A stretch of DNA of 64,000 nucleotides. It comes from Isoetes taiwanensis (Eukaryota > Streptophyta > Lycopodiopsida > Isoetales > Isoetaceae). Positions 1 through 64,000 of this stretch are shown here, in pieces; the first letter of the stretch is position 1, and every line of letters starts with the position of its first letter. Made by a program: the position numbers and the translations under genes. The notes under the pieces were generated by a model that saw only the letters and a program-made list of their open reading frames with translations, searched no databases and was not told the origin of the DNA. The DNA lies in the NCBI GenBank assembly GCA_021234155.1, contig JAJEKV010000327.1:62001-126000 (forward strand), in the 5' to 3' direction.

Positions 1-38
1 AAAGAATCGTTGAAAGAGCTAAGGGCTTCTTAAAAACT

Positions 39-122
39 CACAGTTTGTGTGCTTATTTGTGCTAATAATTTGTGTGCACAGTTTGTGTGCTTATTTGTGC
101 TAATAATTTGTGTGCACAGTTT
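39..122. repeat. 38-bp tandem repeat, about 2.2 copies
   Basis: Two perfect 38-bp units (39-76 and 77-114) begin with CACAGTTTGTGTGC and a third starts at 115 before diverging. Seen directly. No function is suggested; the array lies just upstream of two short unrecognised ORFs. Confidence 0.9.
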
Positions 123-690
123 TTGGACAGTAATTACTCATGGGAACTATTAGAGCAACCTATGAAAGGATATATGACGCTGAGACTTGGCTGAAAATGT
201 ACCCTAAGAATCCACTCTGTGGGAAGGCATTTTTGAAGATGCACTTTGAGGCAACAAGGCAATATGATATTTTCTCGACGGTAAGATTGATATTTCAGTT
301 TGTTAGTAATCAAAACATGTTACTAAAGCTACCAAGTTGCTATTAATTAGAATGAAGAAATCGCTAGAAGAGGCGTTGAAGATTATCATCCTACATTTTC
401 TTCGAAGTCAAAAGAAAAAGAAGCTATTTGTATGTTTCTAATGAAGATCTCAAACTGTCAATGAGATGTACACTCAAATTCCAAAATTTATGGCAGAACA
501 AAACAGGTTAAGACAAAGGACTTTTAAAGGTATTCGAAACCTCAGTCAATTAGAGAAGCTAGATCTAGTAATAAAGCACTTACTAGAGCAAAATTTTGAG
601 TTGGCTGCAAAAAAAAATGCTCACCAAATGGGGTTTTGTGTATCTGATTTGTTTTTCGATGTCAGCTCATAGTTGGCAGGCTATAAGGAA
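123..690 (+). other. Short unrecognised open frames, possible gene fragment
   Basis: Two 68-codon open frames (140-346 and 466-672) sit on the + strand. The first has the look of coding sequence (ATYERIYDAETWLKMYPKNP) and stops shortly after a plausible splice donor near 280; the second is rich in Leu, Lys and Gln. I do not recognise either. They could be exons of a decayed gene cut by the window edge. Treat as hypothetical. Confidence 0.25.
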
Positions 691-1136
691 TGACTAATGT
701 ACTGATCTTTGATCTCTTAATAGACTGATTTACTGACTTGTTCTTTATATATTCATGGTCTTGGTATTAAGAAATTGCATATAATTTTTAGTTTCTCTTT
801 TTTAGCGCAACAGCCTAACCTCGGGTGACACATTATCTCGAAGCCTAGCTATCCACGTGTCAAGAAAATTGACTTGGAACTGTCTTATAACGTTAGATTT
901 TGATCTAGGAAAAAGGACGGTCTCCAAAATTTATTCGATGGTGTCTTATGAGATTCTCCCTGATCCGACTTGCGTGAGTTGAAGAAAAGCTTCGGAATTG
1001 AATAGGACCGTCTTATTTTGCAGTTCTGTTTATGCCCTTATTTCATCCTATCCTCAGATATCCTAGTTTCCCTAGCCTTTTCTATTCCGTCATTCTTTGA
1101 GTTTTCTATTTCAAACGGGCTCGCTATTACATTTCC

Positions 1137-1144
1137 TATAAATA
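1137..1144 (+). promoter_or_regulatory. Possible TATA box of the VAP27-like gene
   Basis: TATAAATA lies 128 bp upstream of the ATG at 1272, a reasonable position for a plant core promoter with a roughly 100-nt 5' UTR. Position and motif are seen; the promoter role is inferred. Confidence 0.4.
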
Positions 1145-1271
1145 TGGCCAGCGATTTGCATTTGCTCTACAGTTTTCCATCACTGCCTTGTACCCCTGTC
1201 TAAATGCATTTTATTTAGAAGGGCCCGATCTTGTTCTGTCTTTCCTTGGCGATTTTGAACAATCTGTAGCC

Positions 1272-2504
1272 ATGCTTGCGGAGCTCGTAAGCGTCGAACC
1301 CAATGAGCTGAGATTCCCATGTAAGTGCCATGTTTTTTCTTTTGTGCTTTTCTTCTTGTCTGGCGTAATGCAAATATTATGCCTTTCCTGTGTTTATTTT
1401 TATTTTTCGCATTCCAAACATTCTAAGCAGTATATTCTACTTCCAGTCGAATTGAAAAAGCAAATCAATTGTTCTGTTCGACTAGTTAACAACACCGACA
1501 ACTATGTGGCATTTAAGGTACTATTAAATGCTAAGATGAAGTTTTTACTGATCGCTGCACTGCTTTTTTGTTAAGCAGTTGATAAAATGTACGTTCTATT
1601 TAGATACTATGTCCTTTATCAGAAAAAGACACTCCTCTTGCTATTATAGATATCCTCATCTTGACAAAATCTGGTTTATGGACAAATGTGCTAGTCGTCC
1701 AGAATATTGATATGAAGCATTTCTTGCAGATAAGAAAGCCATGATATATTTTCTTACTTATATTCTCTTTATTGCCAAAAGATATATTCCATGCATGTCC
1801 ATAATCCAGAACATACTAATGTGATTTTTCATATTTTGCTTAGCTGACAAGAGACGTGGCTTTTTGTTAAACCATGATGGACTTCTTTGTCCTTAAAGAC
1901 TAGTTTAAGGATTTTATGAAGACTAGTTTGTGCACCAAAGATGATTAGATTCACATGGTTTTTTTTTGAGGCTTTGATATGGAGGTCTAGCATTTTAAGT
2001 TCTTCTGATCCATGAAATTAATCGTTTTGGAGTTCCAATTTGGATGTGTATATGCTAGTGATACTGAGTATATGTGGAAACAGGTCAAGACTACATCACC
2101 AATCAAACACTGGACTTGTATTAATAAGAAGCAGTTGTGAGGTCATATGTATACACTAGGACCACTTACTAATGAAGTCTTCGGAAGTTGCCATTTTTAC
2201 ACGATTAATGTTTTCCTTAATAAGGAGCCTTACAACACAAGCACAACGAGAAGCCCCAAAGCCAGATTTACAAAGCAAAGACAAGTTTCTTACGCAAAGT
2301 GTTATAGCTACGCATGGTACATCCGCCAAAGACATTACACAAGACATGGTATCTGAATGTTTATTTGCATTCAGTCATCTACAAAATTTTTGTTACAAAG
2401 GATTGCAAGAGTGCATAACTTTCACATCTTCTCAGCAGTTCAATAGAGACAATGGTCAAGAGGTATATGAGTCAAGGTATATGAGTTCGAAGCATCGAGG
2501 ATGA
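1272..2504 (+). pseudogene. VAP27-type vesicle-associated membrane protein (MSP domain), decayed
   Basis: VAP27 proteins are ER membrane tethers whose N-terminal major sperm protein (MSP) domain binds FFAT motifs at contact sites. Exon 1 (1272-1320) starts LVSVEPNELRFP and is followed by a GTAAGT donor. Exon 2 (1447-1517) restores the Phe codon across the intron and reads ELKKQINCSVRLVNNTD then YVAFK. A third exon begins at 2084 with VKTTSP but then loses the expected NPKKYCVRPNTG-like core and hits a stop at 2138-2140. Further MSP sequence reappears as TTQAQREAPKPDLQSKDKFL to DITQDM (about 2230-2348, GT donor following), then FNRDNGQEV from 2439 to a stop at 2504. The coiled coil and C-terminal TM anchor of the family are not seen. 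The damaged third exon and missing tail argue for a pseudogene; a lineage-specific truncated form or consensus error is less likely. Family assignment is firm, status less so. Confidence 0.8.
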
Positions 2505-4336
2505 CTCCTCGCCTCAAACACACCGGGCATCAAGTATTGATCATGTTTTTGGGAGCTTTGAGGTGAACAATTGTAAAAGGCATTGCATTTAGAGGTCGTG
2601 TGGACATTCTTCTATTCTGGACCTCGAAAGATGTGAATAAATTACAAGATAAGCTTATTGAGGTTTGATATTTCTTTGCAACTTGTTTTTGAGAATTAAG
2701 TTAGTATGTAATATCGAATCTTAATGGATGTCATCGAGGCAAGAAAAGCATTAGCAAGATCGGGTGAAGAATGTGATACATCTTCCGGGAAACAATCAAC
2801 GACTTCGACGGGGCGTTGTAATGTTAATACGTATCTGGCCCCATTTGTGATTATGTTTTCCCTTATGACCTTTGTAGAAATCACATATCACAACTTAATT
2901 GTTTGCGAGAAATCTTTGCGGATCAAGTCCAATGTACAGTCTAGATCTCATCGTGGGTCGTGTGAAACCAAGATGCGTTTTCTCTCTTCGAAGTTATTTT
3001 ATCATTGATTTCCTCAAAGATATTATTTGGTTATCTCATTCGCAGGCTGGAAGTCCAAGCTCAAGCACCCCTTCGGGTTTCCCATAAATAATGCACAAGA
3101 ACGGTGAAGCACAACCCGTTTGGATTTTCTCCTTATTTTTCGTGGTCTATTCTTCCAGCCATCTTGGGACCATGGGTCCGCACCATGATGGGATGTGTCC
3201 CCTATTTGTTACATGAATTCTTTACAATCTCATTAATAGAAACAGGGGTGGCTTTATGAGAAATAATGCATGCTCAAGTAAAAGCGGCGTGGCCTTACTA
3301 AGCGTGGCCTTCTTTGGAAGCTACCTTTATATGGCTTGTTTAAATCCCTAAGTAATGTTGGAATTTGGAGGATTTTTACGCTTGAATGTTCGTTAGGTTC
3401 CTTCTACAAAAGTGATTGGTATGTAAATCAGCCGTAACATCTCATGTCTTGAACACTCTGCCCTTACTCTAAATTCATGCCTTCTATTTGTACAATCCTT
3501 GAAAATCAATATGAATCTACCTCTTTCCATTTGCAATAATGAAGTAAAGAGATTAGTTTTTGTTTTCGATCCAGTATGTATTTATTTTTTTGCTATTTCC
3601 TTTAGCTGCTTTCCAATCAATTATATGAACTTTGTTGTTTAAGGACTAGGAATGAATATGCAGGCCTGTACAAAACATAGCCGTGACAAAGATGAGCTTT
3701 TAAGGTGAGCAGATTATGATTGCTCAAGAAACCCATCATATTGGTTCTGTAGTGCTCAAAATGTCTTAAAACTAAGGAAGAAGTGAGCCACAAATGATCT
3801 ATCTTTGAAAGGTAAGGTAAGCCATGCAATGAGACACCAGCGCCATATTTCTTCGACTTATGCTCAAGCAAGAGGGCAATTCGCCCCTCTTCCGATGCAA
3901 AACATTTCTGTTCAACAAGCTTTTGAGGCTCAGAGAAAACATTGGGGCTATTCGGATGGATGATTTTCTAACTATAAAGGATGGATGATTTTCTAACTAT
4001 AAATGATTTTCACGATCTTGCTTGCGGGCAATCAAATCCTCCACTCTTTACTTGATTTCCTCCAACAAAGGTCACTGTAATGCCTACTTTGAATATTTCG
4101 TTATTAAAATTTTGTTTAATAAATGTTTTCCTCGACAACCTAACCTAATCAAATGCAAAACTAAATCCAAGCCTGAAACCGCCCAAGCCTCCTGTTGCGC
4201 CTTTTTGCTAGTTTTTTTTTTTTTGTATGGAACATAATTTGTTTTATAGAATCCTCATCCAATTCCGTCCTATCTGCATTCAAATCTACATCTTCATATG
4301 CTTTATTATCTGATCTAAGTAAACTACAAAATAAAA
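2505..4336. other. No recognisable gene; weak ORFs only
   Basis: Non-coding in appearance, with mixed composition. A 94-codon open frame at 2724-3008 begins MDVIEARKALARSGEE but I do not recognise it, and it lacks the coiled coil expected for a VAP27 C-terminus. Around 3040-3240 there is a more GC-rich stretch with no clear frame. Near 3950-4005 a short direct repeat (GGATGATTTTCTAACTATAAA, in parts) occurs twice. Confidence 0.5.
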
Positions 4337-4870
4337 AAGGGGGATTGTTGAGAAAAGGGTATTAACTAGATATTAAATACAAGATCACAAAAGGGGGATG
4401 GTTGAGAAGAGGGGTATGAACGGAATAATGGGATATTAAATACAAAATCACGAAGGGGGGATTTTTGAGAAAATGGTATTAATAGTATGGGATATTAAAT
4501 TACAAGGTCACAAAAGGAGGATGGTTGAGAAGAGGGGTATGAACGGAATAAGGGGATATTAAACATAAAAGGAGTATGAACGGAAAGGAGTATAAACATA
4601 AAAGGGGTATGAACGGAATAAGGGGATATTAAACATAAGGGAATAAACATAAAAGGAGGATGGTTGAGAAGAGGGGTATGAACGGAATAAGGGTATATTA
4701 AACTACAAAATCACAAAGGGGAATTGTTCCTAGAAAGGGGTATGAACATTATTTGTGAGAAAAGGGGTATGACCATTGCATATGGCAATGGGGGATATAA
4801 AAAAAATTCAAATAAGGGGATATTAATCTACAAAATCACAACGGGGGATTGTGGCCAAATACCCCGTTTC
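4337..4870. repeat. Degenerate tandem repeat, G-rich, period roughly 60-80 bp
   Basis: The phrases GGGGGATTGTTGAGAA, AGGGGTATGAACGGAATA and GGGATATTAAA with TACAAAATCACAAA recur in the same order many times with variable spacing, truncation and internal duplication. Seen directly. The strand asymmetry (purine-rich + strand) is marked. It separates the VAP27 relic from the next fragment. Confidence 0.8.
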
Positions 4871-5123
4871 TGAAAATCATGTCCATTCCACGAAAAGGGG
4901 GATTTTAAGGGGTTTTCTATGGGGAATTTTAAGGAGGATATGGGCATCGTTTTTTATGTGAATCGACACATGGAGCTCCCACAATTTCGCATCTCCTCGT
5001 ATGGAAGTGCTGCTTTGACCATTCCGGCCAAGCCAAGCTGCGAATTCACATTGCCAGGCGCCGTTAACCTGCTTTTGCATAACAGATCCTCCAGGTTCAG
5101 TCGCCTTCGACCCAAGCAAAGGC

Positions 5124-5312
5124 ATGGATGCGATTCGAGGTGAAGGCCAAGAGTACCTCCTTCTGCACGACATAAAGAGCCTCCCAGAGTGCAGAGACAG
5201 ATTGGACGAGCTCCTACACCTTCTACACCAACAGCCCGACCTCGATGACTTCATCGACCGGGAAACGCAAGACTTCCCTATCAGCATTAGGGAAGTCCAC
5301 TCCTATACCTGA
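5124..5312 (+). CDS. Unrecognised short ORF, leucine-rich helical fragment
   Basis: A 62-codon frame whose open frame extends upstream without a stop (reading DPPGSVAFDPSKG before the ATG). It contains EGQEYLLLHDIKSLPEC then RDRLDELLHLLHQQPDLDD, which looks like real protein sequence with amphipathic helices, and ends with a stop at 5310-5312. I do not recognise the family. It may be an exon or a captured fragment: nothing around it forms a continuing gene, and G-rich tandem repeats border it on the left. Confidence 0.3.
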   Translation: MDAIRGEGQEYLLLHDIKSLPECRDRLDELLHLLHQQPDLDDFIDRETQDFPISIREVHSYT

Positions 5313-5814
5313 CAGTCATCATCCGACATCGAAAGCTACAGCAATATTTGACAGATGATGACACAATAGGAGCTGCCCTCGGTGGGAGAATTCATCGCCA
5401 TTCAAGAAAAACGGCTGGGCATTCGAGGCAAGACGATTATGTAGCATAATAACAGGGGATTTTTTTTGTATTTTTGTACGGTTTTTCCAATGGTTTTTAT
5501 ATGATTTGATGGGCGTATTGCACAAGGCCTACTAATTAGTACATCTAGAGTGCGCATTTTATTTGCATACGCTTGAATTAATTCTAATGCCTCTTTTCAA
5601 TAGTGTAGACCCATATATCATATATTTTTCCGTTAAGTTCTAATTTTCTTATTACATTTTATTTTGCTCGACATGCAAAGCTCGAGCAACTCATTTTAGG
5701 GTTCCTGTTTCCTCGAAAATTAGGTCTCTGGGTTATGATTTCTGCTGTAAGGGATCTCGAAAGAAGGAGGCTACCAGAATGCAGATGAAATCAAAGATTT
5801 GAAAAAAGATGGAG

Positions 5815-6520
5815 GCAGGAGTGAAATCGAGCAATATGGCTTCGGATTTTGGGCTATATCTGTGGCAGGTGTGGTGGAACATGTAGCAATGTATCCTGTA
5901 GACACCTTGAAAACAAGGTTACAGATGATCTCATCACCATGTGGCTCTGCATCTGCTCCACTTCATAATGTTTCAAAGGCTTTTGCTTCTGTGATGAAAC
6001 ATGAAGGGCCAGTTGGTCTGTACAGGGGAGTTGGAGCTATGGTTCTAGGAGCAGGGCCTTCACATGCTGTCTATTTTGCTGTTTATGAGGTATGTAAAAG
6101 AAGGTTTGAATCTGACAGAGAAGGGCACCAGCCTCTTGCTCACATGGCTGCTGGTGCCTGTGCAACTGTGGCGAGTGATGCTGTTTTTAACCCCATGGAT
6201 GTGGTTAAGCAGAGATTGCAGCTTAAGAGTAGCCCTTATTCAGGTGTTTTGGACTGTGTCAAAAGAACCCTCAAAGAAGAGGGTTTTAAGGCATTTTATG
6301 CTTCTTATAAAACCACTCTTTTGATGAATGTTCCCTTCACAGAGTCCATTTTGCGGCATATGAGGCTGCAAAAAGGTCCTTATTGATGTTACTCAAGAGC
6401 ACTCTGTTGAAGATCTTTTTCTCACTCACTTGGTCATTTGGAGGCACTCTTTGGAGCTCTTGCAAGTCTTTGTCACAACTCCTCTTGATGTTGTTAAGAC
6501 TAGATTGCAATGCAGCACGT
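5815..6520 (+). pseudogene. Mitoferrin-type mitochondrial carrier, intronless pseudogene
   Basis: Mitoferrins import iron across the inner mitochondrial membrane and belong to the SLC25 carrier family (three repeats, each with PX[DE]XX[KR]). Seen here: repeat 1 signature MYPVDTLKTRLQ after VAGVVEHVA, the GLYRGVGAMVLGAGPSHAVY region, repeat 2 FNPMDVVKQRLQL, then MNVPFT. At about 6345 a base is missing and the frame changes; the following VHFAAYEAAKRS and LIDVTQEHSVEDLFLTHLV lie in different frames, and the third signature TPLDVVKTRLQC is in yet another phase before a stop at 6519. The first helix is also shortened (FWAISVAG instead of the longer family helix). About 195 codons remain open from 5799. 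Contiguous coding across all three repeats suggests a processed copy, though intron number varies in the family. Orthology to the plant MIT1/MIT2 type is inferred from the iron-carrier-like repeat sequences. Confidence 0.85.
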
Positions 6521-7109
6521 AGATTATTCCATATCTCATTAGATGCTTTAAATTTCGGCTATAGAAAATTACTCTGAGATCTCTTTCTCTTGTTAATAGT
6601 CAAAGGTCCATTACAACATTTCTCTTTGTATTAAATGACCAGTTTTTTTTTTCGAGAATGGAATCAAAATTATTGAATTCATCTTCTTGAAGTGCCTTTG
6701 ATGCGGCCTCTGTTTTTGTTAATCCTTTTGTTTTTTAGTTAGTGACGAAGTTGAAGAAGATGGGTCCGACAAACATCAAAAGAGTCGATAAAAGCCCTAG
6801 AACGGGAAAAGGTCTCTTGCAATCTCGTCTTATAAAACATGGTTGGTTAAAGCGGGAAAACGCCTGTCGTCAAATAACGGAAGCTTCTTCTCCCAAGCAT
6901 GCAAATCGAGGTAACACAACTTGACTTTGAACTTTTGGGTCCCCCTTTCTTTGATCTTAGCCGCACGGCTCGATACCATTTACGAGCTCTTACACGTGAA
7001 AGCAAGCTTGGCCAACAAAATCATGCCGCTAATGCCATCGACTTCCCATACTTCAACCCTCGAATTGCAAGTTCAGTCTTGCATGAACATCAAAGTATAT
7101 TCGTGGATC

Positions 7110-8100
7110 CATCATTTTTTGCCCTATTTAACTTCTACAAGGCTTGCTCGAAACAGGGGTTTTTGCTCAGCAGAAAAATGATGAGACTTCAGACATTGCA
7201 GTGCAGTGATGAGATTTGCTGCAGAGATTGGCCCGTGTGTTGTCTATTTTCATACAGAGATCATTGTGCTCCATTGCGCTTTCCAATGGTGACAACTTCA
7301 ATGTTGTATGCTTTTCAAAATTGACATTTCTCTTAGAGTTCCCTGGGTTGTTTTGTTTTGCACTGATCAGTATGTATGCCAGATCTGTAAGTGTAGAGGA
7401 TGCTATTATACTTTTTAAGAACATTCACCGACATGACTTGGTTTCTGGACAACAATGATTGCGATGTGATGAAGGCTTAGGATGCTTTCTGTGTTAGGCT
7501 GATTTTTGCATGCTTTAGGATGAAGGTTGTTAAAATCTCATAACCATGTGGGAAGATCATGGAATAATTCCAGTACTGGAGCACTGCAACTGCATAATTG
7601 ATCTTCTCATACAGGCTATATGGTTGGATAAAGCAAATGCTTTTTTTTCAAATCTCAATCTCAATTGCATCCAGACAATGCTTCTCCATATGTATTGCCA
7701 CCAAATTGTTATGCATCTGGTACGGAATTATACGATGCAATGCTTCTCCATACCTATTGCTAGCAAATCTTTATGCATCTCATACGGAGTTATGTGATGC
7801 AACAGACTTTCCTAACGTGGTACAAGGCCACCTATCAACTTAGTATGCAATGTAAAATCTGGTGAAACTATTGCATTGCTTGCCTTTTTTGTGCTTCATA
7901 TTCCAATGGTTGCTAATGTTTACAAAGCATACTTGTTATGGTAGTGTAGTATTATGGTAGTGTAGTATGTAATAAGATTTAACATTCTTCAAAAGCATTT
8001 TGAAGAAATCTATTTTGGAAGTATATATTCATGTGATACTTTATGTTCAATCTTACACGCTTGCAAAGATATACATGGGCAGACATAATGGAGGAGTTTG
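7110..8100 (+). pseudogene. Pentatricopeptide repeat (PPR) protein relic
   Basis: PPR proteins are organellar RNA-binding proteins used in editing and splicing. Scattered remnants are seen: KACSKQG at about 7140; LISMYARSVSVEDAIILFKN then IHRHDLVS at 7364-7445; DHGIIPVLEHCNCIIDLLIQ then AIWLDKANAFF at 7555-7650; SPYLLLANLYAS at about 7748; and LHACKDIHGQT-like sequence near 8050. They are in different frames with stops between. The DHGI..P.LEH...IIDL..AG arrangement is familiar from the large E/DYW-type PPR families of ferns and lycophytes (recalled knowledge, not searched). The order of fragments fits one long-dead gene. It ends where a dispersed repeat begins at 8104. Confidence 0.7.
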
Positions 8101-8103
8101 CTT

Positions 8104-8448
8104 TGTTAGGGCCCGAAGGGCCCAAAATTTTTTTCCATATAACAAACAACACATAACTACCATCAATATTAAACCATTGCATTTAACCATTTAAATTAAA
8201 ATCCCCCTGAAACCCCCTTTGGTTTGGGTGCATATTCACACGAGGGGTGACGTAGGGCAGCGAGAGCCCCTAAAATTATATTTCGCATGTACGAAATCAA
8301 CACCATGTAGTATATTACCTCAAATCTTATAGTATTTTGCAAATCTTGTTACACAGTATAGCAAATTTTGTACATGGATACCCCACAAACGAGGAACTTT
8401 ATATACGGTGTAGATTAAGGAATAAAGGGTGAATATGCCTATCCAACA
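8104..8448 (-). repeat. Dispersed repeat family R, copy 1
   Basis: About 345 bp bounded by TGTTAGGG on the left and ATCCAACA on the right, so the ends have the TG..CA form and short inverted repeats of an LTR. The same sequence occurs in the opposite orientation at 49691-50123 and 51167-51488. Shared landmarks are a hairpin of the form GGGCCCGAAGGGCCC near one end, GGTGCATATTCACACG, and a conserved 120-bp AT-rich half. A fourth short piece (GTGTGAATATGCACCCA) is at 8880-8896. Nature unknown: solo LTR or MITE-like. Confidence 0.7.
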
Positions 8449-8880
8449 GCTCTCGATGCCCTCTCGGGAACGCACACCAAGATCTACTCGAGCGGTCTCC
8501 CATGGGTCCGTTACAATCTCTCCCACTAGACTATGCTCGTCCTCGAGCATCACAAACCAAGTCATGACCTACCGTCCAACGGTATTTCGGGTCATACTTG
8601 CCCCCATGGAGACTTCGAACTTCGAGCCCCGCTCGATACCAAATGTAGCGTTCTAACCGACATGCCCCTTAACTGGGCAAAACAGTGGTCTAGGCGTTTA
8701 TGAGTAGTCGCTTCTACCCATTTATGCGGTGTCTCGGGGAACGCACACCAAGATCTACTCGGCGGTCTCCCATGGGTCGTTACAAAAAAGCAGAAACCAG
8801 TTTTCTCAAAAGCGGACTCACTTTTCGGTAGGATTGAACTGGGCCTCCCAGATAGCAAACAAACAGGAGTCACCCCCCGT
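8449..8880 (-). mobile_element. LTR-retrotransposon fragment with PBS-like site
   Basis: The minus strand reads TGGTATCGAGCGGGGC starting at 8641, which resembles the initiator-Met-type primer binding sites of plant LTR elements. A block (GAACGCACACCAAGATCTACTCG then CGGTCTCCCATGGGTC, written in parts) occurs at 8468-8516 and again at 8739-8785, the two copies differing by small indels at CG sites. No LTR pair could be delimited. Retrotransposon origin is inferred. Confidence 0.45.
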
Positions 8881-9485
8881 GTGAATATGCACCCAAGCGC
8901 ACTTCTATTCAACTCTTCATCAGCAGCGCTAGCCGGGATCGAAAGAGGCGGGATCAACTTGACCTCTTCCAGGTCCATGTTCACAGATTACAGGGACTTG
9001 ACGGCAGTACCGGTGGACGAATACTCCGAAAGGCACAGGGCAGGCATCAGAACCGGAGAAGAGGCAGGAGAGGGAGGACATGACAAGGCCCTCAGGTTCT
9101 ACCTTCTGCTCCTCAACGATGGAAGGATCGCAGTGATATATCGGCAGTTCAACCCAAGGGAGAAGACGAGGTGTTCATGCTCATTGCCCTCTCGGGATTT
9201 GGTAGACATGCTCGGATGCCTCCAAACATTGACCACAACATACTGGTGAAGAGGACAATAACCCTGAACATCTTTGACTTCGCAGTCCCATACAGATGTC
9301 AGGGCAGATTAGTCATCACTGCGGCCTATACGTCAGATCGAAGAGTGGAAGATTTGGTAACGTCATTACAAGGTGGTACGCCCCACCAATATTCTCAAGA
9401 ACTTGGGGCGTATGGTTGGTACAACCCAAGTGAAGAAGTTCTTAGAAGACAACCTGGCATATTGAAGATTCCAAGTATAGACTAA
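8881..9485 (+). pseudogene. Unrecognised broken ORF, about 200 codons in two frames
   Basis: The first frame is open 8881-9249 and contains GIERGGINLTSSRSMFTDYRD and LLLNDGRIAVIYRQFN. The homologous reading appears to shift near 9165-9175 into a second frame open to 9485 with RTITLNIFDFAVPYR and YGWYNPSEEVLRRQPG. The composition and alternation of hydrophobic strands look like genuine protein. I cannot name the family; a retroelement or an old endogenous virus-derived capsid or movement-type protein are both possible, and no motif decides it. A single frameshift separates the halves. Confidence 0.35.
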
Positions 9486-9659
9486 AAATTTTCTCTCTAT
9501 TAATAATTGTAATAATATTATATCTTATGAATATAATTGTTGTCAGTATGAATGTTCTTTGATATATTTTGTCCCCACAGCTATATCATCAAACAACCAA
9601 TGCAACAACAAACAAAAGCTAATCAGAAGAGTGTAATCTAATGTGTATGCAGCTAGAGC

Positions 9660-10310
9660 ACCCAGGAACGTAGAGCAAGATTGACACCCTCAAAAAGAGC
9701 AAACACCCCCAAGACAATTTCAACCAAGGAACCTATTCCAAGAGTTCGAGGCACCAATCCCAAAAGAGGAGATATCTCAGATGAGATCGGATATCTAGGA
9801 GATAAGAGCTTTACTGGCAAGGAGGGCAGCAATTGCACCAGACCAGAACGTCCAGCTACCTCAAACACCTGCTGGCAGAACAAACATGGCAAGGAAGAGA
9901 AACCAGAGAAGGAGATCCCCCAACACGGATTTCTCCAACAGCAGTTCTGACTCCAACTCAGAATTGGAGCAAGATAACGATCGGTAGGACCACCAAGAAG
10001 GTCCCAACCGTGATAAAGGCAGGAATGGGGTCGACTATCAGAAGAAAGTCGACTCCGCATGAGCAATGTACGAAAAGCCAGGAAGTTAGAACATTTCTCG
10101 GGAGATAACAGGTCAGGGATAGAAGCCGAGGCTTGGTTGAAGCTAAAAACAACCTTCTTTAAGCTGGCAACAACAAACAGAACAGACCTAAGAAGAAGAC
10201 CAATTTTGGTCAAGCTTGCCAAAAATGCCAGAACCATGGCTTCAAAGTGCTCAAAAGTCGTCTTTAAAATCCTAAAACTGGGATGCCAACCATATAACAA
10301 ATTTGGAATG
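9660..10310 (+). pseudogene. Ty3-like gag remnant
   Basis: Gag is the capsid protein of LTR retrotransposons. Seen in changing frames: a charged, Ser-rich linker (RKRNQRRRSPNTDFSNSSSD) followed by KLEHFSGDNRSGIEAEAWLK, the usual position of the F.G......AEAWL motif at the start of the Ty3-type retrotransposon gag domain. Stops and frameshifts occur throughout, and no zinc knuckle or protease follows. Family assignment rests on that one motif. Confidence 0.5.
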
Positions 10311-10352
10311 GACAAAAAAGACCCTTATATAGCAAGTTCAAAAGCCTTATAA

Positions 10353-11950
10353 ACCCTGGATTCGGCTTCCAACACAACTTTATCCTTCAAACTCGAAGAC
10401 CTAATCCTATGTAAACGGGTGTGCTCCTTGGCGTATTCGATCTATTCTCTTTTATCAAGTATTATTGCGTTTTATTCAAGTTTTGTTGTTAGCCGCCGAT
10501 CTGCAGAATATTCTGTTGTTTGCACCATATCAGTGGACACAAACATTTTCAAGCAAAATGCACATGACACTTTCAATGGTGCAAAATACACCAATGGTTG
10601 GCGCCACAAAAAAAAAAAAATGCAAACAATGGACTGTCGGAATGCAAACAAAAAATATAGAGGCCAGACTTGCAATCATCGCCAACATAGTATTTTTCTG
10701 TTTTCAAGGAAGGTCATATTCTTCAAATATTCGGCTAAGAAAAGCTCGAGCAAACCCACATCAAATTGCCATACCTAACCTTGTCAGAAACCACAGCCAT
10801 AGCCATAGCTTGCTTCAATAACCTAGTCTCACCCAAAAGCATAGCCCTAGCTATCTTTGATGCAAGCGAAAAGACTAAAGATGAGGATTGCAAGAATCAT
10901 GCAAGATTTCAAGATTCGAAAAAACCTACGAAGCCTAATCCTGCAAGCAAAAAACTGAAGTGAAGATCAAGGATTCAATAGCCAAGCTAGAAGCTTAAAT
11001 GGCCGAAACCAACATATTGAAGGCCTGTGCACTCACATCTGATGATTCTTCAGATTTTACTTTGTCCTGGCATTCAGAAGACCCATTTGAATTCACAAAT
11101 CTCTATCTTGACATAAGACTGCTCAGGCCAGATAAAAATCGGCCGAGCAGAAACGACCTTGCCTCTTCATCCTGCCGTGGTATCACTCGAACTATCGCAC
11201 ACTAGTCCTGCTACGAAATTTGAGCAGAATGGAAGACCGCCAAGAATACCGCAAAAAAAAATCGACCAAAACAGAGGATTGAATGACTCTGCCTCTCAAT
11301 TGCAAAGAGCAATGATCTACTGTCAATCGTAAGCCCAGGAACAAAAGATTTCAATTAGAAAACAAACAAGCGCTGCCCTGCACGCCTTCACAAAATAGAA
11401 AGAAGCATATCCTGTTATGCACACCCTATAAATACCTTTTTTTTTTCTAAGCATGGCACAAAATCATCCAAAATACACCAAAATAGCAACATGACCACTA
11501 AACAAAATTAAGCTGCTCGAACATGGCAAAATATACCATTTTTCATACAATACGACACCAAAATCATAGTTCTAACCATTGCGAGAAGGTCCTCCCACAA
11601 TATAAAACTCAATAATGTTTGCACGATCAAATTGGCGTATGTTTATAACCTAAGGTTTTCAATGGTTTTTAGAAGTATTAGTATAAAGTCACCTTTAATT
11701 AAAGTGGGTCTCATTCCATTCCCACTTTTTTTTGGAACCCTGTTATTTTACACGAAAAGGACGAGGGAAAATTATTCGACGTCCATAACTGTCTAGAATT
11801 TGAGTATTTCTGTGTTAGGGCGGGTCCAAGCATACTATATCTTTTTCCCTGTTTTCTCGGATGCTAGTCAAGGACAAGAAGAATACAACTCAAACAAAGG
11901 AATTTCATTACACATTGAAACCAAAGCTGTAGTTGAAAAAGAATTTTTAT
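10353..11950. other. No recognisable gene
   Basis: AT-rich with short poly-A runs (10608-10620) and only short ORFs (119 codons at most, 10419-10778) of low-complexity character. No splice-linked exons, repeats or RNA genes were recognised on either strand. Confidence 0.5.
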
Positions 11951-12489
11951 TAATAAATTGAATAGTTACAACGTATTTACAACGGACACAGAGACCATGG
12001 CGGTCTTGCTGTCATTACAGTTACATCATCATGGTAGATGGTCCACCTTACGGGAAGAACGTGCGGGGCTTCTTCTTGCCGTCTATAAGCTTTGGGGCCA
12101 ACTTGAAGAACATGGAATGCCTCACGAGGAGGTGCCTCGTGAGCCACCCGTTGACCTGTCCAACCGATTTCTCCACCCCCCTCTGGCATCTTTCCATCAA
12201 TCGCCAGGTCGAATATGCTCGTTCCTCAACCTCCGCGGATGTCATGCAATGCTTGCAAGATCATTTGAGCTTTCTGTACTTGCAAAATGTTCTTCCTCTC
12301 TTCTTCATCCCTTGAGGTCCCATAGCATCTGAAATCACGAGCAAGCTTATCCCAAAGCCCTGGTAAGAGTGTAGCCTGAGTGGGATCTGTGCCAGAGCCA
12401 CCTGGAGCAAACAGAGACCATGATTAACAATTACGATGCCATTAGTCATAATGAAGAAAAGAATGCAGAATTAAAAATAGATTGGAGAG

Positions 12490-12860
12490 CATTCATTCCA
12501 TATAGCTGCATCCAATCACACAAAGAAGCGTACAAATGGTCTCATCATGGGACAAGCAGTGCATTTCTCGACTCGCGAGTCAAGGGAGGCCCTGGAAAGT
12601 CAATGTACAACTATTTAATATGGCTACATCCAATCACACAAAGAAGCATATAGGTAGTCTCATCATTGGGACAAGCGCGAGTCGAGAAAGACCTTGGAAA
12701 CTCAATGTACAACTATTTTCATTATAAAATATAGCTGCATCCAAGCACACAAAGAAGCATAAAGATAGTCTCATCATTGGGACAAGCGCTGCCTTTCTCG
12801 ACTCGCGAGTCGAGAAAGGCCCTGAAAACTCAATGTACAAGTATTTTCATTACAGAATAT
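12490..12860. repeat. Three tandem units of about 115 bp, each with a CTCGACTCGCGAGTCGAG palindrome
   Basis: Each unit reads ATAGCTGCATCCAA, CACAAAGAAGC, GTCTCATCATTGGGACAAGC, the palindrome, then AAACTCAATGTACAA and a short AT stretch. The palindrome (half-site TTTCTCGACTCG mirrored around CG) is damaged in unit 1 (12567-12589), half-deleted in unit 2 (near 12673) and perfect in unit 3 (12793-12816). It lies downstream of the FCP1-like frame on the - strand, so it may be in its 3' region. Confidence 0.85.
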
Positions 12861-12871
12861 AATACAATTGT

Positions 12872-13744
12872 TCACGTTTCTTTAAAAAATTCACAAAACC
12901 TTGCTATCTGAAGTCGATCACCATAATATTTCCCGTCCATAGCCCTCATGATGGCGCTGCTCTCCGGATCAACCTGCTTGAGGTTCGGATAGTTCCTAAT
13001 CACATTGGCCACGAGAATGGAAAACAGGGATTCCGCCAGCACCGGGATGAGATTGTAGAACAACCACTTATCCGTTTCATAATCTTCTAGTCAATAGCTC
13101 TTTGCAATAATTGTATTGTCCGAGTTATGATAGCACTTATAGGTGGAGTCGTCTATGATCAGCGTATTGTGTTTGTTAAAATCTTGGTATGCTTCATAAA
13201 CTCTTTCCAGCCTTTTCACCATGATAGACTTCCCCTTCGTGATGGCCTGATCAAGGTCTGACACATGCTCGACCCTTTCATTCCCCCAAACAAACTTGAA
13301 CTTCAAAACGGGAAGGCCGAGTACACCAAGAACATTGACAACATTTTTCTTTGCCATATAAGACCATATGGCCACTTCAAATCCCCGGTCCAGGCACCAT
13401 TGAATAAGCTCTTTTGCTTGAGGCCGAGGATAGACGATCTTAGTCCCTGCCTTCGTTGGCTTCTGTGAGGTATTAAGCTCAGGGACATCACCATCGTGGT
13501 ATACTGCAAACAATACTCCATTGACGTAAAAAATAACAAGTTTGGTGGGCCCTTTCGGATCCTAGTTGTTGTTTGGCTCTGACCAGATATCTTGATCGGG
13601 ATCCAGTGTCGGGATCCTTATTCTTTCAACTCCTTTCTCGATGGATGCAGTATCCTCCTGTACTATCTTATGCTGTGCTGGACTATCCTTTTTGGATGCA
13701 GTGTCCTCCTGTGCATGTGAATCACCAGCAGATCCCTGTGATCA
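12872..13744 (-). pseudogene. FCP1/NIF-like HAD phosphatase domain, one frame broken by stops
   Basis: FCP1/NIF domain proteins are HAD-fold Ser phosphatases. One reading frame runs 13744 to 12872. It contains KLVIFYVNGVLF in the motif I position, RPQAKELIQWCLDRGFEVAIW then SYMAKKNV (motif II region), and NTLIIDDSTYKCY (motif III, DD present), followed by WLFYNLIPVLAESLFSILVA and a Lys/Glu-rich end. Motif I normally reads DXDX[TV] or DLNG; here the first Asp is Tyr, so catalysis is doubtful. The frame is interrupted by in-frame TAG at 13562-13564, TGA at 13091-13093 and a TGA at 13742-13744, but by no frameshift. The TAG could be removed by an intron ending CAACTAG. The upstream segment is acidic with repeated EDTAS phrases. 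Family call is good; functional status poor. Confidence 0.65.
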
Positions 13745-13812
13745 TGACAATGATTCTGACTGGTTTCTCTCGATGTTCCTGGAACGACGAAGAACATAAG
13801 TTACGAAAGGAA

Positions 13813-13905
13813 GTTCTCGACTCACGAATCGAGAAAGATTCACGTGACAAATCGGAAAAACGCTAAGATTGGGAGGGTTTCTCGACTCGTGAGTCGAGAA
13901 ACCTT
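13813..13905. repeat. Two more copies of the CTCGACTC..GAGTCGAG palindrome
   Basis: At 13814-13838 (TTCTCGACTCACGAATCGAG) and at 13878-13902 (TTTCTCGACTCGTGAGTCGAG), about 1 kb from the tandem copies at 12567-12816 and on the other side of the FCP1-like frame. Seen directly. The centre varies (CG, AC, TG) while both arms stay complementary in most copies. Confidence 0.8.
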
Positions 13906-14067
13906 CTGAAAGGAAAATAAACTCACCTCAGTCGAAGATTCTCCAATATTTATTCTGCTGCGTGTTCGTCTAAACCTTTGATATTGGAGGGTTCAGCTTG
14001 GTTGTCATCCTTATCTTTGTCATCTTCGTCCTTACTACTTCCAACAGTCGTCCTGTCTTGAAAATGG

Positions 14068-14733
14068 TCATGAAGCAGATGCACACTCATGTTCTAGCTC
14101 GTATATAGAATACAAGACCTTGTTGCTGAAATTAATATCCGCTGTCCACTGTGAAACAATAGTTGTCTGATTGCCCCGCATGCAGAAGATGAGGAAACTG
14201 AAAGTATCTAGCTCGGTCATATCCAGACACATCTTATACCACTGCTCAATGTCAGCTTTTTCATAAAATAGAGTGGGCTCTTCAATCATATTCATAGCAA
14301 ATAGTGCCACTGGCCCAGCCGCTAGTTCTAGACCACTGAACCCCTTGTGACGCAAGGTTACCAAGAAGGGAGGGGAGCTATCATCTGTCTTCAATGGCAC
14401 CACCCCGAATCCAAGCTTCAGCTTCAGAAGTGCCATAGCACGTTCAGGAAAGGGGGCGGTTTTGACGTTTCGTTTAAGCTTCGTGTTGATGTAGGGTTGG
14501 CATAGCCGGTTCAACTCCTTCATGTCGTTCTCATCAAGTGCAGCCTTCTCCTTATAGTAATCAAAATCATGGCATGCATTGCAGATTTCTGTGATGCCTT
14601 CTTCCAACGCACGTCGTCTCTTCAGGACTGTGGCGTAATCCTTGGCGTCCTGCATTTTTGAACTCCTAGTCTTCCGTAGCAGGATTGTCCCATCCAGGAT
14701 TTTTCCCTGTAGGTCAAGCGTTTCTTTGTCCAT
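14068..14733 (-). CDS. Open orphan ORF, 221 codons, family unknown
   Basis: One of the longest clean open frames of the window. It begins MDKETLDLQGKILDGTILLR, has a basic segment (KRRRALEEG), a Cys/His cluster ICNACHDFDYY, then ELNRLCQPYINTKLKRN, and a C-terminal half with KGFSGLELAAGPVALFAMN and LDMTELDTFSFLIFCMRG, ending ELEHECASAS. No signal peptide or clear TM segment. I do not recognise the family. It sits immediately upstream of the FCP1-like frame on the same strand (gap 0.3 kb) and may be the 5' part of the same gene, since the intervening DNA shows no other feature. Start codon chosen as the first ATG of the open frame. It could also be a transposon accessory gene. Confidence 0.45.
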   Translation of the reverse strand: MDKETLDLQGKILDGTILLRKTRSSKMQDAKDYATVLKRRRALEEGITEICNACHDFDYYKEKAALDENDMKELNRLCQPYINTKLKRNVKTAPFPERAMALLKLKLGFGVVPLKTDDSSPPFLVTLRHKGFSGLELAAGPVALFAMNMIEEPTLFYEKADIEQWYKMCLDMTELDTFSFLIFCMRGNQTTIVSQWTADINFSNKVLYSIYELEHECASAS

Positions 14734-14750
14734 GAGACCCTGTATTCTTC

Positions 14751-15757
14751 ATAGAAGGTCTAGACCAAAGGATTAGCACTAGAACGGTCGGGGCAACCCG
14801 TTATGGGGCAACCGAGCTGGCACTCTCAAACAAGTCCAGGACCTTGCACGATTGCCTCACAAGAGGGGAGAGTCCGGACCCCGGGGACCCAAAAAAGTTC
14901 CCCGAGGCAGACCTTTTCGGTGGGCGCACGGGGGAGGGGAGGGCGACGAATGACCACCCTCCTGGAGCCCGATACCCCTATCCGACCATTGAATCCTCCG
15001 TTCAAGAGCCCTTCTTCGGGAAGGTCCAAAGATCGGTCCGAGGGAACTTATCAAACTCCAAAGTGTCCTACGGGCGACCGTATCGAAACCGGAGTGTCTT
15101 GTCGTTCGGGCACCACGGAGCTCCAGAATGGCAATTCGACTTCACCATGTCACCCGGAATGGGGAAATTACCCTAGGGAGCAAGTTACAAGGTCAGTTTT
15201 GCAAAAGAAAGAAACACTTACGCCCTACACGACAGTATTTGGCATCCACATCCTAGGCCAATTGACTACGAGTGTGCTGGACATGAGCTACTTTGGCGCT
15301 CCTTGGAGGAGAGGTGGTCTTCTGCCATGGAACTTGGTCCCCAAGGGAATATTGATGGTTTGAGAGTATTGGCAGAGTCAAACCACAGTTTCGGAGAGGG
15401 GACTTTCCCTGTCCGCCCCCAAGGCCTTGGGGAGAGGACTTTTGGCGCAAGCAGCTTGTGGGGGGGTTTTAAGGTCCGCGCTTTGGCGTCAACACCCCGC
15501 CTCTACGTAAAGACACGACACAAGGTCCCGGTCGAATCTGATAAGGATAGGGCCTCCGAAACGTAAACCCTGTGAGTTGCCAGGTTCTAGAAGAGTTTGC
15601 GTTTTGGGGGGCGAGTTTTGGTCTTTTGCACTTCGGACGTGGCTGAGAAGCTGCAAACGAGAATGGAAGCAAGGGGAACTGACGGAACGGAGTTTGGACC
15701 TGTCCTCCTTTCGATGTGGCAATTAGTCGAGGGGCGCTTTTGCAATGGCAAGACATT
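14751..15757. repeat. GC-rich LTR-like sequence
   Basis: Begins AGAAGGTCTAGACCAAAGG, is markedly GC-rich with CG-rich hairpins (for example GGTCCGAGGG, CCTCGG...CCGAGG), and its first 165 bp reappear in direct orientation at 15861-16022. ORFs here are low-complexity artefacts of GC content on both strands. A retrotransposon LTR or leader is the likely identity; ends were not fixed. Confidence 0.45.
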
Positions 15758-15860
15758 CATAAATGTGTAATTAACACATTGTATGAAATTAAATTCTGAA
15801 TTTTTGTCTAGCTTCCTAATTCATCACCAGCACACAACCCAATTTTTGAAATTTTCGGAG

Positions 15861-16022
15861 AAGGTCTAGACCAAAGGGTTAGCATTAAAATGATCGAGGC
15901 NGCCTGTTATGGGGCAACCCTTCCCCAAGTCAAACAAGGTCAGGACCTTGCACGGCCGCCTCACAAGAAGGGAGAGTCCAGGCCCCAAGAGGCGGGACCC
16001 AAAAAAGTTCCCGAGGCATAGC
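15861..16022. repeat. Second copy of the 14751 repeat, containing an ambiguous base
   Basis: Matches 14751-14915 from AGAAGGTCTAGACC through CCCAAAAAAGTTCC with several indels at CG positions, then diverges at CCGAGGCATAGC. Position 15901 is an N, the only ambiguous base noticed, so the consensus was unresolved here. Confidence 0.8.
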
Positions 16023-17136
16023 TTAGTTGGTCTCAAATAGACGTTGAAAATACCATTTGCCTATTCTATGCAGTAAAATACAACACGACTTAAAATTATC
16101 AAAAAAAAATATATAATATAACAATTGAGGACATTATAGAAGCTTGTCATTGTTACTAATTAATGCGCTATCCTATACGTCAACGAGTAGAGGTGTCTTG
16201 TTGTGCCTATGCTTAAGCATGGATCCTCTAGCCTAGAGATAAGTGACGAGCTACTTTAATTACCAGAAAGCAAGAGCTAGCAAGAACAGTTGTCAGGCTA
16301 GTAGTGGAATCCAACTCATAGAAATAAATTTGCAAGGCATTCGACCATCGTTGTAAATGTAGGATGTGGGCATGTTATAGCCAACCTTAAATGACAAAAA
16401 AAATCCGCTGTCCACAAAAATGCCATATATTTTTTTTTTTGGCGTGGCTATAATATGTCAAAGACACACATATACCACAAATATGCCCATGGCTATAACA
16501 TGACGGCACCTGATATATACACATTTGACCAAAAAAATCAACTCCAAGTCTACTAGCAAAAATAAATGCGACAAGGTTGACGGGTTGTCAACTCTATCAC
16601 ATCACATTAACGATTGAGGAGATTTATCCTTCATCCAATAGGTGTTCAAGCAGAGGTGTTTTAATGCTACAGTTGTGAAAAGTGGTTTGGTAGCATGGAT
16701 TAGCCAAAGATTGGTGGCTGCTACCTAAAGTCTGAAAATGAACAAATTAACAACAAGAATAAGTTGTCAGACAGACAGACAAAAAGAGACAGACTAGGGA
16801 TAAATGGGGAAGACAATGGCGAAAGAATGAGCCTGAAAGTCAACAAAGAAAGATAAATGCAGCGAGGCACAAAAATAAGAAAAGATGTAAGGTGAGCACA
16901 AGAAAAGCAGGGCCGGAAAGACACCAAAAAAGGTGGCAGAGGCCAATGAATGCCTGGCAAGGATCACATGCAAATGCAAGGCCGATATGAAGAAACCGTC
17001 GTATTTAGTGGCAGAAATAATAAATACAAGCGCTCGAACAGTTTGGACGCGCTTCAACTTTCCAGTTTGCACCAACCAAGCATTAAAACCGACAATCCAT
17101 TTGCTCAAAATCAAACCCCGTCTTTAATCGCTGCAC
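16023..17136. other. Intergenic region upstream of the glycine-rich protein gene
   Basis: AT-rich, with a poly-T/poly-A stretch near 16430 and no recognisable gene. The purine-rich + strand segment 16735-16950 gives only artefactual ORFs. It presumably holds the promoter of the gene at 17211. No repeat shared with the rest of the window was noticed. Confidence 0.5.
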
Positions 17137-17143
17137 TATAAAA
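17137..17143 (+). promoter_or_regulatory. TATA box of the glycine-rich protein gene
   Basis: TATAAAA 68 bp before the ATG at 17211, so transcription would start near 17165-17170 and give a 5' UTR of about 45 nt. A well-placed plant TATA box; motif seen, role inferred. Confidence 0.7.
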
Positions 17144-17210
17144 TGACAACCCAGAATCGAGAAAAACCATTCTGCTCTGTTTCAAGAACGTACCTTACAG
17201 AGGTCTAGCT

Positions 17211-17884
17211 ATGGCGGCCTCGACGAAAATGTTGCTGTTACTAATCGGAGCCTGCATTTTGAGCATGTCACAGGCGAGGGATTCTAAAGCAATGCAGGCT
17301 GAAAAGGCGAAGGTTCATGGGGATCCGAAGTTCGATCCGAAGGCGCATTTCTTCCACGACAAGGACAAAGGCTACGGCGGGGGATATGAGCATGGCTATG
17401 GCGGAGGGCCGGGCTATGGAGGAGGAAAGGGATACGGAGGAGGGGGTGGCTATGGCGGAGGTCCTGGCTATGGAGGATCAAGCGGAGGAGGCTATGGAGG
17501 AGGGCCTGGCTATGGAGGAGGTTCCGGAGGAGGCTATGGAGGAGGTTCCGGGGGCGGCTATGGCGGAGGGGGTGGCTATGGAGGGGAAGTCCGGGAGGCT
17601 ATGGCGGAACTCCGTTGGGAGGCGGCTATGGCGGAACCCCGGGCTACGGCGGAACTCCGGGCTATGGCGGAAGCTCTGGCTATGGTGGAACTCCTGGCTA
17701 TGGCGGAGGTTCTGGCTATGGCGGAGGCTCCGGCTATGGCGGTACCCCTGTTGGCGGTGGCTATGGCGCCACCCCCGTTGGCGGGGGTTACGGTGGTGGT
17801 TCTGGTTATACTCCCGTTGGTGGTGGCTACACTCCCGTCGGTGGTGGCTACGGTGGTGGTTACTCCAAGAAACCAATTCCTTAA
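17211..17884 (+). CDS. Secreted glycine-rich (GYGGG-repeat) cell-wall-type protein, apparent frameshift
   Basis: Plant glycine-rich proteins with a signal peptide are usually extracellular structural or defence-related wall proteins. Residues 1-22 (MAASTKMLLLLIGACILSMS plus QA) form a classical signal peptide, followed by a charged segment with FDPKAHFFHDKDKG and then tandem GYGGG, GYGGGP, SGGGYGGG units. Near 17585 the frame is lost: the DNA reads GGAGGGGAAG where one more G would keep GYGGGSPGGYGGTP in register. The repeats resume in the next frame from about 17590 as GYGGTPGYGGTP, GYGGSSGYGG and TPVGGGY units, ending GGGYSKKPIP and TAA at 17882-17884. Combined length would be about 224 residues. 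The missing base is in a G run, so sequencing error or a recent mutation are both plausible. Single exon. Its function is not determined by the sequence. Confidence 0.75.
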
Positions 17885-18179
17885 TAGACCCCCCTTTTAC
17901 CTTCTTAACAAGTAAGTATAGCTTTTTCCTTGTGTTTCCCCCTCATAAACACTTCCCTTCTATTCTGTAACATGATAATAAGTTCTGGCTGGCACTTCCC
18001 AGCAGTTTTTTCTTATACCTGTTTATTCCCTCCTTTCTCTCTCTCGAATGCCATTGCCTATTTGTGGCTACTCAATTGTAGAAAATTGGAATATATTGTT
18101 TCAGATTTTATTGTAATATGTGTCTCACTTGTGATCCCGCTTAGTTTTATACAGGAATGTTTTCTTACTTGATTTTGCT

Positions 18180-19810
18180 AGGCATGTTTGACACAGGAGA
18201 CATTCCTGAAATTTGAAGATTTGGTTGAGACATTCAGGAGGGTTAAATCCATTATGTCACAAGCCTACAATAAGGATAAAAGAGCAATGCAAGAAAACAC
18301 AAACAAATTGAAACATATAATATATAACTCAAAGGAATAAGTAAAAGAGTCAAAGTCTACAACCAACAAATATGATACATCACGAAGAATATATGCAAGA
18401 ACCTTAACAATTTGGCCATCAAGTTTTAAGGCTGAGATTAGATCTCAGGGTTTGTCTGCATTGAAAACATGGTTGAGGCATCAAGATAACAGTGGCAAAG
18501 CTGCTTCTACTACTTCATGTGATTCACCCAGAAACGATGTGACCGCATTGTCTAACCTTCAGTCTTTATCTTTATCAATGAGCCCCAATTCTCAAATTAG
18601 CACGGCCATGCAAATCACTTGTGATGACACGGTCTTCGATGGAATCTCGGAAGAGGAATTCTGTCAAGAGTGGTAACAAAGAACCTACTGTAAGGAAGTC
18701 TTTTGACACATTCGGACAACGGACTTCTATATATAGAGGTGTAACAAGGTACGATACTTTACACTAAAAAATTCATTACGGTCGTGTCTGGTTATCAACT
18801 TTTTCAGGCATCGCTGGACTGGACTGTGGTTTACAGGAAAAAAATTCATTACAGTGGTAGTGTCGATTATCAACTTTTCGTGCATCGTTTCAAATGGAGA
18901 ATGGTTTCTGAGGATTCTCTTGCCGATGAGCAAAAGAATTCTTGCCTCTCGACTTTATCGATTGCTTGGGGAGCAAGTCCAAAGATTTGAAAGTTTGAGG
19001 TTGAAGTCAAGGATTGGTCGATCGCCTTGGGTTAGTTAGCAATCTTTCAATTAGAAGCTTTATGTAATTTGTCCGCATGATCAAGAAATGTGCGATTCTT
19101 CCGATTATCCAAAAGTGTAAGAGACCATGCACTACAACGTGAGAAGGAGATTGCTTAAAAGCCGAAGGGGTGCAAGATTGCTAAACATGTGGCTAGATTG
19201 CGAGAGGCCCGGATAGTGGGCCGCAAACTAAAAATTGCAAAATTCATGACGAGAGAAGGATGAAAGTTTGATAAAATTAGAAGAGGCTCAAAATGTGTCG
19301 TATATATTCCTTCATCCCAGGTGCTCTATTGGTTAGTCGCAAGCGTGGTCTATGAATATATCTTGTGTAAAAGTAGGAAAGGTTTCTTGCAGAACTTAAG
19401 GTTATGATTACAACCTTACACAAAGAAATGAGCATGATGCAAACACAGCTCTATAAGTACAAAGATGTCGCCAGGGAAGTCTGTGCTTTGCAGGCTAATA
19501 TTCACTCTTGTGCAAATGTTCTTGAAAGGAAGGTAAGCTTAGTTCTCTTTAGTCGATATTTATTGTTGTGCAACAATGTCTACATAATCGATGACACATC
19601 GGATTTGTACAGACGGCTGAATGCCAAGCATTATCGGATCAAGTTGCAAGTCAAGTTCTCGAGCTCAACAACCTAAAGGATGAGGTAAATAGATATTTTA
19701 ACTAGTGCTTGGAATTGGTTCTTTTCTAATTTGTGTTTGCTGTGTCGCTTATTGTTGATGTGCAGGTTAGAAAGTTCAAGGAAAGCGAGCAAGAGTTAAA
19801 ACCAAGCAAG
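18180..19810 (+). pseudogene. Decayed coiled-coil protein gene, family unresolved
   Basis: Several exon-like blocks are seen. 18452-18676 is open and reads LKTWLRHQDNSGKAASTTSC with a Ser-rich segment ending GISEEEFCQEW. Further on, 19404-19535 reads ITTLHKEMSMMQTQLYKYKD then AREVCALQANIHSCANVLER with a donor-like GTAAGC. 19612-19682 after an AG acceptor reads TAECQALSDQVASQVLELNN. A last block from 19769 (after TGTGCAG) reads VRKFKESEQELK. The heptad pattern suggests a cytoskeletal coiled coil such as a kinesin tail, but no motor or other domain is present, so I do not name it. The blocks are separated by stops and the gene ends where a copia-type repeat starts near 19900. Confidence 0.45.
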
Positions 19811-19914
19811 CTACCCAACCAAGCAATGTAGTGTGGTGTGTGGTCACATGTCCAGTTGGATGCTGCCTAGTGGCGTGACGTTAAAACTACTAAAACTACT
19901 ATCTATCTATCTTA

Positions 19915-22300
19915 TGCCTACACAGGTCTCTTAACTCAGCTTGTCATCAAGAAAAATATTGAGAGCACTTTGCTGACGACTTTTTCAAATATGACTGAAT
20001 ATTTGGAGAAAATGGAAGCTCAAAGATTGGAGCTTGTTGTTGCGGGAGGTAAGATGGAAGATCTGGATCTCATTCAATACATTTTGGTCAAATGGCATAT
20101 TCAACAAAACTTCTGATATAATAAACCAGAATAACATTTTAAAATTATATATCATGTTTAATTCTTCTTGATTCTTATAATTTTTATATTCTAATTATAT
20201 AACTTTATCTTTAAATTTAAAGAATACTTGTTATAAAGGCATAAAATTGCTTTCTATACTAATTTTCATGCGAATCTATTTAGAATTAGACATTTCAAGA
20301 ATATAAAATTTTAATTTTTAGTGATTTCTTAACAAATAAAATTTGTGAATCAGGATAATTTGTAAATGAAATATGATGGTTTGATAAGTGATTGACTTGA
20401 AACTATATGAGAGAATTTCACAATTTATAAACTTTTAGAACTTTAAAAATTCTTTAAAAAAGTGTTAGTTCAAAATTTTTTAAAAGATAGAAGTTTTGTT
20501 TTAAAGATAGAAGTTTATATTTTAATAGCAAATATTGAATAGTTTATTATTGATAAAATTAATTAAAAATAAGCTGTTCAATTTTTATAATTAAAACTTA
20601 AATGCAATCATTTGATTCATTTCATCTAAACTTACATTTTAGAAAAATAACATTTTAATCAGATAAAGTTTATTTTAGATAAAAAATTTAAATTTAAATA
20701 GATTAAAGTAATAGTTAGTCTAGAAAGTAGTTTTAAATTTTTATAACTGTTATACTTCTTATCTAAAGATAAACTAAAAATTTTATAAAAATCAACAAAA
20801 ATAAAATTAGAATTTTATCACGAAGAGTAATTGGTGCCCTTTAGCACAAGTTGCATGTGGGTCAATAACTTCCATCTTGGTAAAAGAAACTAGAACTAAA
20901 TTTAAAAATTACAAGTTTGCTTTGAAATACTTCATAATCAGAGTATTTTACAAACTCAATCTTAGATGTACAACAAATGCTTAAAAAACGATCGAGATGA
21001 TGAAGGGCACTAATAAGAGTAAAATTGTCATAGTGAACAAAAGGCCTCCAAGAGACCTTTCTTTCCCCGGTAAGTCAGAAAAAACTCCTCACATCCCCCT
21101 GACAAGATGGCCTCAAAATTTTAAGGTTAAAAGTTAAAATATAAAATTAAAAAAAAAAAAAAAAGAAAAATTGCTTACCTAGACTCTAAATCAAGAAGTT
21201 TAATCTCCATTCTACAAAAATGATACATTCTTGTATTTATAAGAATGTCCAAAAAGTAGATGATAGAGGAGATATACCATACAAAGAATATCACTCTTCT
21301 CAAGATCACAACCTTTCTCGCTAGAACTAGCATGCCTGAGATTGAAGCTCTAAGATTGGACCTTGTTGCTGCGGGAGGTAAGATGGAAGATCTAGATCTC
21401 ATTCAATACATTTTGGTCAAATGGCGTATTCAACAAAACTTGGACTTATTCAGATATAATAAACAGGAATAACATTTTCAAATTATATGTCATGTTTAAT
21501 TCTTCTTGATTCTTATAATTTTTATATGTTCTAATTATAAAACTTTGTCTTTAAATTTAAAGAATACTTGTTATAAAGGTATAAAATTGCTTTCTATACT
21601 GTTTTTCATGTGATTTAGAATTAGACATTTCAAGAATATAAAATTTTAATTTTAACAGATTTAAAATTTGTGAATAAGGATAATTTGTAAATGAAATATG
21701 ATGGTTTGCTAAGTGATTAACTTGAAATTATATGACAGAATTTCACAATTTACAAACTCTTAGAACTTTAAAAATTCTAAAAAAAGTGTTAGTTCAAAAT
21801 TCTTTGAAAGATAGAAGTTTTGTTTTAAAAATAGAAGTTTATGTTTTAATAGCAAATATTGAATAGTTTATTATTTATAAAATTAATTAAAAATAAGTTG
21901 TTCAATTTTTATAATTAAAACTTAAATGCAATCATTTGATTCATTTCATCTAAACTTACATTTTAGAAAAATAACATGTTAATCATATAAAGTTCATTTT
22001 AGATGAAAATTTTAAATTTAAATAGATTAAAGTAATAATTAGTCTAGAAAGTAGTTTTAAATTTTTATAACTGAAATTTTTAAATTTTTAAAAACTTTGA
22101 TAGAATTTAAGGAACAAGAAGAAGGAAGAATAGAATAGAATAGAATAGAATAGTTTTTTTAACGTCCACGGAGACCAATAGGTCATGGGACCCATACAAA
22201 TGGGCTAGTACAATCATTACTACTAGGATTAAAAAACCCCTGCCTCGAAAGGTTTTCAAGGGAAAAACCCAAACTCTACATTGTTGGAATAACATTGTTA
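19915..22300 (+). mobile_element. Non-autonomous copia-type family: two internal units in tandem
   Basis: Unit 1 holds the gag 3' part (19915-20118, TGLLTQLVIKKNIEST and GKMEDLDLIQYILVKW), an AT-rich tract of about 700 bp (20119-20815), then the 3' internal region (20820-21335). At 21336 the sequence jumps back into gag (LDLVAAGGKMEDLDLIQYIL) and a second AT-rich tract (21473-22090), followed by the purine-rich end and the first bases of an LTR (TGTTGGAATAACATTG at 22281-22296). The LTR between the units is missing. No protease, integrase or RT is seen, so the family must be mobilised in trans. Copia type is inferred from the short TGTTGG..CCAACA LTR and iMet-type PBS of its other copies. Confidence 0.75.
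22126..22268 (+). repeat. Dispersed repeat S, copy 1
   Basis: Starts with a GAATA pentanucleotide run, then TTTTTTTAACGTCCACGGAGACC, GGTCATGGGACCCATAC, GGGCTAGTACAATC and ends with a hairpin around GGTTTTCAAGGGAAAAACC. Nearly identical to 23071-23206. It is inserted in the purine-rich 3' end of the copia-type unit. A more distant relative is at about 61530-61620. Confidence 0.75.
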
Positions 22301-22319
22301 ATATTGTCAGATTATATGT

Positions 22320-23840
22320 AATTTTATTTTTGTTGATTTTTATAAAATTTTCAGTTTATCTTTATATAAGAAGTATGACAGATATAAAAATTTAAAACTA
22401 CTTTCTAGACTAACTATTACTTTAATCTATTTAAATTTAAATTTTTTATCTAAAATAAACTTTATCTGATTAAAATGTTATTTTTCTAAAATGTAAGTTT
22501 AGATGAAATGAATCAAATGATTGCATTTAAGTTTTAATTATAAAAATTGAACAACTTATTTTTAATTAATTTTATCAATAATAAACTATTCAATAATTAC
22601 TATTAAAATATAAACTTCTATCTTTAAAACAAAACTTCTATCTTTTAAAGAATTTTGAACTAACAGTTTTTTAAAGAATTTTCAAAGTTCTAAGAGTTTG
22701 TAAATTGTGAAATTCTCTCATATAGTTTCAAGTCAATCACTAATCAAACCATCATATTTCATTTACAAATTATCCTGATTCACAAATTTTAAATTTGTTA
22801 AGAAATCACTAAAAATTAACATTTTATATTCTTGAAATGTTTAATTCTAAATAGATTCGCATGAAAATTAGTATAGAAAGCAATTTTATGCCTTTATAAC
22901 AAGTATTCTTTAAATTTAAAGATAAAGTTATATAATTAGAACATATAAAAATTATAAGAATCAAGAAGAATTAAACATGACATATAATTTTAAAATGTTA
23001 TTCCCGATTATTATATCTGAATAAGTCCAAGTTTTGTTGAATATGCCATTTGACCAAAATGTATTGAATGAATAGAATAGAATAGAATAGTTTTTTTAAC
23101 GTCCACGGAGACCAATAGGTCATGGGACCCATACAATGGGCTAGTACAATCATTACTACTAGGATTAAAAACCCCACCGAAGGTTTTCAAGGGAAAACCT
23201 TTGGCAAAAGAATGATGATACTAGACAAGCTTAGATAATGACTACTGAGGGCTCAGTAATTGCAGACGTTTATCTAGAACCTCAAGTATATAAAATGCCA
23301 AGTCATGCACAGATGGTGCGCTGAGAAGTTGTGGAAGCGTAGAATGGAATGCTAAGATCCAGATCTTCCATCTTACCTCCCGCAGCAACAAGCTCCAATC
23401 TTAGAGCTTCCATTTTCTTCAAATATTCAGTCATATTTGAAAAAGTCGTCAGCAAAGTGCTCTCAATCTTTTTCTTGATGACAAGCTGAGTTAAGAGACC
23501 TGTGTAGGCATAAGAGTTCCCCAACTCTTTCCATGCTTCTATGAAACTAGATAACGAAATCCGAGCGATCTTTATAGAAGGGGATGCAAGGAGTTTAAGA
23601 TAGGTAGAGCTTTTTTATTTAACTTTCGTGGACATGGCATCTTCTGCCTTATCCCAAGGAGGATAAAAAACGGCTCCAAGATTGTTGGTGATCATAAAAT
23701 TCTCAAAGAAGTCTGCCCAAACATGCCAATTGCTTGGTGTGAGTGTGGGATCTTTGGAAAACTTGAAAGGATCCATGAGATTCAAATTGGTATAGCTGAA
23801 TCTAGAAGAAAGGAACGGAAATATTCTTCAAACTCGCTTC
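22320..23840 (-). mobile_element. Copia-type unit, minus orientation (AT tract, gag and leader)
   Basis: The AT-rich tract is reverse-complementary to 20119-20815 over 22330-23052. Gag follows on the - strand from the ATG at 23776 (MDPFKF) down to about 23353, with LVIKKKIESTLLTTFSNMTE readable. The leader reaches 23840, where a 16-kb element is inserted; the leader, PBS and LTR resume at 44233-44671. Repeat S copy 2 interrupts gag. Confidence 0.8.
23071..23206 (+). repeat. Dispersed repeat S, copy 2
   Basis: Same landmarks as copy 1, including the GAATA run and the terminal hairpin, with differences only at a CG-containing spot (CCCCACCGAAGG against CCCCTGCCTCGAAAGG). It is followed by about 145 bp of unassigned DNA before gag sequence resumes at about 23352, so the insertion may be longer than the shared part. 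Confidence 0.75.
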
Positions 23841-25411
23841 TGTGACGGCCCCAGCTCATATACGATGCCCCGATCGTATACAAACTGGACATCATCCTCT
23901 AACCAAAGATTCGCCACGACATGAGGCCGTCCACCTAACATCGGGCCCTTGATGGTGGCCAAGAACCCGACGGGGAAGAATGGACGTGTCATTCATCCCG
24001 TCTCCCTCGGGATCGACCTAGCTGCGGAAGCGTAAACAAAACATGAGCACATGACATCAATCAACAATAACATACCCACCTCGAAGGGTGGTCCACCATA
24101 TCCGCGTAGCTGCAACAACATATCCCGACATCAACATAACATGGGAAATCCTACCCGTGCCTGGACTCATGGGGAAAGGCGACGACTTGGGGTCTCCGTG
24201 TAGCAATGCGCATGTAATTCATGGCAAATGGATTTGGCATGGCATAGGAACATGGTCGTTGGGTAGTCCACTCCATCCGCCCCTCACATTGCATACTTTG
24301 GATATAGGGTGAAAAGTATTGGAGCTTTGACGTAGCTGCCGGGTGAATAGCCGAGGGGGGGCTACTACTACCGGGTTGCATCTCCCCAGCCCCGATGAGG
24401 CGGGAGGAGATCACTCTCCTCCGAAGGTTCATGCTAATCCGCGGGCGAGCTAGAGAGCCACTTTGCTCAGATACGACTTGAACTCACCGGAAGATGACGA
24501 TCACCTCACGAGTGTCGAGCCCATACCCCGCCTCACGCGGTGCGGGGTGGTATTAGGCCTAGCTCACGCGGCGTTCCCGCCGTCGTTACGCCCGGCCAGG
24601 ATCAACCGTGATTAGACAAGCCCTCCCTTGTCGGCCGGCCTAGCTCGCCACCCACGGCCCCAAAGGGCGGTTTATGCATGTGCCGCATTAATTGGGAATT
24701 AATGGGCTAAAACTAGGATCATACAACTACTTGGGCTCGGGTCTCTACCCCCTTCCCAATACACAAGAGTGGCGCATAGAATGTCAAAACATCATCACAA
24801 TGTAACTGAAAATAATAGAATACATCTATTCTAATCTACCTAATCATACATGGTTAGGTTCCTTTGTTAGTGTCTATCATTCTTAGGGTCAGGGGGGGCG
24901 ATATAGCTAAGAATGGATGCTAAACCCTCTTGAAAGAGGCCTGATAACTTCGGATCTACCTATTGAATCAACCACCCACCCGCATCTTGGCTGGCTCCCA
25001 CTCCTCCAAAGCGCCCATGCTGCCGATCTCGAAGTCCGCTAATCTTGGATCGAAAGCCGCTTTGGGAGATCCGACTTCTATGCTCGATTCAGCGGAAATG
25101 CATCCTCTGCTGCTCCAACCCAGGGACTCGTGGGCTGAGAACCTAAAAGGGTTTCCTTTTAGGGTTTATGCCCCTTTATCCCCACGAATTTAGGGCTGAT
25201 CCCTTTTGGTCAATGGGTCATTGCCACGTGGCAAAAAGGGATTATATTCACATGTTGCTTTAACATGTGCAATATAATGGTTCACAAGGTCGTACCCTAG
25301 GGTACTACCTTTTACGGTCGTCGTGTACATGTCGTCTGAGTCGACATGTACTAGTGACGGTCGATTATAATATACGATTCATACCGCGTATGTTATCTTT
25401 GGAACGTCACA
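23841..25411 (-). repeat. LTR A (3' LTR of the 16-kb element)
   Basis: 1571 bp, TGTGACG to CGTCACA. AT-rich parts are identical to LTRs B and C over long stretches; the CG-rich first 900 bp differ by many short indels. It directly follows the copia leader bases ACTCGCTTC. Confidence 0.85.
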
Positions 25412-25424
25412 TTCTCCCCACCTT
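25412..25424 (-). other. Polypurine tract
   Basis: Minus strand reads AAGGTGGGGAGAA immediately before the LTR start TGTGACG, the expected position of a plus-strand primer. The same tract (one G shorter) abuts LTR B at 39911-39922. Confidence 0.7.
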
Positions 25425-28400
25425 GAATTGATGCTGTCCGCAGCAAGGAGTCTCCCCACCTTGGGCTCTTCCTGTCCTGCAACCACTTGATGCATACAAT
25501 TTATTACTATTATACTTATATTTTTATTAAGATTACCTTAAGGCAATATTTTTAAATCATTATTACGCCATTACATTATCAAATAACTTGTCAAATCGTA
25601 ACTTCTATTAAAACAAGGTACTTATTAGTTTCTGTTATCACAACATTTAATTTATCACAATTTAACACTTTCATATACAATTATTATTTAAGGTATTCTT
25701 CATTCCTTGCAACACATTCCAACAAAATTTGTGTTGCAAGTCTTCGCACCTTAAAATCCTGTATTAATTTTACAATATCTATAATTACACACTTACTATC
25801 TTAATTATTTATAATTACTCTAAGGTGATGTTTAAGACCTTACTGTACTATTTTATTATCCAATTAACTTATGACTTCATAACTTAATCCACGCAAGGTA
25901 ATTATTGCCCTTACTTAATACAATATTTAAGTTTATCAAAGTTTATCAATTTCATACAAAATTTACACTTCTAAGGTACTCTTCATCCCTTGCAACACAT
26001 TATAACAAAATTTGTGTTGCAAGTCTTCGTCTTCGACCTCCTAAGCCCTCCGGGGCTCTATTGGCCATGGTCGTCACTACGTTATAACCATTTTAATTAT
26101 TAATAAAATTTTGGTTATATGGTGACCACCCACCTATCTACATGGATGCATGGCTAATCTCCGGCGTAGGAAGAGGGTGAATCTTCCATTATGGCTGGTG
26201 GAGGCGGCGCCTATATGCCTATATGCGCTCATGCCTACACCCTAGTTGCCCGGTGGAGGATAGGTCCTTCCAGGTATATATATGAAGGCCGATTCACCCT
26301 ATCAAAGCATATATGGGGCTAGAGGTGCTTTTCCTATCAATGCATTCTGAATGACCTCCTTTCTCTCGAGGTCGTCTACCTCGGGAGTGGGAGCGTAGAC
26401 TTTCTAATCTACCTTCCACTCACCCAAGCGGAAACGCGGTCATGCCTACATTGACATTACACCACGCCCTAGAGATCACCGTAGTAATCTCATCATCGGT
26501 AGCAATGCATGCAACCCTTACCTCATAGGTTGCATGCGTAGATTATACTTAACTACACATGAAATTAATCTAAACACAAATCGACATGCCTGAGCCGATT
26601 TTTGCTGGCTCCCTTTAATGCATGCGATTAACATACTTACTCTAAGGTAATATTTATGAATTAACATTATCATAGTATCGGATACATTACTTCCGATAGT
26701 ACAATTATATTTACTCTAAGCTTTACAATATTTAATTACTTTTAGGTCGCGATTATTTAAACAGTAACCCTGATTTAGACCTATTGTTACATAGACAAGG
26801 TTTTAATTATCATACACAAGAATTAGATGTGCTTCTTATTCTCTTCCTTGGGTCCTGCATTACCCTTGGAAGTATATCCCTAAGATGAACTCTGAATTCT
26901 ATTTTCTATTTATATTTATAAGGACCCGAGGTTATATAGCTATCCTTGGAAGGAATTGCTACCTCACATGCTACCTCACATTACCGTTGTTATTTAACTT
27001 ATTTCCGTATGATACATATACGTACAACAATTTCTATGCAGTTATTAGGATCTATATTTAACTTATCTATAAGACACATTAAAGCTTATAATACATGCGC
27101 ACACCTTACCTAAGGCTAGAACATCCCGCCCATTGAGTGGCATTGAGTAATTTGGAGATGACTTGGTCGTTGCATTGCTCCCATAGTTTTGCTCCACTTC
27201 ATTGGTGTAGTTAGCTACCACGCCGGGTCTCAAGACGTTGAAGGCCTCCCCGAGCCTAAGGTATCTATCTATTTTACGCTCTATTCGGCCCGCCATTGCG
27301 GAGTGAACTCTATTCTACGGGTCAATTCGATGCAAAATGCGTTCAATCTCGAGATTGAGCCTCCCACTTTCTTCAAAAAGAAAATGGTCCGCACCCCTTC
27401 AATGGCGTTGTACACAACGTCATATTTATTCTCTCCCCTTAAGAGGTTATACGCTTCTTATTTAGCGATTAATTTACTAGCCTTAGTCGACATATATAAC
27501 CATCTAAGATGGATATACATATTATGTTATCATTTATTTCAAATGGGTTACCTACTTAGTTAGAACGATTCTAAACCACAAGGTTTTGTCATCATGACAA
27601 TTCCTTTTGTCTCAAAAGACTATTTGATTACTATAATTCTTATTTTAGATGTACCTTTACATGTATTATTCTTTTTTATATTCTAGAGATCCCCTTTCTT
27701 AGTTATTTAGCTCTTGGAATATTCCTACCAATCAATTGATGTCATCGTAACAAGTTGGCGGACTTGTTAGATTACTTCTTTTCTTTCGGTTGGATTATTC
27801 TTTTGGAGGTACTAGATTTATACATGGTCAACAATTATCCTAGTAATGATTCCTTCTTAGCGAGGTGATCAATCTCACCAAGTGATTTCAATACGTTAGA
27901 TGTCTATTAACAATCGTGTATAATTTTAGTTACTCCTATGCATTTCCTTCCCAATCTTGATGCTTAGCTCAATATTGGGGCTGATCCTTTCAATGAGAAT
28001 ATCCGGAAATGCCTTCTAATCCCAATATGGATGTTATCATCACCCACTAGGCCCCCTGGCCTTAAATGCTTGAGCTTGCTAGAAGCTCATCCACTCGTTG
28101 CCTGCTTGAATTAGCAAGGTAACGTTCTTCCGAGTCGCTCGATACTTCAGTCTCCTTGGCGGTGGATCCTCTTGATGTAGAGGTTGACTTTGTTCGTTTA
28201 GAAGCCTCTCCTTCTTTGGTCTTTGATGGTGTAGTTGGTCACTTGAAATCTTCCATGCCGCTTTTCAAAAGCCCGAAGGTGGCGCCAGTTGAAAAAAAGA
28301 TCTTTCATCTTGAACTCTTTGTCTTGGCGGCTAAAGGGCGACTCTATATCCGATATTGTTTTTCGACTCCATCGATGTCTCATACATCGAGTCCTCTTGT

Positions 28401-29504
28401 CGTTATCGCGTTCAAGAGTGTTGAAGATGTTGATTGCTTCACCCCGCAATTTGCCCCGACATCTCTTCGTTTGATTTGTTACGCTATGGGAGGGAAGAAA
28501 TAACAAGGGAACTATACATGCAAAGCATATAGCTTACATAATTACAATTACTAATAGAGCTATTAAGTCCCCTTGTGCCTCCGTCGAAGTTGCACACCTA
28601 CTCCTTGGTAATGTCATCGGTGTTCCTCGGTGGCATGGTGTTGACGATCTATATCCTCCTATTTGTACGTCAGCTCGTACTCCGGGGTAACTTGTTGATA
28701 TACTTGGGCCCTCCGATGTTTGTCGGCTATGGCACAACACACTTTGCATCACATTCTAACTAAAGGTGTGCTGGTCGTTGATGCTTCGACATTTCTGTCT
28801 GCCTCCTGATTCTGTTCTCGGGCTGTAATTGTTTCACCCTTCATGATACTTGAAGCTATTTGGAGGCGTCTCTTGAGGCTGTGCGCGCTTCCTTTGGCTA
28901 TCACAAGGCCCCCAAAATTGAATCAGTATGATTTTTTTGAAATGATTTATTAGTGAAAACCAAATCTTAAAATCATTACCGGTATGTGGGCCAAAAAGTT
29001 TACAAACCATATCTGGTTATACATTATAGTTCATCACTACAATTCCACGACGTGATAAAAGATCGTTGTTTTTTGATATGGTAGTAGAACATGATAGTTA
29101 TAGTTAGTCTTCATAACAACTTAAAATATATGATGTGCATTATTGCTTAATATGTCTAGTTTAATAGAATGATTATTAATCCCATCTATCTTTCTTAGCA
29201 TATACACATGGTAATTTTAAGTGTTTATGTTACGATAAATGTAATTGGTTTAGGTTTGCTAGTATGAGTTTATAGTGATTAATTGTAACAACAATATATG
29301 ATAATTATAGTTGGTTTAGATTTGCTAGTATGACTTTTTTTGCATGATACCAAATGGTTAACCACTGCAATATTACCAAATAGTTCACCACTGTAATTTT
29401 ACAACCTAATTTTGAGCATATGATATTTAATAGTGTTGTATGGGAAGGTGAACATGTGGGAGTTGAACCCACAATTTTACCATATGTTTCACAATAAAAT
29501 TAGA

Positions 29505-32121
29505 TCAGATATAGTCATGTGATATGTTTCTAACGAGCCAGACACCTAAAAGGTCGGATGCTTCATAATGCAAATAGAGAGGATCTTCCAGGACTGGTGG
29601 CCGTGCCATTAGACGGAATGCTGAAATTCTCAAATTAGCCTGCATTCTAGAAGTGGAGCCTTTATTAACTTCATCTTTGTCTACCTTTGAGCTTGTTAAA
29701 TGTTTAGAACCATGGGTATGATGTTTCTTTGCCCGGCTTTTACTAGGGCCAACTGAACATGCATTCCTGGTAGATTGAGCAGAGTGATTGTCGTATTCTG
29801 CTGCGGAAGGCAATAAACGTGCCTCCCATCCACATAGGCCAATAACCTTTTGTGCCTGCAAATCAATAGGAATAACTTAATGTCATTTATAAATACACCA
29901 AGACAATAGAGTTTTAAGATAATAGCTAGATTAAAAAGTATTTCATAAACAGCATCTACAAGGATAAAGATGCAGACCTTGTAAAATGCACGATATGATA
30001 GAGGCATTGAACTTTCACAAGCAAATTCTTCTCCTGTTATCATGCGAGATGGATGTTGCGAAAGAAGGCGTTCAATCTGTGGACCCCTTGACAGCTTCAT
30101 CTGGTCAAACAACTGGCAAAAAAGCAATCTGCAGAAGGGCATCGCACCGATCATTATAAGCACCAATCAGAGCTGATGGTAGAGAGGATAGAAAGTATCC
30201 TATAGATTCTGAACGTGTATTTCCTCTCCATGGACAAAGTCTTTGATTGCCCCCGTGTCAAGCTTCTCCCTGAATGCTTCAGCAGCTATCAACTATACCA
30301 CAAGGGGTAAAAAGAAAATGAGTCTGTCTGACCAGCTAATTTTATTACACTTTTCAGCCAGATAATAGAATTAAGTGCCTTCTACAGCGAGACATATTAT
30401 TCACAAAGCTCATATTACAGACATGGAGAATCAAGATGGAATTTATTATGAGGAAAACGAACCCTCATTTTGTGACCAAGATTTTGACGTATCCTCGTCT
30501 AGCACAAGCTAGTGGACCAATAATCTGCCACAGGAAGAGTTTTAGACGCCAGGTTTTTTAGAAGCATAATCATTCCTAAAAGGAATGAGGAATTTAGAAG
30601 CCAGGTTGCTTAGAAGCATGAAAACAAAGGAGCATTACCTAGTGTAATATGCAAGAAAGCCACTTGGCCCTGATAACCCCAGCAATAACCCTGGAAAAAG
30701 ACAGGTTAGGATCATACAGAAGATGAATAAACTGTTGAAGACAATAAAAATAGCTTGCAGAGTCAAAACCTGCCTGCTCTAACAAATTGAAATAGATAAG
30801 TAGTAAGGAATACCCATGCAATCATGGAAGCATTGAAGCAAAGAAGCATTACCTAGTGTAATATGCAAGAAAGCCACTTCGCCCTGAACTCCAGCAATAA
30901 GCCTGGAAAAAGACAGGTTAGGATCATACAGAAAATGAATAAACTGTTGAAGACAATAAAAATATCTTCCAGAGTCAAAACTGGCCTGCACTAACAAATC
31001 GAAATAGATAAGTAGTAAGGAATAGCCATGCAATCATGCCTAAGAACATCAACTAGGATCTAACCTTGAAATCTAATGCAACCTAGCATGATGCCTCCAA
31101 TGCTTCCAGCTACAAAATGGTACTATCTTCTTAAAGCTCTAGGCACAGAAAATCAAGACTCCTTGGCATAAAATACATGATTCTGTAACTTTCTTGTTGT
31201 TTCTCCACTACACAAACTGAACACAATAAAGCAAAAGACAAAATGTTTCACAAGATTTTTCTTCCGGCTCTTTTTCTAGAAATATTAAACTGACAAAGAG
31301 AACATGGAGAACTTGCAGCAGTTCCAAAGGAACTAAAAAGAAATTCTAAAATATATGTATTTACAATGCCCTTGCCGAGCAACAGAATGCTTGTGCACCA
31401 TCTACCTTTCTCATAAAACCTTTCTTTGTCTATAAGTCTTTGTGCTTGCAACTTACAAAATGCATGGATCAGGAAGGCAAGTACTTGCTAGCATAATGCT
31501 GTGCAGTTATTGCATAAAAGGACGACACCTTTATCATATCTTCTGAAAAAAGCTTCTCTGAGCGCAACATTCCAGCATGATTAACAGCTTCTAGGACCTG
31601 CAAAAATCAACGAGAAAAATCAGTGTCTTTAAACCTCTAAATAATTTGGCAATGTTAATGGCATGAAAGTAACCTGTGTTTCCTCTAGCTCTTGTTTAGT
31701 TAATTGCATATCACTGGTCAGCTTTTAACAATGGCATTCAATCTTGCAACAACCTGACAAGTTTATATAACTATCTGACAAGTCTATATAACTCAGGTGA
31801 AGCTGAACCATTCATAACAAAATGCCCATCAACTTTGGGGAATAACTTGAACCATGATCTTGCAACTGAATCCGACACATTCTCCATCATTAGATGACTA
31901 ATAACTGACAACATATTTCTAGCTGATAGTATGGAAGTGGATTTAAGGAATTTGCTTGGCAGATCAGAGCAAGCAATCTCCACAGCTTCTGGCAGGCAGG
32001 CATCTAGGAGAAGGGCCTTTGACTCTTTGACTCTTCTTAGCCTATGGCAGGCATCTAGGAAAAGGGCCTTTGACTCTTTGACTCTTCTTAGCCTTTGTTT
32101 CTTTGTGGCTATGGCTGTCAT
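29505..32121 (-). pseudogene. Multi-exon gene fragment, family unrecognised
   Basis: Minus-strand coding-like blocks in order: 32065-31771 (LLLDACLPEAVEIACSDLPS, then VARSWFKLFPKVDGHFVMN); 31600-31470 after a GCAG acceptor (VLEAVNHAGMLRSEKLFSED, then FYAITAQHYASKYLP); a short exon LIAGVQGEVAFLHITLG at about 30900-30850 with GT donor; AAEAFREKLDTGAIKDFVHG near 30290-30240; LFDQMKLSRGPQIERLLSQH then ACESSMPLSYRAFYK (30110-29977, GT donor); and a last exon 29861-29505 with KVIGLCGWEARLLPSAAEYD and a Lys/Ser-rich middle. Introns have plant-like borders. A helical, ARM/HEAT-like nuclear protein is possible but I cannot name it. The first block carries an internal duplication (RRVKESKAL..LDAC twice). 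It sits just left of a CACTA terminus, so it may have been captured by that transposon. Confidence 0.5.
30631..31040. repeat. 213-bp tandem duplication including an exon
   Basis: 30631-30843 and 30844-31040 are about 93-95% alike by eye, both starting AGCATTACCTAGTG and running through GCCTGGAAAAAGACAGG, ACAATAAAAATA and AAATAGATAAGTAGTAAGG. The duplicated part includes the short exon read on the - strand as VAFLHITLG. Seen directly. Confidence 0.9.
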
Positions 32122-32670
32122 GCAGATTTATGTTTAATAAGAAAACAAAGATGTGATCCGTGTCCTAAGTTAGCATGCCTATCATCTATTAATAGCTGCA
32201 AAAGGTAGCATTTACAGAAATCCGAAGAAAGCATATAGAACCCAAAGATCGGCTTTAAAAAAAGCTCAGAGATAATTTAACCAGGAGATTACCATAAATA
32301 TCTAGCATGATTGGGCAAAGGATCCAATTTTTTTTAATGCTCCTGGAGTACAGAAATTTACAAACAGGGACCAGCATTTGCTGCAATGGCATGCAAACCT
32401 ATTCTGCAATGGCATGCAAACCTATTCTGCAATGGCCACAAATGCATGCTAACCTGTTGATCTTGGGCTCCACAGCAGCAATGACCAGCAGCTCGATCAC
32501 GAAGGTAGGCGCTCGATCGATCACGCAGCTGCGTCACGAAGGTAAAGGCGGCAAAGAAGAAACCCGCGAACCCTTAGTGAAATTTTTTTTGCTTAGCCCA
32601 AAAACCCTAACAATTTTTTCCACGGACGCTAACAATTTTTTAACACTTTTTTAGAAAAATTCTAATTTCC

Positions 32671-33016
32671 TGACGAAATTCCTGACGTTTTTCTTGACGA
32701 TAATGGTGACGTTATACATGACGGAAAAGCTGATGATAAAGTTGACGAATAAACTGACGGTATATTCTGACGATAACCTTTTTTTTGCTGACGGTTATCT
32801 TGACGAACAAAATCTGACGCATATTCTGACGCTATATTTGACGCATGTACTGATGTGTGCTTTGACGATTACGCTGACGATTATTCTGACGCGACATCGC
32901 CATATTAAGCGTCAGGCTATTTACCATCAGCATATTCGTCAGCTTAAACGTCATGCTAAGTTTTTTTAGATTTTCTGACGATTGTTCTGACGGGTAACCC
33001 TCATTCTCTTGTAGTG
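32671..33016. mobile_element. Terminus of a second CACTA transposon with 12-bp TGACG subterminal array
   Basis: The right end reads ATTCTCTTGTAGTG (33003-33016), the reverse complement of CACTACAAGAGAAT, which is also the left TIR of the CACTA element at 45242. Inside it lie 18 TGACG motifs on the + strand (plus two TGATG), mostly exactly 12 bp apart, and three inverted CGTCA plus one CATCA also mostly at 12 bp. CACTA elements are known to carry short subterminal repeats bound by their transposase accessory protein. The matching left end was not found, so the extent is unknown; it may reach past the gene fragments at 29.5-32.1 kb. Confidence 0.75.
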
Positions 33017-33029
33017 TGGTCGCTAAGTC

Positions 33030-36000
33030 CCAAGGTATGCTGGTCAAAATTTCAATAATCCTTTCTAGTTTAATGTTGGAGAATTACTATCTAGTCAATC
33101 GTACCAACCTTAAGAGTGTTGAATGAGATGGCAAAGTCTAACAAATATTTCATTGCTTCAATCTTTTGACGAAGAAACGACTATGGGTCTATTCTCATCC
33201 ATCGACAAAACTATAAATAATGTGACGTATCTACATGCCACAATCCATACTTATCACCATTCATTGACACCCAAATTACATACTACAGAGAGATGGTAAA
33301 CTAAAGTTCTTGTCTATTAAGATCTTCTAATGTTTTTGAAGATTGCAACACCTGAAGAATTAGGTATAGTAGTTGGAATGACTAGTTAATATGGAAAATT
33401 ATGCTCACGATCAATAGTGACTCAAGGATTGGAACAAGTATATAATAAAAGCAACAAAATAAACCAGATCAAAATGGACTATAGAATAAGCAAGTAGCAA
33501 AAGCATAGCATATTTGCAAAATCAAATGCGATCTTTGAACTAAATTCAACGCATTAGAACTATCTTACAAAACCATATAGGTTATTGACAATTTGCATTA
33601 GAAATCATCCTATATTACAGTATTAAAAATGCACGCTAGAAAAACACCTCCCAACTAGTGATGATTTCAAGAAACTAGTATAAGAGATAGAATTAGTATC
33701 AAAAATATGATGCAAACTAGTAATGATTCACAAAACCATGGAGAATATATGGTTTTTGATGAGATTACAATTTATGAGTATGGAAAATCACATTTATACT
33801 AGTTCTCATGGTGATTATTTATGCGTGCTCTTTTTTGGGGGCCTTGTGTATACTCCTCTGGAGTTGTTCTCTTCCCTTGGGTTCACCAAGTTGCATGCAA
33901 GTCCGCGTGCAAGTCATCGGCTCGCCTCGCCTTGCCTCACCTAGTTGGTTCTCCATCGAGCTTCCAATCTTCCTTGCTGATCCCCTCGATCACCTGGCTT
34001 GGACGTTGTCACGTTCCTCAGTGCTATGCCGTCTTCTTGTCTTGAGGTACCCTCTGGTGGTTTTGATTGTGCCCGTCAGTTTTGATCCTCCTGTTGCCTC
34101 TAGGAAGCTCTTGGAAGAAGTCGGTTGCTAACACTTCTCCAGCTTTCAGTTCCTGACCTTTGTGCCTCTATGCATGTCGGTCTCTCTGTCAAGTAAAGCT
34201 TCATGGCTCTCCTCCCTGCTGGCTATATTGTCGGGGTGATGGATCCTTATATTTGCGCAGCTTGACCCTTGAGTTGAAGAAGTACCTGCCTTAGATATAG
34301 TCTTGTCGTTAAATAGCCTGGCTATTATCTTGAACTCTCTTTTTGCCGAAGGTGCTTCAGTTGATATCCTTGTCGTTAAGGTGTCGAGTGCTTCTACCGT
34401 GGGCGTTTGATGTCCCTCATGTCGGAGATACGATCGGCTTCTTTTCTTCTAATTACTGGTAGGAGTACCTGACGAAGCCATCACCTAGTTGTTGAAGGCA
34501 TATCTCCTCGTCGCAGTGCCTTTCGTAAGTGCCTCTCCATCTAATACACGTGTCATAGCGCATCACCCTATATTACCACAAGGTGGAATTATGGTCGTCG
34601 AGATGTTGCCTTCTTAGTTGGCTCGTTGATGTCGGGTCGTTCCTCCTTCGATTGTTGAGGCCACTCGTGGTCGTAAGTTCATCAAGTCTTGCCGCCGCGC
34701 CACAAGAGGTAGTGTTAAGGCCCCTCATTTGGTAGTCGGTGAAGGAGCTTTCGATCTGGCTAAATCCGTAAAGCATGACTTTAAACTCATGTTTCTCCAC
34801 TATATCTGTGGAGCACCCGAGATATACAATAGACATATACGCATTTACATTGGGATTTTAATTCATCCACTTTTTAAAACAACTACTTAAGATCTACTTA
34901 AATGTTTACACTCCTTTAGGGTTTCCCCTCCTCCTATCGCGTTTGATCCTTGGTTTTGCTACATCTTCTTCGTTCGTTGACTCCGGGATTCCTTGAGATG
35001 TTGCTACTATTTTTGAGCTTCATGTCTGATCCGAGCTCGTCACCCCAAGTTGCGAAGAGTGTTCGTCGATGTGATCCCTTGAAAAAGATGCTCCTCCTTA
35101 ATGTGTATGTCCGTCGTAAGGAATGCGGTGACCGCTCAACGCCCCTCAGATACGATGTCTCGTTGCAAGGTTGCCGATGTGCGGTGCCATTGATCGGTTG
35201 ATCACCCGGCCATTGCCGATCGGACGTTCTTGAATGTCTTCAAGCTCGAGATCGTGGTGGAGGCGTGCATTGTCATTCCTCCGTAGGTTGAATTCCGAGA
35301 GCCCCGTTGATTGGGCTTTGCTTCATTCCGAGGTGCCTCTCCTGCTTCAAGTGTGGTCATCTCCATTGCACCTACCCTAGCTTCTTACCGTTGCCTTTGC
35401 ATGATTTGTACCTGTTGGCTAGGTCGTCTCCTCCGTCCCTTGGATCCTATCCATTCGAGTCTCGCACTCCTTGGCTGACGTAGTAAAGTCGTCCTTCCGT
35501 TGCTTTCTAGGTGTTTCTGGGTCCGGAATTCTTGTTTGAGCGGAATATTCTCCTCCTTGATCTTGCCCCTAATGCTGATATAGGCCTTCAAGTCGGAGAT
35601 GTTCCCTGATATGCGTCTCCTCCCCCTCATGGTCTCCTACCTTTTGGAACCGATGAAAGTTCTCCTGCTGGTGCAAGGGAGCTGGAAAGCTCGTCTGGGT
35701 CAGCCTTAGGTGATTTGTGGTTGCCTAGCTTGGTTGCTCCTTTTGTTGACGTTGCATGACATTCGCTTGAGCTTTTTGGACTGCAAGGTCGTGGGTTGTC
35801 TTCCTCCGGTTTCTATACGCTCTGTGTCGCCATGACTTCTCTCCTCGATGGAAGATTATGCCCTCTGGCCCTAGCTCGTGATGCTAATGTGGCATTGCTG
35901 TCTAACGTCTTCCCTGCACTGTATTTTGCTGCCTTGCATTCTTCCATTTGAAACTCGTGCGCCGAGCCGAGGTGAAGGCGTCGAGATCCTCTTTTCGATG

Positions 36001-36900
36001 TGAGCTCGTGGGCGTGGTAGCCGGGAGGTTGACATCTAGAAGATTCTTGATGCCGTTGGTTACCAATTATTCTTCCCATTTGATGAAGATTGATGATAGG
36101 CGGTGGTGTCTGTTCTACTCGTTTGTCGGTTGAGGTGTTTGTCGTTGTGCTTTCCTCTCTTGGATTTGCCTTTTCGGTCTCCTCTCCTTATCTATCTGTA
36201 CATCGGCTGGGACCTTGATGTCTTCAAGAAGTTGCGCTTCTAGCTCTTCTGTGGCTCTGGCCCTGTACCTCGAAAGCAACACTCGTATATTCTAGAGTCT
36301 AAGGGTCCACTTGAAGGGCTCTCCTACAATATTTTGGGCTCTATAAGCAAGCAAGATGGCTCGGCAAACATTCTTGGAGACATGTCTATAATCTCCAAGT
36401 CTATGGACATTAGGACGTGTGGTATGGTATGACGTGAGGGTTGTTTTTCAAACCTCCATGATGTTTGAGGCATACTCTAAGGTCCTAGCAAAGTTGGTTT
36501 GGGGGAGCCCAATCTCTACACATGGAGTGACTTGGGCAGCTCTAGACTCTAGCTCCTTTCTAGGTATCCTGGCAATAGGGAGTGTCAATGTGGCGGTTGT
36601 ATAGGTCAAACTCTATTAGAAGGACACAAAATTAGGTCAAGGTTTATGCCTTTGGCATGAGCAGAGGTGATGTACCAACAGTTGGACTTGGGTTGCTATG
36701 CTGAGGTCTAGATGACTATAACAAAGGGGTGTTCTTGGGCACTTCTATCTAGGAGTAAGGCATCAGCTTTGAGCCGAGGCAATACTTGTGAGGTACTACT
36801 GGGGTATGCTTCTATTTACAAACAAACCACAGTTTGGAAAAACAATTCAAGGGTTTGAGCAATTTTGGTCATTTTGAGCTGGGGTTTGACATTTCTAACC
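33030..36900. other. Internal region of the 16-kb element, no intact gene
   Basis: 33030-33800 is AT-rich without ORFs. 33830-36300 is GC-richer with many short open frames on both strands; the - strand ones are Arg/Lys/Ser/Gln-rich (for example LASRARARGHNLPSRREVM at 35813-36079 and ADPDELSSSLAPAGELS further on in another frame), which would suit a gag or nucleic-acid-binding linker. No catalytic motif could be seen. 36300-36900 holds nothing recognised. Confidence 0.4.
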
Positions 36901-37010
36901 TATTTTGAGGTCATAAATGGATTCTAGGCTGTCTAACGGTCCTATTGCAACAAATTTCAGGTGATTTGGAGCTCTGTAGCTCAAGTTATGGGGTTTGAAA
37001 AATCGGACGC

Positions 37011-38103
37011 CTCTAAGAGTGCGCGAGAAGGGTGTTAGGTTGGGACCTAAGTGGCCTCTGGCGCACTCTTGGAGTCATTGGCCTATCTCTGTCTAATGGA
37101 TGCCAAGAATCCACTGGGAGGGGTAAATTCCTATTAGTTTTCTTCCTAAATGCAAGTTTCTTTGTTTATTACTACGTTTGGAGCAAGTAGGGCTAATCAA
37201 GGCCCCAGTTGGCTGGATGACTCTAAGAGTGCGCGAGGAGGGGGTTAGGTTGGGACCTAACTATGCTCTGGCGCACTCTTGGAGTCGTTGGCCAAAATAT
37301 CGCATTTGCTCCAGATCTAATACTGTACCTAATGAATACACATTTTTAAACAACTATATATCTTTATTATTCGAAATTTTCATACATCACATATAAACCT
37401 GTTAGTTACAAAAAGCAGTTTGTGTTCTATTTATCTGTCCTCTTGATGTACTTCGCCAGTCTCATGTCTTTCGGTATCTTTTGCGTGGAGCATGCACGCC
37501 AATGAGTCTTCAAGTGTTGCACGACCTCCATCTCTGCCTTGCTTAATTTCTTGGTTTGTTGATAAAATCCTCCATATCTCGAATTGAAGCTAGGTCTTCT
37601 TCAACTATTTTCTCTCGAACCCCTCTAAAGGAGGGTGTTAGGTCCAGACCTAACTATGCCCTGGCGCACCCTTAGAGGTGTTGTCCCTTTCCGCTCTAAA
37701 CTTATCCAATTTACACAATTTAACATGCGTTTCCCACTAATTTAATCATTCTAAACAAGATTCTATTATTACCTTTACCATTTGAGTAAGTTATGATCAA
37801 TTTTTGAGGTCACTTTTAGGGATGACTCTAAGAGTCTTGAGGGAGGGGGTTAGGTCGGGGCCTAACTATACTCTCAAGCACTCTTGGAGGCATTGTTCCA
37901 AAAGTGACTTGTACTTAATGTTTTTCGATGTTTTAACATATAATTCTAGCTATTTTGAGCTTTTTGATTGGGATTTCATCTTTTATTTTATCATTTGGAC
38001 TTCCTAAGGCCAAGTTCTAGGGTTCATATGGGGTGACTACTCTAAGAGTGCGCGAGAGACCCCTTAGGTCTAAACCTAACATGCTCCTGGCGCACTCTTG
38101 GAG
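37011..38103. repeat. Five hairpin repeats of about 64 bp, spaced near 205 bp or its double
   Basis: Copies at 37011-37074, 37221-37284, 37621-37678, 37826-37889 and 38040-38103. The typical copy is CTCTAAGAGTGCGC, a purine-rich spacer, GTTAGGT, a 3-4 nt loop, ACCTAAC, spacer, GCGCACTCTTGGAG, so outer and inner stems both pair. Copy 4 replaces GCGC by CTTGAG on one arm and by CTCAAG on the other; copy 3 uses GGGTG and CACCC. Start-to-start distances are 210, 400, 205 and 214 bp. The array lies between the PBS (38354) and the gag-like region of the 16-kb element, that is, in its 5' leader on the - strand. Structure seen; RNA role inferred. Confidence 0.9.
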
Positions 38104-38337
38104 GCATTGGCCAAAAGTGCTTGAAATTTAGTAGGCTCTCTTTAAGTGCTTTTAAATCGGTTTGTTCTATCTTACCTATGTTGTCTAATTATCCTAATCC
38201 TAGATAATTACTAACTCTACCAGGGAGAAAAAAAATTTCCCGCTACTTTCGAGGTTTGTGCTTGGGCTTTTACCTCCAAGACTGAATGTCGAGATGAGTT
38301 AGTTCCTATAGGGTTTCGGTCGGTCTTTCGATCCTGG

Positions 38338-38354
38338 TGCGCCCATCGATACCA
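38338..38354 (-). other. Primer binding site of the 16-kb element
   Basis: Minus strand reads A then TGGTATCGATGGGCGCA directly after the LTR end CGTCACA at 38356. The first seven bases match the iMet-type PBS TGGTATC; the rest diverge from TGGTATCAGAGC, so the primer tRNA is uncertain. Confidence 0.6.
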
Positions 38355-38355
38355 T

Positions 38356-39910
38356 TGTGACGACCCGAGCTCATATCACGATGCCCCGTCGTTATACAAA
38401 CCGGAGATCATCCCTCTAACCCAACATCGCTCCGCCGACATGAGGCCGTCCACCTAACATCGGGCCCTTGATGGTGGCCAAGAACCCGACGGGAAGAATG
38501 GGCGTGTCATTCATCCCTCCCACCGGGATCGACCTAGGCTGAAGCGTAAACAAAACATGAGCACATGACATCAATCAACAATAACATACCCACCTCGAAG
38601 GGTGGTCCACCATATCACATGGCTGCAACAACACATCGGTACATCAACATAACATGGGAAATCCTACCCGGGAGGGGCTCGGACTCATGGGGAAAGACCG
38701 ACTGGCTTTGGGGTCTCCGTAGCAATGAGGCAGAATTCATGGCAAATGGATTTGGGGCATAGGAACATGGTCGATTGGGTAGTCCACTCCATCCGCCCTC
38801 CCGGGTGCATACTTTGGATAGGCTGAAAAGTATTGGAGCCCACCCATTAGCCTGTTGGGTGAATAGCCGAGGGGCTACTACTCACCGGGTTGCATCTCCC
38901 CGGTCCCGATGAGGCAGGAGGAGATCACTCTCCTCCGAAGGTTCATGCTAATCACGGGCGAGCTAGAGAGCCACTTTGCCAGATATACGACTTGAACTCA
39001 CCGGAAGATGACGCATCATCTCGCAGTGTCGAGCCCATACCACGCCCTCACGCAGTGCAGGGTATTAGGCCACAACTCACGGCGTTCGGCCGTCGTTACG
39101 GCGCCCGGCCGGATCAACCGTGATTAGACAAGCCCTCCCTTGTCGCCCGGTCTAGCTCAGCCACCCACCCGGCGGGCTCTTATGCGAGCCGCATTGGTGG
39201 GAATTAATGGGCTAAAACTAGGATCATACAACTACTTGGGCTCACGGGTCTCTACCCCCTTCCCAATACACAAGAGTGGTGCATAGAATGTCAAAACATC
39301 ATCACAAATGTAACTGAAAATAATAGAATACATCTATTCTAATCTACCTAATCATACATGGTTAGGTTCCTTTGTTAGTGTCTATCATTCTTAGGTGTAG
39401 GGGTGCGCATATAGCTAAGAATGGATGCTAAACCTCTTGAAAGAGGCACGATAACTCGGATCTACCTATTGAATCAACCACCCACCCGCATCTTGGCTGG
39501 CTCCCACTCCTCCGAAAGCGTCCATTTGCTGATCTCGAAGTCCGCTAATCTTGGATCGAGCCGCAACACAGGAGATCCGACTTCTATGCTCCCGTTTCGG
39601 CGGAAATGCATCCTCTGCTGCTCCAAATGGAGACTCGGCTGAGAAAAGGGTTTCCCTTTTAGGGTTTATGCCCCTTTATCCCTAACCAATTTAGGGCTGA
39701 TCCCTTTTGGTCAATGGGTCATTGCCCGTGGCAAAAAGGGATTATATTCACATGTTGCTTTAACATGTGCAATATAATGGTTCACAAGGTCGTACCCTAG
39801 GGTACTACCTTTTACGGTCGTCGTGTACATGTCGTCTGAGTCGGCATGTACTAGTGACGATGTCGGTATAATATCGTATTCATACCGTATGTTATCTTTG
39901 GAGCGTCACA
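38356..39910 (-). repeat. LTR B (5' LTR of the 16-kb element)
   Basis: 1555 bp, TGTGACG to CGTCACA, co-linear with LTR A. The PBS flanks it on one side (38338-38354), and the other side carries a purine tract plus 2.7 kb of 3' internal sequence, so it is shared by two element copies in tandem. Confidence 0.85.
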
Positions 39911-42621
39911 TTCTCCCACCTTGAATTGATGGCGTCCGCGGCATCGGAGTCTCCACCTTGGGCTCTTCACGTCACGCAACCACTTGATGCATACAATTTA
40001 TTACTATTATATTTTTATTAAGATTACCTTAAGGCAATATTTTTAAATCATTATTACGCCATTACATTATCAAATAACTTGTCAAATCGTAACTTCTATT
40101 AAAACAAGGTACTTATTAGTTTCTGTTATCACAACATTTAATTTATCACAATTTAACACTTTCATATACAATTATTATTTAAGGTATTCTTCATTCCTTA
40201 CAACACATTCCAACAAAATTTGTGTTGCAAGTCTTCGCACCTTAAAATTCTATATTAATTTTACAATATCTATAATTACACACTTACTATCTTAATTATT
40301 TATAATTACTCTAAGGTGATGTTTAAGACCTTACTGTACTATTTTATTATCCAATTAACTTATGACTTCATAACTTAATCCACGCAAGGTAATTATTGCC
40401 CTTACTTAATACAATATTTAAGTTTATCAAAGTTTATCAATTTCATACAAAATTTACACTTCTAAGGTACTCTTCATCCCTTGCAACACATTATAACAAA
40501 ATTTGTGTTGCAAGTCTTCGTAGCTCGACCTCCTCGCCCTCCGGAGCGCTCTATTGGCCCGCAGGTCGTCACTACGTTATAACCATTTTAATTATTAATA
40601 AAATTTTGGTTATATGGTGACCACCCCACCTATCTACATGGATGCATGGCTAATCTCCCGGCGTAGGAAGAGGGTGAATCTTCCATTATGGCCGTGGAGG
40701 CAGCCTATATGCCTATATGCCGCTCATGCCTACACCCTAGTTGCCAGGCGTGGAGGATAGGTCCTTCCGTATATATGGGCGTGAAGGCCGATTCCTCCTA
40801 TCAAAGCATATATGGGGCTAGAGGTGCTTTTCCTATCAATGCATTCCTGAATGACCTCCTTTCTCGAGGTCGTCTACCTCGTGGTGGGCGGTAGACTTTC
40901 TAATCTACCTTCCACTCACCCAAAGCGGAGCGGCGGTCATGCCTACATTGACATTACACCACGCCCTAGAGATCACCGTAGTAATCTCATCATCGGTAGC
41001 AATGCATGCAGCCCCTTACCTCATAGGTTGCATGCGTAGATTCTCTTAACTACACATGAAATTAATCTAAACACAAATCGACATGCCCTGGATTTTTTTG
41101 GCTCCCCTTTAATGCATGCGATTAACATACTTACTCTAAGGTAATATTTATGAATTAACATTATCATAGTATCGGATACATTACTTCCGATAGTACAATT
41201 ATATTTACTCTAAGCTTTACAATATTTAATTACTTTTAGGTCGCGATTATTTAAACAGTAACCCTGATTTAGACCTATTGTTACATAGACAAGGTTTTAA
41301 TTATCATACACAAGAATTAGATGTGCTTCTTATTCTCTTCCTTGGGTCCTGCATTACCCTTGGAAGTATATCCCTAAGATGAACTCTGAATTCTATTTTC
41401 TATTTATATTTATGGACCCGAGGTTATATAGCTATCCTTGGAAGGAATTGCATCCTTGCGAAGGATTAATTAACATGCTACCTCACATTACCGTTGTTAT
41501 TTAACTTATTTCCGTATGATACATATACGTACAACAATTTCTATGCAGTTATTAGGATCTATATTTAACTTATCTATAAGACACATTAAAGCTTATAATA
41601 CATGCGCACACCTTACCTAAGGCTAGAACGCATCCGCCCATTGAGCTGGCATTGAGTAATTTGGAGATGACTTGGTCGTTGCATTGCTCCCATAGTTTTG
41701 CTCCACTTCATTGGTGTAGTTAGCTACTACGTCAGTCTCGCACGTTGAAGGCCTCCCGAGCCTAAGGTATCTATCTATTTTACGCTCTATTCGCTTCGGC
41801 CATTGCCGGAGTGAACTCTATTCTACGGGTCAGTCAATTCGATGCAAGTACGTTCAATCCTGAGATTGAGCCCTCCCACTTTCTTCGAAAAGAAAATGGT
41901 CCTGCACCCCTTCAATGGCGTTGTACACAACGTCATATTTATTCTCTCCCCTTAAGAGGTTATACGCTTCTTATTTAGCGCATTAATTTACTAGCCTTAG
42001 CTGACATATATAACCATCTAAGATGGATATACATATTATGTTATCATTTATTTCAAATGGGTTACCTACTTAGTTAGAACGATTCTAAACCACAAGGTTT
42101 TGTCATCATGACAATTCCTTTTGTCTCAAAAGACTATTTGATTACTATAATTCTTATTTTAGATGTACCTTACATGTATTATTCTTTTATATTCTAGAGA
42201 TCCCCCCTTTCTTAGTTATTTAGCTCTTGGAATATTCCTACCAATCGAATTGATGTCATCGTAACAAGTTGGCCGGACTTGTTAGATTACTTCTTTTCTT
42301 TCGGTTGGATTATTCTTTTGGAGGTACTAGATTTATACATGGTCAACAATTATCCTAGTAATGATTCCTTCTTAGCGAGGTGATCAATCTCACCAAGTGA
42401 TTTCAATACGTTGGATGTCTATTAACAATCGTGTATAATTTTAGTTACTCCTATGCATTTCCTTCCCAATCTTGATGCTTAGCTCAATATTGGGGCGATC
42501 CTTTCAGCGAGAATATCTGGAAATGCCTTCTAATCCCAATATGGATGTTATCATCACCCACTAGGCCCCCTGACCTTAAATGCTTGAGCTTGCTAGAAGC
42601 TCATCCACTCGTTGCCTGCTT
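39911..42621 (-). mobile_element. Second, partial copy of the 16-kb element's 3' internal region
   Basis: Co-linear with 25412-28108, including GGTTATATGGTGACCACC, the long AT tracts and CATCCACTCGTTGCCTGCTTG. It then stops abruptly and is joined to 29 bp of copia leader. Only CG-containing spots differ from the first copy; hundreds of AT-rich bases match exactly. No ORF of note. Confidence 0.85.
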
Positions 42622-42650
42622 GGAACGGAAATATTCTTCAAACTCGCTTC

Positions 42651-44232
42651 TGTGACGGCCCCAGCTCATATACGATGCCCCGATCGTATACAAACTAGAG
42701 ATCATCCCTCTAACCAGCATCTGCTCGCTGACATGAGGCCGTCCACCTAACATCGGGCCCTTGATGGTGGCCAAGAACCCGACGGGGAAGAATGGACGTG
42801 TCATTCATCCCGTCTCCCTCGGGATCGACCTAGCTGCGGAAGCGTAAACAAAACATGAGCACATGACATCAATCAACAATAACATACCCACCTCGAAGGG
42901 TGGTCCACCATATCACGATGAGCCGCGCAACAACACATCGGTACATCAACATAACATGGGGAAATCCTACCCGTGCTCGGACTCATGGGGAAAGGCCCGA
43001 CGGCTTGGGGTCTCCGTGTAGCAATGCGACCAGAATTCATGGCAAATGGATTTACTGGCATAGGGAACATGGTCGTTGGGTAGTCCACTCCATCCGCCCC
43101 TCCTGTGCATACTTTGCGGATAGGCTGAAAAAGTATTGGAGCCCCCCCAAGTAGCCTCTTTGGGTGAATAGCGGAGGGGCTACTACTCTTCGGGTTGCAT
43201 CTCCCGGTCCCGATGAGGCGGGGAGGAGATCTCTCCTCCGAAGGTTCATGCTAATCACAGGCGAGCTAGAGAGCCACCGCTCGTATACGACTTGAACTCT
43301 CTCCGGAAGATGACGCATCACCATTTAGTGTCGAGCCCATACCCCTCGCCCCTCCGCGCGGCCGGTATTAGGCCTAACTCCTGGCGTTCCCGGCCGCCGT
43401 TACGTGCCGGCCAGGATCAACCGTGATTAGACAAGCCCTCCCTTGTGACCCGGTCCTAAGCTCGCCACCCACGGCCGAGGCGGGCTCTTATGCCGGCATT
43501 AATTGGGAATTAATGGGCTAAAACTAGGATCATACAACTACTTGGGCTCGGGTCTCTACCCCCTTCCCAATACACAAGAGTGGCGATAGAATGTCAAAAC
43601 ATCATCACAATGAACTGAAAATAATAGAATACATCTATTCTAATCTACCTAATCATACATGGTTAGGTTCCTTTGTTAGTGTCTATCATTCTTAGGGTCG
43701 TAGGGGGTCGCCTATAGCTAAGAATGGATGCTAAACCCAATGAAAGAGGCCCTGATAACTCGGATCTACCTATTGAATCAACCACCCACCCGCAGATCTT
43801 GGCTGGCTCCCACTCCTCACGAAAGCGTCCATGTCTGCTGGGATCTCGAAGCCGCTAATCTTGGATCGAAATGCAAACTGGGAGATCCGACTTCTATGCT
43901 CCCGATTCGGTGTAAATGCATCCTCTGGCTGCTCTAATCCGAGACTCAGGGGCTGAGAACTGAAAAGGGTTTCCCTTTTAGGGTTTATGCCCCTTTATCC
44001 CCACGAATTTAGGGCTGATCCCTTTTGGTCAATGGGTCATTGCCACGTGGCAAAAAGGGATTATATTCACATGTTGCTTTAACATGTGCAATATAATGGT
44101 TCACAAGGTCGCCCTTAGGTACTACCTTTTATTTGCCGCCGATGTACATGTCGTCACGAGTCGACATGTACTAGTGACGTCTTCGATAATAATCGTATTC
44201 ATACAGGTATGTTATCTTTGGGCGATCCACGA
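42651..44232 (-). repeat. LTR C (third LTR, solo-like)
   Basis: Begins TGTGACGGCCCC, with the same 29-bp left flank as LTR A (42622-42650 equals 23812-23840). It ends near 44232 in a scrambled version of CGTCACA (CGATCCACGA), then CTTCAAGTCACAC, the other half of the split copia leader. Left flank ACTCGCTTC and right flank CTTCAA fit a 4-5 bp target duplication. It has the flanks of a solo LTR at the same target site. Confidence 0.8.
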
Positions 44233-44671
44233 CTTCAAGTCACACTATAATGGATTTGGGCTTCACCCAAAGACTCAAAAAACGACCTGCAGTAGCAAAC
44301 ACTTGCCGTTTTGCGATTCTACTCCTTGCAGCAAAGTAGTGAGAATCTAGTGAGAATCCACTCACTATAGATCAATCCCGATCTAAGCCAACACTTGGCT
44401 CTGATACCATGTTGGAGGATCAGGAGGAGAGAAATGGAAATGAGCTACTTGCTATTGAACATGAAGGTTACATATATATATATATAGAATAAGGGATGCC
44501 TATGTATATAGTCTTAAAAAATGCTCGATAATGACCTTTATCTATTTAGCGGTCTAACATGTGCCCTCTAATTATTTGACCTAACATGTGCCCTTTGACG
44601 TTTTGACCATGAGACGTTGAACACATGTGACCTTACAATGTCCACATAGGGTTAACAATGTTATTCCAACA
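44233..44671 (-). mobile_element. Copia-type leader, PBS and LTR, minus orientation
   Basis: LTR 44410-44671 (262 bp, TGTTGG..CCAACA with TATATATATATATA inside). The PBS TGGTATCAGAGCC is on the - strand at 44397-44409, complementary to initiator tRNA-Met as in most plant copia elements. Leader to 44233 continues at 23840 beyond the inserted 16-kb element. Nearly identical to the + strand copy at 59478-59890. Confidence 0.85.
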
Positions 44672-45241
44672 ATATAGAGTCTGAGTTTTGTCTTCTTCTC
44701 TTGCTTCTTCTTGTTCCTTAAATTCTATCAAAGTTTTTTCTATAATTTATTTAATTTAATTTAATTTATTAAGTAGCTCTCTTAGGGCCTATGATGTTGT
44801 CTAGACTATGAAAGATTTTTTTTTTTCCAAGTTATTTCATAATTTTTGTCTTTTTTTGTGATCTTGAGAAGAGTGATATTCTTTGTATGGTATATCTCCT
44901 CTATCATCTACTTTTTGGACATTCTTATAAATACAAGAATGTATCATTTTTGTAGAATGGAGATTAAGCTTCTTGATTTAGAGTCTAGGTAAGCAATTTT
45001 TTCTTGTCCTTTTTTTTTTTTTTTTTTTTTTTTAATTTTTTAACCTTAAAAATTTGGAGGCCATCTTGGGATTTGTAGGAGTTTTTCTGACTTACCGGGG
45101 AAGAAAGGTCTCTTTGAGGCCTTTCGTTCACTATGCCAATTTCACTCTTATTAGTGCCCTTCATCATCTCGATCTTTTTTGTAGTTGTACATCGGTATTG
45201 AGTTTGTAAAATACTCTGATTATGAAGTATTTCAAACCAAA
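44672..45241 (-). mobile_element. Copia-type 3' internal region, left piece (interrupted by CACTA)
   Basis: Reverse complement of 58914-59477, including the purine-rich GGAACAAGAAGAAGCAAGAG next to the LTR, a poly-T run at 45010-45033 and TATTTATAAGAATGTCC. It breaks at CCAAA (45241) and resumes after the CACTA element at 53900. Confidence 0.85.
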
Positions 45242-45354
45242 CACTACAAGAGAATAGACCATCTAAATCACTAGTTTCATCATTTATTGGCTTAAAATCG
45301 TGTTTTCAGATTTTTTAGATTTTGATAAAATAAGTGACAGTAGCTGTTGATGAA

Positions 45355-45690
45355 ATCACGTCATCTATATCGTCACTTGTAGCATCACCAATAACAACAG
45401 TTGTAGTATCATATTTCATAGCATTGTAGTGGTATAATAGTATCATTTGTAGCATCATCTATAGTATCATTTGTAGCATCATCTATAGCTGCAGTTACAA
45501 TATCATGCATTTTATCCTTGTGGTGCTATAATAGTGTTAGGTATAGGGTCACATGTATTGCTATAATTAAGCCATTCATAATGTCACCACGAGCGTCATC
45601 CCTTGTATCATCCTTTCTAACATGATGTGGCATCATTGGCAATGCCACATATAATATCACGTAGAGGTTATGATTGTATCATCATCAACG
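45355..45690. repeat. CACTA subterminal repeats (TAGCATCAT/TAGTATCAT type)
   Basis: Repeated short motif with the phrases TGTAGCATCATCTATAG and TAGTATCATTTGTAG alternating (for example 45433-45490). Related sequence (ATAGCATCATATGC, GATACTATAGATG) occurs at 49430-49530 and 53755-53790. Such arrays are expected near CACTA ends; the one at 49.4-49.7 kb is unexpectedly internal. Confidence 0.65.
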
Positions 45691-46618
45691 TCAAATATAA
45701 TATCATATATAGTTACAAATTAGACCTTAATTGTATCAAAGATAATTTCATGTTTTCCACCACCTATATCACTATCTATAAAGGCCAATTTTATTTTATC
45801 CCTAAGCTTATAATGTAAGGTTATAATGTCAATGGTAGTATCATAAATCACTTAGGATTTCATCCAGTAACCTAGGAGCAAAAGAGGATTATGTTATTAA
45901 TTTTAGAAAAGGAGAAAGATTAACGAAGAAGCTGTTGTGAGATTCTAAGTCCTGCATCTTTTTTAGATTTTCAGGCTTGATCTTGGTGTTGCAAAATATA
46001 TTTTTTCAGCTTATGCTTGATCTTGGTGTTGCAGAATATCGATACTTCTTGGATATTTTTTTGGGAGAGCCAGCAAGGCCAGCCCTCCAATTCATGTGCC
46101 CTGCTTCTACTCTGTGCACTGCTTCTGGATCTGCAGAAGAAAGATGGTAAGATCAAGAACCAGATGAAAGGGAAAGAAGAGAGCTCTTATGCTTCATACT
46201 CTGCCTTGTTTTCTGTTGCTACCTTGCATATGAAAATCGCCCTAGCATTCTGCCATAACCAAATCTCTGCTCAACCAGATTTGGAAAAAACAAAACCTGT
46301 TATACCTTTTGCTAAAATCCGGAGCATGCCTTTTGCTAAAAGCTGGAGCCGACTCCTGACAATACCTTCTGCTTGTTTCGTGCCATAACCTTGTTGCCCA
46401 ACCTACACAAGAAGGAAGAATGAGCAAACAAAACTTTGTTCAATGCCATCAAGGGAGAAAGAAAGGAAGAAGCGGTTTATCTATCTGCCATAGCCGCTGT
46501 GCCTTTATCATCTGAAAAAAACCACGAGAAAGATGAAGTAGCCGGCTCCATTCCGCCACATTCGTCCCTATGCCAAACCTGCAAAGATTAAGAAGAGAAG
46601 ATGAAAATGCTCCATCCC

Positions 46619-46939
46619 GGGTAAAAGCATGTTAGGGTGTCCCTTAAAAAGTATTATTTAGTGACCAAAAAAGTACCTAAAAGGGTACCCAGGACTGGGT
46701 ACTGGGTACCTGTATAATATCCCAATAAAAGGTACATTCTAGAACTTTTATATATATTTTGGTCTCCGGTAGCATTATCTTTATCTTAACTTTGAATATT
46801 AATGCGTCCTTGACTTTTATTTTGGATATTTGTACTAGTTTTAATGAAAATAAAAATGAGAAAGTACCCAGTTCTAAAGTACCTAGTGTATGTACTTTTG
46901 CAGGTTCCAAAAGTGGTACACCCTAACATGCTTTTACCC
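46619..46939. repeat. 321-bp MITE-like element with about 25-bp terminal inverted repeats
   Basis: Left end GGGTAAAAGCATGTTAGGGTGTCCC and right end the reverse complement, GGTGTACC version, ending GCTTTTACCC. TCCC flanks both sides (46615-46618, 46940-46943). The interior contains repeated GGGTAC..GTACCC phrases and no ORF. Superfamily not certain; the 4-bp duplication is not diagnostic. Confidence 0.75.
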
Positions 46940-47044
46940 TCCCGAATACCTTCCGCCCAAGCTTCCGCCATAGCTTCCGCCATGGCTGCCTCGCACCACA
47001 TTCCTTTTTCTTTTAATCTATTTTTGCCCTTTTTGTATTTTCCT

Positions 47045-47180
47045 CTTGCCTATTTATTCCATCTTTGTCCTTTTGTTATTCTTGCCTCCACATTTGCCAC
47101 ATTCTTCCATATTTTGCCCCTTGCCTATTTATTCCATCTTTGTCCTTTTGATATTCTTGCCTCCACATTTGCCACGTTCT
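47045..47180. repeat. 75-bp tandem duplication
   Basis: CTTGCCTATTTATTCCATC to TTGCCACATTCTTCC is repeated from 47120 with few changes. It lies in a pyrimidine-rich stretch whose long open frame (46844-47359) is Phe/Leu/Ser low-complexity and not believed to be coding. Confidence 0.85.
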
Positions 47181-47359
47181 TATTGTTTTTTCTCCCTAAC
47201 CATATCATACCATCATTCATATTTTTTTCTAGCCTCCAATCTTGTTATTTCTTTTGCCTCGTAAGTATCTATTGTAAGAACATTATCTTATTGGACACTT
47301 TGGCTAGCAACTTGCCACACTTTTTGTTTGGGCCAAAGACTATCTTTTCTCTACCCTAA

Positions 47360-49150
47360 GGCTCGAAATTACCATTGTTTTTTCAATATCTTTATACGGC
47401 ACACATTATAAATTACATTATAGTTACTTTTCTTTGGTTATGGTGCCCAAAGCATTGCCATGCATAATTTGGAAATATGTAAATGTTGGGAACTGTTAAC
47501 TTGCCTTAGTTATATTTCTAACTTGCCTTAATTATTTTATTTCTAACTTTTATTATACAAACCCTTGCCTTTGTTATTTTTATTTGACGATATTGAGCAC
47601 GATGTTGACCCTGTGTTTAAAAAACATGAAAACAGCATGAAAATTGACAAGTTTCATGGAAAGATACTAAATTCGCAATAGTAATAGTATTTTCTGTTGC
47701 AATTAACTTTGCAATGTATCTATTTGATGTAGATTTACTTAGAACTTCATATTAATCTCTCAAATCCTTAAAGGTTGCTAATTTTGTGCAACTGGGACTG
47801 AATGGAGAGGAAAACAATTTGGGTTGTCCGCTTGCTTTTTAGATTCACTTAGTATGAGATGTACATGTTGTAGAAGTTATTTGCCAAAAAACAAAGCTTG
47901 TTGACGTGCTTTTGTGTATCAAGATTGTCCCCCCAAATCCATTAAGTACCATATTGAACTTCTGGTAAAACTCAATATGAGCTTATTGTAATGGACACCT
48001 TCAGGTGGAGTCTATATAAAGGATACTTAAGAAAACAATAATTGTGTAACTAAACTACCCACTTTGATTAATCTTTGAAAGTTCTCGCCCAATATGAATG
48101 TCTAAAATGGAAGTAAATCTTTGGTGCATTTAGTCATTATCTGAAAGAGGAATAGCGGACATGACATGACATGATAAAAGAATTTCTCGAATATATTGAA
48201 ACATATATTTGTTAAGTTGACATACATTAAAGATCGTCGATGAACGCGCCAACTCAAGCACTTATACTAGGCAACATATCGTGAGATTCATAACATGGAT
48301 AAAATGATATGTTGGTCCCGGCATAAATTCTTAACTTGGTGGCCAAGTGACATTTTGCAGCTCAAAAGATTTGAATTGTACATCACAATGAAGTCTACAT
48401 TCTACACCTGCAACTTGACCACAATTTACATGAGCTACAAGTTGACTTCAAGAAACCCACATTGCACCTGCATGTTTTAGAAAAGAAAACTTCAGAAGTA
48501 GCATTTTTGAAGAAACCTAGAAACTTGCTATTCATGTTCATATTGCTTTAAAAACAACATGAATCTTCCACGAACAAAGAAAACCAAAGGCAGATTTTAT
48601 CTTAAGACAATGCCCTTGTACTTGGTCCATAGAGTTGCAACTAAAGCGAGTAAACCTTTGTCTTTAAGGAAGCGGCAGCTATACTTTGAACTCGTATCTC
48701 ATAATGCAAGAGTTACTTTGATGGGGTACAGGTTTTAGATAAAACAATAGTTTTGCGGTCTTGGAAATCTGATGGCCCAAACTCCAAACGATAACTTATA
48801 CTATATTCCAAGACGTAAAGATCAGGATTAACCCTGGAAATAAGAGAGAGATACTACACTTAGAAACGATTAAAATTGGGATTGACGGATATAAGCGAAG
48901 GCCATTAGCACATAGGACCATTACCAGGTCAAGAGCGACCTAACTGTTGCAGAAGATTTGCATAACATGGCCGCCATGCTCACAGAGATCTGACACTTTT
49001 TTTAACCTTTTTTTTCTTAGGGTAAAAAGAAATTGTGTGGACGATTGGATGGGCCAAACATAGGCCATGAGATCTAGGGCTAGATTTGGGCGTGGTGGAA
49101 GATCCAAGCCGCATACAAATTAAGTGGTTAGATCTTCTTTGTGCCAAAGA
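47360..49150. other. CACTA interior, no recognisable gene
   Basis: AT-rich, with short ORFs only on both strands (61 codons at most, 48295-48480). No transposase motif, no repeat shared elsewhere in the window. Confidence 0.5.
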
Positions 49151-49690
49151 AGACTAACTTATCATACTAAAAATATGAAAAACATCTGAAGTAAGAGGGC
49201 CAAGAGGACTGGCCACATCTTTTTTGTTGGGCGTAATGTCTATAGGAGTTTGTAGAATCTTTTTCTTTCTTGTTCTAATAATATCATTTTGTGTACTTTG
49301 TCTGTGGGAGTTTGAAGAAGGTAGTGCCATCACAAATGATATTCTAATTGTCATAAGCATTAACACTTGTATTATCATTATCAAAATTACAACAAGATTG
49401 ATAGTACGAGTGATGTAAGTCTTGATATTATCCATGATGCTATTATCGACACATATAGCATCATATGCTAGCATTGATATAATATTGTCAATATGTGATA
49501 CTATAGATGAAGCTAAGGGTGATATCGTAACTGCCATAAGCTATAGCACTTATATTGTCATTAATACCATTGGAGTAATAAATGATGGTAAAGCTAATGC
49601 AATATATGATATTATTCATGACGCTATTAGTAACACATATATTGTCATTAATTTGTACTGATATAATTGTTGACTCCGGGCAACGAGAGC

Positions 49691-50123
49691 TGTTGGATAG
49701 GCATATTCACCCCTTATTCCTTAATCTATACCGTACGTAAAGTTCCTCGTTTGTGGGGTATGCAAGTACAAAATTTGCTATACTGTATAACAAGATTCGC
49801 AAAATACTATAAGATTTCAAGCGGAATATTATATGGTGTTGATTTCGTACGTGCAAAATACAATTATGAGGGCTCTCGCTGCCTTACGTCACCCCCCCGT
49901 GTGAATATGCACCCAAACCAAAGGGGTTTAAGGGGGATTTTAATTTAAATGTGTTGGACCCAATGGTTGTGTTAATTAATGTCAATGGTAGTTATGTGTT
50001 GGTTGTTAATGTCAATGGTTGTTATGTGTTGGTTGTTATGTGTTGGGGGATTTAATTTTTATATGTTGGATGTTAATGGTTTGTGTTGCAAAAAATTTTA
50101 TTTGTCCCCTTCGGGGCCTTAGG
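49691..50123 (+). repeat. Dispersed repeat family R, copy 2
   Basis: Starts TGTTGGATAGGCATATTCACC and runs to CCCCTTCGGGGCCTTAG. It includes an internal tandem of GTTATGTGTTGGTTGTTAATG phrases not present in the other copies. Same orientation as copy 3, opposite to copy 1. Confidence 0.75.
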
Positions 50124-50857
50124 GACGTCACCCCCCTCTCGGTGTGACAAAAATTTTAGAATTCAAACAAAAAAAAACTAGAATTCATTTGAGGCTTTCA
50201 TCACCTGTAGCTTTTGAATTTGATCACAATAAAACAAATAGAACATAAGTAAAAGTTACCATAAAGATCCCATTATTCTGAAAGTCATAAAGTTTGCAAC
50301 ACAAAGAAAACCCCCTGTTATTATGCTACATATTGTTACTTCTGCTACAACTATTTCTCTTTCACAATGACACCATTGTTTATCAATCCATATGATTTTG
50401 GATGCTCCATCTCTAGCTTAAAGGTAATGCATGATTCACCTTATGGTTCGATTAAAGTTCCAAACCTACAATATAAATGCATTCTTGTAATGTTTGTTTG
50501 GTCTGATCTGCGTAACATGGAAAAGGGCGTGGAATAATCTGCCTGTTGTGTGCATAAGAATCCGTTTGTTGATTGAAGCTAAAGGCTGGCTGCTATGAAC
50601 AATCCGAAAGCCAGGAATATCCAAGAGTTGGAAGCAAACAGAGGGCCTAAACTTGAATCTGCAGCAAATCTTAGGAAGGAAACAAAAGGAGGTTTTGCAG
50701 CACTACATTATAGAATCAGGAAACCAATACCTTGTAAAAGAAAACATTATGCTAACTGAAGAAACATTAAAAAACAAATACTTTTGTAAGTGTGAGCAAA
50801 AAATCCATCTCGTGGTAGTAAAATCCACTCCGGCAATAAGAATCCAAGAGGGCAAGT

Positions 50858-50975
50858 ACACATACATATGCACACATGCACACATGCACATGCACTTGCA
50901 CTTGCACTTGCACATGCACATGCACAATACACATGCACATGCATGTGCACATGCACATGCATACACATGCGCAGT
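50858..50975. repeat. Alternating CA/TG-rich tract (ACATGC units)
   Basis: A run of ACATGC, ACTTGC and GCATGT hexamers, almost perfectly alternating purine and pyrimidine. ORFs here on both strands (Met/His/Cys/Ala-rich) are artefacts of the repeat. Confidence 0.9.
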
Positions 50976-51166
50976 GTTCATGCACAAACAGATGCAGAGA
51001 AAGACAACAACCCTCGGATTGTTCCAACCAACGAAAATCAACGGCCCATAAAGGGTGCACTCTAGAAATACTATTTAGTACACCTCAACGAATACAACAA
51101 CGAAATCATAGAAAAACCATGTGAAAAAGCGTATAAAAATCTAAAAGTAACCCCCTGTTATTGTGC

Positions 51167-51488
51167 TGTTGGATAGGCATATTCACCCCTTATTCCTTAA
51201 TCTACACCGTACACAAAGTTCCTCATTTCTGGGGTATGGACGTATGGAATTCGCTATACTGTATAACAAGATTTGCAAAATACTCTAAGATTTGAGGTAA
51301 TATACTATATGGTGTTGATTTTGTACATGCAAAACATAATTATAGGGGCTCTCGCTGCCCTACGTCACCCCCCGTGTGAATATGCACCCAAACCAAAGGG
51401 GGTTTGAAGGTGGATTTAATTTTAGAGCGTTGGATGTAATGGTTTGTGTGTTAACCCAAAAATTTTTAGGCCCCTTCGGGGCCCTAAG
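51167..51488 (+). repeat. Dispersed repeat family R, copy 3
   Basis: 322 bp, TGTTGGATAGGCATATTC to CCCCTTCGGGGCCCTAA. Inserted after CCTGTTATTGTGC, a phrase that also occurs at 50311-50324 and 53727-53738 without the repeat. Confidence 0.75.
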
Positions 51489-52149
51489 AATTGATGAACG
51501 AAGTAGACTGTCTTTAGTTATATTATATGTGTCATATGTTATATGTGTTGTTGTATTAAAAACATATTTGGGCCCGAATTGTAATGATGTCGTAGATATG
51601 TTTAAATAGGCATTTCTATAATACAATGTATAATAAGCAAGTAGATCAAAAATTTAAAGTCATTGTGAGGGTGACATTAGAATACAAAAGAAACCCTGGA
51701 ATATTTAGAGAAAGTGCATTTGAACTTCATAGCTTGCATCAGACATGCCATTAAATAGTTCATGCATCAGGGCAACTTCATAGTTCAAATAATAATAATG
51801 GCTAACAAATAATCTGACTATCATGCCATTAGGGCAACTTCATAGTTCAAATAATAATATTATGGTCTATCTACTACAATAGACATTTAAACTAAATTTA
51901 GAGAAAACATACACTGGTTCCATATCCAGCATACGTCTTAAGCCTATGCATTTACAGATGCATGGAAGTTCTGTTCACTATATTTGCTTTCCAGGAGCCT
52001 AAGTACTAATAAAAAACATCTCGGATTTAAGAAATCAGTATCAACAAGGTGGTGACCAAAAAGGGGGAAGCAAACTTCTCAGCTATTGAGGTATATCGCA
52101 ATTGGACCTATATACTTAACTGATATAATGCAACCAAATTTGTTAGAAA

Positions 52150-52646
<497 letters not shown>

Positions 52647-53139
52647 CTACAAACATTGTATGGAGATCTAGAACTATTAGAGATATGGCTTTCCAGTTCT
52701 TAAAGTGAATCATGTTCCAATCTAGAAGCCTTGAATATGCAACAAAGAACTACTTACCCCGAACTTGGGTAGAAAAACTTTGAACTATGGACAAGCCATC
52801 TAAAAAGCCACGCAACAAGAATTTACAAGAGGAGTCTTTGGTAGAACCTTGGAAGCCCAAAATCCAGTGGGAGCTCTATTGTAGTCCACGATCACCATCG
52901 GACATATACGAATAAGCAAAGCTAATATAATTCCATTTGCCATGGCGACTTCCACAAAGAATGATGTACAACGAGAAAAAAGAACCGTTTGAATATCTAG
53001 CAAATAAGCAAACCGTTCCAGTCTGGGCAAAAGGCGGGCAAAGACTTTTCAATCAATAAGAGATCTTGGAAAACGACTCTCCTCCAATCTATTTCTAGTG
53101 AAAAACTAAGGGCAATCCTCAAGACCTGCCTTCCCGTTT

Positions 53140-53610
53140 GCATCCCTGAGCCCTAGGAAACTAAAATTCGTTTGAGAAAGGTATGAACTGCCAGTGAATT
53201 ACGTAGTCCGTAGGCATTTAATCTGGTCGAATATATATGGTACAGAAAGGGTAAAAAGGGAGGCCTGTGTAAATCTTGAAGTCGGCGATGCACATTTGGC
53301 TGGCCGATGCGATCAGATTCATCATCAGCGGTGATGCTAGCTTGCATCTTTGGCTTGCAAAAATGACCGTGGAAACTAGAAAGTCGGAATACAGAAGCGC
53401 GGTGCAATTCTAGGGTATGAAGCGGGGTCTTCTACCTTGGCATCCTCGAGACCTGCATCCCCCTTCCCCTTCGAGCCCTACCAGAAAAACCACATACAGT
53501 TTATTAACCCTAAACCCTAAAGTAACCCTAAAGTATCCTTCATCGAGCCTTGCATGCTTCCATTGCGAGATATCCTCAAAAATCATAGGTGTAACCATTA
53601 AAAAATGTCA
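53140..53610 (-). other. Exon-like fragment of unknown origin with a telo-box-like motif
   Basis: Two adjoining minus-strand open frames (84 codons at 53407-53153, 62 codons at 53598-53410) are not recognised. The + strand has TTAACCCTAAACCCTAAAG at 53504-53522, resembling the telo-box found upstream of many plant translation-related genes. This may be the promoter and 5' end of another captured gene, but that is conjecture. Confidence 0.3.
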
Positions 53611-53899
53611 TAAAATTAATGTGAGTGTATGTAAAGACTCTAGAAATCGCATTAATGCGTCTTCAAAATAAGGCAACCAAATCTTAGCAAAACCATAGGA
53701 AAAAGCATTATAAAAATACAAAAGTAACCCCTGTTATAATGCTAGATATTTATGACAATGTGATGATGCTATAGATGATAGAATCTTGTCATTGATAGTG
53801 CCCTTTGTACCTTGAATATCATTATTTATATCACTTAATACTTTTTTTGAAATTTTAGGTGATATTAAAGTGATGAAAAAATGGCTATCTGTTGTAGTG

Positions 53900-54250
53900 A
53901 AACTTGTAATTTTTAAATTTGGGTTCTAGTTTCTTTTACCAAGATGGAAGTTATTGACCCACATGCAACTTGTGCTAAAGGGCACCAATTACTCTTACGT
54001 GGACGAGAAATTTTTGACATTTTTCTTAGTATTATTAATCTAAAATTTGTCTCAAAAGAAAAGTAAAGTAGAATGAAGAACGAGAAACCTATTGAAGATA
54101 AGAAGGATCTTGAGGCTCTTTCTGAGTCTGAGCAACCAGGTCTATTGGCAAGTAATACGTGAAACAATTTACATTAGATGCGAATATAAAATACTCATGG
54201 TAGCCGAATTGTAGCCAAGAGAATGTTGTACAATGTCTTCAGGAACAGGC
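53900..54250 (-). mobile_element. Copia-type 3' internal region, right piece
   Basis: Continues the unit broken at 45241; reverse complement of 58582-58920 down to GCCTGTTCCT. Together the two pieces form the left arm of a long inverted repeat whose right arm is 58582-59890. Confidence 0.85.
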
Positions 54251-55310
54251 CCTCAAAGGCAGAAGCTAAAATTCGATACTCCATGCAATGTTAAAGCAAT
54301 GAGATTCAGCAATTACACAGCCGGATGCAAAGGTAGAGTTTAGTAAAAGAACAATAACAGAGCTACCTTAAAGGAGAGTTGCTTGAGACCGATTCTTGAG
54401 GATACGGTTGGCGTTTATGAGCTGAAAATACATGATGAAGAAACAGATCTTACTTTAATAATTAAAGCTAAAGCTAAAGTTGCTTTTGAGCGAGCTAATT
54501 TAAAGATTGAACTTCCAACACGACTTCCTTTGTAATCAAAGAGGAAAGTGTTACGTCTAGAAACAATGCTCGGGGATCTCAAATCCGAGTGAAGTGGATT
54601 GAGAAGTTCAATATTTCTTTAGATCTTAAAACAATGTAAAGAGAACTACAAAACTTGCCTGTTATACTCTCGGTAGGCTGTTGAACAAAATTTAATTTGG
54701 AGGCTAGTTACCAATTTTTTTTTTGGAAGAACTGTGTCATCAATATATTGGCTAGTTACCAATGTTTGCACTTACCAAATCAGTTTTTTGTATCGCAATC
54801 TTATGCTAGATCTTACGTTGCCAATAAAAGAGATTGTTACACGAAAACAACAATATGATTCAACTTATGTTTTTTGGCAGCTATGGCTTCTTCTATAGAT
54901 TGAGTTTCTCTATATACTGAAATCAGCAGTGTTTGTCATCAGAAGGGTTACAAAACTTGCCACGTTATACTCTCGAGTAGCTGTTGAGCAGGAATTTAAT
55001 TTGGAGGCTAGTTACCAATGTTTCATGCTAGATCTTACGTTTCCAATAAAAGAGATTGTTAAACGGAAACAACAATATAATTCAACTCATGTTTTTTGGC
55101 AGCTATGGCTTATCCCTATGCCTCATGACGATCTCTCCCATGCTTAATAGCTCCAGTTTATCACATTGGGGCGGATAGTATACTATTAGCAAATACAGAT
55201 TTCTGTAATCAAGCAACACAACATTTATAAGCATGTACCTTTTATTAATGTCATTTTCCAAAATACATGCTTTTCTGATACTGCTATTTCTAATGTAACA
55301 GGCTAGCCCT
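54251..55310 (+). other. Repeat-rich spacer with an unrecognised coding-like fragment
   Basis: 54373-54535 reads PILEDTVGVYELKIHDEETD and LTLIIKAKAKVAFERANLKI before a stop; I do not recognise it. From 54645 a repeated block appears (CTAGTTACCAATG, GATCTTACGTT.CCAATAAAAG, AACAACAATAT, GTTTTTTGGCAGCTATGGC) at 54700-54890 and again at 54945-55110, with an inverted copy at 56400-56600. Confidence 0.5.
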
Positions 55311-55323
55311 GCGCTACCCCTTC

Positions 55324-56394
55324 CTATTTTGTAGTTCTTTTCCCTCCAACAAGTGAGCAGTGTAGCTTTGGTTCATCGGTAGCCTCTTTGTCTTTGTGTT
55401 CCCATGTCTCTACTAGACATATGATGTCCTTATCTAGGTGCCGTTCGGCGTTCTCCATCATCCCATGGATATCCCGCGGTTCGATTACCGGATCGTTACT
55501 TCTTCCTTCCTTTTCGCCCCCTCGTCCCCCCCCTTTGTTCTGTGCGTGTCCTTTCCTTATTTGTCCTCTCGTTCTTGCTCCCTGATCCCCCACTATCTCC
55601 CTTGTCAGCTTTATGTTCTTGTCAGGGTCCCTTCCGACCTCTTTTCCGTTTCCCATCCTAACTTTGTGTTTGTGTTAGAATCTTTGGAAATTTTGTTTCC
55701 GATGCATTTTTCCGGATGGTGTTATTTCCCTCATCCGCTTCATCTGTCCCTGCCCTCTCACTACCTCCGTTTCTTGATTCCCATCTCCCCTCGGCCCTAA
55801 GCCGCCTCCACCCATGTGGCCGGTTCTTGCGGCGTGTTCTCCCTTCCTCTTTTGGGGTATAGTTTCCCATTCTTTACCCCTTGTACTCCCTTTGGGCTTC
55901 GGTTCTCGACTTTCGCCCGATTCTCTGTGTAACCCCCTGTCTCTGCATGGGTGTCCGGGCCTCTTTGTACTTTTGAGTCCATTCACGAGTTTGAACCTGC
56001 GTGGATGATCCTTTCTTTGGTGCGGGTCTCTCATAGTCACATTTATATGTCTCGCTCTCCCTCTCCAAGCTCCTGCCCGTGTTGCTTTCACTATCACATT
56101 CCTGTGTTCCTGAAACACGTTCTCCATTATCTCTGCAGTGACACGAAACGTGTCTTCGTTAGGCCTCTCGGCTACTCCTATCAATCTTACATCAAGTTTA
56201 ATCCTTTCCTGTTCTTTGAACTCCACTATGTGTGGTTTAATCCTATCAAAACTCTGCCACGCATCTAGATCTATTTGTTGCTTTTCTAATATCACCAACC
56301 TTTGTATGATTTCCGCTTTTTCTTTTTCTACCTCTTCCATCCTCTTCCGAATTTCCACCTCTGTATCTTCCACAATACAGATGCAAATATGCAT
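55324..56394 (-). pseudogene. LINE (L1-like) remnant: ORF1 RNA-binding domain and endonuclease start
   Basis: LINE ORF1 proteins bind their RNA and ORF2 starts with an apurinic-type endonuclease. The - strand frame 56394-55675 begins with a Glu/Lys coiled coil (EEVEKEKAEIIQRLVILEK) followed by RIKLDVRLIGVAERPNEDTF and VIVKATRAGAWRGRARHINV, matching the usual coiled coil plus RRM-like (transposase_22) order, then a basic tail. The next frame, 55656-55324, ends with ERHLDKDIICLVETWEHKDK, like the early ICLQETW motif of the LINE endonuclease. RT is absent. Degenerate and truncated. LINE assignment is inferred from these two motifs in the correct order. Confidence 0.55.
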
Positions 56395-56399
56395 GGCTA

Positions 56400-56600
56400 A
56401 AAAACATAAGTTGAATCATATTGTTGTTTCCATTTAACAATCTCTTTTATTGGCAACGTAAGATCTAGCAAAGGACTGTGATACAAAAATTGATTTGGTA
56501 GGTGCAAACATTGGTAACTAGCCTCCAAATTAAACTCCTGCTCAACAGCTACTCGAGAGTATAACAGGGCAAGTTTTGTAACCCCTCCTGATGACAAACA
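56400..56600 (-). repeat. Inverted copy of the 54700-54890 repeat
   Basis: Reverse complement of the block at 54650-54890, including GTGATACAAAAATTGATTTGG and TCTACTCGAGAGTATAAC type phrases. It makes a roughly 200-bp inverted repeat that brackets the LINE remnant and the spacer. Confidence 0.75.
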
Positions 56601-56604
56601 CTGC

Positions 56605-57558
56605 TCAGTATATAGAGAAAACATGCATTCTCCGATAAGGAGCTTGATTAGGAGGTTCTTTCCCAGGAAGAAGATCAATCCTGTGGTCCTCCAAACGTTG
56701 GGGTGGCAAAGTTTGTGGAATTTCATTTGAAAAGACATCATCAAAATAATGCAAAAAGATTGTTTGACGCTCATTTAATGGGGATACATCAGACTTAGGA
56801 CGCAAAGCCACCAAATACACAAAATGAGTTTTCATTGCCAAACGTTTAAATTGTACAACAGAAACTGTTGGAATTGGGGAAACAATATCATCCTTCACAA
56901 ACTTGAAGGTCTTTTTACCCCCTTCCAAGGATAATATAACAATACCTGCTTTCCAATCTATAAGAGGATTAATAGCCTTATGCCATGGCATGCCGAGAAT
57001 AATATCCATACCTCCAAGGTCAGAAACCATGAAAGAATGTTTACAGATATAGCCCTGCAATTGAAATTCAACATCCTTGACCATAAATGAAGAAGGCGGA
57101 GGGGCTACATTCAAGAAAGCAGAAGACAATTCTACATCACTTGATAAAGGAACAGAAGTTAGTTTTAATTCTTTTACCAATCGAGCAGAAATAAAATCAA
57201 ACTCACTACCCAGATCGAATAAGATATGTACTTTTTGATCTTGAATAGTAGCCCAAAATCGCAAGAGACTACTATTCTCAACAGAATCCATATCCGATTT
57301 TTCCCGGACCGTAGCCACCTTCTTCCCTTTTCCATCTCCGCGAACAGAAGCTACTTTCTTACTTTTGTCCTCTTTCTTAGTCCCAGACTTAAGAAGAGGT
57401 GTAGCTTCCTTGCTTTCCCCTTTCTTCTTTTCCAAATAAGTAGGGCATTCATAAAACTTATGATCGGTTGAATAACAAACAAAACACTTATTTTTCCGCA
57501 TAAGCCGCTTCTTGCGTGCTTGATACGATTCCTTTGGCTCTTTATTAACAGGGTTCAT
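56605..57558 (-). pseudogene. Ty3-type gag/pol fragment: zinc knuckle, protease and RT start
   Basis: The longest open frame of the window (317 codons). In order: a CCHC zinc knuckle CFVCYSTDHKFYECP (residues about 25-39); a Lys-rich linker; an aspartic protease with LFDLGSEFDFISARLV (Asp-Leu-Gly where Asp-Thr/Ser-Gly is usual) and MDIILGMPWHKAI; then ALRPKSD, FDDVFSNEIPQTLPPQR and HRIDLLPGKEPPNQAPYR, the canonical lead-in to the Ty3 reverse transcriptase. The frame leaves homology right after PYRR at about 56640, where an unrelated repeat starts. RT, RNase H and integrase are missing. The changed protease triad suggests inactivity. Element is dead but only recently, as 317 codons stay open. 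Confidence 0.85.
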
Positions 57559-57599
57559 TATCCGCGTCTGGAGGCGTTGGCGTTTAAATGGCCCGGACC

Positions 57600-58411
57600 A
57601 CGGACAGATCCCATTGATTTATCCGAAAACCACTCGCCTCTTTCATAGAAACTTTGAGGCCCCGTTGAGCATTAATGGCTTCGTGAGGGCCAAACCTTCC
57701 TCCTCTACTTTCCTGCGCCATCTTACGAGCTCACCAAAAGAAAGATTGGCAACTTGCGGGTCGAGCCGCAGGTACCCAACGATGAACCCCACCCATGAGT
57801 TTTTCAAACTTCTCAATATCATTTTTACTAAGCTGAAGTCATTTCTTTAGAACTCGTGCGGCGAAGGATCGAACAGTTTCCATGTTTTGTTGGGTCAACT
57901 TATTCTATTCAGCGATAAGATCAAGGCTCCCAATTATGACCCAAAAAACGATTTTTGATTTGCTTTTCAAATTCGCAAAGGTAACAATAGGTTGATCGAC
58001 CGGGTTGGTTCTTCTAGATATCCAAACCACCGGTCCTTTTGTAACCCCATCCAGATGACGTTCAGCAAAATATAACTGAGTGTCTTTGTCATCTTTAGTC
58101 TTAGCAAAATATGAATTCAAATCCCGGAGTCATGCGAAAAGTTCATCCGCATCACTAGTAGCAGCGGAATACTTTTTGAATTCAATTTTGACATTAGCAC
58201 CTGTTTTGATGCCACTACGTGGACGCCCCGCAGCCTTCTTTACGCAGAATCGCGCCCACCGCGGCTCGCAGAGAATCCAATGCAGCTCCGCAATTCGAGC
58301 CGCGGCAGCTGCAAGTTTTTCTCTCATGAGTGAATTATCATGCTCTAACTCAAAAAGTTTTTCCTTGAGCTCTTCATCCTCAACGTTAGCATTGGCAGGA
58401 GAACCGGCCAT
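57600..58411 (-). pseudogene. Ty3-type gag N-terminus with primer binding site
   Basis: The frame from ATG 58411 (MAGSPANANVEDEELKEKL) shows a coiled-coil start (ELEHDNSLMREKLAAAAARI) and stops at 58130. The next frame (58120-57905) reads LNSYFAKTKDDKDTQLYFAE then HLDGVTKGPVVW, the usual capsid helices. Further fragments reach 57600. The PBS TGGTATCAGAGCAAC is on the - strand at 58420-58434, eight bases before the gag ATG. Only about 145 bp of possible LTR remain beyond it. It belongs with the pol fragment at 56605-57558. Confidence 0.75.
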
Positions 58412-58581
58412 CGAAACTTGTTGCTCTGATACCACTAAAATGGACTCTTGACGTGGCACGCTATCTCACCACCCAACCACGAGCCCTCAGCTAAGACGCA
58501 GCTGCCCCAGAGCTCTCCCCCGAACTACTATATAGCGTGCACGCCCCCTTTGGTCCTTCTTTGGACCAAAGGCCCTTAGCA

Positions 58582-59477
58582 GCCTGTTCCTGAAGACATT
58601 GTACAACATTCTCTTGGCTACCATGAGTAGTTTATATTCGGCATCTAATGTAAATTGTTTCACGTGTTACTTGCCAATAGACTGGGTTGCTCAGGACTGT
58701 AAAGAGCCTCAAGATCCTTCTCATCTTCAATAGGTTTCTGTTCTTCATTCTACTTTATTTTTCTTTTGAGACAAATTTTAGATATAATAATACCAAGGAA
58801 AATGTCATAAATTTCTGTCCACGAAGAGTAATTGGTGCCCTTTAGCACAAGTTGCATGTGGGTCAATAACTTCCATCTTGGTAAAAGAAACTAGAACCAA
58901 ATTTAAAAATTACAAGTTTGGTTTGAAATACTTCATAATCAGAGTATTTTACAAACTCAATACCGATGTACAACCGCAGAAAAGATCGAGATGATGAAGG
59001 GCACTAATAGGAGTAAAATTGTCATAGTGAACAAAAGGCCTCCAAGAGATCTTTCTTCCCTTGTAAGCCGTAAAAAACTTCTAAAACCCCCCTGAAGATG
59101 GCCTCTGAAAATTTTAAGGTTAAAAGTTAAAATATTAAACTTAAAAAAAAAGGACAAGAAAAATTGCTTACCTAGACTCCAAATCAAGAAGCCTAATCTC
59201 CATTCTACAAAAATGATACATTCTTGTATTTATAAGAATGTCCAAAAAGTAGATGATAGAGGAGATATACCATACAAAGAATATCACTCTTCTCAAGATC
59301 ACAACCTTTCTCACTAGAACTAGCATGCCTGAAAGAAAGACAAATATTATGAAATAACTTGGGAAAAAGAAAAAAAAATTAATCTTTCATAGTCTAGACA
59401 ACATTATAGAAAAAACTTTGATAGAATTTAAGGAACAAGAAGAAGCAAGAGAAGAAGACAAAACTCAGACTCTACAT
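58582..59477 (+). mobile_element. Copia-type 3' internal region, right arm of inverted repeat
   Basis: Starts GCCTGTTCCTGAAGAC and ends with the purine-rich AGAAGAAGCAAGAGAAGAAG next to the LTR at 59478. Uninterrupted equivalent of 53900-54250 plus 44672-45241 reversed. No ORF of note. Confidence 0.85.
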
Positions 59478-60890
59478 TGTTGGAATAACATTGTTAACCC
59501 TATGTGGACGTTGTAAGGTCACATGTGTTCAACGTCTCATGGTCAAAACGTCAAAAGGCACATGTTAGGTCAAATAATTAGAGGGCACATGTTAGACCAG
59601 TTAGATAAAGGTCATTATCAGAGCATTTTAAGACTGCTACATAGGCATCCCTTATTCTATATATATATATGTAACCTTCATGTTCAATAGCAAGTAGCTC
59701 ATTTCCATTTCTCTCCTCCTGATCCTCCAACATGGTATCAGAGCCAAGTGTTGGCTTAGATTGGGATTGATCTATAGTGAGTGGATTCTCACTAGATTCT
59801 CACTACTTTGTTGCAAGGAGTAGAATCGCAAAAGGGCAAGTGTTTGCTACTGCAGGTTGTTTTTTGAGTCTTTGGGTGAAGCCCAAATCCATTATAGTGT
59901 GATTTGAAGCGAGTTTGAAGAATATTTCTGTTCTTTTCTTCTAGATTCAGCATACCAATTTGAATCTCATGGATCCTTTCAAGTTTTTCAAAGATCCCAC
60001 ACTCACACCAAACAATTGGCATGTTTGGGCAGACTTCTTTGAGAATTTTATGATCACCAACAATCTTGGAGCCATTTTTTATCCTCCTTGGGATAAGGCA
60101 GAAGATGCCATGTCCACTGAGTTAAATAAAGAAGCTCTACCTATCTTAAATTCCTTGCATCCCCTTCTATAAAGATCAGGCTCAGACTGTTATCTAGTTT
60201 CATAGAAGCATGGAAAGAGTTGAAGAACTCTTATGCCTACACAGGTCTCTTAACTCAGCTTGTCATCAAGAAAAATATTGAGAGCACTTTGCTGACGACT
60301 TTTTCAAATATGACTGAATATTTGGAGAAAATGGAAGCTCTAAGATTGGAGCTTGTTGTTGCGGAAGGTAAGATGGAAGATCTGGATCTCATTCAATACA
60401 TTTTGGTCAAATGGCATATTCAACAAAACTTCAGATATAATAAACCAGAATAACATTTTAAAATTATATATCATGTTTAATTCTTCTTGATTCTTATAAT
60501 TTTTATATGTTCTAATTATATAACTTTATCTTTAAATTTAAAGAATACTTGTTATAAAGGCATAAAATTGCTTTCTATACTAATTTTCATGCGAATCTAT
60601 TTAGAATTAGACATTTCAAGAATATAAAATTTTAATTTTTAGTGATTTCTTAACAAATAAAATTTGTGAATCAGGATAATTTGTAAATGAAATATGATGG
60701 TTTGATAAGTGATTGACTTGAAACTATATGAGAGAATTTCACAATTTATAAACTTTTAGAACTTTAAAAATTCTTTAAAAAAGTGTTAGTTCAAAATTCT
60801 TTAAAAGATAGAAGTTTTGTTTTAAAGATAGAAGTTTATATTTTAATAGCAAATATTGAATAGTTTATTATTGATAAAATTAATTAAAAA
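59478..60890 (+). mobile_element. Copia-type LTR, PBS, short gag and AT-rich tract
   Basis: LTR 59478-59732 (255 bp, TGTTGG..CCAACA, TATATATATATATA at about 59661). PBS TGGTATCAGAGCC at 59733-59745. Gag from ATG 59969: MDPFKFFKDPTLTPNNWHVW then DFFENFMITNNLGAIFYPPW, closed by a TAA at 60170; further gag (TGLLTQLVIKKNIEST) is in another frame at 60220-60453. AT-rich tract follows to 60890, where a Helitron end cuts it. Sequence with 3' internal identity lies on the other side of this single LTR, so the LTR is flanked by internal DNA on both sides. Confidence 0.85.
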
Positions 60891-61836
60891 CTAGTAATAG
60901 TGCCCAGCGTTGCTGGGCAAACGTTTGAAACCTGTCAATGAAACTTGTAGACATGTGGGATGCGTGTGTTTGATATTTTACATGTTAAGAACGATATAAA
61001 AGTTATGCTGCCAAATGTTGGTGGGTATAGGTTGGGCAATATCATGTTTTTTGTTTAACCATTGTGTCATGTATAATACAAACAAATTTCAGATAACTAT
61101 ATGTGAAGACGATGGACATGTTTTGTTTCCACATGATTGTTTCATTCTTCTGTATTATTTGAGAATGATGAAACAATAATTGCTTCATTCTTCTTTGCCA
61201 TTTCATATGCTGAAAATAACATAAAATCTAACAATGAAAATATGTCGTTGTCTTTAAGTGTGATCAGAGATAGAGTTAATTTGATTGAATATCATTCACA
61301 ACATTGTTAATCAACATTGACATGCAATGTTTAGACATATGAAATTATGAACATGTTATTCTAGAATGGGACTCGCATGAAACCAACAAACCGCCCGACT
61401 TAGACTTGCTTCTCATTCATCTCAGCAGATTTTCTACAATGGTGGATAATGGGTAGTCGCACACATGCGAACTACCCACAAAAAAATAAAGGGAAAATCC
61501 AATTATATCATTTGGACCCCAACAAAATACAATGCTAATAGAGATTGGGCTAGTGTACCGCCTTAAAGCTTATCAACGGATTAAAAACCCGCCCTTCGGG
61601 TTTTCGAGGAAAAACCCTAGTGATAAGCCTTGACAAGGGGCTTAGACAAACGTAAGGCATAAAAAATAGCTCCCAAAACCCAACGAATGGAGAAGTCGAA
61701 AAACAGATGCCGCTCGTTAACTGCACTGCACATCACCAACAAAACAACAAGACAAAACAAACCTCCCTCGAGTGGAGGGTTGATTACGCGTGCCACGCGA
61801 TAAAAATACAAAACAAAGAAGGGGGGAGGGTGGGTT

Positions 61837-62374
61837 CAAAGAGAAATAGGTAACCGAGAGAAGAGGAAGCTACCGATGAGACGTCGATGCGTAAAACACG
61901 CCTAAAATAGCTTAACTCCCAACTCGAAGCGGGCATGCGCCACCAAGATGCATGCAAAATTTCGATGCTCGCCCCATTCTAGAATGGCGATCCGATGTCT
62001 CTGGATCGATGGGATTCTAGAATGGGACTCGCATGAAACCAACAAACCGCCCGAATACCAAAGGACTTCCTTACAAACTAAGATCGAGGACGAAGGTCAT
62101 AGGACGAAGGCTAAGGCCGGAAAGGACAGCATGAAAGAACGCCAAATTGGCCAAACCAGGCAGGAAGAAGCCCCTCCCCTGCCTGGAAAACAATTCAAAG
62201 AGAAATAGGTACTGCTGAGAGAAGAGGAAGCGCCGATGAGAGGCGTCGATGCGTAAACACGCCTAAAATAGCGAACTCCCAACGTAAGCGGGCATGCGCC
62301 ACCGCATGCATGCAAAACCTGCATGCTCGTCCCATTCTAGAATGGCGATCCGATGTCTCGGATCGATGGGATTA
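61837..62374. repeat. 359-bp period direct repeat inside the Helitron
   Basis: 61837-62018 and 62196-62374 are co-linear (AAAGAGAAATAGGTA, GATGCGTAAA.CACGCC, GCGGGCATGCGCCACC, CATTCTAGAATGGCGATCCG), with small indels at CG-rich sites. GGGACTCGCATGAAACC also occurs twice (61369 and 62022). Confidence 0.85.
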
Positions 62375-63010
62375 TAGCACGTAGATAGTAAACCATATGT
62401 AAGTGCTCCAAATAATAGAAAAGTACCCTTGAGCTAGACCTAGAACTAACCCACTTTTTATTATGTTAGACAAAATAGCTTTCCATTAGAATCATGTTGA
62501 CAGTTGTACACATAAAAAGCTCATTTAAGCTCATTTCCATGGACAAAGAAAGTAATGAAATACCAGGGGCTTTTACAGCTTTTGTTCTTGCAAAGAATCT
62601 TTCTGTTCTTTATGGCAAAAGCCTATGTAATTGTTGCAATATTTTTACACAACGCTCTAAGAGAGCTTTCATAAAACTGACTGATTGAATCTGCAACCCT
62701 GGCCATATACATCTACAAAAAACAACATTATTTAAGCGTGCATATTTGAAACATGGGCACAAGACTCAAAGCCAAGTATCAAAGAAGATGCGATGAACCC
62801 AAAACAGAAAATAAGGGAAAAGGATAAAAAGGCATGCACAAAGGTTTATAAATAAAAGTTAGCTAGCTGAGGCAAAAGCTTTGGTGGATCCATCGTTCTA
62901 ATGCAAGCAAGTGCTGGATGTTCAAAACAAAAGCTAAAACACGTTAGCTTCTAAACCACCGCCTTCAGAAAGTAAAAGAACAGGAAAGTAGACGAATGAG
63001 GGACCTAAAT

Positions 63011-63349
63011 TCAGGCATGTGAGAATGCAGCAAAATCCATAGTTGCTACAATGGTGATGGTGCTTTGCTCTAAGGCCATGAGCTCTGAATTTGAAAAGAC
63101 ATATGGAACAACTTTGCTACATTTGCGCCTGCCTAAGCTGCCTGTTAACACTTGCTTGATGCCGATGAACGAAGAATCTGCGAATAGCATGTGTGTTTTT
63201 GTATTATGTGAGTGCGAGAGAACATGATCTAAACCTTCATGTTGAAATGACCTGGTGTTAATATCTGGCAATCTTCTTTTGGAATGAAAATCACATAGCT
63301 GTGAAGCGTAACCTGGTAAAATTATCCACCATTCACACCATCTTTGCAC
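63011..63349 (-). pseudogene. Exon-like ORF inside the Helitron, unrecognised
   Basis: A 112-codon frame ending in a stop: RWCEWWIILPGYASQLCDFH, FADSSFIGIKQVLTGSLGRR and KVVPYVFSNSELMALEQSTI. It reads like a genuine last exon. A diverged second copy of its central part (LGVKHVLADSLGRD on the - strand, about 63530-63485) lies 370 bp upstream, so the exon was duplicated. Family not recognised; probably captured host sequence. Confidence 0.4.
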
Positions 63350-64000
63350 ATCATAATAAAATAAGGAATATCAGTAAAAGCAAGGAAATAGAAGATCAGT
63401 TTTAACTAAGCCTATGTATTTTGTTCTTTATCTAGCAAACTGTTCATGTCTGCAATTTTCTTTGAAATACAACTATGCTACATCTGAGTCCCTGCCTAAG
63501 CTGTCTGCTAACACGTGTTTAACTCCCAACGAAAGAAAAATCTGAGAACAATATATATGGAGGACCAGTCATCTAGATGTGCAAGGATGTCCTCTACCAT
63601 CAAAGTTTCACTCAATGCATCACCAATTGCCTGGTTTGCTATCTTATATTATAATGTTACAATAAACATTGTAATGCCTCACAACAATCGTTCCCTATAT
63701 AGGAAACAGCAGAACTTGGAGGAGAATAGACAATGCAAGTACACAAAACAAAATAAGGCATATGTTGCTAACCTTCTGCGGTTCGAAAAGTTTAATAAGA
63801 ATACGGCTCTTTGTAAAATGGAAGCTTGAACTTCGTTTTACCTCTACCTAAGCACAATCCAGTCTGATGTATTATGTTTTTGTTCAGGGCGGTGGGTTGA
63901 AAATGCTATCTTGCATTAGCTACAGAGATTAAAACTAATCTAGAACCATACCTTAGAAAATGTCTAATGGTGTTGCTGGAAGCTAGTGTCAGAATTGAAA

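What the first reader, a model, noticed from the sequence alone, without database searches (positions are those of the whole stretch)
37011..38103. Five phased hairpins with compensatory arm changes in a retrotransposon leader
Five about 64-bp dyads at start-to-start distances of 210, 400, 205 and 214 bp each form an outer and an inner stem. In copy 4 GCGC/GCGC is replaced by CTTGAG/CTCAAG and in copy 3 by GGGTG/CACCC, so both arms changed together. Covariation between diverged copies suggests that pairing itself is selected or has been homogenised by a foldback mechanism. The location after the PBS of a 16-kb non-coding LTR element suggests a packaging, dimerisation, translation-bypass or small-RNA role. 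I know of no described family with this design.
Basis: partly seen in the sequence, partly recalled or inferred. Interest (0 to 1): 0.78.

Follow-up and report, generated by a model that had tools for sequence, protein, structure and literature searches.

The report
Palindrome array flanking retrotransposon histone gene
The five hairpins are a real, conserved control region of a jumping gene in a plant that is almost certainly the quillwort Isoetes taiwanensis; the claimed matched changes in their arms are probably sequencing errors, but full copies of this jumping gene carry their own histone H3 gene, kept intact by natural selection.

Summary
Five ~79-nt hairpin repeats are really at 37005-38112. 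They follow the PBS of an LTR element (sense = minus strand) and recur in fixed slots in the 43 genomic copies I examined (192 hairpins). The compensatory-arm claim fails. Copy 3 lost part of one arm. Of 186 hairpins scored, 113 keep both GCGC arms, 57 changed one arm only, 16 both. In 37 low-error hairpins 15 of 25 pairs never vary. The same GC-to-AAG edit occurs outside hairpins in indel-rich copies, and the genome matches a nanopore assembly: probably mostly artefact.

The window copy is a non-autonomous derivative. Full copies are Ty3/gypsy chromoviruses with a ~393-aa ORF between hairpins 3 and 4: tail MARTKQTARK, long linker, H3 fold (PF00125, E=1.5e-21), fold dN/dS 0.05. A second family carries an H3 fold 87-88% identical to the host's, dN/dS 0.03. 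Stems are the best-conserved hairpin positions even in the lineage that lost the H3 ORF, so they act in cis; I favour protein-binding palindromes. The H3-bearing retrotransposons are the surprising part.

The parts
38356..42622 (-). 5' LTR of the element in sense orientation
   Evidence: window self-comparison, 92.6% identical to 23841-28108; sense end ...GTCACA just before the PBS
38336..38354 (-). decayed primer binding site (TGGTATCGATGGGC...); relatives read TGGTATCAGAGCTCTG (tRNA-iMet type, motif recalled)
37433..37537 (-). remnant of the H3-like ORF (residues 355-393 of the ORF in copy B, 55% identity)
   Evidence: tblastn E=2.7e-7
28109..36930 (.). interior of the non-autonomous copy without match to the two full copies compared; 7 of its ORFs scanned, none reached a Pfam cut-off
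23841..28108 (-). 3' LTR in sense orientation

Best explanation
Shown: the array is a cis-element of the leader and of the ORF1-ORF2 gap of a Ty3/gypsy chromovirus family. Order in full copies, sense strand: LTR, PBS, hairpins S1-S3, H3-like ORF1, hairpins S4-S5, ORF2, gag-pol, LTR. The window copy belongs to a derivative lineage that lost nearly all of ORF1 by what looks like one deletion and, in the window, has no recognisable coding left, yet keeps the LTRs and all five hairpin slots. Stem letters are nearly fixed, loops and spacers vary. Inferred: the stems are inverted half-sites read by sequence, most likely as palindromic DNA bound by a host transcription factor that drives transcription from the LTR and from putative internal TATA promoters before ORF1 and ORF2 (the inner stem GTTAGGT/ACCTAAC equals a plant MYB AC-III element, recalled). 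A role as RNA stem-loops in packaging remains the main rival. The paired arm change of copy 4 is most likely a context-dependent sequencing or assembly error, or decay, and not compensatory selection.
For: Fixed slots and phasing. Full copies: histone ORF, gag-pol and chromodomain. 17 of 17 short copies carry the window-type sequence after S5; of 14 full copies whose sequence after S5 I had, 12 are of the other type, L020 is window-type, L023 had no hit. 16 of 17 short copies resume homology at the same place, positions 1273-1282 of the S3-S4 segment of copy B. Stems vary less than spacers and loops in 9 short and 9 full low-indel copies, also without S4, the slot by which many copies were found, although hairpins hold more CpG than spacers (58 against 18 per kb in copy B). 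15 of 25 pairs never vary in 34 distinct hairpins. TATA-like CCCTATAAATTA at -110 to -113 from the H3 ATG in 8 of 8 copies checked; TATATATA 173-178 nt after S5 in 3 of 3.
Against: No expression, binding or methylation data. The TATA boxes and the MYB motif are pattern matches. The derivative deleted the putative H3 TATA box but kept its hairpins, so internal promoters alone cannot explain conservation. Spacer S1-S2 is as conserved as the stems (0.058). Some measures do exceed shuffles: cells paired 93.1% against 91.6% (0 of 500), two-sided cells 21 against 12.2 (1 of 500), covariation score 4 of 500, but pairs with two-sided change 272 of 500 and pair types 500 of 500; these lie in helix 2 and the outermost pairs. 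The window copy itself is not indel-rich (4.3 per kb), so the artefact reading is weakest for the very copy reported.
Confidence: 0.5

Rival explanations
1. The hairpins act as RNA stem-loops of the genomic RNA: packaging, dimerisation or reverse-transcription signals that the non-autonomous lineage must keep.
For: Place between PBS and first ORF; retained in the derivative lineage; stable minus-strand folds for four of five; A-U to G-U and G-C to G-U changes keep pairing in the sense RNA.
Against: Loops, where Gag contacts would be expected, are the most variable part (0.290 against 0.047-0.057 in stems). The sense RNA keeps a C.A mismatch in the main stem, while the plus strand folds better. 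Core pairs are fixed and give no covariation.
Confidence: 0.33
2. True compensatory evolution of the arms.
For: Window copy 4 is exactly complementary; 5 hairpins pair a CTT-type 5' arm with an AAG-type 3' arm, Fisher p 0.027; helix 2 and the outer pairs hold two-sided changes.
Against: 47 hairpins changed only the 3' arm and 10 only the 5' arm; the edit recurs at non-hairpin sites such as GCAGCA to GCAAAGA; core stem pairs do not vary in low-error copies.
Confidence: 0.1
3. The hairpins are small foldback transposons (MITEs) inserted repeatedly.
For: Palindromic units of one size.
Against: Each of the 43 copies examined holds at least two hairpins, in fixed slots at fixed spacing; no solitary hairpin in that sample.
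Confidence: 0.03
4. Selfish homogenisation only: the hairpins are recently duplicated or gene-converted repeats without function.
For: Two of the copies have four leader hairpins (L035, L036); weak similarity between some spacers.
Against: Slots keep their own loop sequences in both lineages while stems stay fixed.
Confidence: 0.1

Closest known systems
Ty3/gypsy chromoviruses of plants (for example Tekay, CRM, Tcn1-like; names recalled)
   Same: gag, protease, RT, RNase H, integrase and a chromodomain in this order; PBS of tRNA-iMet type.
   Different: Two further ORFs before gag: an H3-like histone and an unknown ORF2; five palindromes around the histone ORF. Not in the papers listed by my searches (listings only).
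hAT DNA transposons of fungi that captured histone H3 (Pseudocercospora fijiensis and relatives, PMC6710886; Pyrenophora tritici-repentis H3L, PMC3538342; passages seen)
   Same: A transposable element that carries and amplifies an H3-like gene; 784 H3-like copies in P. fijiensis.
   Different: DNA transposon, fungi; in P. fijiensis all amplified copies are inactivated by RIP. Here an LTR retrotransposon of a plant, H3 fused to a long N-terminal part, fold under purifying selection, and two families.
Histone mRNA 3' stem-loop
   Same: A hairpin downstream of a histone stop codon (S4 lies about 135 nt after it).
   Different: Much larger, five-fold, also upstream; no Rfam match to it.
Retroviral packaging/dimerisation stem-loops (recalled)
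   Same: Stem-loops between PBS and first ORF.
   Different: Constraint lies on stem letters, not loops; repeated at 211-214 nt.

Membership tests
Ty3/gypsy chromovirus | gag-PR-RT-RNaseH-INT order | tested here: met
   L007 ORFs: PF03732, PF08284, PF00078 (5e-41), PF17917, PF00665 (1e-10); tested on full copy B, not in the window
Ty3/gypsy chromovirus | chromodomain at integrase end | tested here: met
   PF00385 E=1.8e-9 in L007:2161-2970:-
Ty3/gypsy chromovirus | reverse-transcriptase phylogeny placing it in a named clade | not tested
   no reference set used
Histone H3 | histone fold, H3 type | tested here: met
   PF00125 E=1.5e-21 and 8.1e-41; best PDB hits are H3 chains, E 2.3e-19
Histone H3 | N-terminal tail ARTKQTARK | tested here: met
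   family 1: exact in 16 of the 20 aligned copies, one-residue variants in L078, L084, L089, two in L091. Family 2: absent in the two full ORFs seen, which start MAITK
Histone H3 | 136-residue core histone incorporated into nucleosomes | tested here: not met
   family-1 ORF is about 390-400 aa with a long linker; incorporation not testable. Hence 'H3-like', not H3
Covarying structured RNA | compensatory changes in core stems beyond relatedness | tested here: not met
   15 of 25 pairs never vary; two-sided changes only in helix 2 and pairs 8/75, 9/74; covariation term -0.41 of -26.13 kcal/mol. Window copies 3 and 4 were not among the 37 rows
Known Rfam family | match above gathering score | tested here: not met
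   two weak matches (U4 E 0.43, mir-298 E 0.97), both far below cut-off
Non-autonomous LTR element | LTRs and PBS kept, no own pol | tested here: met
   window: LTRs, decayed PBS, interior unmatched and no Pfam match above cut-off in 7 ORFs scanned

The most novel reading that the evidence does not exclude
A chromovirus lineage has made histone H3 its own first gene. Two families, with saturated synonymous divergence from the host gene, keep an H3 fold under strong constraint; in family 1 the tail ARTKQTARK, the substrate of H3K4/K9 writers and the kind of ligand a chromodomain reads (recalled), is kept as well, next to an integrase with a chromodomain. The protein would act as a decoy for or builder of the element's own chromatin, blunting H3K9-based silencing or steering integration, with the palindrome arrays controlling its production.
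Probability: 0.4. Interest if true: 0.93.

Novelty: new variant of a known kind. Interest (0 to 1): 0.76.

Why it matters
Transposons are silenced through marks on histone H3. A retrotransposon that encodes a selected H3-like protein, in two families and in at least dozens of open copies, would make transposon-made histones directly testable as anti-silencing or targeting factors. The palindrome array, kept by a derivative lineage that lost the histone ORF, gives a clean cis-element to test. The case also warns that matched arm changes in nanopore assemblies of methylated repeats can mimic covariation.

Tried and rejected
Compensatory covariation: rejected as a general property. Rfam: nothing. 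MITE origin: no solitary hairpin among 43 copies. Histone mRNA stem-loop: no match. AlphaFold2 of ORF2 (mean pLDDT 33.2, 12 sequences) and of family-2 ORF1 (38.6, 2 sequences): uninformative, no fold search made. Pfam, PDB for ORF2: nothing. Plasmid collection: no match. Family 2 has none of these hairpins (nhmmer E up to 1 in L051 and L052); L051 has two other palindromic 74-nt repeats before ORF1 but L052 none there at the same stringency. My first joining of copy A put one piece in the wrong orientation (carried into); corrected and no result for A or 57 is used except that gag-pol pieces align. One search held one wrongly placed row (L028), removed. The 37 rows leave out window copies 3 and 4, one gapped L012 row and the S4 rows of L012, L014, L025, L028. 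In one search, 4 of 20 fetched family-1 places (L073, L075, L090, L092) failed my motif filter and were left out. One search left out L001, L027, L020, L029 (39 of 43 copies counted); its 'outside' count includes plain substitutions, so 42 of 584 overstates the edit.

Selection of copies: 20 of the 40 places (found by slot S4), 18 loci from the roughly 100 places listed out of 1591 matches, plus L001-L004 and the window. Family-1 places for one search were chosen as open and high-scoring; one search repeats the test on 13 copies chosen by hairpin.

Full report
WHAT IS THERE. The window holds five 79-nt direct repeats, each a hairpin with a 13-bp main stem around a 6-7-bp inner stem, at 37005, 37215, 37608, 37820 and 38034. 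Four of five fold significantly better than shuffles on the minus strand; the one at 37608, which lost about 10 nt of an arm, does not. They lie next to an LTR (38356-42622; partner LTR 23841-28108, 92.6% identical), directly behind a decayed PBS.

WHICH GENOME. The window is G000:C28:62001-126000 of a genome of 1,658,258,908 bases in 1110 contigs. The Isoetes taiwanensis assembly (PMC8566536, passages seen) has 1658.30 Mb in 204 scaffolds and 909 unplaced contigs, from nanopore v9.4.1 flow cells with racon and pilon polishing. I take G000 to be that species; this is an inference. 'Histone' does not occur in that paper's main text.

COPIES. A pattern covering half the hairpin has 803 forward and 788 reverse matches in the genome and none for the reversed control. 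I read 43 copies (the window, L001, L004, L009-L046 and the joined copies A and B) and found 192 hairpins: S1 36, S2 40, S3 41, S4 40, S5 33 and two extra leader hairpins S0 (slots of L001, L027, L035, L040 and L044 set by hand, some loci end before all slots). Spacings are S1-S2 median 214, S2-S3 211, S4-S5 211, S3-S4 either about 390-411 (17 copies, one of them 282) or about 1416-1890 (21 copies).

THE HISTONE. The 1.6-kb gap of full copies is filled by an ORF on the sense strand. Copy B's ORF (L003:1716-3002:-) begins MARTKQTARKPKKDD, runs through a charged linker and ends in a histone fold: PF00125 E=1.5e-21, PDB H3 chains E 2.3e-19. A protein search gave 108 matches, 30 of them covering all 392 residues without a stop (105 of 32,880 loose candidates scored, so copy number is a rough lower bound). 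Behind it come S4, S5, an ORF2 and gag-pol with a chromodomain. Copies read by me are often broken: in the 13 copies, 7 have an in-frame stop and only B has no broken codon relative to itself; 4 of 23 copies listed have an ORF of full length ending in the normal C terminus.

SELECTION. On 20 open family-1 copies dN/dS is 0.056 for the fold (0.029-0.083), 0.110 for the tail, 0.179 for the linker. These copies were picked as open and high-scoring. On 13 copies picked by hairpins instead, it is 0.052 (0.022-0.097) for the fold, 0.053 for residues 1-30 and 0.164 for the linker. Both tail and fold are thus more constrained than the linker.

SECOND FAMILY. A search with canonical H3 gave 150 matches: 15 ordinary H3 genes at 96-98% identity and 135 at 71-86%, covering only about residues 25-135, mostly inside longer open frames. 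I read the surroundings of two (L051, L052): again PBS, ORF1 with a C-terminal H3 fold, ORF2, gag-pol. The fold of 22 such sequences has dN/dS 0.029 (0.011-0.049); four compared with the host's H3 are 87-88% identical, three of family 1 are 51-52%. Its ORF1 starts MAITK, without the ARTK tail. I did not check that all 135 places belong to this family.

THE WINDOW COPY. It is a derivative: 17 of 17 short copies have the window-type sequence after S5, and 16 of 17 resume homology to the H3 region at the same place, so most likely one deletion founded the lineage. A C-terminal H3 remnant is left at 37433-37537. In the window the rest of the interior has no match to copies A and B and no Pfam match above cut-off in the 7 ORFs scanned. 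For the other short copies I read at most 400 nt beyond S5, except L004, which matches the window over 3 kb.

THE ARMS. Of 186 hairpins with both arms scored, 113 are GCGC/GCGC, 47 changed only in the 3' arm, 10 only in the 5' arm, 16 in both. Changes in the two arms are associated (odds ratio 3.8, p 0.003), but they cluster in copies; the altered fraction falls with contig length (Spearman -0.43, p 0.004). Copies with altered hairpins are indel-rich elsewhere (17 copies at 14-42 per kb against 22 copies at 4-25, p 1e-6), and the same edit, GCA to AAGA, occurs outside hairpins, for example GCAGCA to GCAAAGA in the H3 ORF of L034, L036 and L037. With a nanopore assembly this points to context-dependent error, or to decay that ignores pairing. 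The window copy is not indel-rich (4.3 per kb), so for copy 4 itself a real change is not excluded. In 37 hairpins (34 distinct) from nine low-indel copies, the core pairs are fixed: 15 of 25 never vary. Two-sided changes occur in helix 2 and the two outermost pairs; some shuffle measures are exceeded (two-sided cells 1 of 500, score 4 of 500) and others not (272 and 500 of 500).

CONSERVATION. In 17 low-indel copies mean pairwise difference is 0.057 in the main stem, 0.047 in the inner stem, 0.290 in the loop, 0.144 in internal loops, and 0.178 in spacers, though spacer S1-S2 is only 0.058. The stem excess holds in nine short and nine full copies apart and without S4 (stems 0.036 and 0.025, spacers 0.078 and 0.083, p 0.001 and 1e-6). 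So the stems matter in cis, also where the H3 ORF is gone.

HOW IT MIGHT WORK. Fixed stem letters, free loops, no covariation in the core, and a conserved C.A mismatch in the sense RNA fit recognition of a palindrome by sequence better than recognition of an RNA shape. The inner stem equals a MYB AC-III element in inverted pairs (recalled). TATA-like boxes stand 110-113 nt before the H3 ATG in 8 of 8 copies checked and 173-178 nt after S5 in 3 of 3. I therefore favour transcriptional binding modules, at about even odds overall; RNA packaging elements are the main rival, and the loss of the H3 TATA box in the short lineage shows that internal promoters cannot be the whole story.

NOVELTY. Histone H3 captured by hAT DNA transposons is known in fungi (PMC3538342 and PMC6710886, passages). 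Five literature searches (listings only, of open-licence papers) showed no LTR retrotransposon with an H3 ORF. One search for leader hairpins of LTR retrotransposons (10 of 120 listed) showed no match to this design.

Noticed in passing
L051:5500-6660 (+), L052:3290-4351 (-), L093-L104: ORF2, about 466 aa and acidic in parts, intact in 11 of 12 fetched frames; no Pfam or PDB match; related ORF2 in family 1. It holds a motif like LPVI..GQEYLLLDDI twice.
   Followed up: partly
G000 small and large contigs, e.g. L037, L036, L022: Recurrent GC-to-AAG and one-base edits in some copies, the kind of error that can fake covariation or break ORFs.
   Followed up: partly
L035, L036: Four instead of three leader hairpins, 212-216 nt apart.
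   Followed up: no
L051:3377-3558: Two tandem 74-nt palindromic repeats of another sequence before ORF1 of family 2; not found in L052 at the same stringency.
   Followed up: partly
window 42623-44224: A third, partial LTR abuts the 5' LTR, and a 28-bp flank is shared with the other end of the element (23812-23840), suggesting a nested or recombined structure.
   Followed up: no
window 19910-23840 and 58582-60890: AT-rich repeats present several times in both orientations; unrelated to the finding.
   Followed up: no
L002, L003, L001 after hairpin S5: AACCCTAA (telo-box-like, recalled) just before TATA-like boxes upstream of ORF1 and ORF2.
   Followed up: partly
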